Assembly: GCA_902799075.1 (NCBI GenBank)
Contig: CADBYZ010000027.1
Location: forward strand, 1-39,455
Length of the DNA stretch: 39,455 bases
Direction of reading: 5' to 3'
From: Oscillospiraceae bacterium
Lineage (GTDB): Bacteria; Bacillota; Clostridia; Oscillospirales; Oscillospiraceae
Shown: positions 1 through 39,455 of the stretch, piece after piece
Layout: each line of letters opens with the position of its first letter
How positions within the stretch are numbered: position 1 is the first letter of the stretch
The notes under the pieces: generated by a model
What the model was told of the DNA's origin: nothing
The model's input: the letters and a program-made list of their open reading frames with translations, nothing else
The model's database searches: none
Made by a program: the position numbers and the translations under genes

Positions 1-1
1 G

Positions 2-334
2 TTTGAAAAGGATCATCTGCTGCCCGACGAGATCCTGTGGCGGCAGAAGGCGGCATTCTCCGACGCGGTGGGCCACTCGATGGTCGATGATCTGAAGGCA
101 TACGCCGAGAGCCTGTACACCGACGAGGAATTTGAACAGAAACGGATGGCCTATGACTACGGCCGCCCCTTCACCAAGGAGAGCTTGCTGTACCGGGGAA
201 TTTTTGAAAAATACTATCCCGGTCAGGCGGAGATGATCGCGGACTTCTGGATGCCGAACAAGAGCTGGCCTGGCTGCGATGTGAATGACCCTTCCGCCCG
301 TGTACTTGCAAACTACGGCGCAAGCGGAACCTGA
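2..334 (+). CDS. asnB: Asparagine synthase (glutamine-hydrolysing), C-terminal part
   Basis: The window opens inside this gene; the reading frame runs from base 2 to the TGA at 332-334, and only about the last 110 residues are present. The visible text LPDEILWRQKAAFSDAVG followed by a VDDLKAYAE-like segment is typical of the C-terminal synthetase domain of AsnB enzymes, which make asparagine from aspartate, ATP and glutamine-derived ammonia in the cytoplasm. The end of the protein (WMPNKSWPGCDVNDPSARVLANYG) also fits the family. The glutaminase half lies outside the window, so whether the gene is intact cannot be judged. Identity is confident from the motif; the physiological role is inferred from the family. 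Confidence 0.88.
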   Translation, partial: FEKDHLLPDEILWRQKAAFSDAVGHSMVDDLKAYAESLYTDEEFEQKRMAYDYGRPFTKESLLYRGIFEKYYPGQAEMIADFWMPNKSWPGCDVNDPSARVLANYGASGT

Positions 335-405
335 ACGGGTATTGTCACATGATGTCAAAGATTATTTTTGAGTAGCTATAGATAACGCATATATTATACA
401 AAAAA

Positions 406-442
406 GCCCGCCGACTGCTTTCTTTCAAAGCAGCAGACGGGC
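406..442 (-). terminator. Rho-independent terminator of the HxlR gene
   Basis: GCCCG (406-410) pairs with CGGGC (438-442) and CTGCTTT pairs with AAAGCAG inside it. Read on the minus strand the hairpin is followed by a run of six T, so it ends transcription coming from the HxlR regulator. On the plus strand there is no T tract, although it may also slow asnB read-through. Confidence 0.8.
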
Positions 443-486
443 GTAAATTATGCGAAGACACGGACAACGACATCCTTCAAAAGAGC

Positions 487-828
487 CTATATCTCTGCTT
501 TTACAGCCTGCGCCTTGTAGTCATTTCCCCAGCTCTCCATGGCCTTGATGATGGGGCGCATGGATTCGCCGAGTTCCGTCAGCGAGTATTCGACGCGGGG
601 CGGCACTTCGGGATAAGCGGTGCGGCGGACAATACCGTCGGCCTCCATGGAGCGAAGCGCATCCGTCAGAGCCTTCTGGCTGATACCGTCAATACTTTTT
701 TGAAGCTCATTAAAGCGCCATGGACGCCCGAGGAGATTTCGCATAATGAGCAGCTTCCACTTGCTGCCGATCAGAGAAACCGTGACAGCCACCGGGCAAT
801 CGGGCAGAATATCTTCTTTTGTTCTCAT
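487..828 (-). CDS. HxlR-family winged-helix transcriptional regulator
   Basis: A 113-residue HxlR/YodB-type DNA-binding protein. The whole length matches the family: a Cys at residue 11 (ILPDCPV), the LIGSKWKLLIMRNLL recognition segment, FNELQKSIDGISQKALT and the winged part ending in EYSLTELGESM. Start ATG at 826-828 was chosen because GGAGG lies just upstream and homology begins there; a frame extension to 978 is not needed. Proteins of this family often respond to quinones, aldehydes or thiol stress through the N-terminal Cys, so a redox or electrophile signal is plausible but inferred. It is transcribed away from the sirtuin operon at 1115, which includes redox-type genes, and could regulate it across the 286-bp divergent region. 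Confidence 0.9.
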   Translation of the reverse strand: MRTKEDILPDCPVAVTVSLIGSKWKLLIMRNLLGRPWRFNELQKSIDGISQKALTDALRSMEADGIVRRTAYPEVPPRVEYSLTELGESMRPIIKAMESWGNDYKAQAVKAEI

Positions 829-872
829 ATGGAATGCACCTCCAATACTTTCCAAATGATTGTTACATGAAA

Positions 873-901
873 ATAATACTGCAATATGGCAGCATGTGCA
901 A
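873..901 (-). promoter_or_regulatory. Promoter of the HxlR regulator
   Basis: On the minus strand TTGCAC (896-901) and TATTAT (873-878) are separated by exactly 17 bp, a good sigma-A promoter about 45 bases upstream of the HxlR start. Confidence 0.65.
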
Positions 902-933
902 GAGATATTTATACATCGTTTATCTTTTCCCCC

Positions 934-962
934 AATCAAAGCCCGGCAATGCGGCTTTGATT
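934..962. repeat. Perfect 10-bp inverted repeat
   Basis: AATCAAAGCC (934-943) and GGCTTTGATT (953-962) are exact reverse complements around a 9-base loop. It lies in the divergent region between the HxlR regulator and the sirtuin. There is no T tract on either side, so it is more likely an operator or a structured element than a terminator. Confidence 0.7.
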
Positions 963-971
963 GAGAAAGGA

Positions 972-1029
972 AGAACAAGGTCGTCGGTCGATGCGGTGGC
1001 GCGGTGGCGCTGCCGCATGACCTTGTTCT
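972..1029. repeat. Long bipartite inverted repeat
   Basis: AGAACAAGGTC (972-982) pairs with GACCTTGTTCT (1019-1029), and inside it ATGCGG (991-996) pairs with CCGCAT (1013-1018), leaving a one-sided bulge at 983-990. The inner part also holds a tandem GCGGTGGC GCGGTGGC. It sits 10 bases after another perfect inverted repeat and ahead of the sirtuin promoter. It could be a cruciform-type operator or a small repeat insertion. Confidence 0.65.
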
Positions 1030-1055
1030 GACGTAGGTTACAAAAAGATGCGTAC

Positions 1056-1084
1056 TTGCGGAGGCGACTGTCTTACATTATACT
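1056..1084 (+). promoter_or_regulatory. Promoter of the sirtuin operon
   Basis: TTGCGG (1056-1061) and TATACT (1079-1084) are spaced by 17 bp, upstream of AAGGAGG and the ATG at 1115. The -35 box is weak, which fits a regulated promoter. Confidence 0.6.
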
Positions 1085-1114
1085 ACAGTCAGCAAAACCA
1101 AGGAGGCAAGACCA

Positions 1115-2074
1115 ATGTTCAACAGAAGCACAAAGAAAATAACGCGCTTTTCGGATTTTCTGACCGGAGATTATGCGCGGGACTATATCAATCAGGAAAC
1201 GCCCTACGATAAGCAGATCGAACAGGCGGCAGTACTTATCCGGGAAGCGGACTATGTCCTGATCGGCGCCGGAGCCGGGATGAGCACAGCGGCGGGCGCG
1301 GAGTACGGCGGAAAGTTCTTTGCCGAGCACTTTGCCGAGTTTCAGAAGCTGTATGGCAAAGGACCGTATATGCGGGACATGTACTCCGCCGGCTTCTATC
1401 CCTTCCCGGATCAGGAGAGCAAGTGGGGCTACTGGAGTCATCAGGCCCTGCTCGCCGGGGCGGATCTGGATGTGACGCCGCTGCACAAAACGCTGCTGGA
1501 GGCACTCAAGGGAAAGAAGCTCTTCCTCCTGAGCACCAACGCCGACCATCAGTTTGAGAAAGCGGGGCTTCCTTTAGAGCGGATCTTCCAGACCCAGGGC
1601 AGCTATAACCTGATCCAGTGCAAGCGCGGCTGCCATCCGAAGACCTATAACGCCGTCGAGCTTTTCCGACAGATGGAGAGAGAACGGAAGGATGGGAACA
1701 TCCCCAGTGAGCTTGTGCCGAAATGCCCGGTTTGCGGCGGGGATATGGAGATGAATCTGCGCGTGGACAATTATTTTGTAGAAGACGAAAACTGGCACGC
1801 CGCCGAGGATCGGTTCAGCCGTTTCCTGTCGGAATGCAAAGACAAGAAAACCGTCCTGCTGGAGCTGGGCGTTGGCTTCAACACCCCCATGATCATCCGC
1901 TTTCCCTTTGAGAAGCTGACGCGGGAGCATGAGAACGTGAGTCTTGTGCGCCTCAGCCGCAGCAAGGCCATGGTTCCCGCAAGCCTGGGTGTGCGCGCTG
2001 TCGGCATCAACGCCGACATGGCGCAGAGCATCACGGATATCTCCGAAAAGCTGTGCAGGTGGAAAAAGGAGTGA
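1115..2074 (+). CDS. Class-M-like sirtuin (SIR2-family NAD-dependent protein)
   Basis: A 319-residue Sir2 fold protein. The NAD site GAGAGMSTAAGAEYGG, the motif GFYPFPDQESKWGYWS and STNADHQFEKAG are characteristic of microbial class M sirtuins (SirTM). As in that class, the canonical catalytic His of the HG motif is replaced by Gln (TQG, Q161), while the Asn of TNAD is kept. Zinc-ligand cysteines are present (C169, C173, C204, C207). SirTMs characterised in pathogens ADP-ribosylate lipoylated GcvH-like proteins and are encoded with a macrodomain hydrolase and LplA2. None of these partners is visible here. Start supported by AAGGAGG about 8 bases upstream. The TGA stop overlaps the GTG start of the next gene, so translation is coupled. 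Family is confident; substrate unknown. Confidence 0.85.
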   Translation: MFNRSTKKITRFSDFLTGDYARDYINQETPYDKQIEQAAVLIREADYVLIGAGAGMSTAAGAEYGGKFFAEHFAEFQKLYGKGPYMRDMYSAGFYPFPDQESKWGYWSHQALLAGADLDVTPLHKTLLEALKGKKLFLLSTNADHQFEKAGLPLERIFQTQGSYNLIQCKRGCHPKTYNAVELFRQMERERKDGNIPSELVPKCPVCGGDMEMNLRVDNYFVEDENWHAAEDRFSRFLSECKDKKTVLLELGVGFNTPMIIRFPFEKLTREHENVSLVRLSRSKAMVPASLGVRAVGINADMAQSITDISEKLCRWKKE

Positions 2075-2466
2075 TCGGAACGGAAGAGCTCTTTACCTTT
2101 GAACTTGATATGGGTTCAGGCGATTGCGCCATGCCTGCCGAGCGCCTGGAGGACACGATCTATAACTGCCTGGACTTCTGTCTGCTGAACAGAAGAACAC
2201 CGCACTTTTACCTCGGCGGACCCGAACCGATCCGTCACCCGGCGCTCCGGCCTGTACTGGAGCTTCTGCGGGAAGAGGACGTGAGCTTCAGCCTCCTGAG
2301 CGAACCGGAGAAAACGGAGTTTGAGCAGAATCGCCATCCGGTTTTGCAAGAGAACAGAATTGAAATCGCCTGCGACGGCATGACTCGTCAAGGGAATACG
2401 ATCATCGGGAATATCTTCGAGGATAGGCTGGCAGACCTCTGGGTCGTCAGCGGATGCGGGAGGTAG
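2071..2466 (+). pseudogene. Internally deleted radical SAM/SPASM-like protein
   Basis: A 131-residue frame starting at GTG 2071, which overlaps the sirtuin stop as GTGA and has AAAAAGGA before it. The first part (DTIYNCLDFCLLNRR, then FYLGGPEPIRHP) looks like the early strands of a radical SAM barrel where GGEP-type residues bind SAM. The last part (IIGNIFEDRLADLW) looks like the end of a SPASM domain. The several hundred residues expected between them are absent, and no CxxxCxxC cluster motif is seen. The simplest reading is an in-frame internal deletion that left a non-functional remnant; a short functional protein cannot be excluded. It lies between the sirtuin and the iron-sulfur nitroreductase, so the ancestral operon was probably sirtuin, radical SAM, nitroreductase. 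Confidence 0.5.
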
Positions 2467-2469
2467 CAC

Positions 2470-3075
2470 ATGAATATTACAAACTTCCGGGTTGACTATG
2501 ATAAGTGCATCGGCTGCGGACTTTTGCGAAAAGGTCTGTCCCGGCGGAATCCTGCATTTGAACACAGAGCATAAATGCGAGATGGACAAGATCACCTGCT
2601 TCGGCTGGAACGGCTGCTGGAAGTGCGAGCACTGTCTGGCCGTGTGCCCCAGAGGCGCGATCTCCATTTTCGGCAAAAAGCCGGAGGACAGCATTGCACC
2701 GATGAAGCCGGAGACAGCTGCCCCGGTGATGGACGCGCTCATCATGAACCGCCATTCCTGCCGCCGCTTTCTGCAAAAGGCTGTACCGACCGAAACCATC
2801 GACGCCATGCTGCAGCTTATCGGCAACGCTCCCAACGGCGGCAACAAGCAGCAGGTGGAGTTTACCCTGATCGACGACAGGACGCAAATGGATCGTTTCC
2901 ACTCTCTCGCCTATACCGAGATGGACCGTCTTGCGGCCAAGGATGTCTACCCGAAGGGCTTTGACAAGCCCTCCTATGTGCTTGACAAGAAGCTTGCCGT
3001 ACAGTGCCTTCCTGTCCTGGGAGGCAACGCGCCGCGTCAAAAACGGTGAGCCCGATCTGCGCCTGATCCCGTCCT
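2470..3075 (+). pseudogene. 4Fe-4S ferredoxin-nitroreductase fusion, frameshifted and truncated
   Basis: ATG at 2470 opens with MNITNFRVDYDKCIGCGL, a ferredoxin cluster motif. The frame is then broken in a T run near 2520: removing one T gives a continuous CIGCGLCEKVCPGG. The second frame continues with a ferredoxin-like Cys-rich region (CWKCEHCLAVCPRG) and the start of a nitroreductase domain (MNRHSCRRFLQKAVPTETI, then IGNAPNGGNKQQ, which would bind FMN). The frame ends at 3049, and the +1 frame carries the homology on to about VKNGEPDLRLIP, where it runs into polymerase-like sequence. So there are at least two frameshifts and the catalytic C-terminal half is missing. An intact version would be a cytosolic flavin reductase fed by its own iron-sulfur clusters. 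Confidence 0.75.
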
Positions 3076-3300
3076 GCATCGGAGAAAACCCCGGACAAGC
3101 TCTGGCCGTTGCCGGTGGGGGAACTGTTATTCGTGGGCGGCGCCCTACGTTAATCAGCTGCGGGAAGAACATATTTTCACAATTGGAGAGCTTGCGCACG
3201 CAGACCCTGAGCTGCTGCGAAGGATCCTCGGAGACAAAATAAGTCTGCAGGCCCGCAAGTTCAAAGGCAAACAGGCGTCCGAGCAGGAAAAAACGTGAAT
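3076..3300 (+). pseudogene. Remnant of a Y-family (DinB/UmuC-like) DNA polymerase
   Basis: Three short frames joined by single-base shifts give DKLWPLPVGELLFVG, then NQLREEHIFTIGELAHADP, then ELLRRILG. This order matches the palm end and helix-hairpin-helix segment of DinB/UmuC-type translesion polymerases, where a LWPLPV...L..VG motif is followed by TIGDLA..DPELL. The polymerase N-terminal half with its catalytic Asp/Glu residues is absent. It directly abuts the truncated nitroreductase, so one deletion event may have joined the two. A bidirectional terminator follows at 3340-3378. Confidence 0.6.
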
Positions 3301-3339
3301 TCGGATGAGCATGCATCCTGTCCTGACCGAAAACAAAGT

Positions 3340-3378
3340 ACGACGCCCGAAGGGCCATTGAGGCTGATCGGGCGCCGT
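3340..3378. terminator. Bidirectional terminator
   Basis: ACG-A-CGCCCGA (3340-3350) pairs with TCGGGCG-C-CGT (3368-3378) with one mismatch. On the plus strand it is followed by CCTTTTT, and on the minus strand by a T-rich stretch. It separates the decayed plus-strand operon from the minus-strand gene ending at 3393. Confidence 0.7.
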
Positions 3379-3392
3379 GTCCTTTTTATGTG

Positions 3393-4088
3393 CTACGATT
3401 CCTTTGCTAAATGGTTTAATGCGATAAAGCGTTGCAGCTTCTGCGAGGCATTTCCCTTGACGGCGGCTTCCGATCCGTTCTTGCCGGAGATACGTTCCGC
3501 CATGTGGACGATCTCATGCAGCGCCTCGCCGTAGGCATCCACAAGCGCCTCCGTACCCACGGGGACAGGTTTGTTGATGCCGATGATCTCATCTGCAAGG
3601 AAAACGTAGTTACTGCAAAAGAGTTCCCGGATCCATGTACTGTAAGCGTCGCTCTGCGCGGCGTAGCCGTCCTCATAAAGCATCAGGGTATGCACTGTGT
3701 CTGCGAGGATATGCGCCGTTCGTTCATCGTAGTAGGAATCCCACTGTCGTGCCGCCAGTTCCACCGGAATATACAGGATCGTGGAGAGGGATTCCGCGAT
3801 GGCGGCCTTCATGGCTTCAAGTGTCTCACCCTCGATCTGCTCAAACAGAGGACGCCAGAGCCGGATCGCCTCGCGGATATACGCCATGTCAACGCCTGGC
3901 TTTGCCCTGCGCCCGGTAACGGCACCGCGCAGGAAGAGAGCGTGGATGTCGCCGGGATTAAGAGCCTCGATCTGCCCGATTTTTGCCTCTGTCTCCCGCA
4001 TATTCCCGCCGAGGTAGGCTTCATAGGCCGCGCGGGTGTAGATACCCAGCAGCTCCCGTTCGGCGGCGGAGAGGGTATTTTGTACCAT
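3393..4088 (-). CDS. Unknown helical cytoplasmic protein
   Basis: A 231-residue protein with no signal peptide or membrane segment. The first 60 residues (AAYEAYLGGNMRETEAKIGQ, LNPGDIHALFLRG) look like tetratricopeptide-type helix pairs, and the rest is predicted mostly alpha-helical. No catalytic motif is recognised. The start ATG lies one base after the stop of the upstream flavoprotein (TGA-T-ATG), so the two are translationally coupled and probably act together. It may be an accessory, chaperone or regulatory protein for the exported reductase, but this rests on context only. Confidence 0.6.
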   Translation of the reverse strand: MVQNTLSAAERELLGIYTRAAYEAYLGGNMRETEAKIGQIEALNPGDIHALFLRGAVTGRRAKPGVDMAYIREAIRLWRPLFEQIEGETLEAMKAAIAESLSTILYIPVELAARQWDSYYDERTAHILADTVHTLMLYEDGYAAQSDAYSTWIRELFCSNYVFLADEIIGINKPVPVGTEALVDAYGEALHEIVHMAERISGKNGSEAAVKGNASQKLQRFIALNHLAKES

Positions 4089-4089
4089 A

Positions 4090-6231
4090 TCAGAGCGCGG
4101 CGGCGTGCTTGCCCGCGACGCGGCCGGTGGTCAGGGCGTTGCCCATGTTGTTGCCGGCGGAGGGGCAGCTGTAGGCATTGCCGAAGCGCTGGCCCATGCA
4201 GTTGCCGACGGCGTAGAGGCCGGGGATAACCTGGGAGCGGTCGGCGTTGAGGACCTGCATGTTGCCGTTGACAACAAGACCGGTGATGGTGTTCAGGCCG
4301 CAGTTATAAAGACCCGCGGTGGTCTGCATGCTTACATAGAAGGGGCCCTGTTCGATGGGCAGGAGGTATTTTGCGGACTTGCAGTAATCCACGTCGTCGC
4401 CGTTTTTGCAGAGCTCGTTGTAGCGGTCAACGGAGGCGACGGTGTTGGCAATGACCTCGTCGGAAAGGCCCGCGTTCTTGAGCGCTTCTTCCAGCGTGTC
4501 GCCCACATAGACCTTGGACATCATGTGGAAGGACTTGTTGGCAATCTCAAGGCCGGTCACGTCGCCGGAACCGACAGCGGGATCGAGGGCCTGCATATCG
4601 CTTTCAAAAAGGTCCATGCCCTCCTGGTAGCCCCAGTTGGGTGCGCCGTGGTCAAGACCGGCAAGCTGGATGTACTTCATGTAGTTTGCGTCCATGACGG
4701 CGAAGTTCGCGGTCTTGCCGAGCTCGGGCATGGGCTGGTGCAGGGACTGGACCAGGGCGAGGCCGGACATGCCCTCGTTCATGAAGCGCTTGCCCTGGCA
4801 GTTGAGCCAGATCGTGGGCGCGGTGCCCCAGGGACCGAAGCCCAGCATCGGGCAGTTGACGGCGATGGGCCGGGGATGGGTCTCGATCATGCCGCCTGCC
4901 CAGCAGCCCTGCTTGTGGCCGCTGCCGTCGCAGTCGGTCATGCCGCCGACGTTTTCACGCGGGGAGCCCACGCGCTCAGCGTACTCGGCCACCTCGGAGC
5001 AGAGCTCCCAGACCATGTCGGTGTTGGCGCCAAAGTCGCCTGTGGCGAGGATGACGGCCTTCCTGGCGTTGAACTTCACATACTGCTTGTCGGCATTCTT
5101 CGCAATGACGCCGTTGACTCTGCCGTCCGCATCCTTGGTGAGGACGACAGAGGTATGCTCGCAATACCAGGTCGCGCCCAGGTCCTCCGCCGCGTCGCGG
5201 CAATAGGTCTCCAGCTCCGTCAGACGGCTGACGCCGGTGCGCTGGGCCTTGCCGACAGGGTTGGGGTTCTGGGTGCCGATGGACTGGAAGGTGGAGGCCC
5301 AGGCGTAGTAGCCCTCGGCCTCGGCGGGATAGTAGGAGCCGTCCTTCATGTTGTAGCCGATCTGTACGATGCACTGCCCGCCCGCATAGTCGAAGACGTT
5401 GGAGGTCTCAGGCACGAGAGAGGCGATGTTGTCCATCATCTCACCGGAGTTGTAGACGAAGGCGCGGATCACGTCGGTGTCGCAGCGGCCGTTTGCGCGG
5501 CGGACATACTCGTTGACGATGGCCTCCAGGTCATAGGGACCGAAGCCCCAGCTCTCCAGCAGCTTGGAGTTGTAGGAGCAGATATCGTCACCGCGGTAGA
5601 TGATCTCGCCGTCGGCGTGCTTTTCAAGGACCGCGACCTTCGCGCCGCCCTGGGCCGCCGCAAGCGCCGCCTGGGTGCCCGCGTGGCCGCCGCCGACCAC
5701 GACCACATCAGCGTCGTAAGTTGCGGTGATCTCGGCTTCGTCGATGACCGGGGCCTCGCCCAGCCAGTCCTCATCGCACATGTAGCCGAAGGGACGCACA
5801 CCGGGCTCCTTGGGCGCTTCCACGGCGACCTCGACGGTCTCGCCCTTGGCCTGGGCAATGCAGGCCGCAGCGGCGGTCTTGGCGGCGGTGGAGGTCATGG
5901 TAGCGGAGGTGATTGCGTCAAAGTGGGTACCCTGGGCGTCCATGATCGCCTTTTCAAGATCCTCGCCGTGGGCGCCGCCGATGGAGGGGGTCTCCTGGGA
6001 GACGTCCACCTTGACGTCGGTGATGTTCTCGGCGTCAAAGGTCATGGTAACGGTAACGATGCCCTGGGCGCCCTTGGCTTCAGCGCTGTAAGTACCGGGG
6101 ATATAGGTGCCGCGTTCCTCCGCGAAGGCGACCGCGGTGCCGCCGAGGATGCTGCCCGCCATCACACCAAGAGCGCTGACGGCGCTCTTTTTCAAAAAGT
6201 CCCGCCTGGTAAGATTATGCTTTTCGCTCAT
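4090..6231 (-). CDS. Exported FMN/FAD flavoprotein reductase (fumarate reductase-like)
   Basis: A 713-residue protein. A twin-arginine signal (LTRRDFLKK, followed by a hydrophobic stretch to about residue 37) sends it across the membrane folded. Residues about 45-125 form an FMN-binding domain with the flavinylation motif DAITSAT (105-111), where ApbE-type enzymes attach FMN to the Thr. From about residue 173 a FAD_binding_2 domain follows, with the dinucleotide motif VVVVGGGHAG (176-185), and the C-terminal part includes SCPSAGNNMGNALTTGRVAG. No haem-binding CxxCH is seen. Gut anaerobes use many such reductases for respiration on fumarate, urocanate, cinnamate-like acids and others; the substrate here cannot be read from the sequence. 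A divergent LysR gene, now broken, and a promoter at 6285-6313 suggest substrate induction originally. Confidence 0.88.
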   Translation of the reverse strand: MSEKHNLTRRDFLKKSAVSALGVMAGSILGGTAVAFAEERGTYIPGTYSAEAKGAQGIVTVTMTFDAENITDVKVDVSQETPSIGGAHGEDLEKAIMDAQGTHFDAITSATMTSTAAKTAAAACIAQAKGETVEVAVEAPKEPGVRPFGYMCDEDWLGEAPVIDEAEITATYDADVVVVGGGHAGTQAALAAAQGGAKVAVLEKHADGEIIYRGDDICSYNSKLLESWGFGPYDLEAIVNEYVRRANGRCDTDVIRAFVYNSGEMMDNIASLVPETSNVFDYAGGQCIVQIGYNMKDGSYYPAEAEGYYAWASTFQSIGTQNPNPVGKAQRTGVSRLTELETYCRDAAEDLGATWYCEHTSVVLTKDADGRVNGVIAKNADKQYVKFNARKAVILATGDFGANTDMVWELCSEVAEYAERVGSPRENVGGMTDCDGSGHKQGCWAGGMIETHPRPIAVNCPMLGFGPWGTAPTIWLNCQGKRFMNEGMSGLALVQSLHQPMPELGKTANFAVMDANYMKYIQLAGLDHGAPNWGYQEGMDLFESDMQALDPAVGSGDVTGLEIANKSFHMMSKVYVGDTLEEALKNAGLSDEVIANTVASVDRYNELCKNGDDVDYCKSAKYLLPIEQGPFYVSMQTTAGLYNCGLNTITGLVVNGNMQVLNADRSQVIPGLYAVGNCMGQRFGNAYSCPSAGNNMGNALTTGRVAGKHAAAL

Positions 6232-6284
6232 ATTTTGTTCTCCTTTCGATTGTTCGGCCTTATTGCTACCTTATACATATGAAA

Positions 6285-6313
6285 ATTATATCATTTCCCC
6301 TCTTGCATTTGAA
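6285..6313 (-). promoter_or_regulatory. Promoter of the flavoprotein operon
   Basis: On the minus strand TTCAAA (6308-6313) and a consensus TATAAT (6285-6290) are separated by 17 bp, about 55 bases upstream of the flavoprotein ATG. The weak -35 with perfect -10 is typical for an activator-dependent promoter. Confidence 0.65.
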
Positions 6314-6332
6314 GCGCCAATCCCTTAATATG

Positions 6333-6352
6333 CTATTAGGAAATCCTAATAG
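6333..6352. promoter_or_regulatory. Palindromic operator, probable LysR site
   Basis: CTATTAGGA (6333-6341), AA, TCCTAATAG (6344-6352) is a perfect 9-bp inverted repeat. It lies 19 bases before the GTG of the LysR gene and just upstream of the divergent flavoprotein promoter, the usual place for a LysR regulator to bind for autoregulation and activation. Confidence 0.6.
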
Positions 6353-6371
6353 CCGAGGGGAGGGGACAAGC

Positions 6372-7200
6372 GTGTACGATCCGCATCTCGATACCTTTCT
6401 GATCGTGGCCAGCACAGGGAGCTTTTCCGGGGCGGCGGACTATCTCTATATCACACCCAGCGCTGTGATCCAACAGATCAACGCTCTGGAGGCTAAGCTG
6501 AAGGTGCCGCTCTTTTATCGCTCCAACAAGGGGGTGAGCCTCACCAAGCAGGGTGCCGGACGGAGAACTGTCGCTGGTCATGGGTACATCCCTTCGTGAA
6601 AAATGCCGGGTTTTCTATGATTTCTGGATACAATTCTCACAAGGGCGGGAGCAGTATTCCGTTCAGATGAAGACTATTGACACGCGCTTTCCCATCTCGT
6701 CCGAGGTGGATTTTATTGAGTCCATTTCAACAAACGCCTCCTGGCACAGCACCTGGGAGTATTACGAGCTCTGTCGGGTCCCCTACGGCCTTGCCATGGC
6801 AAAGGACCACCCGCTGTATGAAAAGCAGGTCCTCTGTTATGAGGATCTGCGCGATTTTACGGTGATCGCACAGCGGCCCGAGGAGAGCTGGAAAAATCTC
6901 GACCGTGTGAAGGAAGACCTGTCAAAAAACGGTATCCGCATTCAGGAGCGCCGGGGCTTTGACAGTGACGTGGTGTGGGATGCTTCCGTCAAGCGGTATC
7001 TGATCGTCATGCCCCTGTGTCTCAAGGACGTGATCTTTGACATGCGCATCGCGCCTATGGACTGGGAGCATAGAGTCTCCTACGGCCTGTTTTACCGCAG
7101 TGAAGTGGCCGGACTGCCGAAACTTTTCCTTGATTTCGTCAAAAACTATCACAGGATTCATCCTGAAATCACGAAACGTCTGACGGAAGCAGAAATGTAA
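6372..7200 (+). pseudogene. LysR-family regulator broken by an internal deletion and frameshift
   Basis: GTG at 6372 follows a strong GAGGGGAGGGG site. The first frame encodes a normal LysR helix-turn-helix (HLDTFLIVASTGSFSGAAD, SAVIQQINALEAKL, GVSLTKQG) and stops at 6599 after switching out of frame near 6550. A second frame (to 7200) carries the effector domain from PDGELSLVMGTSLR onward, including the co-inducer region. The roughly 25 residues of linker helix expected between them are missing. The protein can therefore not be made whole. It is divergent from the flavoprotein gene and was presumably its activator, so that gene may now be uninduced or constitutive. Confidence 0.8.
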
Positions 7201-7428
7201 CAGGTAAAATGATGATATGTGATTGTCATCTTGCACAGATGAGTGATAAAAACACCTATGGCAGATGCGTGCTTGACGTGGAAAACTTCCTCGCGACAAA
7301 TGAGACATCTTTCCGTAAAGGATCGGGGACACAAAGAAAGCCATTGCCGGGGGGAGTATATACGGCGCCGGAATCACAGGGGGCGCCGCAGTAATCCAGC
7401 TCATCATCTGTGATATACTACAGCTATT
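7201..7428. other. No assignable gene
   Basis: Short frames exist (one of 61 residues at 7209-7394, and one reading KKAIAGGSIYGAGITGGAA near 7340-7385) but neither has a convincing ribosome site or recognisable homology. It is probably decayed coding sequence linking two pseudogenes. Confidence 0.4.
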
Positions 7429-7749
7429 GACGAGGAAAGGGAGCAGGGCTTTGAGGTCTATATGGCTGTGCAGAAGCTGAAGCTTTACGATCTGGAACCC
7501 ATAGCGGACAAAATCACGCAGGACATCCCGATCATCGGGGCAAATCAGGATCACTTCATTGATTACCGGCTTATCGGGAGGGAAATCAATATGCTCAGGA
7601 ATGTAAAGAGCCTGACCTTCCGCCTCTTCACGGATAAGGAAGACGCTCAGAACCACTGCAATGTGGGAAACGGTGAAATCGCTCTCGACACGATCTGCAA
7701 TTGGATCCAGAGCATTGACAAAGAGACGGATAAGAATACCAGATCATGA
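7429..7749 (+). pseudogene. C-terminal fragment of an alpha/beta hydrolase
   Basis: The frame reads DEEREQGFEVYMAVQKLKLY, then LEPIADKITQDI, IIGANQDHFIDY and NHCNVGNGEIALDTICNWI. This is the end of an alpha/beta-hydrolase fold protein of the type found near efflux and dipeptide genes in Firmicutes; D of NQDHF and H of NHCNVG would be the acid and base of the catalytic triad. The nucleophile half is missing and a stop lies in frame just upstream, so this is a fragment. No ribosome site precedes the internal ATG at 7462. Confidence 0.7.
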
Positions 7750-7870
7750 CAGGAACAGTGCAAGGGCACATTGACGCTGCCGCCGAGAAGACGAATCAGC
7801 CTCAAACGCCTCTTGCCGGGATCGGAAAAAAGCAGCAGCATTGAAGTCATCTCTTTTCACGACAGTCTTC

Positions 7871-7899
7871 TTGACTTTCCGCGGCTGTACATATAGTAT
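7871..7899 (+). promoter_or_regulatory. Promoter of the cyclic-nucleotide-binding-domain gene
   Basis: TTGACT (7871-7876) and TAGTAT (7894-7899) are spaced by exactly 17 bp, 66 bases before the ATG at 7966. The 5' expression signals survive although the gene itself is truncated. Confidence 0.65.
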
Positions 7900-7965
7900 T
7901 AAAACATCCTGTGCATTACGGCGCGCAGGGAAAGCGTACAAGCTTAAAATAACGGAGGGATTTCT

Positions 7966-8181
7966 ATGAATAACACCAAGGCGTATGATCGCGGCGCCAT
8001 CATATTTCGGGAAGGCGATCCCGGCGACTGCATGTACGAGCTGGAATCCGGCAGCGTCGGTGTTTATCATGATTATGGCGGACCGAAGGAAAAGCTGATC
8101 ACCACCTTGTCCAACAGCGCAAGCGACGTCAAGGTGTTCGGCGAGATGGGGCTTCTGGAGAACATGCCACATTTTGGCTGA
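7966..8181 (+). pseudogene. Truncated cyclic-nucleotide-binding (Crp-like) domain protein
   Basis: ATG 7966 follows GGAGGG. The 71 residues match the first half of a cNMP-binding beta-roll (DRGAIIFREGDPGDCMYELE, SGSVGVYHDYG, then FGEMGLLENMP). Normally RSATAV and the phosphate-binding cassette follow, but here the frame meets a TGA after PHFG. The same frame continues past the stop with TEAGTVFNID, which may be residual family sequence. Whole proteins of this kind sense small ligands or potential, with or without a DNA-binding domain. As it stands the ligand site is incomplete and the product is probably inactive. Confidence 0.7.
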
Positions 8182-8278
8182 ACTGAGGCCGGTACCGTAT
8201 TCAATATCGACCACAAACGTCGAGAAAGGCCGCACGCTTGCCTCGGCGTTTGTTTTTGCAGTGCCACGGGCAAAGCCG

Positions 8279-8312
8279 TGTGACGGTTTTGTGACAGTAT
8301 CTGTGCTATAAT
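8279..8312 (+). promoter_or_regulatory. Promoter with tandem TGTGACRG operator
   Basis: TGTGACGG (8279-8286) and TGTGACAG (8290-8297) are direct repeats with an 11-bp period. They are followed by an extended -10 TGCTATAAT (8304-8312). The second repeat starts 17 bases before the -10 and takes the place of a -35 box. The same layout recurs at 8939-8972. An 11-bp direct-repeat period is typical of OmpR/PhoB-type response regulators, which is an inference. Confidence 0.7.
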
Positions 8313-8372
8313 GAACATGAGCATCCGAAAACCTGTCATGAAGAAGTGCAGAATGAAAAGGAGAGACATGAA

Positions 8373-8822
8373 ATGAGCGAAAAGAACAAAAAAGGCATGG
8401 CGGCGCTGGATGACGATGCGCTGCAGTCGGTCGCCGGCGGTGTCGGCGATGTCATGGTCACCGGGTCCGGCAGCTTTATGTCCAATACTGGCACCAGCCT
8501 GAACATCGTTGTCAACTGGTACGCGGGTGTTGACAGCTACGGCAACCATGGCCTGATGGTGGTCGTGGGCGCAACCTCCGGCAATCTGATGGCGGGCTCC
8601 ATTGCCAACAGCGTCGAGCTGAGCGTCAACGGCATGATGTATGCCTCTACCAACAACGCGGTCAATTACATGGGCGGCGCCATGACGACCAATACCCTCG
8701 CGACCTTTACCATCCCCAATGTCTACGGTATGGTATCCATCAACGCCGTGTGGCATTTCAACGGCACCTACGGCGGCGTTCCCATCGGCAGTATCTATGC
8801 CAGCGGCACAGCGAGTGTGTAA
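8373..8822 (+). CDS. Double-glycine-leader secreted protein
   Basis: A 149-residue protein, start ATG 8373 with AAAGGAG 9 bases upstream (an upstream in-frame GTG at 8346 lacks such a site). The first 24 residues (KNKKGMAALDDDALQSVAGG) look like the leader of peptides cut after Gly-Gly by C39-type peptidase transporters: acidic and hydrophobic positions followed by VAGG. The mature part is unusually long (about 125 residues), rich in Gly, Ser, Asn, Val and Thr, has no Cys or Lys, and looks beta-stranded (SLNIVVNWYAG, SVELSVNGMMY, TFTIPNVYGMV, IGSIYASGTASV). It is not a typical bacteriocin; a surface or self-assembling beta protein is possible. No transporter lies nearby. Terminator at 8848-8880; operator-bearing promoter at 8279-8312. 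Confidence 0.65.
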   Translation: MSEKNKKGMAALDDDALQSVAGGVGDVMVTGSGSFMSNTGTSLNIVVNWYAGVDSYGNHGLMVVVGATSGNLMAGSIANSVELSVNGMMYASTNNAVNYMGGAMTTNTLATFTIPNVYGMVSINAVWHFNGTYGGVPIGSIYASGTASV

Positions 8823-8847
8823 TAGTAAACAAAAACAGAGCGTGCAG

Positions 8848-8880
8848 AATCACGGAAACGAAAGGGTTTCCGTGATTTTT
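8848..8880 (+). terminator. Rho-independent terminator
   Basis: AATCACGGAAAC (8848-8859) pairs with GTTTCCGTGATT (8866-8877), followed by a T run. It ends the transcript of the double-glycine-leader gene. Confidence 0.85.
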
Positions 8881-8938
8881 ACTCTTGACGACAGGGCCGC
8901 CGTGGGTATACAATTCAGCATCATAAATTTATAAACCG

Positions 8939-8972
8939 TGTGACAGATATGTGATAGATCAGCTGCTAAGAT
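8939..8972 (+). promoter_or_regulatory. Second promoter with tandem TGTGAYAG operator
   Basis: TGTGACAG (8939-8946) and TGTGATAG (8950-8957), again 11 bp apart, precede an extended -10 TGCTAAGAT (8964-8972). The distance from the second repeat to the -10 is 17 bases, identical to the promoter at 8279-8312, so the two transcription units are probably controlled by the same regulator. Confidence 0.7.
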
Positions 8973-9011
8973 AAACGCAATGATTGAAAGAACAACAGGA
9001 GGGCTTGAATT

Positions 9012-9542
9012 ATGAGCAGCGTGGATGATTTACGGGCGCGCCTGGTACCGGCGGTATGCACCCAGTGCGGTGCGGCGCTGGAGGTAGACCCGACGCAGGA
9101 GGCGGCAGTCTGCAAATACTGCAATACCCCCTTTATCGTGGATAAGGCAATCCAGAATTACAACATCAAGAACGCGAAGATCGAGCATGTTGATACCGTG
9201 AATATCGACATGAAGGGCACGGCGGACTCCTTCTTCGGATTCGTCGGCAAGCAGATGAGCGAGAGCAGGGAAGCGCGCCGCGAGGAACGCCGGGCGCAGC
9301 GGGCTGAAAGCCATGAGATAAACATGGCCTTTATGAAGATCTTCGGCTATATGATGATCGGCATGTTTGTTTTTGCCATCATCGCCTTCATCGTGATGCA
9401 GTTCACGGGAGGGCCCCGGGATGATGCACCGGCAGAGCCCGAAACGGAGATCGTGAGCACCGCAGTGCCGGAAAGCACCGGCTCGGACAACGCGACGGGC
9501 GCGTCCTTTAACTTCGAGGTACATACAGGCGGCGGCAATTAA
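9012..9542 (+). CDS. Zinc-ribbon, single-span membrane protein
   Basis: A 176-residue protein with AGGAGGG before the ATG. Residues 16-36 hold two CxxC pairs (CTQCG and CKYCN) forming a zinc ribbon, followed by a segment typical of such proteins (NYNIKNAKIEHVDTVNID), an Arg/Glu-rich stretch (ESREARREERRAQRAE), one transmembrane helix at about residues 110-133, and an acidic Ser/Thr-rich tail. Topology would place the ribbon in the cytoplasm and the tail outside. Function unknown; similar proteins are common in Firmicutes near stress or secretion genes. It shares a promoter design with the gene at 8373 and is probably co-transcribed with the lipoprotein at 9620, since no terminator lies between. 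Confidence 0.7.
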   Translation: MSSVDDLRARLVPAVCTQCGAALEVDPTQEAAVCKYCNTPFIVDKAIQNYNIKNAKIEHVDTVNIDMKGTADSFFGFVGKQMSESREARREERRAQRAESHEINMAFMKIFGYMMIGMFVFAIIAFIVMQFTGGPRDDAPAEPETEIVSTAVPESTGSDNATGASFNFEVHTGGGN

Positions 9543-9619
9543 AACGGTATTCCGGCCGGGTTCCGGCTGAATATAAATATGTTTGGCATGACCAGACAAT
9601 AATCGGAGGATAAAAACAA

Positions 9620-9859
9620 ATGAACAATACCATGAAGAAGAGAATCATCTCCCTGGTGCTGACTGCGCTTCTGGTGTTCGCGCTGGCTGGCTGCAAAGTG
9701 ACAAGCTCCAGTTCTTCGTCCGTTACCACCACCACGACTGATGCCAACGGCACAACCACCACCCAGACCACGACCACCGAGGTCGGTTCCGACGGCGTCC
9801 ACACCGAGACGACCACCGAGACCACGAATGCCGACGGCACCGTGACCAAGGCCCCGTGA
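9620..9859 (+). CDS. Small Thr-rich lipoprotein
   Basis: A 79-residue protein preceded by ATCGGAGG. A lipoprotein signal ends in LAGC (Cys about residue 25), so the mature protein is lipid-anchored outside the membrane. The remaining 54 residues are low complexity: five Ser, then runs of Thr with intervening TTTEVGSDGVHTETTTETT and repeated DANGT/NADGT. There is no folded domain to recognise; such Thr-rich segments often serve as glycosylated spacers. It follows the zinc-ribbon gene by 77 bases and ends at a strong terminator. Confidence 0.75.
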   Translation: MNNTMKKRIISLVLTALLVFALAGCKVTSSSSSSVTTTTTDANGTTTTQTTTTEVGSDGVHTETTTETTNADGTVTKAP

Positions 9860-9883
9860 TCACGCAGATTCACGGATTCCATT

Positions 9884-9913
9884 ACTCCGGCAAAGCGATT
9901 TGCCGGAGTTTTG
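9884..9913 (+). terminator. Rho-independent terminator
   Basis: ACTCCGGCAAA (9884-9894), loop GCGA, TTTGCCGGAGT (9899-9909), then TTT. It ends the zinc-ribbon and lipoprotein transcript. Confidence 0.85.
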
Positions 9914-9941
9914 CTGTCTTAAACAGAATAAAGGCAGCAAG

Positions 9942-9973
9942 AAAAATACCGGGAGTCATCAATGACTCCCGGT
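9942..9973 (-). terminator. Rho-independent terminator of the isomerase gene
   Basis: ACCGGGAGTCAT (9948-9959) and ATGACTCCCGGT (9962-9973) are perfectly complementary. On the minus strand the hairpin is followed by ATTTTTC (9942-9947), ending the gene at 10004. Confidence 0.85.
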
Positions 9974-10003
9974 AAAGCTTTTTATCACTGTATGCTTACG
10001 TAC

Positions 10004-10636
10004 TTACAGCGCGCGCAGGAAAGCCGCAACGGCTTCGTCTTTGCAGTTGGGATAGAACAGCTCCGCAAAATGCGCGCCGCCGACAGTGGCTTTGACAAAG
10101 GCCGGATCCAGATCCTTCAGAATGTCCAGCAGGGGACGGTAGGTAATAGCCTTGACGCCGTCGAGGATCTTCTTGTTGCGCTGCTCGGGCACAACGCGCT
10201 CCTTCGGGTAGCCGTTGCCGTGGCCGAAGCCGAACAGCTGCCGGAAGATCATCTCCAGCTTGAGCTCCGCGCCCCAGCCGAAATCCTTCGCAAACGGCAG
10301 GGCGACGCAGTTTCCGTCGTTGATCTGGGCAAACATGTACCCGTCGGAGGGATCGACAAGGTGTCCGCAGAGCACGCCGGGGAAGCTGTTGCAGGCGAGC
10401 ATCGCGCCCTCGCCGGTGCCGCAGCCGGTGACGACATAGTCCGCCGCGCCGGTGTTGAGCAGGAGCGCGGCCAGAAGACCGTTCTGCACATAGGTAAGCT
10501 GGCAGGCATCGTCAGCGGCGTACATGCCATAGTTGTCCACGGTGTGGCCCATGGGCTCCACGACCTTGCACAGCGTCTCCTCGATCAGGCCGTTCTTTGC
10601 GGCCTGGCTGTTTTCATTGATCAATGCAATTCGCAT
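10004..10636 (-). CDS. RpiB/LacA/LacB-family sugar-phosphate isomerase
   Basis: A 210-residue protein starting MRIALINENSQAAKN; ATG at 10636 has AAAGGAAC upstream, so the extension to 10678 is not used. The family motif GCGTGEGAM (the phosphate and anion site of RpiB) and the neighbouring FPGVLCGH and QINDGN segments are present. At 210 residues it is longer than standard ribose-5-phosphate isomerase B (about 150), and belongs to a clostridial subgroup with a C-terminal extension beginning at GYPKERVVPEQRNKK. The enzyme interconverts aldose and ketose phosphates in the cytoplasm; the exact sugar cannot be told. It is a single-gene unit with its own promoter and terminator. Confidence 0.85.
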   Translation of the reverse strand: MRIALINENSQAAKNGLIEETLCKVVEPMGHTVDNYGMYAADDACQLTYVQNGLLAALLLNTGAADYVVTGCGTGEGAMLACNSFPGVLCGHLVDPSDGYMFAQINDGNCVALPFAKDFGWGAELKLEMIFRQLFGFGHGNGYPKERVVPEQRNKKILDGVKAITYRPLLDILKDLDPAFVKATVGGAHFAELFYPNCKDEAVAAFLRAL

Positions 10637-10668
10637 GGAAATCGTTCCTTTCGTTTTGAGATGGCAAC

Positions 10669-10697
10669 AGCATACCATAATTTCTGAAAAAGAACAA
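10669..10697 (-). promoter_or_regulatory. Promoter of the isomerase gene
   Basis: On the minus strand TTGTTC (10692-10697) and TATGCT (10669-10674) with a 17-bp spacer lie about 33 bases before the ATG. Confidence 0.5.
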
Positions 10698-10792
10698 GCA
10701 CGACAGGCAAGGGACTGTCAGACATGCGAATAAATAACAGGGAATACTGAACCGTAAAGGCCCCAAAAATGTTCTCAAGTTCGGCCCGGTTC

Positions 10793-10820
10793 TTGACGCG
10801 CAGGTCTTTTCATGTATAAT
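10793..10820 (+). promoter_or_regulatory. Promoter of the HD hydrolase and cardiolipin synthase operon
   Basis: TTGACG (10793-10798), 16-bp spacer, consensus TATAAT (10815-10820), then AAGGAGG before the ATG at 10861. A strong sigma-A promoter. Confidence 0.75.
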
Positions 10821-10860
10821 AAAAAGCATAGGATAAGCAGATTGTAATAAGGAGGCGCAT

Positions 10861-11457
10861 ATGAGGGAAAAACAAAAGCGCAGCGTGCGCAGGCGCAAAT
10901 TGCGCCGGGGGCAGATGCAGGCGGATCTCTCGCGCTACGGCCGCAGGATCCTGGACTCCGATGAAATGCGGCAGGCCTTCAGGCAGACGCATCACACCTT
11001 CTCCACGGTGGGGGAGCACACCATGCGCGTTGCCATGACGAGCCTTGCAATATGCTATGCGCTGAAAAAACTGCGCATCAAAACAGATATCCCGGCGGTT
11101 GTCACCGGATCGCTCTGCCATGATCTCGGCATCCTGGGACGCGGCGGGAAATTCCATTCCTCCAAAGAGTGCAGCAGGCAGCATCCCATGGATTCTGTAG
11201 AGGTAGCCCACAAACTGAGGGGGGAGCTGTCCGAAAAAGAGGAAGCGATCATCACCCGCCACATGTGGCCTGTCGGAAAGGCCAAGCCGCCCAATTCCCT
11301 GGAGGCCGCCATTGTGTCCGCCGCGGACAAGATCGCCGCTGTTGAGGATTTTGTCGAAGGGTATGAGAAAAAACAGCCCGGACTCAGGGGCGTTATCCGC
11401 GAGATCAAAAGTCAGAGGAAGGAGAATGTCATATGGAAAACGAAGAAAGAGTCGTAA
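10861..11457 (+). CDS. HD-domain phosphohydrolase
   Basis: A 198-residue cytoplasmic protein beginning with a very basic segment (REKQKRSVRRRKLRRGQ). The HD metal ligands are visible in order: H in GEHTMRVA, the HD pair in SLCHDLGILGRG, H in QHPMDSVEVA, H in TRHMWP, and D in SAADKIAA. The GILGRGG and RHMWP signatures fit a small HD subgroup found in Firmicutes, probably a metal-dependent phosphatase or phosphodiesterase; the substrate is unknown. Its last 25 bases overlap the start of the cardiolipin synthase gene, so the two are translationally coupled, which hints at a link to membrane phospholipid metabolism. Confidence 0.82.
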   Translation: MREKQKRSVRRRKLRRGQMQADLSRYGRRILDSDEMRQAFRQTHHTFSTVGEHTMRVAMTSLAICYALKKLRIKTDIPAVVTGSLCHDLGILGRGGKFHSSKECSRQHPMDSVEVAHKLRGELSEKEEAIITRHMWPVGKAKPPNSLEAAIVSAADKIAAVEDFVEGYEKKQPGLRGVIREIKSQRKENVIWKTKKES

Positions 11458-13004
11458 GACTGCTTGAAAAGCCTGTAAAGAAGGGTCTCCTGCGTCTGGT
11501 ATTCAGCCGGATCGGCCTGATTGCCCTGCTGTTCATCATACAGCTTGTGATCATGGTCACAGCCTATGGCTTTTTCAGGGAACAGCTGCCGATCCTGAGC
11601 GTCTTGCAGACCATTTTCACGATCGGCATGATCATCTATCTGTTTAACTGCAGTATGGATTCCTCGGCCAAGCTGACCTGGATGCTGATCATTGCAGTCG
11701 TGCCGCTGGTCGGTACGGCGTTTCTGCTCTTTACGCAGTCCAATTTCGGCCACCGCATGGAGAAGAAAATGGTCGATGACCAGATCAGCAGGACCAAAAA
11801 CATGCTGGACCAGCCGGAGAACGTATCGAAGGAGCTGGAGCACGACGGCTCCGGCACGGACGATCTCTGCCGCTACCTCAACAGGACCGGCTGCTTTCCA
11901 CTGTACGATCACACCGCGGTGACCTACTACCCCCAGGGCGAGGACAAATTCGAGGCCATGCTCCGGGAGCTTGAAAAGGCCGAGAAGTTCATCTTCATGG
12001 AATACTTCATCGTGGAAGAGGGCTACATGTGGGGGCGCATTCTGGATGTTCTGACGCGGAAAGCGAAGGAGGGCGTCGAGGTCCGCGTCATGTACGACGG
12101 CATGTGCGAGATGTCCACCCTGCCGACGGATTACTGGAAGCTGCTGGAGAAGGAGGGCATCAAGGCCAAAGCCTTCTCCCCGATCAAGCCCTTTATCTCC
12201 TCGCACTATAACTACCGTGACCACCGCAAGATCCTGGTGATCGACGGCAAGGTGGCCTTCAACGGCGGCGTCAATCTCGCCGACGAGTACATCAACCGCC
12301 GCGAGCGCTTCGGCCACTGGAAGGACACCGCGATCATGGTCCAGGGCCCGGCGGTCAAAAGCTTCACGCTGATGTTCCTGCAGATGTGGTATGTCGGGGA
12401 GGAAAACCCGGATTACGAAAGCTTTCTCGTTGAGGCAGATCCCGTGCCGGAGGCGAAGGGCTACGTCATGCCCTACTGCGACAGCCCGCTGGATAAGGAA
12501 AAAGTGGGCGAGACGGTCTATATGGACATTCTCAACCGCGCCACGGACTATGTGCATATCATGTCGCCCTACCTGATCCTGGACGGCGAGCTGGAGACCG
12601 CGCTGTGCTTTGCGGCCAAGCGCGGCGTGGATGTGAAGCTCATCCTGCCGGGCATCCCGGACAAGAAGGTGCCGTATGACCTGGCCAAGACACACTACAC
12701 GCACCTGACGGAAGCGGGCGTGAAAATCTTTGAATACACGCCGGGCTTCGTACACGCCAAGGTCTTTGTAAGCGACGGCATCAAGGCCACCGTCGGCACC
12801 ATCAACCTCGATTACCGCAGCCTGTACCACCACTTCGAGTGCGCCACCTATCTGTATAAAACAGACTGCATCCCCGAAATTGAGGAGGATTTCCAGAATA
12901 CCCTGGAAAAGTGCAGAGCGGTCACACCCGAGACCATCAAGGCGGAGAAGTTCTCCACCAAATTCGTCGGCCAGACGGTAAAATTCCTCTCCCCGCTCAT
13001 GTAA
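11433..13004 (+). CDS. cls: Cardiolipin synthase (phospholipase D family)
   Basis: A 523-residue membrane enzyme. Two transmembrane helices lie at about residues 25-48 and 52-72 with a third nearby at 79-100, followed by the typical Cls N-terminal linker. Both catalytic HKD motifs are present: DHRKILVID with His264 and VHAKVFVSD with His441, the second followed by GTINLDYRSL. The enzyme joins two phosphatidylglycerol molecules to give cardiolipin and glycerol. Length fits the clostridial Cls family (about 480-530). The ATG lies inside the HD gene with AGGAAGGAG upstream. A terminator hairpin follows at 13028-13056. Confidence 0.92.
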   Translation: MENEERVVRLLEKPVKKGLLRLVFSRIGLIALLFIIQLVIMVTAYGFFREQLPILSVLQTIFTIGMIIYLFNCSMDSSAKLTWMLIIAVVPLVGTAFLLFTQSNFGHRMEKKMVDDQISRTKNMLDQPENVSKELEHDGSGTDDLCRYLNRTGCFPLYDHTAVTYYPQGEDKFEAMLRELEKAEKFIFMEYFIVEEGYMWGRILDVLTRKAKEGVEVRVMYDGMCEMSTLPTDYWKLLEKEGIKAKAFSPIKPFISSHYNYRDHRKILVIDGKVAFNGGVNLADEYINRRERFGHWKDTAIMVQGPAVKSFTLMFLQMWYVGEENPDYESFLVEADPVPEAKGYVMPYCDSPLDKEKVGETVYMDILNRATDYVHIMSPYLILDGELETALCFAAKRGVDVKLILPGIPDKKVPYDLAKTHYTHLTEAGVKIFEYTPGFVHAKVFVSDGIKATVGTINLDYRSLYHHFECATYLYKTDCIPEIEEDFQNTLEKCRAVTPETIKAEKFSTKFVGQTVKFLSPLM

Positions 13005-13027
13005 CGAAAGCGAATATTATTGAAACA

Positions 13028-13056
13028 GGGGCTGCTGCCAAACAGGCAACAGCCCC
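13028..13056 (+). terminator. Probable terminator of the cls operon
   Basis: GGGGCTG-C-TGCC (13028-13039) pairs with GGCA-A-CAGCCCC (13045-13056) with one mismatch. The downstream ATTCTTATG is only weakly T-rich, so termination may be partial. Confidence 0.6.
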
Positions 13057-13268
13057 ATTCTTATGTCATGAGCTGCGGGCTGGGATTGCGGAAAATCTCT
13101 TTCAGACGCTCCTCACCGGGGGTTATTGTGCGCCGGAGGAATTTATCCTTACAAAACAAACCCTGACTGCGGCTCATTTGCGGCAAAGTGACACAGCAGT
13201 TGGGAGAAGGGAGGCAAAACACCTGATAAAGCAGGCTCTGCCGTGCGGAAAAATTTTCTAAAACGCTG
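13057..13268. other. Intergenic stretch, no gene recognised
   Basis: An 80-codon minus-strand frame crosses it (13061-13303) but has no ribosome site and no recognisable homology, although its last part reads like coding sequence (RRTITPGEERLKEIFR). Nothing can be assigned with support. Confidence 0.4.
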
Positions 13269-13297
13269 TTGCTTTCAGGCGTGGGTTCTGTTAAAAT
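13269..13297 (+). promoter_or_regulatory. Promoter of the phospholipase-like operon
   Basis: TTGCTT (13269-13274) and an extended -10 TGTTAAAAT (hexamer 13292-13297) with a 17-bp spacer. A 5' leader of about 140 bases follows before the ATG at 13447; no known riboswitch was recognised in it. Confidence 0.6.
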
Positions 13298-13446
13298 ATA
13301 CATGTATCTTTATGCTCATGTGCAGGGATAAAGGAACCGCGCCGGCAGGCTGATACATGAGATGAGTTCCTCTTATTTTTGCCTTTCTCCTGAGAGGCAG
13401 CGGATCAGATGTACGCAAAAGAGTAAATATAAATGGAGGATAGCGT

Positions 13447-16400
13447 ATGAAACAAGGAACACGAAAGATCCTGGTGAGCTTCCTGCTCATACTGGCGATG
13501 CTGTCGGGGATGATCCCCGGCGCTGCGATGGCGGAGGAGCTTGTCTTCGAGGAAGCGCTGCCGGAGCAGACCGAAGCGGTCCCGGCGGAGGAGCTCTTCA
13601 TCGAGGAAGAGACCCCGGCGGAGGAAATCCTCATCGAGGACGACACGGTATTCGACGTACTCCCCGTGGTGCCGGACGACGACGAGTCGCTGCCGACCGG
13701 CGACGGGAGCGATCGGGTTCAGGGAAACGCGCAGCTCTTTATGGATCCCGCCGATCAGCCGGTAGAGACGGACATCAGCAAGCTGGACGGCACAAACTGG
13801 ATGGCGGGTATCCGGGGCGACCGGTATCTGAATGAATTCAACATCCCCTACACCCACGATTGCGCTATGCAGGACTATATCGACCACCCCATCTCCTCCC
13901 CTGGAGCGACGTTTGGCGGGGGCAGCTTTTCCAAAACGCAGTATTACCAGATCGATGGACAGCTGGAGCGGGGCGTGCGCATCCTCGACCTGCGCCTGAA
14001 CAACTATTATGAGGTCGATTCACTTGGAGCTCATGGATGGCTTGGTTATGATGACGCAGATGACGACTGGAACCTGTACCTTTGCCACGGCAAGAAACCC
14101 ACATCGGCCGGTGTGTACTGGGCCGCTAATAAGGACGGCGACTTTCTGACCCTCCACCAGGTGTTCTGGATGGTCCGGGATTTCCTGAGGGATCATCCCA
14201 CCGAGACCGTGATCCTCGACTTTAGCCTCGAATTGCCTGATAAAAGGATCTCTGACGACGGTCCGGTAGTTGCCGAGCGCCTCAAGAAAATTATTACGCA
14301 GGTTCTGACGTTGGAAAACCCATCCACCGGCAAGCCCTATATATATACCGAGCCGGGGCTTAGCAGCTGGGATACGGCCTACACCCACATGCCCCAGTTG
14401 AAGGATTGCCGGGGCCAGGCGGTGCTGTTGTGTCAGTCACAATATTTCAGCGGTGTGATCGGCGGCATGAAGCGCAGCATCGTGCCGGACAATGATATCC
14501 TTGGCGGCTCGAATACCTGCAACGCGGATCACAAGGTCGAGCACCTCGAGGAGGATATGGCAAAATTCAACGTCCGCTTGCCTGGGGTGGGTGAGCATCT
14601 TGGCATGCTGCGCATCATCGACACCAACAGCCATGCCCAGCAGGGCGACGACTTTATCGAGACATATTTACATTTGGATAATATGCGTCCGCTGGCCATT
14701 GCGGAAGACGTGCATCCCAAAATGTTCGGCGACGGCAAGCTGCTCAGCGAGCCGGGCCGCTTCTACGGCTGGGTCAAGATGGACGGCGCGACGAGGGATG
14801 ACTGCCGGTACATCTATATGACGAATTTCACGACCACATCCTCCGGCGGGACCGGGGCCGTAACGCTCACCGTGGACCCGGGCGACGTCAACGATCCGAC
14901 GAACGCGGCCTACTATGCCCTCTACGACCAACAGAGCTATGTATTGCCCGAAAATACCTACGTCCCCATTCCCGGCGACATCTATGATGTGCGCAGCTAT
15001 AACCGCATGCCCGTTTATACGGCCTATTTCGACCATTGGGAGGCCACTGACGAACATGGGAATACGCAGATAGTCGAGAGCGGAAAGCCCTTCTGCGTCT
15101 ACAGAGACCTGACCTTCAAGGCGATCTATAACCCCAATCACGGCAAGTACAGGGAAATCGTGGTGAAATGGGATGACGGCGAAAACATCGACAATCTGAG
15201 GCCGAACAAGCTGAATCTCGTCTGCACCTATACGGATGCCAATAACAAGGAAGCGCAGAAAACCCTGACGGTGGATCCCTGGTCCTGGGGCTATTATGAC
15301 ATCGCCTGGGTGACGAATTTCACGGGTGACCTGAAGTCGATCCGCCCGGATTGGGCAAGAGTCCCCACATGGCCAGGCAATGAAGAGGGCGTGAACGGGA
15401 AGGACACCTACAGCTTTGACGTAAGCGGCGACCTGACCAATGACCCGTATGTGACTGTGACGCTGCACCACACGGTCATTCCGACCAAATATGGGACCGT
15501 TTCCGGCACCATAAGCTGGATTGACCGCTACGACCGGGCTCTGCGCCCCGAAAGCGTGAGCCTGCAGCTTTATGCAGATCAAGAGCCTGTTGGCGACGCG
15601 TTTATCGTGAAGGCCCCGGCCGCGGCGGAGGAAGCCGATACGACCGACGGCGTGGTGAAGGATTACTGGACCTGGGAGATTCCGAATCTCCCCATAAACA
15701 ATTATGACAAGAGGATCTCGTATTCCGTGGTCCCGGTTTCGCCGTCGAACTATCGGACATATATAAGCGGTACCAACATCCGCTTTGTTCACGACGCGGA
15801 AACGGTAAGCCGGGATGTCAGAGTGGAATGGGTCGACAATAACAACGAGTCGCGTATGCGTCCGTCGTATATAGAATTAATCCTGCGCGCGATGGATAAT
15901 GGCGAAGAAATCAAAAGTACCGGAGCTGCCATGACTGACTGGAGCGAAAAAAAGACGCTCAACCTGTTTGGAACGTTCCAGTCCTGGTACAACTATGAGC
16001 TCCGCGTGATGTCCATCAAGGGGTATGATACGGACATTGAATGGGTCGAGGGTTCCGGCGATGATTCCGGTTATTTCCTCGTCACCAATACGCTGATCGA
16101 CTACAAGCCCACCGAGCTGGACGGCGTCTTCAAGGCCGGTTATGAACCCAACGGCATTAGAGGCGACTGGATCGACTGCGGCTTAAACGGCGCCTGGCTC
16201 GACACCGGCGACAGCGAGCCGACGTTTTGCCGCGGCGTCGGTGAACTGAGATATGCGGGTTACGAGGAAGGCAATCACGAATTCACCTTCGACGTCTGGA
16301 CCATCAAGATCGCGGACGATGACAGCACCAGGCCCTGGGGCATCGCGGTGTCCGGCGGCAGCGGGACGGAGGAAAACCCCTATACCTTCCGGGTGCTGCG

Positions 16401-18936
16401 CCGGGAGGCGGTTCCCTATTGGGAAGCCATCTATGATGATGAAGCCGAATATGTGGCCTATGCGAAACACTATACCACGGATTACGAGCTCCTCACGGAT
16501 GACACCGATCTGCTGGAGCCCGGCATGTGGTACGTCGTGAATGATAATGTGCAGCTTTTGAACCGCCTTATCGTCACACCCGGCGACCCGGTACACCTGA
16601 TTCTCAGACACGGTAAAAGTTTATATGCGGATTCTGGCATCGGGGTCGGCAAAGGGGCAACGCTGAACATCCATACGGAGTGGGAATACGAAGACGGCAG
16701 GACCGCCATAGTCGCCAGGGAATATAACCAGACTAACGGCGCGGCCATCGGCGGTACCGCAAACGGGAACGAAGATTTCGGAACCATTATCGTTCATAAC
16801 GGCACGGTCGATGCCGGCAAAGAGAATTCAGATTCTGCTTATCCTGCCATCGGCGGACTTTCTGTTGGAGCAGCCCCCGGCGATCTCATTGTCTATGGCG
16901 GCACTGTCAAGGCCCATACAGAAGGCGCTATCGCCATCGGCGACGACGTGACTGTTGACGTCTATGGAGGCTCGGTGCTGGCCAAAACGGATTCCACCGA
17001 CGTCCCTGCGATCGCCGGAATGATCCTGACCGGCCCGGGCATTGGGGTTTATAACGGCCTTTTCGAGTCCGAGGAGCCGAGTGCGGAAAACGAGGCTGTA
17101 TATGAAAACGGCGATCTTGTGAGAACGTCGGAAATGAGCGTCCGGGAGGGGCACATCCATAAGTTTGTCTACAAGAAAATGAACAACAAGATCATGGCGA
17201 TCTGCAAGTCATCCGGCTGCCCCGTGGTTGATCCAAGATTTGTCTTGTCCATTCAAGCCCCCAAGCTGTCGACGTATGACCCGAACGCGACGGAGGATGA
17301 TGTCAAGGCGACCCTCGGCGACTGGGCCGAATTCATACGCGTCACGCACACGCACATCTCGCCCGATTCCATCAGGTACTATAAGATGCTTGGCAACGTC
17401 TACCAATCCATCACCGAGCCGTCCAACGAAGCCGGGGATTACATGGCCCAGGTGGTCCTGCCCGGCGTGACGACCGTATGGAATAACATAGGCAGCGAAT
17501 CTGAGGAGAGGGTCATCGAACCGGTGAGCGCGACGGTATACTACACCATCAAGAAAGCGAAGGTTGAGCTTACCAATTCCCAGCCGGTCCGGCTTACCTA
17601 TGGCAGCAGCCTGAACGAGAGCAATGTGAAGAATTATGTTACCGTCAGTCCCGATACACCGGGCGTCCTGTCCTGGGAGGACGGCAGCATTATCCCGCCG
17701 GTCGGCACCACAGAGGAATTCACCCTGTTCTTCACGCCCGAAGACCTGGAGAACTATGAGATCGCCACCTGCAAGGTGCGGCTGGATGTCAGATCGGTTG
17801 CTCCGACCGTGACCCCGCCCAAGGCTGTCAGCTCGCTCCAGTGCACCGGCCAGCCTCAGGAGCTTATCACGAGGGGCAGCGCGACAGGCGGCATCATGAT
17901 GTACGCCTTGGGCGCCAGGCCTCGAACGTACGACGGCTGGCAGTACGCCATCCCCACCGCCACCGAGCCCGGTACGTACAGAGTCTGGTACAAGGTGTTC
18001 GGAGATGAAAGCTACAGCGACACCACCGGCTATGATTATGTCACGGTGACGATCGACCCGGGTATCACCGGCGTAAGCCTGGTCCTGGACGGCTCTCTGG
18101 ACATGCGCTTCTATGTGGCCGTGCCCACGGACTTTGACAGCACAGGCGCGCACATGACCTTCACCGTACCCGATGCTGACGGCAGAGTGATCGACATCTC
18201 CTACGCCGACGCGGAAATCGACGCGAACGGCGAGAAGATCTTCTCCTGCCCGGTGTACTCCATCGAGATGGCAAAGGAGATCCAGGCGGAATTCTTCTAC
18301 GGCGAAGGCAGCAAAGCGGAAGCAAGCTGCTCCGTCAAGCGCTATCTGGACAGCATCACGGGCGGCGACGCGTATGACCTGGCTGTCGCGACCAAGAACT
18401 ACGGCCATTATATGCAGCTTTACCTCGCGGGCCTGCACGGCTTCAATCTCGAAACGGATTACCCCGCGATCGACGCGGGCTCCGAAATCACCGCGCCGAT
18501 CGCCGCGTCTGAGCTCTTCGACTATGCGCGTGTGGTAAATACCCGCGCCGGCAGCGTGGAAGCTGTAAGCTATTTCCTGACGCTCGGTGAAACCACCAAG
18601 CTCAGCCTCCGTCTCCGCTTCACGTCCGCCCCCGGCAGCGTAAGCGCCGTCGTAACCGCGAACAACGATACCGAGACCGTGGCGTCAACTGTGAAAGCGC
18701 TCAGTGACACCACGTACCTGATCGAGATTCCCAATATCGCGGCAAATAACCTGGGCGCGGCCTATCATGTGACGGTCACAGCGGACGACGACACCGCCTA
18801 CGATATAAGCTTGTCGGCCCTGTCCTACGTCTACACGATGCTCAATGCCAACAGAGGAAACGCGGACGAAGACCTGGCTTTCACCGCGCTGTACAATTAC
18901 TATGCCGCGGCTGACGCTTACAGAAAAGCGCACTAA
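13447..18936 (+). CDS. Giant secreted PI-PLC-like protein with Cna-B-like and beta-helical modules
   Basis: An 1,829-residue exported protein, ATG preceded by a weak GGAGGA. Signal peptide about 1-31; Glu-rich linker to about 95. Residues about 115-420 form a PI-PLC X / GDPD-like phosphodiesterase domain: IPYTHDCAMQ with His137, RGVRILDLRL, LCHGKK with His214 and ETVILDFSLE, matching the two catalytic His and the Arg/Asp region of bacterial PI-PLC. Then come three Cna-B-like repeats (about 568-680, 683-780, 788-885; each with a VEWVDNN..RP-type opening), a Gly-rich repeat zone that looks beta-helical (about 1050-1200), Ig/MBG-like segments and a clostridial C-terminal module (about 1538-1829). 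There is no LPXTG or lipobox, so anchoring is unknown. Proposed role: cleavage of phosphoinositide or other phospholipid headgroups, host-facing or self. A 38-residue peptide and an LRR gene follow in the operon. Confidence 0.8.
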   Translation: MKQGTRKILVSFLLILAMLSGMIPGAAMAEELVFEEALPEQTEAVPAEELFIEEETPAEEILIEDDTVFDVLPVVPDDDESLPTGDGSDRVQGNAQLFMDPADQPVETDISKLDGTNWMAGIRGDRYLNEFNIPYTHDCAMQDYIDHPISSPGATFGGGSFSKTQYYQIDGQLERGVRILDLRLNNYYEVDSLGAHGWLGYDDADDDWNLYLCHGKKPTSAGVYWAANKDGDFLTLHQVFWMVRDFLRDHPTETVILDFSLELPDKRISDDGPVVAERLKKIITQVLTLENPSTGKPYIYTEPGLSSWDTAYTHMPQLKDCRGQAVLLCQSQYFSGVIGGMKRSIVPDNDILGGSNTCNADHKVEHLEEDMAKFNVRLPGVGEHLGMLRIIDTNSHAQQGDDFIETYLHLDNMRPLAIAEDVHPKMFGDGKLLSEPGRFYGWVKMDGATRDDCRYIYMTNFTTTSSGGTGAVTLTVDPGDVNDPTNAAYYALYDQQSYVLPENTYVPIPGDIYDVRSYNRMPVYTAYFDHWEATDEHGNTQIVESGKPFCVYRDLTFKAIYNPNHGKYREIVVKWDDGENIDNLRPNKLNLVCTYTDANNKEAQKTLTVDPWSWGYYDIAWVTNFTGDLKSIRPDWARVPTWPGNEEGVNGKDTYSFDVSGDLTNDPYVTVTLHHTVIPTKYGTVSGTISWIDRYDRALRPESVSLQLYADQEPVGDAFIVKAPAAAEEADTTDGVVKDYWTWEIPNLPINNYDKRISYSVVPVSPSNYRTYISGTNIRFVHDAETVSRDVRVEWVDNNNESRMRPSYIELILRAMDNGEEIKSTGAAMTDWSEKKTLNLFGTFQSWYNYELRVMSIKGYDTDIEWVEGSGDDSGYFLVTNTLIDYKPTELDGVFKAGYEPNGIRGDWIDCGLNGAWLDTGDSEPTFCRGVGELRYAGYEEGNHEFTFDVWTIKIADDDSTRPWGIAVSGGSGTEENPYTFRVLRREAVPYWEAIYDDEAEYVAYAKHYTTDYELLTDDTDLLEPGMWYVVNDNVQLLNRLIVTPGDPVHLILRHGKSLYADSGIGVGKGATLNIHTEWEYEDGRTAIVAREYNQTNGAAIGGTANGNEDFGTIIVHNGTVDAGKENSDSAYPAIGGLSVGAAPGDLIVYGGTVKAHTEGAIAIGDDVTVDVYGGSVLAKTDSTDVPAIAGMILTGPGIGVYNGLFESEEPSAENEAVYENGDLVRTSEMSVREGHIHKFVYKKMNNKIMAICKSSGCPVVDPRFVLSIQAPKLSTYDPNATEDDVKATLGDWAEFIRVTHTHISPDSIRYYKMLGNVYQSITEPSNEAGDYMAQVVLPGVTTVWNNIGSESEERVIEPVSATVYYTIKKAKVELTNSQPVRLTYGSSLNESNVKNYVTVSPDTPGVLSWEDGSIIPPVGTTEEFTLFFTPEDLENYEIATCKVRLDVRSVAPTVTPPKAVSSLQCTGQPQELITRGSATGGIMMYALGARPRTYDGWQYAIPTATEPGTYRVWYKVFGDESYSDTTGYDYVTVTIDPGITGVSLVLDGSLDMRFYVAVPTDFDSTGAHMTFTVPDADGRVIDISYADAEIDANGEKIFSCPVYSIEMAKEIQAEFFYGEGSKAEASCSVKRYLDSITGGDAYDLAVATKNYGHYMQLYLAGLHGFNLETDYPAIDAGSEITAPIAASELFDYARVVNTRAGSVEAVSYFLTLGETTKLSLRLRFTSAPGSVSAVVTANNDTETVASTVKALSDTTYLIEIPNIAANNLGAAYHVTVTADDDTAYDISLSALSYVYTMLNANRGNADEDLAFTALYNYYAAADAYRKAH

Positions 18937-18951
18937 AGGAGGAAGCAAACT

Positions 18952-19068
18952 ATGGAAAAATATGAATCCCCGGTGATGGAAGTTATCCGCTTTGAAAACG
19001 AGGATGTCATCATTTGCAGTTGTCCTAATGTAACACCAGATACTTCTGTGGACGGCAACAATTGTTAA
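18952..19068 (+). CDS. 38-residue Cys-containing peptide, possible RiPP-like precursor
   Basis: A short frame 15 bases after the phospholipase-like gene with a perfect AAAGGAGG site 8 bases before its ATG. The sequence begins MEKYESPVMEVIRFENEDVI and ends with ICSCPNVTPDTSVDGNNC. The front matches a recurrent pattern in small peptides of gut anaerobes (KYE.P..E.I.FE.EDV) followed by a short variable Ser/Thr/Cys tail. This leader-plus-core layout suggests a modified or exported peptide, but no maturase or transporter lies beside it. It is followed by the LRR gene 20 bases later and shares its transcript. Confidence 0.65.
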   Translation: MEKYESPVMEVIRFENEDVIICSCPNVTPDTSVDGNNC

Positions 19069-19088
19069 TAATGTGGAGGGGATATAAC

Positions 19089-19592
19089 ATGAAAAAACTT
19101 TGTTTTCTTCTGATCCTCGCCCTTCTCCTGAGCCTCGGCGCGTCGGCCTACGCCGCCACCGGCATAGAGATCGCCTACATGGACGGCGTCGCTGTCGTGA
19201 CGGAGTATTATGACCCGTACACATCGTACGACGATCCCGGCGAAGGCGGGAGCTTACTCCTCCCGTCCGCGCTGGTGGACATCGAGGAGGAGGCCTTCGC
19301 GGGCACCGCGGCCTCGGTCGTGGGGATCACCGAAAATGTGAAGAGCATCGGTCCGCGCGCCTTCGCCGAATGCCCGAATCTTTCCATGCTCCTCATCCCC
19401 GCCGCGGTGGAGAGCATCGACGACACCGCCGTTGCGGACAGCCCCATGGTCACCGTCTACGGCGAGACAGGCAGCGAGGCCTACCGCTTCGCCAAGGCTA
19501 ACGGTATCCCCTTCGTCGCAACGGACGCGGCGCCGGAGACTCCCGAGCAGCCCCTTACGGCTCCCGTGGAGATGCCCTACATGGCCTTCTGA
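19089..19592 (+). CDS. Secreted BspA-type leucine-rich-repeat protein
   Basis: A 167-residue protein; ATG 19089 with GTGGAGGGG upstream. A signal peptide covers residues 1-22 (LLLSLGASAYAA). Two LRR_5-type repeats can be seen (ALVDIEEEAFAGTAASVVG, VKSIGPRAFAECPNLSML, AAVESIDDTAV), then the usual closing cap VYGETGSEAYRFAKANGIPF. Proteins of this class bind surfaces or host matrix; this one is very short and may be a partner of the large phospholipase-like protein encoded 150 bases upstream. It ends at a strong terminator (19608-19635). Confidence 0.82.
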   Translation: MKKLCFLLILALLLSLGASAYAATGIEIAYMDGVAVVTEYYDPYTSYDDPGEGGSLLLPSALVDIEEEAFAGTAASVVGITENVKSIGPRAFAECPNLSMLLIPAAVESIDDTAVADSPMVTVYGETGSEAYRFAKANGIPFVATDAAPETPEQPLTAPVEMPYMAF

Positions 19593-19607
19593 ATCGCATA
19601 AGCAAAC

Positions 19608-19635
19608 AAGGGCGCGGTCTTCTGACCGCGCCCTT
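19608..19635 (+). terminator. Rho-independent terminator
   Basis: AAGGGCGCGGTC (19608-19619) pairs with GACCGCGCCCTT (19624-19635) around a TTCT loop. It closes the phospholipase-peptide-LRR operon, although the MscS gene follows only 48 bases later and may be reached by read-through. Confidence 0.8.
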
Positions 19636-19683
19636 ATCCTTAAAGGGCAGCTTATACGCCCGCTATTGACGATTGGAGGACTT

Positions 19684-22600
19684 ATGGAAAACATCAAGAA
19701 AACGATCCGAAAAAAAGAGCTTGCGTCAATGCTCATCATTGCAGCGCTCTTTATCCTGCTCCAGTACGCGTTTCTCGCGGTCATGACAAGGGCCGGTGAG
19801 GCGCGCGAGAAGGAAATGCTGGAGCTCAATATGAATACCATGATGGATGCCGCGTCCGATGTCACCGCAAAGAGTGAGGCGGCATACGCCAATCTCTCCG
19901 ATAATCTGAAAGCCGGTATCGGCATGATGGTCAATTACCTGAAGGAATTTGCCGGTAAGGACGGATACACCGGTCCCCGTGCGTTTTCCGACGGAGCGGT
20001 GGCCGAGCTCCGGGACGGGCAGGTGATCTTCCCGGAGGGTTACCGGAGCCTTGAAAAGCAGGTAACGCCGGAGCTCATCGAGGAAGGCCTCAAAAGCGGC
20101 GCCGTCATGACCTGCAGGGTAACGGCGGACGAGGAATTGAAACGCATGCTGGCGGATCCCAAAATAAAGGAATATGCTGCCGACGCCGATTCCGCGTACT
20201 ATTATCTGTCCTTCGGGGAGATCGCGCCGGATATTGTCTATGTGGACATCCTGTCCGAGGATGAATACAATGCTTATCTGGAGCGCTGCACCCGGATCGT
20301 CAATAATGCGCTCGAAAGCACCAACAGCTCCATCGGCGGCATCACGTTGGTGCTGCAGGAGGAAGACGGGGAGAAGAAGCTTCTCAGTCAGTACGGCACG
20401 GATACGGCGTTCCAGTCCCTGTCGTCGCAGGGCCTGATCGGACGGATGATCCGCGAGGAGCTGCCCGTCGTCACCCTGGACGGGCAGGAATACGACTGCG
20501 CCTATGCATACCTTGAGCAGAGCAACACCACAGAGGGACCGCTCACCTTCATTCAGATGATCCCGAGGACTTCCCTTCGGGAGGAAAACAGGCCGCGTGT
20601 GCTGCTTATGGAGTTCAGCATGCTGGTCATCCTGACCGCAATCACGGTTTATATAACCGCTGCCCAGCAGACCATGCTGGAAGGGGAGCTTACGGATGAA
20701 CTCAGGAACCGCTACAGCCCGAAGCGGATGCGCAAGCGCATGGTGAAGGCCAATATCCTGTGCGTTGTGATCGCCTTCGCGTTCGTGACGCTGGCGGAAG
20801 CGGTCGGCCTGACGTACACGGAGCTCAGAAACGGCAGGGTCATCCTGAACCTGTTTTCCAGGCAGCTGGAGCGGAACAACGAGGAGGAGGCCCGGCAGAT
20901 CCAGCGGGAAGAGGAGGAGTGGATCGTATACCACGGGGAAAAGCTTGCACTGCTTCTGTCTGAGCATCCCGAGCTGAACACACGCGAAAAGCTCCGGGAG
21001 ACTGCCGAAATCATCGGCGCCGAAACGATCACGTTGTTCGACTCCCGGGGAAGACAGACTCTCTCCAGCGGCGATTATACCGGTTTTCGCCTGGATGATG
21101 AGGACTATCCCACGCTGTACGATTTCAGACGCCTGCTTTACGGCGTGCCGAGCATTATCCATGAGACAGCCATGGACCCCATCACGGATCTCAAGCGGCA
21201 GCAGATCGGCGTGACGATGCCGCTGGGGGAGGGGGACAACATGCATGGCGCGCTGATCATGACCCTTCTGCCGGAGAGGACCGCGAAATCCTACGATACC
21301 GGCAATACCGGCATACTCAGATCCGTAAGCGGGACGATCTGCTTCGCGGCGGATTCCACGGATGGGGTCATCCTGTATTCCAGCCAGCCCGGCATGATCC
21401 GGAAGCATATCAGCGAATGCGGCCTGCCGGAGGACAGCCTGCGCGACAGCATTGTGGACTTTGTCACGATTTCAAACAACAACTGCCTGCTGATCTCCAG
21501 CCGTGAAGACAATATCGTGTGCTACTATGCCGCCGGAACGCAGACGGTGTTCAGCCGGACCCTCCTGGTCAGCGCCGTCATTTCCCTGATCTTCGGCGCA
21601 ACACTGGCGATGCACATAGCGTTCCTCATGAAAGGATATAACGAGGAAAACTTCCGGAAACTTGAGGCCCTGCGGGAAGAGGAGCAGGATCGCCTCAAAG
21701 AGCGCTACGCCAGAATGAAGGACAAATACGGCGTTGAAGAGGACGAAAAGAAAATCGCTGTCATCCGAAGGCTGCACGAGCTGATCGGCTGGGACCAGAG
21801 GAGCCCCGGCGGCAAGGCGGTCCTCGTCCTGAGTGTCGGCATGTTCTTCATCATTCTCTTTATCCTGCAGATCCTGAGCAAGAGACTTCTGCCGAACGAG
21901 AGCTCCGGCACCATGCTCAGCTTCTTCATGGGCGGCAGATGGATGCGCGGCCTCAACCTCTTCAGCCTGTGCGGCATCCTGCTGCTGTTCTGCGTCGCTT
22001 ACCTCGTCAATGTCGTATGCAATCTGCTGACCAGACTGACCGGCGGTGTGGTCTCTGTCAGAGAGGAGACGGTGATCCGCCTGCTCCACAGCTTTATGCG
22101 CTATGTCACGGTGATCGCCGTGATGTATTTCGGCCTTGAGTATCTGGGCTTCTCGGCCGGTACGATCATCGCCTCGCTGGGCGTCCTGTCCCTGGCGCTG
22201 TCGCTGGGCGCGCAGCACCTGATCAAGGACATCCTCGCGGGCCTTGCCATCGTCTTTGACAGGAGCTTCCGCATCGGGGATGTGGTGGAAATCGGCGGCA
22301 AAGAGGGTATCGTGCAGGAAATCGGCGTGCGCGCCACCAGACTGACGGTGAGCGGAAACAACACCTTCTACATCAACAACAGCGAAATCAGAAGCGTTCT
22401 CAACAAATCCAATGAGCTGTCCAAAATCATGCTGGAGCTGAGGGTCCCGGCGAACGAATCGCTGTTCAGAATAGAAGAGCTTCTGGAGCGCGAGCTGCCC
22501 GAAATCGGCAGCAGAAACAGCAAGATCATGAAGGGACCGTATCTGCTCGGCGTGACGGCTCTGTCCGGCGGCGATATCAGAATGCAGCGGGAGATCATCG

Positions 22601-22710
22601 AGCTTGCTGTCGAGGTCGTGGTCGACCAGAAGGACGGGAAAGCGGTCATGTCCTATCTCAGGCGGGAGATTTACCTGCTGTTCCAGCGGGAAGGGATCGA
22701 GTTGGTGTAA
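19684..22710 (+). CDS. Sensor-MscS mechanosensitive channel, two external sensor regions
   Basis: A 1,008-residue membrane protein; ATG 19684 follows ATTGGAGG, and the upstream frame to 19432 is a shadow of the LRR gene. Predicted order: TM1 (about 15-37), external region of about 265 residues, TM2 (304-325), TM3 (352-377), second external region of about 240 residues, TM4 (620-648), a charged cytoplasmic helix, then the MscS core: TM5 (708-731), TM6 (755-782), TM7 (800-825), pore helix with GVLSLALSLGAQHLIKDI (about 832-850) and the beta domain (FRIGDVVEIGGKEGIV, then TFYINNSEI). Standard MscS proteins are about 280 residues. The paired external regions resemble receptor sensor modules, suggesting a channel gated or tuned by an extracellular signal. 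A paralogous design is at 27689. Terminator at 22822-22847. Confidence 0.85.
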   Translation: MENIKKTIRKKELASMLIIAALFILLQYAFLAVMTRAGEAREKEMLELNMNTMMDAASDVTAKSEAAYANLSDNLKAGIGMMVNYLKEFAGKDGYTGPRAFSDGAVAELRDGQVIFPEGYRSLEKQVTPELIEEGLKSGAVMTCRVTADEELKRMLADPKIKEYAADADSAYYYLSFGEIAPDIVYVDILSEDEYNAYLERCTRIVNNALESTNSSIGGITLVLQEEDGEKKLLSQYGTDTAFQSLSSQGLIGRMIREELPVVTLDGQEYDCAYAYLEQSNTTEGPLTFIQMIPRTSLREENRPRVLLMEFSMLVILTAITVYITAAQQTMLEGELTDELRNRYSPKRMRKRMVKANILCVVIAFAFVTLAEAVGLTYTELRNGRVILNLFSRQLERNNEEEARQIQREEEEWIVYHGEKLALLLSEHPELNTREKLRETAEIIGAETITLFDSRGRQTLSSGDYTGFRLDDEDYPTLYDFRRLLYGVPSIIHETAMDPITDLKRQQIGVTMPLGEGDNMHGALIMTLLPERTAKSYDTGNTGILRSVSGTICFAADSTDGVILYSSQPGMIRKHISECGLPEDSLRDSIVDFVTISNNNCLLISSREDNIVCYYAAGTQTVFSRTLLVSAVISLIFGATLAMHIAFLMKGYNEENFRKLEALREEEQDRLKERYARMKDKYGVEEDEKKIAVIRRLHELIGWDQRSPGGKAVLVLSVGMFFIILFILQILSKRLLPNESSGTMLSFFMGGRWMRGLNLFSLCGILLLFCVAYLVNVVCNLLTRLTGGVVSVREETVIRLLHSFMRYVTVIAVMYFGLEYLGFSAGTIIASLGVLSLALSLGAQHLIKDILAGLAIVFDRSFRIGDVVEIGGKEGIVQEIGVRATRLTVSGNNTFYINNSEIRSVLNKSNELSKIMLELRVPANESLFRIEELLERELPEIGSRNSKIMKGPYLLGVTALSGGDIRMQREIIELAVEVVVDQKDGKAVMSYLRREIYLLFQREGIELV

Positions 22711-22821
22711 ATATGGCTTTTTCTCCCGATCCGGATTCCAATGTGAACCAACGGATCATATGATTTTCATTCATTTAGATGACGCGTGGCCAGCCGGCCA
22801 TTGATCCCCAGACCTGAAACC

Positions 22822-22851
22822 GGGCCGCTCTCCGACGAGAGCGGCCCTTTT
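22822..22851 (+). terminator. Rho-independent terminator downstream of the MscS gene
   Basis: GGGCCGCTCTC (22822-22832), CGAC loop, GAGAGCGGCCC (22837-22847), then TTTT. It lies 112 bases after the MscS stop. Confidence 0.85.
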
Positions 22852-22891
22852 CCCTGCGCTCCGCCCGGCATATAAAACAGGCAAAGCTCCG

Positions 22892-22928
22892 GGAAAAAGA
22901 ATCAGGGGCGAATTCCTCACCCCTGATT
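22892..22928 (-). terminator. Rho-independent terminator of the recombinase gene
   Basis: AATCAGGGG (22900-22908) pairs with CCCCTGATT (22920-22928). On the minus strand it is followed by CTTTTTCCC. It ends the recombinase operon. Confidence 0.8.
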
Positions 22929-22970
22929 CCTCCCGCTTCTCCATAACCACCTCATAAAAAGGCAGGTCTT

Positions 22971-24491
22971 TCATGCCCGGCAGAATTGCGCCGGGCGGAG
23001 AAGGGGTGCACCTGGGCAATCCAAATCCGAACCAGAGACGGAGGCGCGCTGGGTAAGCGCGCACTCCATATCGCTAAAATTTATAGTTATAGTGCCGTCC
23101 TTGTAATTGCATGAGATTACGATCTTGTCATTGAAAACATATACTGCGTTCAGGAACACATCAATAAGTGTTTTCCTCTGCTCAGGCTTGGCTATATCGA
23201 GCGCCTGGAAACGCTGCAGGAAGAAGCGGACTTGCTCTTCGCTGACGCGGGGCTTCGCCAGCTTCTCCAGCGCGATCTTGTTTTCAAGCTCGTCGCGGGC
23301 AGCTTCCAGCTCTTCCAATCTGGTCTTCGTGGATTTTGTTAGTATGCCCTGCTGGATTGCGTTGAGCAGATTGTTGATGCCAGTGTTGGCCTCCTGCAGC
23401 TGCTGCTCATACATCGGCAGTGCTGTGCTCTCCTGATCCTGCAAGGCCAGTACCATAGAGGTAATTGCGTCGATGGTGCGGTCATCAGCCAGCATCTCTA
23501 TGATGGAATCCAGGACCAGGTTTTCAAGCCAAACCTTGCGCACTGGTTTGCACTCACAAGCAGTGCGCTTCTTTTTTACAGATACGCACTTGTAATAGTG
23601 GTGGACTTCGCCTGTGCGGCTTGTTCCGCTCTCGCCGCAGAGGTATGCGCCGCAGTACCCGCAGAAGATCTTGGTGGTAAGCAGATAGTCGTCCTCGGCC
23701 TTGTGACGGGCCGGGGCCTTTTTATTGACCGCCAGCTTTTCCTGCACACGGTTGAACAAGTCCAGCGGTACGATGGCCGGGATACCATCCGGGATCACAG
23801 TGTCCCTGAAAGCAAACTCCCCGATATAACGCCGATTGTTGAGTATATGCTGGATGGAATTGTAGGTGATTGGATTGCCTCGGGTATTCTTTACCCCCTC
23901 CGCATTGAGCCAGTCCCGCAGCCCTGTCATAGTAGCGCCGCTGTCATATCGCTTGAATACTTCGAGAATATAGGGCGCGGTGATCGGGTCGATCTGAAAG
24001 TGCTGCTCGTTGTCGATCACATATCCGATCGGGATCGTTCCTCCATTGAACTTGCATTTCAGCGCGTTGTCTGTCATGCCGCGGACAACCTTTTCTGCCA
24101 GATCCGCCGAGTAGTATTCCGCGTAGCCCTCCAAAACAGATTCGAGGATGATGCCCTCTGCGCCTTCGGAAATGACCTCAGTTGCGGATACAACTTTGAT
24201 GCCGTTCTTTTTCAGCAGCGATTTATACCGCGCACTGTCATAACGGTTACGGGCGAAACGGTCCAGCTTCCACACGATCACCACGTCGAACAGCTTTTTG
24301 CTGCTGTCCTTGATCATGTTCTGGAACTCCGGGCGATTGTCTGTCTTGGCGGAAAATGCACGGTCGATGTAGTGACGCAGGATCGTGATCCCGTTCTTCT
24401 CCGCAAAGGCGGTACACTCTCGAATCTGGCCCTCTATGCTCTCTTCCCGCTGATTGTCCGAGGAATAGCGGGCATAGATGACAGCTTTCAC
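22971..24491 (-). CDS. Large serine recombinase (integrase)
   Basis: A 506-residue site-specific recombinase. The N-terminal resolvase domain is complete (AVIYARYSSDNQREESIEGQ with the catalytic Ser, then VWKLDRFARNRYDS). It is followed by the recombinase domain (PIGYVIDN, TYNSIQHILNNRRYIGEF), a zinc ribbon (FCGYCGAYLCGES and later CECKP) and a coiled coil (TRLEELEAARDELENKIALEKL). It cuts and religates DNA at att sites to move an element. The start is GTG at 24491, whose GTGA overlaps the TGA of the XRE gene, with GGAGGAG in the XRE tail as its ribosome site. The last roughly 20 residues (VSGSDLDCPGAPLLRPAQF) look unlike the conserved protein and may be read from flanking DNA. Confidence 0.92.
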   Translation of the reverse strand: MKAVIYARYSSDNQREESIEGQIRECTAFAEKNGITILRHYIDRAFSAKTDNRPEFQNMIKDSSKKLFDVVIVWKLDRFARNRYDSARYKSLLKKNGIKVVSATEVISEGAEGIILESVLEGYAEYYSADLAEKVVRGMTDNALKCKFNGGTIPIGYVIDNEQHFQIDPITAPYILEVFKRYDSGATMTGLRDWLNAEGVKNTRGNPITYNSIQHILNNRRYIGEFAFRDTVIPDGIPAIVPLDLFNRVQEKLAVNKKAPARHKAEDDYLLTTKIFCGYCGAYLCGESGTSRTGEVHHYYKCVSVKKKRTACECKPVRKVWLENLVLDSIIEMLADDRTIDAITSMVLALQDQESTALPMYEQQLQEANTGINNLLNAIQQGILTKSTKTRLEELEAARDELENKIALEKLAKPRVSEEQVRFFLQRFQALDIAKPEQRKTLIDVFLNAVYVFNDKIVISCNYKDGTITINFSDMECALTQRASVSGSDLDCPGAPLLRPAQFCRA

Positions 24492-24835
24492 TTTTTCTCC
24501 TCCGTCATCATTTTCAACAGGGACGCACGCAATTCTCTGTTGGCCCTCGTCCCCGGCTCGAAGCACATCTCCACGAATTTCATCATGTCGGGATCAAGAC
24601 GGGGCTTGTACTTATACATTTTTCCCTGGGGCTTATCTGTGCGGCCGAAAATATAGTCCATAGAGACATCAAAGAAATCTCCGAACCAGAGAAGCGTCTC
24701 CGGTGTGGGGTTGGAAAAACCGCTCTCATAGCGATTCAGACTGGACTGCTGAATCCCGATCAGCTTCGCCAGCTTGTTCTGGGAAATCCCTGCTTCTTCG
24801 CGGAGCTTCTTCATCCGTTCACCGACGATCTTCAT
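24488..24835 (-). CDS. XRE-family repressor of the mobile element
   Basis: A 115-residue protein; ATG 24835 with GAGGAG upstream. The frame is open further up, with another ATG at 24934, so a longer form cannot be excluded. Residues 1-60 form a lambda-repressor-type helix-turn-helix (MKKLREEAGISQNKLAKLIG, SSLNRYESGFSNPTPETLL), and the segment FFDVSMDYIFGRTDKP is typical of XRE regulators of clostridial elements. It is coupled to the recombinase by a 4-base overlap and likely controls it. Inverted repeats upstream (24868-24896) could be its operators. Confidence 0.88.
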   Translation of the reverse strand: MKIVGERMKKLREEAGISQNKLAKLIGIQQSSLNRYESGFSNPTPETLLWFGDFFDVSMDYIFGRTDKPQGKMYKYKPRLDPDMMKFVEMCFEPGTRANRELRASLLKMMTEEKK

Positions 24836-24867
24836 GTCATGTTTTCTCCTCTCTGCCGTCAAATTTT

Positions 24868-24908
24868 CTAATGTGAGATTAACATAACTTATACGGGTTT
24901 GCAAGCCC
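24868..24908. promoter_or_regulatory. Inverted repeats upstream of the XRE gene, possible operators
   Basis: TAAT-GTGAG-ATTA (24870-24882) and the near-palindrome GGGTTTGCAAGCCC (24895-24908) lie 35-75 bases upstream of the chosen XRE start, where a self-repressing regulator would bind. On the minus strand the second one overlaps a TTGCAA that could be a -35 box. Confidence 0.4.
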
Positions 24909-24923
24909 TTTTTCATAGTTTTC

Positions 24924-25100
24924 TTATTGGGCATCAACGTCTCCTTTCTGTTCCTGCCGAGCTTTCCATTCGGCAAATTCTTTTTGCCCCTCCTCGCTCT
25001 CAAACAGAGCCAATATGTCCGGCAGGATGCAGCGGGCAATCTTCTCGATTTCGTAGTCGGGCAGGTCGCTGTAGTTAATGGGTTTCTTTTTCCTGGGCAT
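24924..25100 (-). CDS. 58-residue mobile-element ORF
   Basis: A short frame beginning MPRKKKPINYSDLPDYEIEK and continuing with a helical acidic stretch (LFESEEGQKEFAEWKARQEQ). ATG 25100 is preceded by AAAGGAGA. Small proteins with a basic N-terminus, a (S/E)LPDYEIE motif and an FESEEGQ.EFAEW motif are common beside recombinases of clostridial conjugative elements; their function is unknown. The frame ends at the TAA 24924-24926. Confidence 0.7.
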   Translation of the reverse strand: MPRKKKPINYSDLPDYEIEKIARCILPDILALFESEEGQKEFAEWKARQEQKGDVDAQ

Positions 25101-25191
25101 GGTTCTCCTTTCGATTTTCGTTGATTTCCTGCGCGCGCTGTTGTCGCAGGATTGTGTCTAATTTAGATTTGATGTTGTAGAGCTCTTTCAA
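25075..25191 (-). CDS. Possible 38-residue ORF, low confidence
   Basis: Starting from a TTG, the minus strand reads LKELYNIKSKLDTILRQQRA and ends KETH, overlapping the 58-residue gene. The coiled-coil character resembles small helper ORFs of such elements, but the start codon and ribosome site are weak. Confidence 0.3.
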   Translation of the reverse strand: MKELYNIKSKLDTILRQQRAQEINENRKENHAQEKETH

Positions 25192-25311
25192 CTCTAGAGA
25201 GAACCGTCAGGTTTTCTTTCAATGGGTACAAATGCGTTTTGGATAATTCTGATCCTTCCTTTCTGTTTCTGGACATAAAAAACCGCGCTCGTCTTTTCAG
25301 ACTTGCGTGGC

Positions 25312-25521
25312 TCATGCCTCCATGAATTTTCGGTATTTCTTTCTAATGCCCTCCATCCGTTTGATTACGCTGCTGTGATTGGCAAACCCCAGCTCGACGG
25401 CAATTTCCGTATAGCTGTATCCCTCGTCCCGCATTTGAACGATCTGACGCTCTTTTTCCGGTAGAGTATCGAGAAATCGCTCCGCGTCTACCCTGGCGCA
25501 GACATATTCCTCCAGATGCAA
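25312..25521 (-). pseudogene. Sigma-70 region 4-like protein, 5'-truncated
   Basis: Sixty-nine residues starting at a TTG, with stops close upstream in the same frame. LDTLPEKERQIVQMRDEGYS followed by YTEIAVELGFANHSSVIKRM is a sigma-70 region 4 helix-turn-helix. Element-borne sigma-like regulators of this type normally have a longer N-terminus, so the gene is probably cut at its 5' end, close to where a divergent tandem repeat starts. It lies at the far end of the recombinase/XRE gene set. Confidence 0.6.
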
Positions 25522-25544
25522 TCGGGGATCGGGAAAGTAAAAAT

Positions 25545-25620
25545 GTTACTACTATTTGTTGGATTTACAAAAAGCTCATATTATATCGCAATCGCATGGC
25601 GCTGTCCAGCAAAACTTGCC
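25545..25620 (+). repeat. Divergent direct repeat, copy 1
   Basis: The 76 bases from GTTACTACTATT to AAAACTTGCC match 25694-25770 at roughly 70% identity by eye, including TTTACA-AAAG-TCATAT and GGC-TGTCCAG. The region is AT-rich compared with the rest of the window. Confidence 0.6.
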
Positions 25621-25693
25621 AAGTAAAAGAATTCTGATTGCATGCGAAGGGCAAAGCATCTACATATATTGACGACATAGCAAACAGTAAATT

Positions 25694-25770
25694 GTTACTA
25701 TGCTCTGCTGACTTTACAGAAAGTTCATATGATTATATTGCATCCGTTTGGCATTGTCCAGTGAAGCCCG
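25694..25770 (+). repeat. Divergent direct repeat, copy 2
   Basis: The 77 bases from GTTACTATGCTC to GTGAAGCCCG repeat copy 1 at an offset of 149 bases. One frame reads similarly in both copies (YYxLLxLQKxH), which suggests a duplicated, decayed coding fragment. Confidence 0.6.
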
Positions 25771-25786
25771 TCGAACAAGAAGCAAA

Positions 25787-25995
25787 AGCCAAGAAAGAAA
25801 GCAGCCTGGCATCCAGACCGCTTTCTTTCTTGGCTGCGCAAGGATAGATGCGAAGCATCGCAAGGGGTGCAGCCCCTTGTACGGAGCGAAGCGACGCAGA
25901 GGATGGCTGTTCGGACAGGCATCCAGGCTCCGCAGGACGCACTACGGGGCAGCTCACGCTTCCCCGTATAGAAGTGCGCCCTTTGTTGCCAAGGG
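25787..25995. repeat. Hairpin cluster in a non-coding stretch
   Basis: A perfect 16-bp inverted repeat (25787-25802 with 25820-25835, AGCCAAGAAAGAAAGC), then GATGC-GAA-GCATC (25847-25859), CAAGGGG-TGCAG-CCCCTTG (25861-25879) and a bulged ACGGGG/CCCCGT stem (about 25935-25980). Many hairpins in series are typical of repetitive non-coding elements or a structured RNA. No convincing gene overlaps it, and the remainder to 26225 shows nothing recognisable. Confidence 0.6.
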
Positions 25996-26225
25996 ACCTA
26001 AGCTCCGGTTTTACATTGATTGTCCCATGTCCTCATCATTTTTACAGTATTACACCCTCGAGGCCGTCGTATCTCACGCCGCACAGATGATACGGCTCCG
26101 CTCTCATCACGTCGCAGCGGATTTCTGTGCGGTCAGAAACTCGATCGCTTCAACGGCTCGCAGAACAGCTCCAGCGCCTTGCTCTCATATTATACGATTC
26201 TGTTGGCAGTCGTCGAGGGAGGAGC

Positions 26226-27602
26226 TTACCAGCCCCAGCCGTAGTCGTCCCAGCCGCCGCCCCAGTCGTCGTAGCCGCCGCCCCAGTAATCGCTGTAGTC
26301 CGGCTCAACGTAGTAGGAATAATCCCAATCGTTGTAGCCCCAGTTGTTGTAGCCGTAGTATTCCTCTTCTGCGGCTGCCAGAACCAGGAGGCCGAGGGCG
26401 AGCTGCTCCTCATCGGTCAGGCCGTAATTATAGTTGTTGTAGTTCGTATAGGTCTGCTGCTTGGGTGCGCTCTGAACGGCGCTGCTGACGTAGATGTAGG
26501 CGGTCGTGGTGCGTGCGCTCTGGTTGTTGCCATAGAAGGTGGCGAAGACGCCCCAGCCGTTCATGTTTGCGTTGACGCTGTAAACATTCAGCGTCGTGCC
26601 GTTCTCGCCGCTGTAGGAGCCGCCGCATGCGCTGACAAACTCCGCGGGCGTCTTCACGTTGCCGTAGGGATCGACAAAGCTCCAGCTGACGGAGGTGGCG
26701 TTGGCGGCATAAGCGATGAAGATGGCCGTGCCGCCTGCGGTGCGGTTCTCATTGGAGGGGTTCTTGGTGACGTACACAGCGGGGCCCGTTACGACCGGCG
26801 CCTGGACGGACTTCGTTTCCGGCGCGTCCACGTAGTTGAGGAAGATGCCGTAGCTGTTCACGAAGCGGCTGAGATCCGTGGCCTCGCTCGCCTTGAACCA
26901 GTCGAAGCTGGTATTGCTGCGCTGCAGGCCGCTGAAGGTGGTATAGCCGATGTTCAGGAGCTGGTCGTCGGTAAGGGGGTTCTTGTTCTTGTCGATACAG
27001 GCCACCGTCGGCGTGCCCTTGTCGATGGTCTCCACGACCTTCATGCCGAGGGTGCCGGCGTTGATCGTGTCGTTATACTTGGAAATGCCGCAGGTAAAGG
27101 TGATCGCCATGTCGGAGTGGGTCCCGCCCGCCGCGGCGGCATCTTCACCGGTGAGATCCTCGCTGACCTCGGCGAAGTTGGTGAAGACATAGTAGGTGGC
27201 GTGGTTCGCCGCGTCGTAATAGGTGTCTGCGCTGTCGGTCATGAGGTTGAAGAACTCGTCGTTCTGCGTCAGGGTGCCGTCCTCATCCAGGTCGAAGGCG
27301 AGCTTGAGGGACGAGAGGGTGTTGCGGTCCTCGCTGACCTCCCAGGCCTTGAGCCTGGCGTCGTTCTCGCCGTCTGTCGTGGTGGTGGCGGCCAGCAGCT
27401 CCACCCGTCCGTTGTGGTCCAGATCCGTGACGGCATAGTACCAGACGGTGGGATTGTCAGACTGTTTGAGCGTATTGAAGCTGTTTTTGATCAGGGTGAG
27501 CTGTTTGACAAGGTCGTCGGTATCGACGTTGTCGGCCCAGGCGCTGATGCTCAGCGAGAGCAGCATCACGATGGCAAGTGCAATGGCAACGATTTTTTTC
27601 AT
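26226..27602 (-). CDS. Secreted protein with calcium-loop-like motifs and aromatic tail
   Basis: A 458-residue exported protein. ATG 27602 is chosen over 27608 because AAAGGA sits at the right distance. Signal peptide residues 1-23 (ends ISAWA). Two EF-hand-like loops, DLDHNGRVE (about 60-68) and DLDEDGTLTQND (about 104-115), suggest calcium binding. A middle part reads like an Ig-type beta domain (ATSVSWSFVDPYGNVKTPAEF, TLNVYSVNANMNGWGVFATF). The final 44 residues (about 415-458) are 11 Tyr and 7 Trp with many Gly, Asp and Asn and no Lys or Arg, for example YDDWGGGWDDYGWGW. The tail may mediate carbohydrate stacking or self-association. Function unknown. Last gene of the long minus-strand run. 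Confidence 0.72.
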   Translation of the reverse strand: MKKIVAIALAIVMLLSLSISAWADNVDTDDLVKQLTLIKNSFNTLKQSDNPTVWYYAVTDLDHNGRVELLAATTTTDGENDARLKAWEVSEDRNTLSSLKLAFDLDEDGTLTQNDEFFNLMTDSADTYYDAANHATYYVFTNFAEVSEDLTGEDAAAAGGTHSDMAITFTCGISKYNDTINAGTLGMKVVETIDKGTPTVACIDKNKNPLTDDQLLNIGYTTFSGLQRSNTSFDWFKASEATDLSRFVNSYGIFLNYVDAPETKSVQAPVVTGPAVYVTKNPSNENRTAGGTAIFIAYAANATSVSWSFVDPYGNVKTPAEFVSACGGSYSGENGTTLNVYSVNANMNGWGVFATFYGNNQSARTTTAYIYVSSAVQSAPKQQTYTNYNNYNYGLTDEEQLALGLLVLAAAEEEYYGYNNWGYNDWDYSYYVEPDYSDYWGGGYDDWGGGWDDYGWGW

Positions 27603-27688
27603 GTTCATTTCCTTTCTGAATTCCGTTTTGTTTTGCGTATAGCTTCTGATGGATTTATATGAATGGGAGGAAGGCTCCTCCCTTCATA

Positions 27689-30535
27689 TCAAATATTCGG
27701 CGACTCCCGGTTCCCGGCGGTCTCCTGCGCCTGATGCACCACGATCTGGTTGAAGGGAATCTCAATGCCTCTGCGGTCGAACAGGAGCTTGATCTCCCGG
27801 TTCAGGGCACGCAGCGCCGGATAGCGGACGTCGGCCCGAACGAAGATGACGATCCTGAGATTCACGGCGCTGTCTCCGAGGGAGTCCACACCCTCATACT
27901 GGGGCGGCTTTACGAGGCCCGGGATCCTGTCCGTCATTTTCGGCAGTTCTTCGGCAAGGATCGCCTCGATTTCGGCCAGATCGGCGTCATAGGAGACAGG
28001 CGCGTCCAGCACCATGCGGGCCACCTTGCCGTCGCTGTTGACGATGTCGCGCAGGGAGGAGTTGTTGAAGATCTTGGTGTCCGCAAAAAAGCTGACCTTT
28101 GTGGTGCGCAGGCCGATCTCCGTCACCGTGCCGTACCAGCTGCCAACGGTGATGAAGTCGCCCACCTTGTAGCTGCCCTCCACCAGCGTGAAGAAGCCCG
28201 CAATGATATCGCCCACCAGATCCTTTGCGCCGAAGCTGATCATCAGCGAGAGAATGCCCGCCGAGGCCAGCAGCGTCTTGGTGTCGACACCGAACTGTGC
28301 CAGACCGTAGTAGACAAAAATGACCACGCAGATGTATTTCATCGCGTTTTTCAGCAGCAGGCACACCGTCTCCACCCGCATGTCGGAGACGCGGGCGATG
28401 AGATAAAGGATGCGGTTGAGCAGCACCACCGAAACATACATGGCGCACAGCAGGAAGACGCAGGCGGTCAGCGCGAAGATGTTAAAGCCCTTCTGCCAGT
28501 TGCCGGATATGACGTATGCCAGATTGCCTAAATCCATGACGCTCCCGTTCCGGTCAAGGCTGACATAGAGCGTGGGCAGCAGGATGAACAGGCAGAACAC
28601 CAGCAGCAGCCGATAGACGATGCGGCTGATGCGCTGCTCAGGAGTCTGCTTGTCCCGGGGGACGCTCTCCATGCCCCAGCGCTCCTCCATACCCCATTTG
28701 TCCTGAACGGGGATGAGGTTGGAAATGCCCGAAAACAGGCCATGTGAAGGAGGCGCTTTCTCCTCCGCCGCTGCGGGCGCGCCGCCCAGCACGATCCGCT
28801 GATACCCGCACAGCGTAAGCAGGAGGATGATCAGCGAGGTGACCGCTGTACAGAGCGCCATCCACAGTGAGACAATGAGATTGTCCAGCGTGGCCGTGCG
28901 CCGCACGATGGGCACCAGATAGAGCTCCGCAGTCTCACTGACGCCGGCATAGTAGGTCTGGCCGTTGATCTTCAGGAAGCCGCTGAAATCCTCGGTGAGG
29001 TTTTCCTTCCGGATTCCCAGCTCTTCAACGGAGAAGCCGATGCCGGTTGTGGCGATGATGTTTAGCGTCTCCTTATCAACGGCGATGGCGTGCTCCGGAA
29101 GCCCGATAATCAGGTTGGACAGCACCGTCTCAACCGTGAGCGGGCTGATGAGATCGTTCCGCAGCGCAGGATCTACCGCGATCATCACAAAACCGTCGCA
29201 CAGGTCCTCCTTGTTTCGCAGGCTCATGCCGATATACTGAACATCTTCATCAAAGCGCTTGTCGAGAGCCGGGTCCTGTATCACGCCGTACACGCCGTCC
29301 AGCAGGGAACGAAACTCATAGGAAGGATCGGCCGGATCTTCGCTGAGGCTGTAATGGTCATACGGGGAATTGGTCACGACGACCCTCCCGCGCTGGTCAA
29401 AGGCATAGATGTATTTCACGTTGAGGTCGTCGGCGTAATGCTGCATGTCCTTCCGTGTCAGCGTGTTCCTGTCTGTTTTCGTTACGACCTGCCCCGCGAG
29501 CCAGCATTGGGTCATATAGTATTCATCCAGGAACTGGTTGAGATTGTCGCGCTGCTCCCGATAGGTGTTCAGCGTCTCCACCGCGGCGTCCGCGTGCTTG
29601 CCCATGGTCTTGAGGTCGTTGGTCACGTCCGCGAGGATCAGGGTATACCAGCATACGCCGAACATCACGACGCAGGCGAGCGATGCGTAGCAGATCAGCT
29701 TCAGGCGAAGGCTCCTGACGGCCTCCCGGCGGCTGTCCGTCACAAGGGAGATCCATTTGATGAGCAGCCACATCAGGATCACAAAGATAAGGGTAAAGGC
29801 CAGCGCGTTTCCGATGATGTACGACGCCCACTCCAGAATGGGAACCCCGCAGACGATGTAGGCGTCCCCGTAATCCATCACGCAGCCGATCAGCGACATC
29901 CGCAGATAGTCGATAAAATCCTGGAAGGTGTGGACTCTGTTGATGGCAAGCTTGTACGGCTCCATAATTCCGAGGGACAGGTTCAGATTTTCGGGCTTTG
30001 TCCAGCGATTGATGGAGCTGATGGCGATAACCTCGTCCTCCGCGATCTGATCAAAGGGCTGAAAGAGACGGCCCACATAATTTTCATCCGGGTGGGCAAG
30101 AATGCGGCTTGTCTCCTTATCGACGACAAGCATGAACCCGTCGCGTCCGACCTTCAGCTTCGTGACCCTATTCATCCAGGAGAGGGTATCGCCGGCGATC
30201 TCCTCCAGCGCTGCCTCATCCGGCAGCGTAAAGTCCGCCTCGGAGAAGACATCGTGGCTCAAAAGCTCTTTCCAGCTCTCCGTCATCTGCGCGTAGGCTT
30301 CCCGCAGGGCCTCCTCGTTTTGTTCCAGCTGAGGCAGGAGCTTGGCCACCTGGATCACGGCCCGGTTGATCTGGGGCTCCAGACGGGTGGTGTAATTCTT
30401 GTCGAGCAGCGCTATGGACAGGATGAGCACCAGAACGGAAGCGAGCAGCAGCACCGCATAAAGGCGGAGCTTGCGCCGAAGGATCTGCCGTTTGTATTTT
30501 TTCTCCGCGTCGTTTTTTTGCGGATTACTTTTCAT
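27689..30535 (-). CDS. Second sensor-MscS mechanosensitive channel
   Basis: A 948-residue membrane protein with the same plan as the gene at 19684. TM1 (about 24-46); external region about 47-234 with Cache-like text (VGRDGFMLVVDKETSRILAH); TM2 (235-262); TM3 (276-300); a second external region about 300-548 (YIYAFDQRGRVVVTNSPYD, then FVMIAVDP); TM4 (551-577); MscS-type membrane part from about 640, pore helix ILSLMISFGAKDLVGDIIAG and beta domain (YKVGDFITVGSWYGTVTEIG, TKIFNNSSL). The sensor regions recall those of chemoreceptors and histidine kinases, here coupled directly to a channel. Sequence identity with the first copy appears low outside the pore, so they are distant paralogs. It precedes the DUF5684-like gene's 3' end by 27 bases. 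Confidence 0.85.
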   Translation of the reverse strand: MKSNPQKNDAEKKYKRQILRRKLRLYAVLLLASVLVLILSIALLDKNYTTRLEPQINRAVIQVAKLLPQLEQNEEALREAYAQMTESWKELLSHDVFSEADFTLPDEAALEEIAGDTLSWMNRVTKLKVGRDGFMLVVDKETSRILAHPDENYVGRLFQPFDQIAEDEVIAISSINRWTKPENLNLSLGIMEPYKLAINRVHTFQDFIDYLRMSLIGCVMDYGDAYIVCGVPILEWASYIIGNALAFTLIFVILMWLLIKWISLVTDSRREAVRSLRLKLICYASLACVVMFGVCWYTLILADVTNDLKTMGKHADAAVETLNTYREQRDNLNQFLDEYYMTQCWLAGQVVTKTDRNTLTRKDMQHYADDLNVKYIYAFDQRGRVVVTNSPYDHYSLSEDPADPSYEFRSLLDGVYGVIQDPALDKRFDEDVQYIGMSLRNKEDLCDGFVMIAVDPALRNDLISPLTVETVLSNLIIGLPEHAIAVDKETLNIIATTGIGFSVEELGIRKENLTEDFSGFLKINGQTYYAGVSETAELYLVPIVRRTATLDNLIVSLWMALCTAVTSLIILLLTLCGYQRIVLGGAPAAAEEKAPPSHGLFSGISNLIPVQDKWGMEERWGMESVPRDKQTPEQRISRIVYRLLLVFCLFILLPTLYVSLDRNGSVMDLGNLAYVISGNWQKGFNIFALTACVFLLCAMYVSVVLLNRILYLIARVSDMRVETVCLLLKNAMKYICVVIFVYYGLAQFGVDTKTLLASAGILSLMISFGAKDLVGDIIAGFFTLVEGSYKVGDFITVGSWYGTVTEIGLRTTKVSFFADTKIFNNSSLRDIVNSDGKVARMVLDAPVSYDADLAEIEAILAEELPKMTDRIPGLVKPPQYEGVDSLGDSAVNLRIVIFVRADVRYPALRALNREIKLLFDRRGIEIPFNQIVVHQAQETAGNRESPNI

Positions 30536-30562
30536 GAAATGATCACGTCCTCTGTCGTGAAC

Positions 30563-30976
30563 TCAGGGCCGGCCGATGTATCTGCTGTCGCCGAGACCCA
30601 GGAACAGACGGGCCAGAGGTCCGAACAGGATGAGGAGGATGCCGTAGCCCACGCCCTTGCCAAAGGACTTGGCAAGCTTGATGCTCTGGACGATGTGGAG
30701 CACAAGAGCTGCGACGGAGGCCACGCCGGAAACCGTGGTGAGGGTCGAGCTCGGCTCCTGCACGCCGCTGACATAGCTCGTAATGCCAACACACACGAGA
30801 TAGAGCAAGCCCATGAATTTTGACCAGCAGATCCCGTATTCAACGTAGATGTTCACGATGGGAATGAAGGCGAGAATGCCGGGTCTGCCGGCCTTGCTGA
30901 AGATCTTCCAGTCCGCGACGGCCTGGAGAATATGCCAGACGACATAGCCAATGATAAGCGTAGAGAGAACTTTCAT
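30563..30976 (-). CDS. DUF5684-like small membrane protein
   Basis: A 137-residue protein with four predicted hydrophobic helices and AAGGAG before its ATG. WKIFSKAGRPGILAFIPIVN followed later by KLAKSFGKGVGYGILL and LGDSRYIG matches a family of small Firmicutes membrane proteins (DUF5684-type), often found beside secreted proteins and signal-peptidase-like genes. Function unknown. The gene lies 27 bases upstream of the second MscS channel and is probably co-transcribed with it. Confidence 0.75.
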   Translation of the reverse strand: MKVLSTLIIGYVVWHILQAVADWKIFSKAGRPGILAFIPIVNIYVEYGICWSKFMGLLYLVCVGITSYVSGVQEPSSTLTTVSGVASVAALVLHIVQSIKLAKSFGKGVGYGILLILFGPLARLFLGLGDSRYIGRP

Positions 30977-31063
30977 GCTGTTTTGCTCCTTGTTACTTGT
31001 TCGCTTGTTCTGTTTGATGGTATGGGGATGCTTTTGCGGCGGTCACGACGTTTCTTCTGACCA

Positions 31064-31088
31064 GGAGGGCGGGCGTCCCCCGCCCTCC
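31064..31088. terminator. Possible terminator hairpin after the S41-like gene
   Basis: GGAGGGCGGG (31064-31073) pairs with CCCGCCCTCC (31079-31088). It is a strong GC hairpin just past the S41-like stop, but no T tract follows, so termination is uncertain. Confidence 0.4.
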
Positions 31089-31099
31089 CCGGGAAACAA

Positions 31100-32857
31100 T
31101 TACTTGAGATCGTTGATGTAGTCGGTCAGCGCCGCGCGGTCATAGAAGGTGGAGAGCCTGGCGAGGCTGAAGTCCGGCTCCGCGCCGCGGTCGATGTCGT
31201 AGAAGGAACCGTTCTTGGAGAAGGCCAGACGATAGGGGCTGGAAATGCGAAAGTCCGTGCCGTAGCCGGTGGACAGGGGCAGGACCGAGCAGCTGCCGCC
31301 GCCGGAGGTGCGGCCCAACAGCATCACCTTGCCGGTGTTCTTGAACACGTTCGGCACGAGGTTTCCGCAGGAGAAGCTGTTCGGGGAGATCAGGCAGAAG
31401 AGATTCTTGCCTGTCAGGCCCAGATCCTGATCGTCAAACTGGCGGTCGAGGTTCATATCCACCTTATACAGGCCAGTGGCGACCGCGCCGCTCATGGTGT
31501 TCTCCACCGTGACGGAGCCCTGGCCGAGGAAGGCCGAGACGACGAAGATCACCATGTCCGAGCTGCCGCCGCTGTTGTTGGAGAGATCCAGCACCACGTT
31601 CTCAACGGGGCTGCCCTCGCGCATGATCTGCGAGTAGGCGTAGAGCATAACGCCGATGGTATCCGTGACCTCTGCCGTGGGGGCGGTCGCGTAATAATCC
31701 GTGCCCTCCTCAGGATCCTTGAATTCATCGAAGGTGATGTAGGCGGTGTTGCCGACCTCCTCATAGACGGGCGCGCCGTCGGGATAGAATGCGGCGCGGG
31801 CTTCGGCGAACGGGTCGTTGAACGTATTCTTCAAGGCGTTCCCAATCCCGAGTTCCTGCAGCATCTTGAAATATGCGTCCCTGCTGGGCGCGTCGGTGGC
31901 CAGCGGAGAGCAGTTGACGAAGTTGCTGTGGCCGTCATCCAGATGAATGTTGATCATCTTGTAAAGAGCCTCGTCCGCGGCGTAGGTGTCGGTGCCCTTG
32001 AGCGCGTGGTCACAGCCCGCCTGTTTGCACAGCAGATCGAAGCTCTCAAAGCCGTGGACTGCCTTCAGGCCATAGAGATAATCCATAACGGCGCAGAGCT
32101 CGCCATAGCTGAATTCGGCCATGGCCGTGCTGCGCTCTTTCGGCGCGGCGGTATGAAACTTCTCGCCGATGGGAGAGTAATCGGCAACAAACCCGCCCAT
32201 GCCGCCGAACTGCACAACATAGAAGGCCTCGCCGTTGTAGAACACGTTCATGTACTGGATGGCCAGCAGGAAGTCGCTGAGGGTCTGGATGGGGACATAG
32301 CAGTTTCCGCCGTCGGCCACCATGTCGATGCCGTAGGAGGCGAGGTCCAGCGTCACGTCTTTGCCGTAGCGCTCATAGGAGCCCGGGCAGCGCTGGAAGT
32401 ACATGACCTCTTCCTCGGAGCCGGGGTTGCCCACGCCCAGGATGTCGATGAGCACTCTGTCCTCGTCGGGGCGCTGGAAGGCGTCGTAGTCCCAGAAGTA
32501 GACGCTGTCCGCGTCGCAGTCGAAGTAGGCAGGGTAGCCGTCCTCGCGCGTCAGGACGCCGGTGTTGCCCTCCATGGAGAAGCTGAGCTCAAAGCTGATG
32601 TTCTGATCCTTCTTGATGTAGGTGTGCATCAGATAGGTCATCAGCTCCGCCCAGTCCGCCAGGGAGAAGTAGGGCACGTCGGAATCGCCCATGAAGTAAA
32701 CAGGATAGGTCTTCATATCGTCAAGGTCGTTGAGATAGAAGCTCATGTCCTCTTTGCTGATTGTCGGAGCCACGTTTTTCGCCTCCTCGGCGAAGGCCGG
32801 GACGCTCAGCGTGAGGAGCATCGTGATCGCGAGGAGAATGCTGAGGATTCTTTTCAT
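31100..32857 (-). CDS. Secreted S41-family peptidase-like protein, copy A
   Basis: A 585-residue exported protein; ATG 32857 with AAAGGAAA upstream. Signal peptide 1-23 (LLTLSVPAFAEE). The N-terminal half shares the pattern of its paralogs (LPYF.L.DW.EL, FYGERST-type segment, YGELCAVMDYLYGLK). The C-terminal half is S41 tail-protease-like: LDDGHSNF, VVLDLSNNSGGSSDMV, PNSFSCGNLVPNVF with the probable catalytic Ser, LLGRTSGGGSC, and the shared ending YDIDRGAEPDF... YDRAALTDYINDLK. No PDZ domain is evident, and the general-base Lys of CtpA-type enzymes is not obvious, so activity is not certain. One of four paralogs in this run. Confidence 0.8.
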   Translation of the reverse strand: MKRILSILLAITMLLTLSVPAFAEEAKNVAPTISKEDMSFYLNDLDDMKTYPVYFMGDSDVPYFSLADWAELMTYLMHTYIKKDQNISFELSFSMEGNTGVLTREDGYPAYFDCDADSVYFWDYDAFQRPDEDRVLIDILGVGNPGSEEEVMYFQRCPGSYERYGKDVTLDLASYGIDMVADGGNCYVPIQTLSDFLLAIQYMNVFYNGEAFYVVQFGGMGGFVADYSPIGEKFHTAAPKERSTAMAEFSYGELCAVMDYLYGLKAVHGFESFDLLCKQAGCDHALKGTDTYAADEALYKMINIHLDDGHSNFVNCSPLATDAPSRDAYFKMLQELGIGNALKNTFNDPFAEARAAFYPDGAPVYEEVGNTAYITFDEFKDPEEGTDYYATAPTAEVTDTIGVMLYAYSQIMREGSPVENVVLDLSNNSGGSSDMVIFVVSAFLGQGSVTVENTMSGAVATGLYKVDMNLDRQFDDQDLGLTGKNLFCLISPNSFSCGNLVPNVFKNTGKVMLLGRTSGGGSCSVLPLSTGYGTDFRISSPYRLAFSKNGSFYDIDRGAEPDFSLARLSTFYDRAALTDYINDLK

Positions 32858-32910
32858 AGCTGCAAGTTTCCTTTCACAATCTTTTGCTTTTTCCATTTCC
32901 ATGCTTTTTC

Positions 32911-32950
32911 CGCGTGTTATGGCTCTCTGTCAGAAAAGCCATAACACGCG
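32911..32950. repeat. Perfect 14-bp inverted repeat between two S41-like genes
   Basis: CGCGTGTTATGGCT (32911-32924) and AGCCATAACACGCG (32937-32950) are exact reverse complements around a 12-base loop. Neither side has a T tract, so it is not a classical terminator; it may act as an operator, mRNA stabiliser or processing site between copy B and copy A. Confidence 0.65.
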
Positions 32951-32976
32951 ATTAATCCAGGCTCGGTGCCTGCAAA

Positions 32977-34805
32977 TCAGTAAATGCTGTTGATGAAGTC
33001 GGTCAGGGCTGCGCGGTCGTAGTACTTCTCCGGGGTGGAGATGACGGCGTCCGGCTCCGCGCCGCGGTCCACGTCGTAGAAGGAACCGTTCTTCAGGAAG
33101 GACACGCGGGTGTTGGCGGAAATCTGGAAGGAAGTGCCCCAGGGGGAGTTGGCGTTCAGCACGTTGCAGCTGCCGCCGCCGGAGGTGCGGCCCAGCAGCG
33201 TGACCTTGCCGGACTCCTTGAAGGCGCAGGGGACATAGTTGCCGTTGGAGAAGCTGAACGGGGACTCCAGGCAGAACACATCGCGCCGGTCATCTGGTCA
33301 ACGTTGCTGATGCAGCACTCGCCCAGGAACCAGGCGGTGACATAAGCCGCGACGTTGTCCGCGCCGCCGCCGTTGCAGCTCAGGTCGATGACCACGTTCT
33401 CAATGGGGCTGTTCTCGCGGGTGATCTGCTCGTGGGCCTTGATCAGGAGGGCGAAGACGTCGTTTTCGGCAATGTCCTTGTGCTCGTCAAGATGATAGTA
33501 GTCCTCAGGCTGGAGGGTGATATCGCTTATGAACTGGTCAAAGGTGATGTAGGCCGTGTTGCCGATTTCCTCGTAGCCGGGTACGCCGTCGGGATAGAAC
33601 TTCGCGCGGGCTTCCATCTGGCGGTCCATATGATCGCCGAGGCGGCCTCTGGACAAGCCGACAGCCTTGTATTCAACAGGACCGGTCAGGTAGGAGAAGG
33701 CGTGCCAGGCGGTGTGGCCGTCGTCAAGGAAGTCGGTGATCATGCGGTAAATCGCGGCGTCCGCCTGCTTCACCTCCGGGCCCTTGAGCAGCTGGTCAAA
33801 GCCGACGTTGTGGAAGAGCTGGCCAAAGCTCTCGATGCCGTGAACATCCTTCAGACCGTAGAAGTAGTCCAGCATCATGCACAGCTCATTGTAGCCGTAC
33901 TCCGTCAGGGCCTCGCTGCGCTCGCCGGTGGGCACGTCGTAGTAGACATCGGCGCATCCTTCCGTGTTGCCGGACAGGAACACGTATTTGCCGTTGAAGT
34001 AGAGGTCGCCATACATCGTATTGGGCATAAAAATGTCGGAGAGCGTCGCCATGGGGATCAGGTACAGGCCGTCCTGCTGGATCAGGTCGATGTTGTAGGC
34101 CGCCAGATCGAACTTCAGCGCGTCGCCGTAACGGTAGAAGGAGCCGGTGTCGACCTTCTGCAGCAGCGTGGGCTCGCCCGCCTCATTGAAGGTGGACATC
34201 GTCACGGTGTCCAGGGGCGTCGCGGATTCGGGGCGCAGCGTGAAGAGGTTGTAGTCCATGAACTCAATGTAGTTTTCGTCAAAGTCGAAGGTCACGGGGG
34301 AGAGGTTGTCGTCGGCCTCGGGGTTTGCGTTGTGGCGGGTGCAGGTCACGACGGGGCCGTCCGCGCTCAGCTCAAAGCTGATGGCGGCGTCCCCTCTTTC
34401 ATAGAAGCCGCCGAAAAGCTCCGTCCAGTCGTTGATCTCGATGTAGGGCAGATCCGTCACGCCGTCCAGGAAGTAGAGCTTCAGCTCCGCCCCTGCCGGT
34501 TCGGCTTCTACGTACAGAGGGTAGGAGGCGCTGGTAATTTCGTGCGCCTTTGCGGTCTTTTCCGCCGTGTCCTCAGCGAAGAGACTGCCCAGGGAGCTAA
34601 AGAGCTCCGCCATGTCCTCTTCCTTGACTGTATCTGTGCCGAAGAGCTCGTTGAGCCAGGCGGCGGTCTGGGCCTCCGGCGTCTGTGTTTCCGTTGTCTG
34701 CGCTTCCGCTGCCGGGGCTTCCGTCGTTTCGCCTTCGGCGAAGGACGCGGCGCTCAGAGACAGGAGCATCGAGAGCGCCAGGAGAATGCTGAGAAATTTT
34801 TTCAT
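32977..34805 (-). pseudogene. S41-family peptidase-like paralog, copy B, broken
   Basis: The N-terminal frame (ATG 34805, signal peptide ending ASFAEGE, Thr/Glu/Ala-rich linker, LPYIEINDWTELF, GERSEALTEYGYNELCMM, LDDGHTAW, ENVVIDLSCNGGGAD) is normal until WFLGECCISNVDQMTGAM. It then switches frame. The remaining C-terminal part lies in another frame (32977 to about 33279: FCLESPFSFSNGNYVPCAF, LLGRTSGGGSC, YDRAALTDFINSIY). By comparison with copy C about 25-28 residues are missing at the junction near 33280. The Ser of FSNGN remains. A deletion plus frameshift is the simplest cause. Copies A and C are intact. Confidence 0.82.
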
Positions 34806-34898
34806 ACTGTCATCTTCCTTTCTCTCCCTATGGGAGAACACAATGGGTTTACGGGTTTTCTGCTGTTTATGGATGTGTTTTTGCTTTCTGTGATTTCC

Positions 34899-36767
34899 TC
34901 ACTCCCAGAGATCCTCCAGCTTGTCCTGGAGAAGCTGGAGGTCTGTGCGATTGGCAAGCTCCGCCTTTACGCGCTCCGCCATCTCGATCTGGTCGGTGAT
35001 GATGCCGTCGCAATGGCTGTCGAGGAATTTGTGCATGCCTTGCTCGGTGTTGATGGTCCAGACATACACCTCTTTGCCGCTTTCATGGATGGAGTCGATG
35101 CGGCTGTCGGTGGACATCTCTTCCTCCAGGATCAGCAGATCGCAGTTGATGCGGGCCACGTCGCCGAGGCCGCCGAACATCAGCACGCCCGTGTTAAACT
35201 CCGGGTACTTGGTCTCGGCATAGTCGATGATGTCATATTTCAGGGAGATGAGCGTCACGTTCTCGACGCAGTCCTTCTCCCGGATGAGCTTCACCACGTC
35301 GTCCACCATCTGCTTATCGGCGGAGGCACCCTTGAGCTCCAGGAAGAGCGTGATGCGGCCCTTGACCAGATCCAGCATCTCGTCGAGCTTCGGCACCGGG
35401 CTTGTCGCGCCGGTGACGGGATCGGTGATCGTGAGGGCCATGGTCTCCTCCAGCGTCAAATCACCGGGCTTCTTGGCGACGCCGGTCAGGCGCTTGTAGT
35501 CGTCATCGTGGTTGATGATGTAATAGCCGTCCTTTGTCCGCTGGGTGTCGGTCTCGGCGGCAAAGCAGTTATGCTGTATGGCAAGCTCCAGACCCTCCAG
35601 CGAGTTCTCCGGCGCCATGACGCCGCCGGTGCGGTGGGCCACGATGCGCACGGGCTCCGACCGGTGCACCACATCGTCAAAGCCGATGCCGATGAGCACC
35701 GCGAACAGCAGGAGCAGCACCAGCGTGAGGATCATCAGCAGCACATGCCGTCCATAGCCCCGGCGCTTGGAGCGGGAGGGCCACTTGACCGCGAGGTCCC
35801 TGGTGTACTCCAGATAGCAGCGGGTGAAGCGCAGCATAAAGCAGGAGCTGGCAAGCAGACTCAGCAGATAGAGCAGGAAGCCGCCATCCAGGACGACAAG
35901 GGCGCATACCGCGCGATAAACGATGACGTCGAGGTCGGTGTCGGTATAGTTTCCGCTGAGAACTGCCTCGGAATCCACCCGGTAATTCCGGGGCAGCGCG
36001 GCGCCCTCAGCCTCCAAGCTGTTCATGGGGAGATTCAGCAGGAAGCCTGCGGCAAGGAGGATCAGGAGCAGCACCACAAACGTGAGCGCCATGGCCGGGA
36101 CAAAGTTTTTCCAGTTCTGTTTCCAGAGCCGCCAGGACGCCGTAAAGGCCGCCTTCGGTTTCATCCCGTCGAGCAGCACACCGTGCAGCGTGAAGACGCC
36201 GCCGAGGCCCACGGCCAGCAGCGCCGCGATCACAATCCAGTAGAGCGCGTTGTACAGGGGCGTGGAGCGCACGACCTCCATGATGAAGTTGGGGATGTAG
36301 AAGTTCTCGGTCAGGCTGATGGAGAAGCCGATCCCGCACAGCGGCACCGCGATGAAGATGTACAGCAGCACCAGCAGTCCGCCGGGGCAGAGAAAGCGGC
36401 GCAGGGCGCGAAAGCCCTGGGCGATCTCGGCAAAGATGCGCACGGTGCGCCCGTTCAGAATGTCGTCGTAGAGATAGATGCTCGCGAAGATCTCAAAGGC
36501 GGCAAAGACCGCGACCAGCACCACACCCAGCAGCAGGATCACAAGACCGCGCCAGCTCAGGAGCAGATCCGTGAGATTTGCCGTGGTGAGGGCCGCGCCG
36601 CCGGACTCGGCCACAAGGTTTATAAGCTTATACAGCCCCCATGTCGCAGCGGCCAGCAGGATGCTCGAAATCATCTGATAACTGAACAGCTCCGGGATCG
36701 CCTGAAAGACCAGACGCCCGTAGCTGATCGGCCCCGATGGCTCTTTTAAATCATTATTTCTCTTCAT
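34899..36767 (-). CDS. Membrane glycerophosphodiester phosphodiesterase
   Basis: A 622-residue protein. Residues 1 to about 360 form a polytopic membrane domain with about eight helices (glycerophosphoryl diester phosphodiesterase membrane domain). The catalytic GDPD barrel follows: VRIVAHRTGG with His378, MAPENSLEGLELAI, AETDTQRTKDGYYIINHDDD (metal-binding Glu and Asp) and TLEETMAL. It hydrolyses glycerophosphodiesters to glycerol-3-phosphate and an alcohol, with the membrane domain bringing it to lipids. Length and layout match the Gram-positive GDPD family. It sits between S41-like genes on the same strand, 93 bases before copy B, and would suit products of the secreted PI-PLC-like protein at 13447. 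Confidence 0.9.
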   Translation of the reverse strand: MKRNNDLKEPSGPISYGRLVFQAIPELFSYQMISSILLAAATWGLYKLINLVAESGGAALTTANLTDLLLSWRGLVILLLGVVLVAVFAAFEIFASIYLYDDILNGRTVRIFAEIAQGFRALRRFLCPGGLLVLLYIFIAVPLCGIGFSISLTENFYIPNFIMEVVRSTPLYNALYWIVIAALLAVGLGGVFTLHGVLLDGMKPKAAFTASWRLWKQNWKNFVPAMALTFVVLLLILLAAGFLLNLPMNSLEAEGAALPRNYRVDSEAVLSGNYTDTDLDVIVYRAVCALVVLDGGFLLYLLSLLASSCFMLRFTRCYLEYTRDLAVKWPSRSKRRGYGRHVLLMILTLVLLLLFAVLIGIGFDDVVHRSEPVRIVAHRTGGVMAPENSLEGLELAIQHNCFAAETDTQRTKDGYYIINHDDDYKRLTGVAKKPGDLTLEETMALTITDPVTGATSPVPKLDEMLDLVKGRITLFLELKGASADKQMVDDVVKLIREKDCVENVTLISLKYDIIDYAETKYPEFNTGVLMFGGLGDVARINCDLLILEEEMSTDSRIDSIHESGKEVYVWTINTEQGMHKFLDSHCDGIITDQIEMAERVKAELANRTDLQLLQDKLEDLWE

Positions 36768-36790
36768 TTGTTCCTCATTTTAATACGGCT

Positions 36791-36822
36791 AAACGATGGA
36801 CCCGGGAGCGGGCCCATCGTTT
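36791..36822. repeat. Near-perfect inverted repeat between the DUF4428-like gene and GDPD gene
   Basis: AAACGATGGACCCG (36791-36804) pairs with CGGGCCCATCGTTT (36809-36822) with one mismatch. On the minus strand only a short TTT follows, so it is at best a weak terminator. It divides the two genes. Confidence 0.5.
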
Positions 36823-36839
36823 GTGTGTAATTCCCGTGT

Positions 36840-37487
36840 TTATCTGCCGCTGCGCTGCTTTTGAGCCATGCGCCAGGATTTCATGAAGCTGTAGAAATCC
36901 TGGGCGCAGGCATAGGCGCTCTGAACATGCTCCTCGCTGGGGGCGAAGGCGGGGATCAGACTGATCTCAAGCATGTCAACACCCAGCTCGTTGTCCAGCA
37001 GCCAGAGCTTCAGCCTGGCGTCGATGACCTTCTGTCCGCTGGGGCAGACAGGGAGCTGCGGGTAGGGATACAAGTTCAGGGAATAATTCTCTCCCTCCGC
37101 GAGCGGTGCGGTGGTCACATCCAGGCAGAAGGTATAGATATCGTCCAGCGCATAAACCCAGCCGTCCTTTTTTGCGGCGTTCATGAACCAGCCGCGGTCC
37201 TCGTCCACATCGAGCGCGGGCATGTCGGCGTACATGCCGGAAGAAAACTGGCGGGTGGCGTGAAATTCCGACGCGCCTTTTTTCCTGTTGGCATCCGCGA
37301 CAGCAATGAGGGCTTTCGCGGCGTCGACGGTCATAGCCTTGAAATCCAGGTTTTCGTTGGGAATGCACTTTTTGCGGCAGTCGCCGCACATGTATGCGCC
37401 GTCGGCAAGGTTCTCTCCGAGCATTCCGCCGAGAAGTCCCACGGACGCGCCGCAGAGGGCGCAGGTTTTCTTGTCAAAAAGTCCCAT
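36840..37487 (-). CDS. DUF4428-like zinc-ribbon protein
   Basis: A 215-residue cytoplasmic protein preceded by AAAGGAGA. It starts MGLFDKKTCALCG, and a second pair MCGDCRKKC completes a zinc ribbon in the first 45 residues (DUF4428-type). The rest has no transmembrane helix and reads like a compact alpha/beta domain (WFMNAAKKDGWVYALDDIYT, YSLNLYPYPQLPVCPSGQKV, VQSAYACAQDFYSFMKSW). Function unknown. It lies 30 bases downstream of copy C and upstream of the GDPD gene, in the same run. Confidence 0.7.
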   Translation of the reverse strand: MGLFDKKTCALCGASVGLLGGMLGENLADGAYMCGDCRKKCIPNENLDFKAMTVDAAKALIAVADANRKKGASEFHATRQFSSGMYADMPALDVDEDRGWFMNAAKKDGWVYALDDIYTFCLDVTTAPLAEGENYSLNLYPYPQLPVCPSGQKVIDARLKLWLLDNELGVDMLEISLIPAFAPSEEHVQSAYACAQDFYSFMKSWRMAQKQRSGR

Positions 37488-37517
37488 TTGTGATTCTCCT
37501 TTAATCGGTTAAGCAAA

Positions 37518-39239
37518 TCAGTACAGACTGTTGATGTAGTCGGTCAGGGCCGCGCGGTCATAGAATTTTTCGGGGCTGGTGATGATGATATCAGGCTCCG
37601 CGCCGCGGTCAACGTCATAGTAGGCGCCGTTTTTGATGAAGGAGATGCGGTGGCTGCCGGAGATCTGGAAGGAGGTGCCCCAGGCGGAGGAGATTTTCTG
37701 CACCACGCAGGAACCGCCGCCGGAGGTGCGGCCCATGACCGTCACCATGCCGGAATCCTTGAGGGCGCAGGGGACAAGGTTGCCGCAGGAGAAGCCGACG
37801 GGAGAGGTCAGCACGAAGAGGTTCTTGTCCTGCACGGTGTCGCGCTCGTCAAACTCGTGGTCGCGGTTTGCGTCGCAGCGGTAGGTGGAGGCGCAGACCG
37901 CGCCGGTCATGGTGTCCTTCATGCCGATGTTGGCCTCGCCCAGGAACCAGGCGATGACGAACACGGCGGTGTCCGCCGCGCCGCCCTGGTTGACGCTCAG
38001 GTCGAGGACGACGTTTTCAATGGGGCTTCCTTCGCGGGTGATCATCGAGTGGGCTTTTATGATGAGGCCGATGGTGTCGTTGTCGGGAAGATCCGCCGGA
38101 TCCTCGACGCTGTAGATGTATTCCGCGGTGTTCATCATTTGGGGAAGCTCAAACTTGTCGAAGGTGATATACGCGGTATTGCCGACCTCCTCATAGCCGG
38201 GGATACCGTCGGGGTAGAACTTCTCCCGTGCGCTTGCATACAAATCGCGCTGCTGAGACCACTTGCTCTCGGAGGGACCCTTGGGAGCCGTATAGTCCAG
38301 GTCGCCTGTCAGGTAGGAGAAGCCGTGCCAGGAGGAGTGACCGTCGTCCAGGTAGTCGGCGATCAGGCGGTAGATCGCGGCGTCCGCCTGCTTGACCTCA
38401 TTGCCCTTGAGGAACTGGTCGAAGCCGACCTCGTGGAAGAGCTGGGCAAAGCGGTCGATGTCATGGACCTCTTTCAGACCGTACAGGTAATCCAGCATCA
38501 TGCACAGCTCGCCGTAGCCGTATTTTGTCAGGGCTTCGCTGCGCTCGCCGGTGGGGGCGGCGTAGTAGAGCGCATCGCCCGGATTGATTTCCGAACCCAG
38601 ATTCAAGCACTGGCCGTTATAGAAGAAGAAAGCACCGTTGGGCGCGAAGAAGAAATCGTTCAGGGTCTGCAGGGGGATCAGGTACAGGCCGTTTTCGATG
38701 GGCTGATAGATCAGCTCAATGTCGTAATCCGCCAGGGGGAGCACCAGCTCGTCGCCGTAGCGGTCGAAGGTGCCCTTGTCCACCTTTTGAATGAGCGCGG
38801 GCTTTCCATCGCTGGTGAAGAACGGGATGCTGGTCACGTCCAGGATCGTGGAGGCGTCGGGCTTCACGGTGAAAATGTTATAGTCTACGAAGCGGATCTC
38901 GCTCTTGTCGAAGTCGAACGTCGCATAGCAGCCGTCATCCATGCTGCCCTCGTGATTGCGGGTAATGGTCACGACGGGGCCCTGAACGTCCTTCGTGAAG
39001 GTGACGATACCGTCTCCGATCAACCCGGTGAGCAGCTCGCACAGATTGTTAATCTCCATGTAGGGCAGATCCTTCACACCGTCCAGAAAATAGAGCTTCA
39101 TGGTCTCGCCGGTTTCCTCGCCGACGGCATACAGGGGGATATCTTCGCCGGTGATGGTGTGCGACTCCTCCGCGAAGGCCGGGGCGCAGAGGGACAGCAC
39201 CATGGTCAGTGCCAGGAGCATGCAGAGCAGTTTTTTCAT
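37518..39239 (-). CDS. Secreted S41-family peptidase-like protein, copy C
   Basis: A 573-residue intact paralog; AAAGGAA before ATG 39239. Signal peptide 1-23 (VLSLCAPAFAEE). The shared modules are in order: LPYMEINNLCELL, YLIPLQTLNDFF, GERSEALTKYGYGELCMM, LDDGHSSW, ENVVLDLSVNQGGAAD, SPVGFSCGNLVPCAL with the probable nucleophile Ser, VMGRTSGGGSC, and the end YDRAALTDYINSLY. S41 enzymes cleave C-terminal tails of proteins outside the membrane. The segment between MTGAVC and GFSCGN (DANRDHEFDERDTVQDKN) is what copy B has lost. Copy C is closer to B than to A by eye. Confidence 0.82.
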   Translation of the reverse strand: MKKLLCMLLALTMVLSLCAPAFAEESHTITGEDIPLYAVGEETGETMKLYFLDGVKDLPYMEINNLCELLTGLIGDGIVTFTKDVQGPVVTITRNHEGSMDDGCYATFDFDKSEIRFVDYNIFTVKPDASTILDVTSIPFFTSDGKPALIQKVDKGTFDRYGDELVLPLADYDIELIYQPIENGLYLIPLQTLNDFFFAPNGAFFFYNGQCLNLGSEINPGDALYYAAPTGERSEALTKYGYGELCMMLDYLYGLKEVHDIDRFAQLFHEVGFDQFLKGNEVKQADAAIYRLIADYLDDGHSSWHGFSYLTGDLDYTAPKGPSESKWSQQRDLYASAREKFYPDGIPGYEEVGNTAYITFDKFELPQMMNTAEYIYSVEDPADLPDNDTIGLIIKAHSMITREGSPIENVVLDLSVNQGGAADTAVFVIAWFLGEANIGMKDTMTGAVCASTYRCDANRDHEFDERDTVQDKNLFVLTSPVGFSCGNLVPCALKDSGMVTVMGRTSGGGSCVVQKISSAWGTSFQISGSHRISFIKNGAYYDVDRGAEPDIIITSPEKFYDRAALTDYINSLY

Positions 39240-39283
39240 GTCTTCAGTTCCTTTCCTAAAAATCCGCTGTTTCGTTTTTCAGC

Positions 39284-39455
39284 TCAGTACAGGCTGTTGA
39301 TGTAGTCGGTCAGCGCCGCGCGGTCGTAGAATTTTTCGGGTTTGCTGATGGTGTAGTCGGGATCGGCGCCGCGGTCGATGTCATAGAGGGAGCCGTTTTT
39401 GAGGAAGGACATGCGCAGGGCCGCGGAGATGGTAAAGGAAGTACCCCAGGCGGAG
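39284..39455 (-). CDS. S41-family peptidase-like protein, copy D, 3' end only
   Basis: The minus-strand frame enters from beyond the window and ends at the TGA 39284-39286. The 56 visible residues (SAWGTSFTISAALRMSFLKN, then YDIDRGADPDYT, PEKFYDRAALTDYINSLY) are nearly the same as the end of copy C, so at least a fourth paralog lies in tandem. Its ribosomal spacing to copy C (44 bases) suggests one operon. Confidence 0.8.
   Translation of the reverse strand, partial: SAWGTSFTISAALRMSFLKNGSLYDIDRGADPDYTISKPEKFYDRAALTDYINSLY

Follow-up and report, generated by a model that had tools for sequence, protein, structure and literature searches.

MscS-family channels with two predicted extracellular Cache-type sensor units per subunit in gut and rumen bacteria

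The locus described here raises the question whether an MscS-type pore can be joined, within one polypeptide, to receptor-like modules on the outside of the cell, and whether such a channel would answer to a ligand rather than to tension. The window, the whole stretch of 39,455 nucleotides that was analyzed (contig CADBYZ010000027.1 of the Oscillospiraceae assembly GCA_902799075.1), holds two candidate genes, here termed W1 and W2 (Table 1). A first-pass annotation had described them as two distantly related MscS-type proteins of 1,008 and 948 residues on opposite strands, and the open reading frames and an identity of 21% between the proteins bear this out. It had also given the order of parts as TM, external region, two TMs, external region, TM and MscS core. 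Hydropathy and Pfam recovered this order in both proteins: a first TM, ectodomain 1, a TM, a short loop, a TM, ectodomain 2, a fourth TM, a linker and the TMs of the channel. By hydropathy, ectodomain 1 comprises 271 aa in W1 and 196 aa in W2, the middle loop 33 and 25 aa, and ectodomain 2 250 aa in both.

Table 1. Features of the two channel genes and their closest neighbors in the window.
Feature	Position	Strand	Evidence
W1, Cache-Cache-MscS channel gene, 1008 aa	19684..22710	+	ORF; GGAGG shortly 5' of ATG; Pfam MS_channel_2nd E 5.5e-14
W1 ectodomain 1, residues 35-305, double-Cache-like	19786..20598	+	TM bounds; AlphaFold; homology of ectodomain 1 and ectodomain 2 families
W1 ectodomain 2, residues 377-626, double-Cache-like	20812..21561	+	AlphaFold model; Foldseek PDB matches
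W1 MscS-type channel core, residues 713-1008	21820..22707	+	Pfam; PDB phmmer 3t9n E 6.3e-21
W2, Cache-Cache-MscS channel gene, 948 aa	27689..30535	-	ORF; Pfam MS_channel_2nd E 5.3e-11
W2 ectodomain 1, residues 44-239, single-Cache-like	29819..30406	-	TM bounds; AlphaFold; sCache_3_2 E 0.022, below cut-off
W2 ectodomain 2, residues 303-552, double-Cache-like	28880..29629	-	AlphaFold; Foldseek, e.g. Mlp24 4.2e-7
W2 MscS-type channel core, residues 643-948, three Pfam MscS modules	27692..28609	-	Pfam; Foldseek 3udc 2.1e-14
Small membrane protein DUF5684, 27 nt upstream of W2	30563..30976	-	Pfam PF18936 E 3e-11
Secreted-looking protein, 80 nt downstream of W2	26226..27608	-	No Pfam match at E 0.001

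The channel core belongs to the MscS family. The MscS beta-domain (MS_channel_2nd) was detected in all 15 members first collected, and above the cut-off in W1 and W2. A profile of the family matched the MscS structure 3udc with an E-value of 1.1e-61. The earlier claim of a complete core stands for W2, in which three Pfam modules score above the cut-off, and stands in part for W1: here the beta-domain exceeds the cut-off, the TM2/3 module falls just under it (20.5 versus 23.1 bits), and no third MscS module was detected by Pfam, the protein being alignable with its relatives up to its last residues. In the register taken from the 3udc alignment, the two gate-equivalent positions, which presumably correspond to L105 and L109 of E. 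coli MscS, are hydrophobic in 52 of 52 rows (L/F/V/I and L/F/I). The pore helix and the beta-domain are the most conserved parts, and of 22 invariant columns, 20 fall at W2 residue 680 or beyond it. Two of the 15 members, G000b of this genome (L036:1423-4092) and its orthologue G027b (L038:1284-3917), lack the MscS C-terminal vestibule domain, their chains stopping in an acidic tail shortly past the beta-domain. Pfam matched neither a cyclic-nucleotide-binding domain, the mark of the bCNG subfamily, nor a Cys-loop-type channel domain in W1, W2 or the 15 members.

We then asked what the external regions are. Among 45 N-terminal halves of relatives, 21 matched dCache_1 (Pfam, E 0.01). The next three families were dCache_2 and sCache_3_2, with 6 of 45 each, and CHASE4, none of the three exceeding 6. 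Four of the first 15 members matched dCache_1, and the best relatives reached 6.7e-12; where scores of channel proteins are given, the Cache matches lie under the Pfam curated cut-off. No Pfam Cache model matched W1, either as full protein or as N-terminal half, and W2 gave only sCache_3_2 at 15.2 bits against a curated cut-off of 28.4. Structure prediction, which the first-pass annotation had proposed for both proteins, gave a clearer picture. The AlphaFold model of W1 residues 1-660 (mean pLDDT 83.7, pTM 0.71) shows a long helix followed by two alpha/beta modules, and this set occurs twice. In the model of whole W2 (mean pLDDT 80.7, pTM 0.68) ectodomain 2 is double, and ectodomain 1 is shorter and looks like a single Cache domain rather than a double one, which corrects our reading of this part. 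With these pLDDT values, unstructured loops were ruled out. All 50 PDB matches listed by Foldseek for the W1 model are chemoreceptors or sensor kinases, mostly their ligand-binding domains (best 3.5e-7); TM-scores were low, at 0.13-0.45 by either length, with an rmsd of 8.9-12.3 A. In the models, one or more PAS-like alpha/beta modules thus follow a long N-terminal helix in the extracellular stretch between two TMs, as in Cache domains. Taken together, Pfam matches in relatives, AlphaFold models and Foldseek matches indicate that the ectodomains of W1 and W2 are Cache-type sensors by predicted fold, so that a sensor fold is present where its lack would have spoken against the annotation, and receptor-like modules do share a chain with an MscS core. 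RxWY is the amino-acid-binding motif of dCache sensors. A motif of this type was found in 0 of 52 alignment rows, which rules out an amino-acid sensor by motif, and hence no ligand can be named.

An intracellular position of these regions would equally have told against the annotation. The distribution of charge places both outside the cell and rules out the inside location: in 15 of 15 members first collected, the N-terminus and the middle loop are net positive and both ectodomains net negative. In the wider set described below, scoring by the simple order was possible for 67 of the 71 complete relatives from the best 80 of at least 564. In these 67, the N-terminus is positive in 58, negative in 7 and even in 2, and the middle loop positive in 60, negative in 3 and even in 4; ectodomain 1 is negative in 66 and positive in 1, and ectodomain 2 negative in all. 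Exactly two ectodomains before the core, counted as stretches of at least 150 aa between TMs, were present in 70 of the 71 complete relatives among the best 80 of at least 564, a regularity that exceeds chance. In the single exception, L096, the missing first TM is encoded in frame a short way 5' of the ATG that our script had chosen, so this relative probably fits the two-ectodomain layout as well.

The two ectodomains resemble each other. Comparison of the ectodomain 1 and ectodomain 2 families with hhalign gave E-values of 1.5e-13 (15 rows) and 2.3e-28 (70 rows, from the best 80 listed), and nine controls (reversed, column-shuffled and core) ranged from 0.03 to 0.97. By this profile comparison the two are homologous, hence the sensor unit was duplicated. 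Between orthologues, ectodomain 1 was less alike than ectodomain 2 in four of five pairs and less alike than the C-terminal 330 aa in all five. The same kind of sensor is used elsewhere: the ectodomain 2 profile matched a 651-aa TM-sensor-TM-HAMP-GGDEF protein of this genome (E 7.9e-18). A Pfam scan of ten proteins with a related ectodomain, including this one, found MCP (L063, L168, L171, L172), GGDEF (L085, L065, L169) and SpoIIE (L070, L072, L080) outputs. Judged from these domain combinations, the related sensor is a module shared by several signaling outputs.

The annotation had called the architecture uncommon, and within the groups sampled it is. A profile search covered 60 genomes, namely this one, 36 congeners and 23 from the same order. 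It found the long form in 5 of the 36 congeners (G010, G015, G027, G032, G033), with six copies in G015; the remaining congeners gave matching frames of at most 501 aa or no match. G107, from another genus of the family, holds a further member with a 993-aa frame that is MscS by Pfam. In an order sample the long form was confirmed in at least 1 of 393 other genomes, a lower bound, since only some candidates per genome were scored and the long frames L073 and L075 were left out. Among five further frames of 945-964 aa in this sample, L072 is a SpoIIE protein, and L071 and L074 resemble it, by eye, in TM pattern and tail. In a phylum sample of 398 genomes the ectodomain profile matched 20, with frames of at least 850 aa only in this genome and in G820; the resulting count of at least 1 of 397 other genomes is again a lower bound, because only some candidates per genome were scored and one of this genome's own four was missed. 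A scan of one genome per species returned at least 593 stretches and at least 564 relatives, from which the best 80, ranked by similarity to W2, were kept. This set leans to W2-like members, and 80 is a lower bound; 71 of its loci have complete frames of at least 900 aa, and nine that were cut off or broken were left out. Three of the 80 are contigs of G015, G032 and G033, found in the congener search as well, and the set spans two phyla: Bacillota (Lachnospiraceae, Oscillospiraceae/Ruminococcaceae, Erysipelotrichaceae, Mogibacterium and other Clostridia) and Coriobacteria of the Actinomycetota, among them Senegalimassilia anaerobia JC110 and Collinsella sp. TF06-26. Gut and rumen bacteria carry such relatives. 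In the present genome, which is 76% complete, each of the four MscS genes detected is of the long form, with open frames of 901-1122 aa, and MscL is encoded as well. Whether copies co-occur in related genomes received a divided answer: of six genomes with a W2-type gene, four have a further long channel (frames of at least 850 aa) and two do not.

Many relatives lie next to genes for solute-binding proteins. A binding-protein gene adjoins the channel on the same strand in 34 of the best 80 loci. In 19 of the 80 (L092-L108, L111, L117) it is of the SBP_bac_3 type and lies directly upstream, at 13-26 nt in 16 of 19 by aligned ends and at other short distances in L095, L096 and L117. In 15 others (L119, L127, L129, L130, L132, L140, L142, L148, L150, L152, L153, L158, L160, L164, L165) an NMT1-like lipoprotein gene follows directly downstream within about 52 nt. 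Pfam established these identities in seven representatives, three SBP_bac_3 and four NMT1-like. The remaining 46 of the best 80 loci, some with little flanking sequence, show no such pairing. All 15 NMT1-paired genes fall into one clade of 37 rows (support 100/96), 22 of which are not so paired, and the SBP_bac_3-paired genes into two further clades, each with support 100/99, one of 4 genes in Coriobacteria and one of 15 in Oscillospiraceae. The pairing has been kept in these lineages, and the 34 loci, belonging to three clades of relatives, are not independent cases. No ABC permease was seen beyond the binding protein when the next same-strand ATG frame of the 34 paired loci was checked by hydropathy; nine loci offered no candidate frame, in three cases (L105, L107, L164) because too little sequence was available. 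This check returned two membrane proteins with at least four TMs, in L102 and L158, which are DUF624 and a PrsW protease by Pfam, and none of nine flanking genes scanned with Pfam, including these two, is an ABC permease. In L200 (G032), a long channel at 9139-12294 lies just downstream of an operon resembling a tripartite tricarboxylate transporter with a binding protein, named by eye.

A second long channel gene was found directly upstream, head to tail and at 0-19 nt, in four of the best 80 loci (L089, L126, L131, L151). In L089 the upstream channel falls within the W2 clade (100/97), and the downstream one is in a group including W1 (94/85) whose inner support is weak (87/12). The six genes of L126, L131 and L151 form one clade (100/99) that splits into upstream (100/99) and downstream partners (100/96), hence this tandem pair arose once and has since been kept. 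Such tandem genes suggest channels of mixed subunits.

The surroundings of W1 and W2 themselves are less telling. Between them are a serine recombinase (22971-24566) and an HTH gene (24488-25039), so the recombinase region is indeed flanked by both, as annotated; the channels are not peculiar to it, since this genome has four such long paralogues in all. Contig L086 of RUG674 covers residues 361-946 of W2 at 95% identity and keeps W2 together with its downstream gene and a recombinase fragment. The best W1 relatives of RUG674, a genome that may be incomplete, show 49% and 37% identity and are found on contigs other than L086, and a unit of W1, W2 and recombinase was therefore rejected. The DUF5684 gene is possibly co-transcribed with W2, to judge from its position; no counterpart was present among the neighbor ORFs of the best 80 relatives, which rules it out as a conserved partner. 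A gene similar to that of the secreted-looking protein also lies 80 nt downstream of W2 in L086. No binding-protein gene adjoins W1 or W2 or was found among 22 window proteins scanned. Elsewhere in the window, 13447-18936 encodes an 1829-aa protein with a Cna_B domain, perhaps a surface protein, and the genes in 31100-39239 run on one strand and encode, among others, a membrane GDPD and two S41 peptidases. In L121, the long channel is preceded at 25 nt by a gene for a GDPD homologue.

We consider it reasonably probable that W1 and W2 are subunits of MscS-family channels with two extracellular TM-Cache-TM units, and that a ligand at the Cache domain changes the opening of the core. A small solute, free or on a binding protein, would bind a Cache domain, and the ligand-bound domain would shift its membrane helices in a chemoreceptor-like manner. 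The fourth TM and the linker would relay this shift into the MscS core, to its tension-sensing helices and its pore helices, altering the open probability of a presumably heptameric pore and, with it, the passage of whichever species it may conduct. As to why the duplication was kept, our guess is that ectodomains 1 and 2 might form the usual two-fold Cache dimer within one subunit of an odd-numbered ring. From the sequences we infer that W1, W2 and their relatives are ligand-responsive MscS channels, probably assisted by binding proteins in some lineages, and that the long channels may open to a nutrient or signal. We also propose, more tentatively, a chemically gated MscS family of gut and rumen Bacillota and Coriobacteria in which each subunit has a duplicated Cache receptor, acted on by an extracellular binding protein or by a free nutrient, and tandem genes yield mixed-subunit channels; this we regard as quite possible.

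The conserved core and its hydrophobic gate are also consistent with a tension-gated osmotic valve whose ectodomains serve only to adjust its threshold or to attach it to the cell wall, with no small-molecule input, and other MscS subfamilies have large extracellular loops according to the available text of PMC4560390. We think this unlikely: the Cache-type fold points to chemical sensing, related sensors sit on GGDEF, MCP and SpoIIE outputs, relatives pair with binding-protein genes, and MscL is present, so that the role of osmotic valve need not fall to the long MscS genes. The binding protein might instead hand its solute to the channel for uptake or release, in a transport system without ABC permease that uses the Cache domains as docking sites. 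Cache domains normally serve signaling, however, we know of no MscS pore that acts as a concentrative importer, and a majority of the best 80 loci (46) lack a binding-protein neighbor, which makes such a system improbable to us even though binding-protein genes adjoin the channel in the other 34, no permease was detected beside them by hydropathy or among the nine flanking genes, and MscCG is described as a glutamate exporter in the text available of PMC6110860. The members without vestibule domain, G000b and G027b, would suit a non-conducting MscS part that acts as an oligomeric membrane scaffold and reads out the sensors to another partner; yet it is the pore helix and beta-domain that are most conserved, and we give this idea very little credence. 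The ligand-responsive channel that we favor has partial parallels among known systems.

The structures 3udc and 3t9n, which we take to be the MscS of Thermoanaerobacter/Caldanaerobacter, are the best solved match to the core by sequence and by Foldseek, but lack ectodomains and comprise 282-285 aa in their PDB entries. MscK and YbiO, found among the PDB matches to the core, also have a large N-terminal part ahead of it, but the family profile matches them over the core only, and to our knowledge they have no Cache ectodomains. Chemoreceptors such as PctA, Tlp3 and Mlp24 and the kinases DctB and KinD share the sensor fold by Foldseek and have the TM-Cache-TM layout; their output, in contrast, is signaling without a pore, and we know of only one sensor unit per chain in them. 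The cyclic-nucleotide domain of bCNG channels is intracellular and C-terminal, whereas the W1 and W2 sensors are extracellular, N-terminal and duplicated. What bCNG shares with them is a ligand-binding domain fused to an MscS core, and the available text of the same 2015 paper, citing bCNG, distinguishes 15 MscS subfamilies by additions that include ligand-binding domains and large extracellular loops (PMC4560390). Prokaryotic pentameric ligand-gated channels come close in that a Cache domain is fused to, or an operon-encoded binding protein accompanies, an ion channel, but their fold is unrelated and their Cache versions combine MCP-N and Cache rather than two TM-Cache-TM units, as far as the accessible part of that description goes (PMC549065). 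A survey of Cache domains lists, in the sections available, VWA_N and VGCC_alpha2 as ion-channel outputs, and 'MscS' and 'mechanosensitive' are absent from its main text (PMC4822843). Sensor-bearing MscS channels as an idea, and Cache domains on pentameric channels, are thus already known. We found no paper combining MscS with Cache or dCache in the literature searched, outside of which most subscription titles lie, and the same literature contains no description of an MscS channel with a duplicated extracellular Cache receptor and binding-protein partners.

If our reading is correct, the MscS scaffold has served bacteria as a base for chemoreceptor channels, whose outward-facing sensors are of the main type used in bacterial chemotaxis, and the pore of an osmotic valve would have been turned into a chemoreceptor channel. 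This would offer a direct way to ask how far ligands, rather than tension, drive MscS gating. Senegalimassilia anaerobia JC110 and Collinsella sp. TF06-26 (L108 and L117) carry their own binding-protein gene, which allows joint tests of channel, binding protein and ligand, and such channels would allow one to ask which fast ion or solute signals gut bacteria use.
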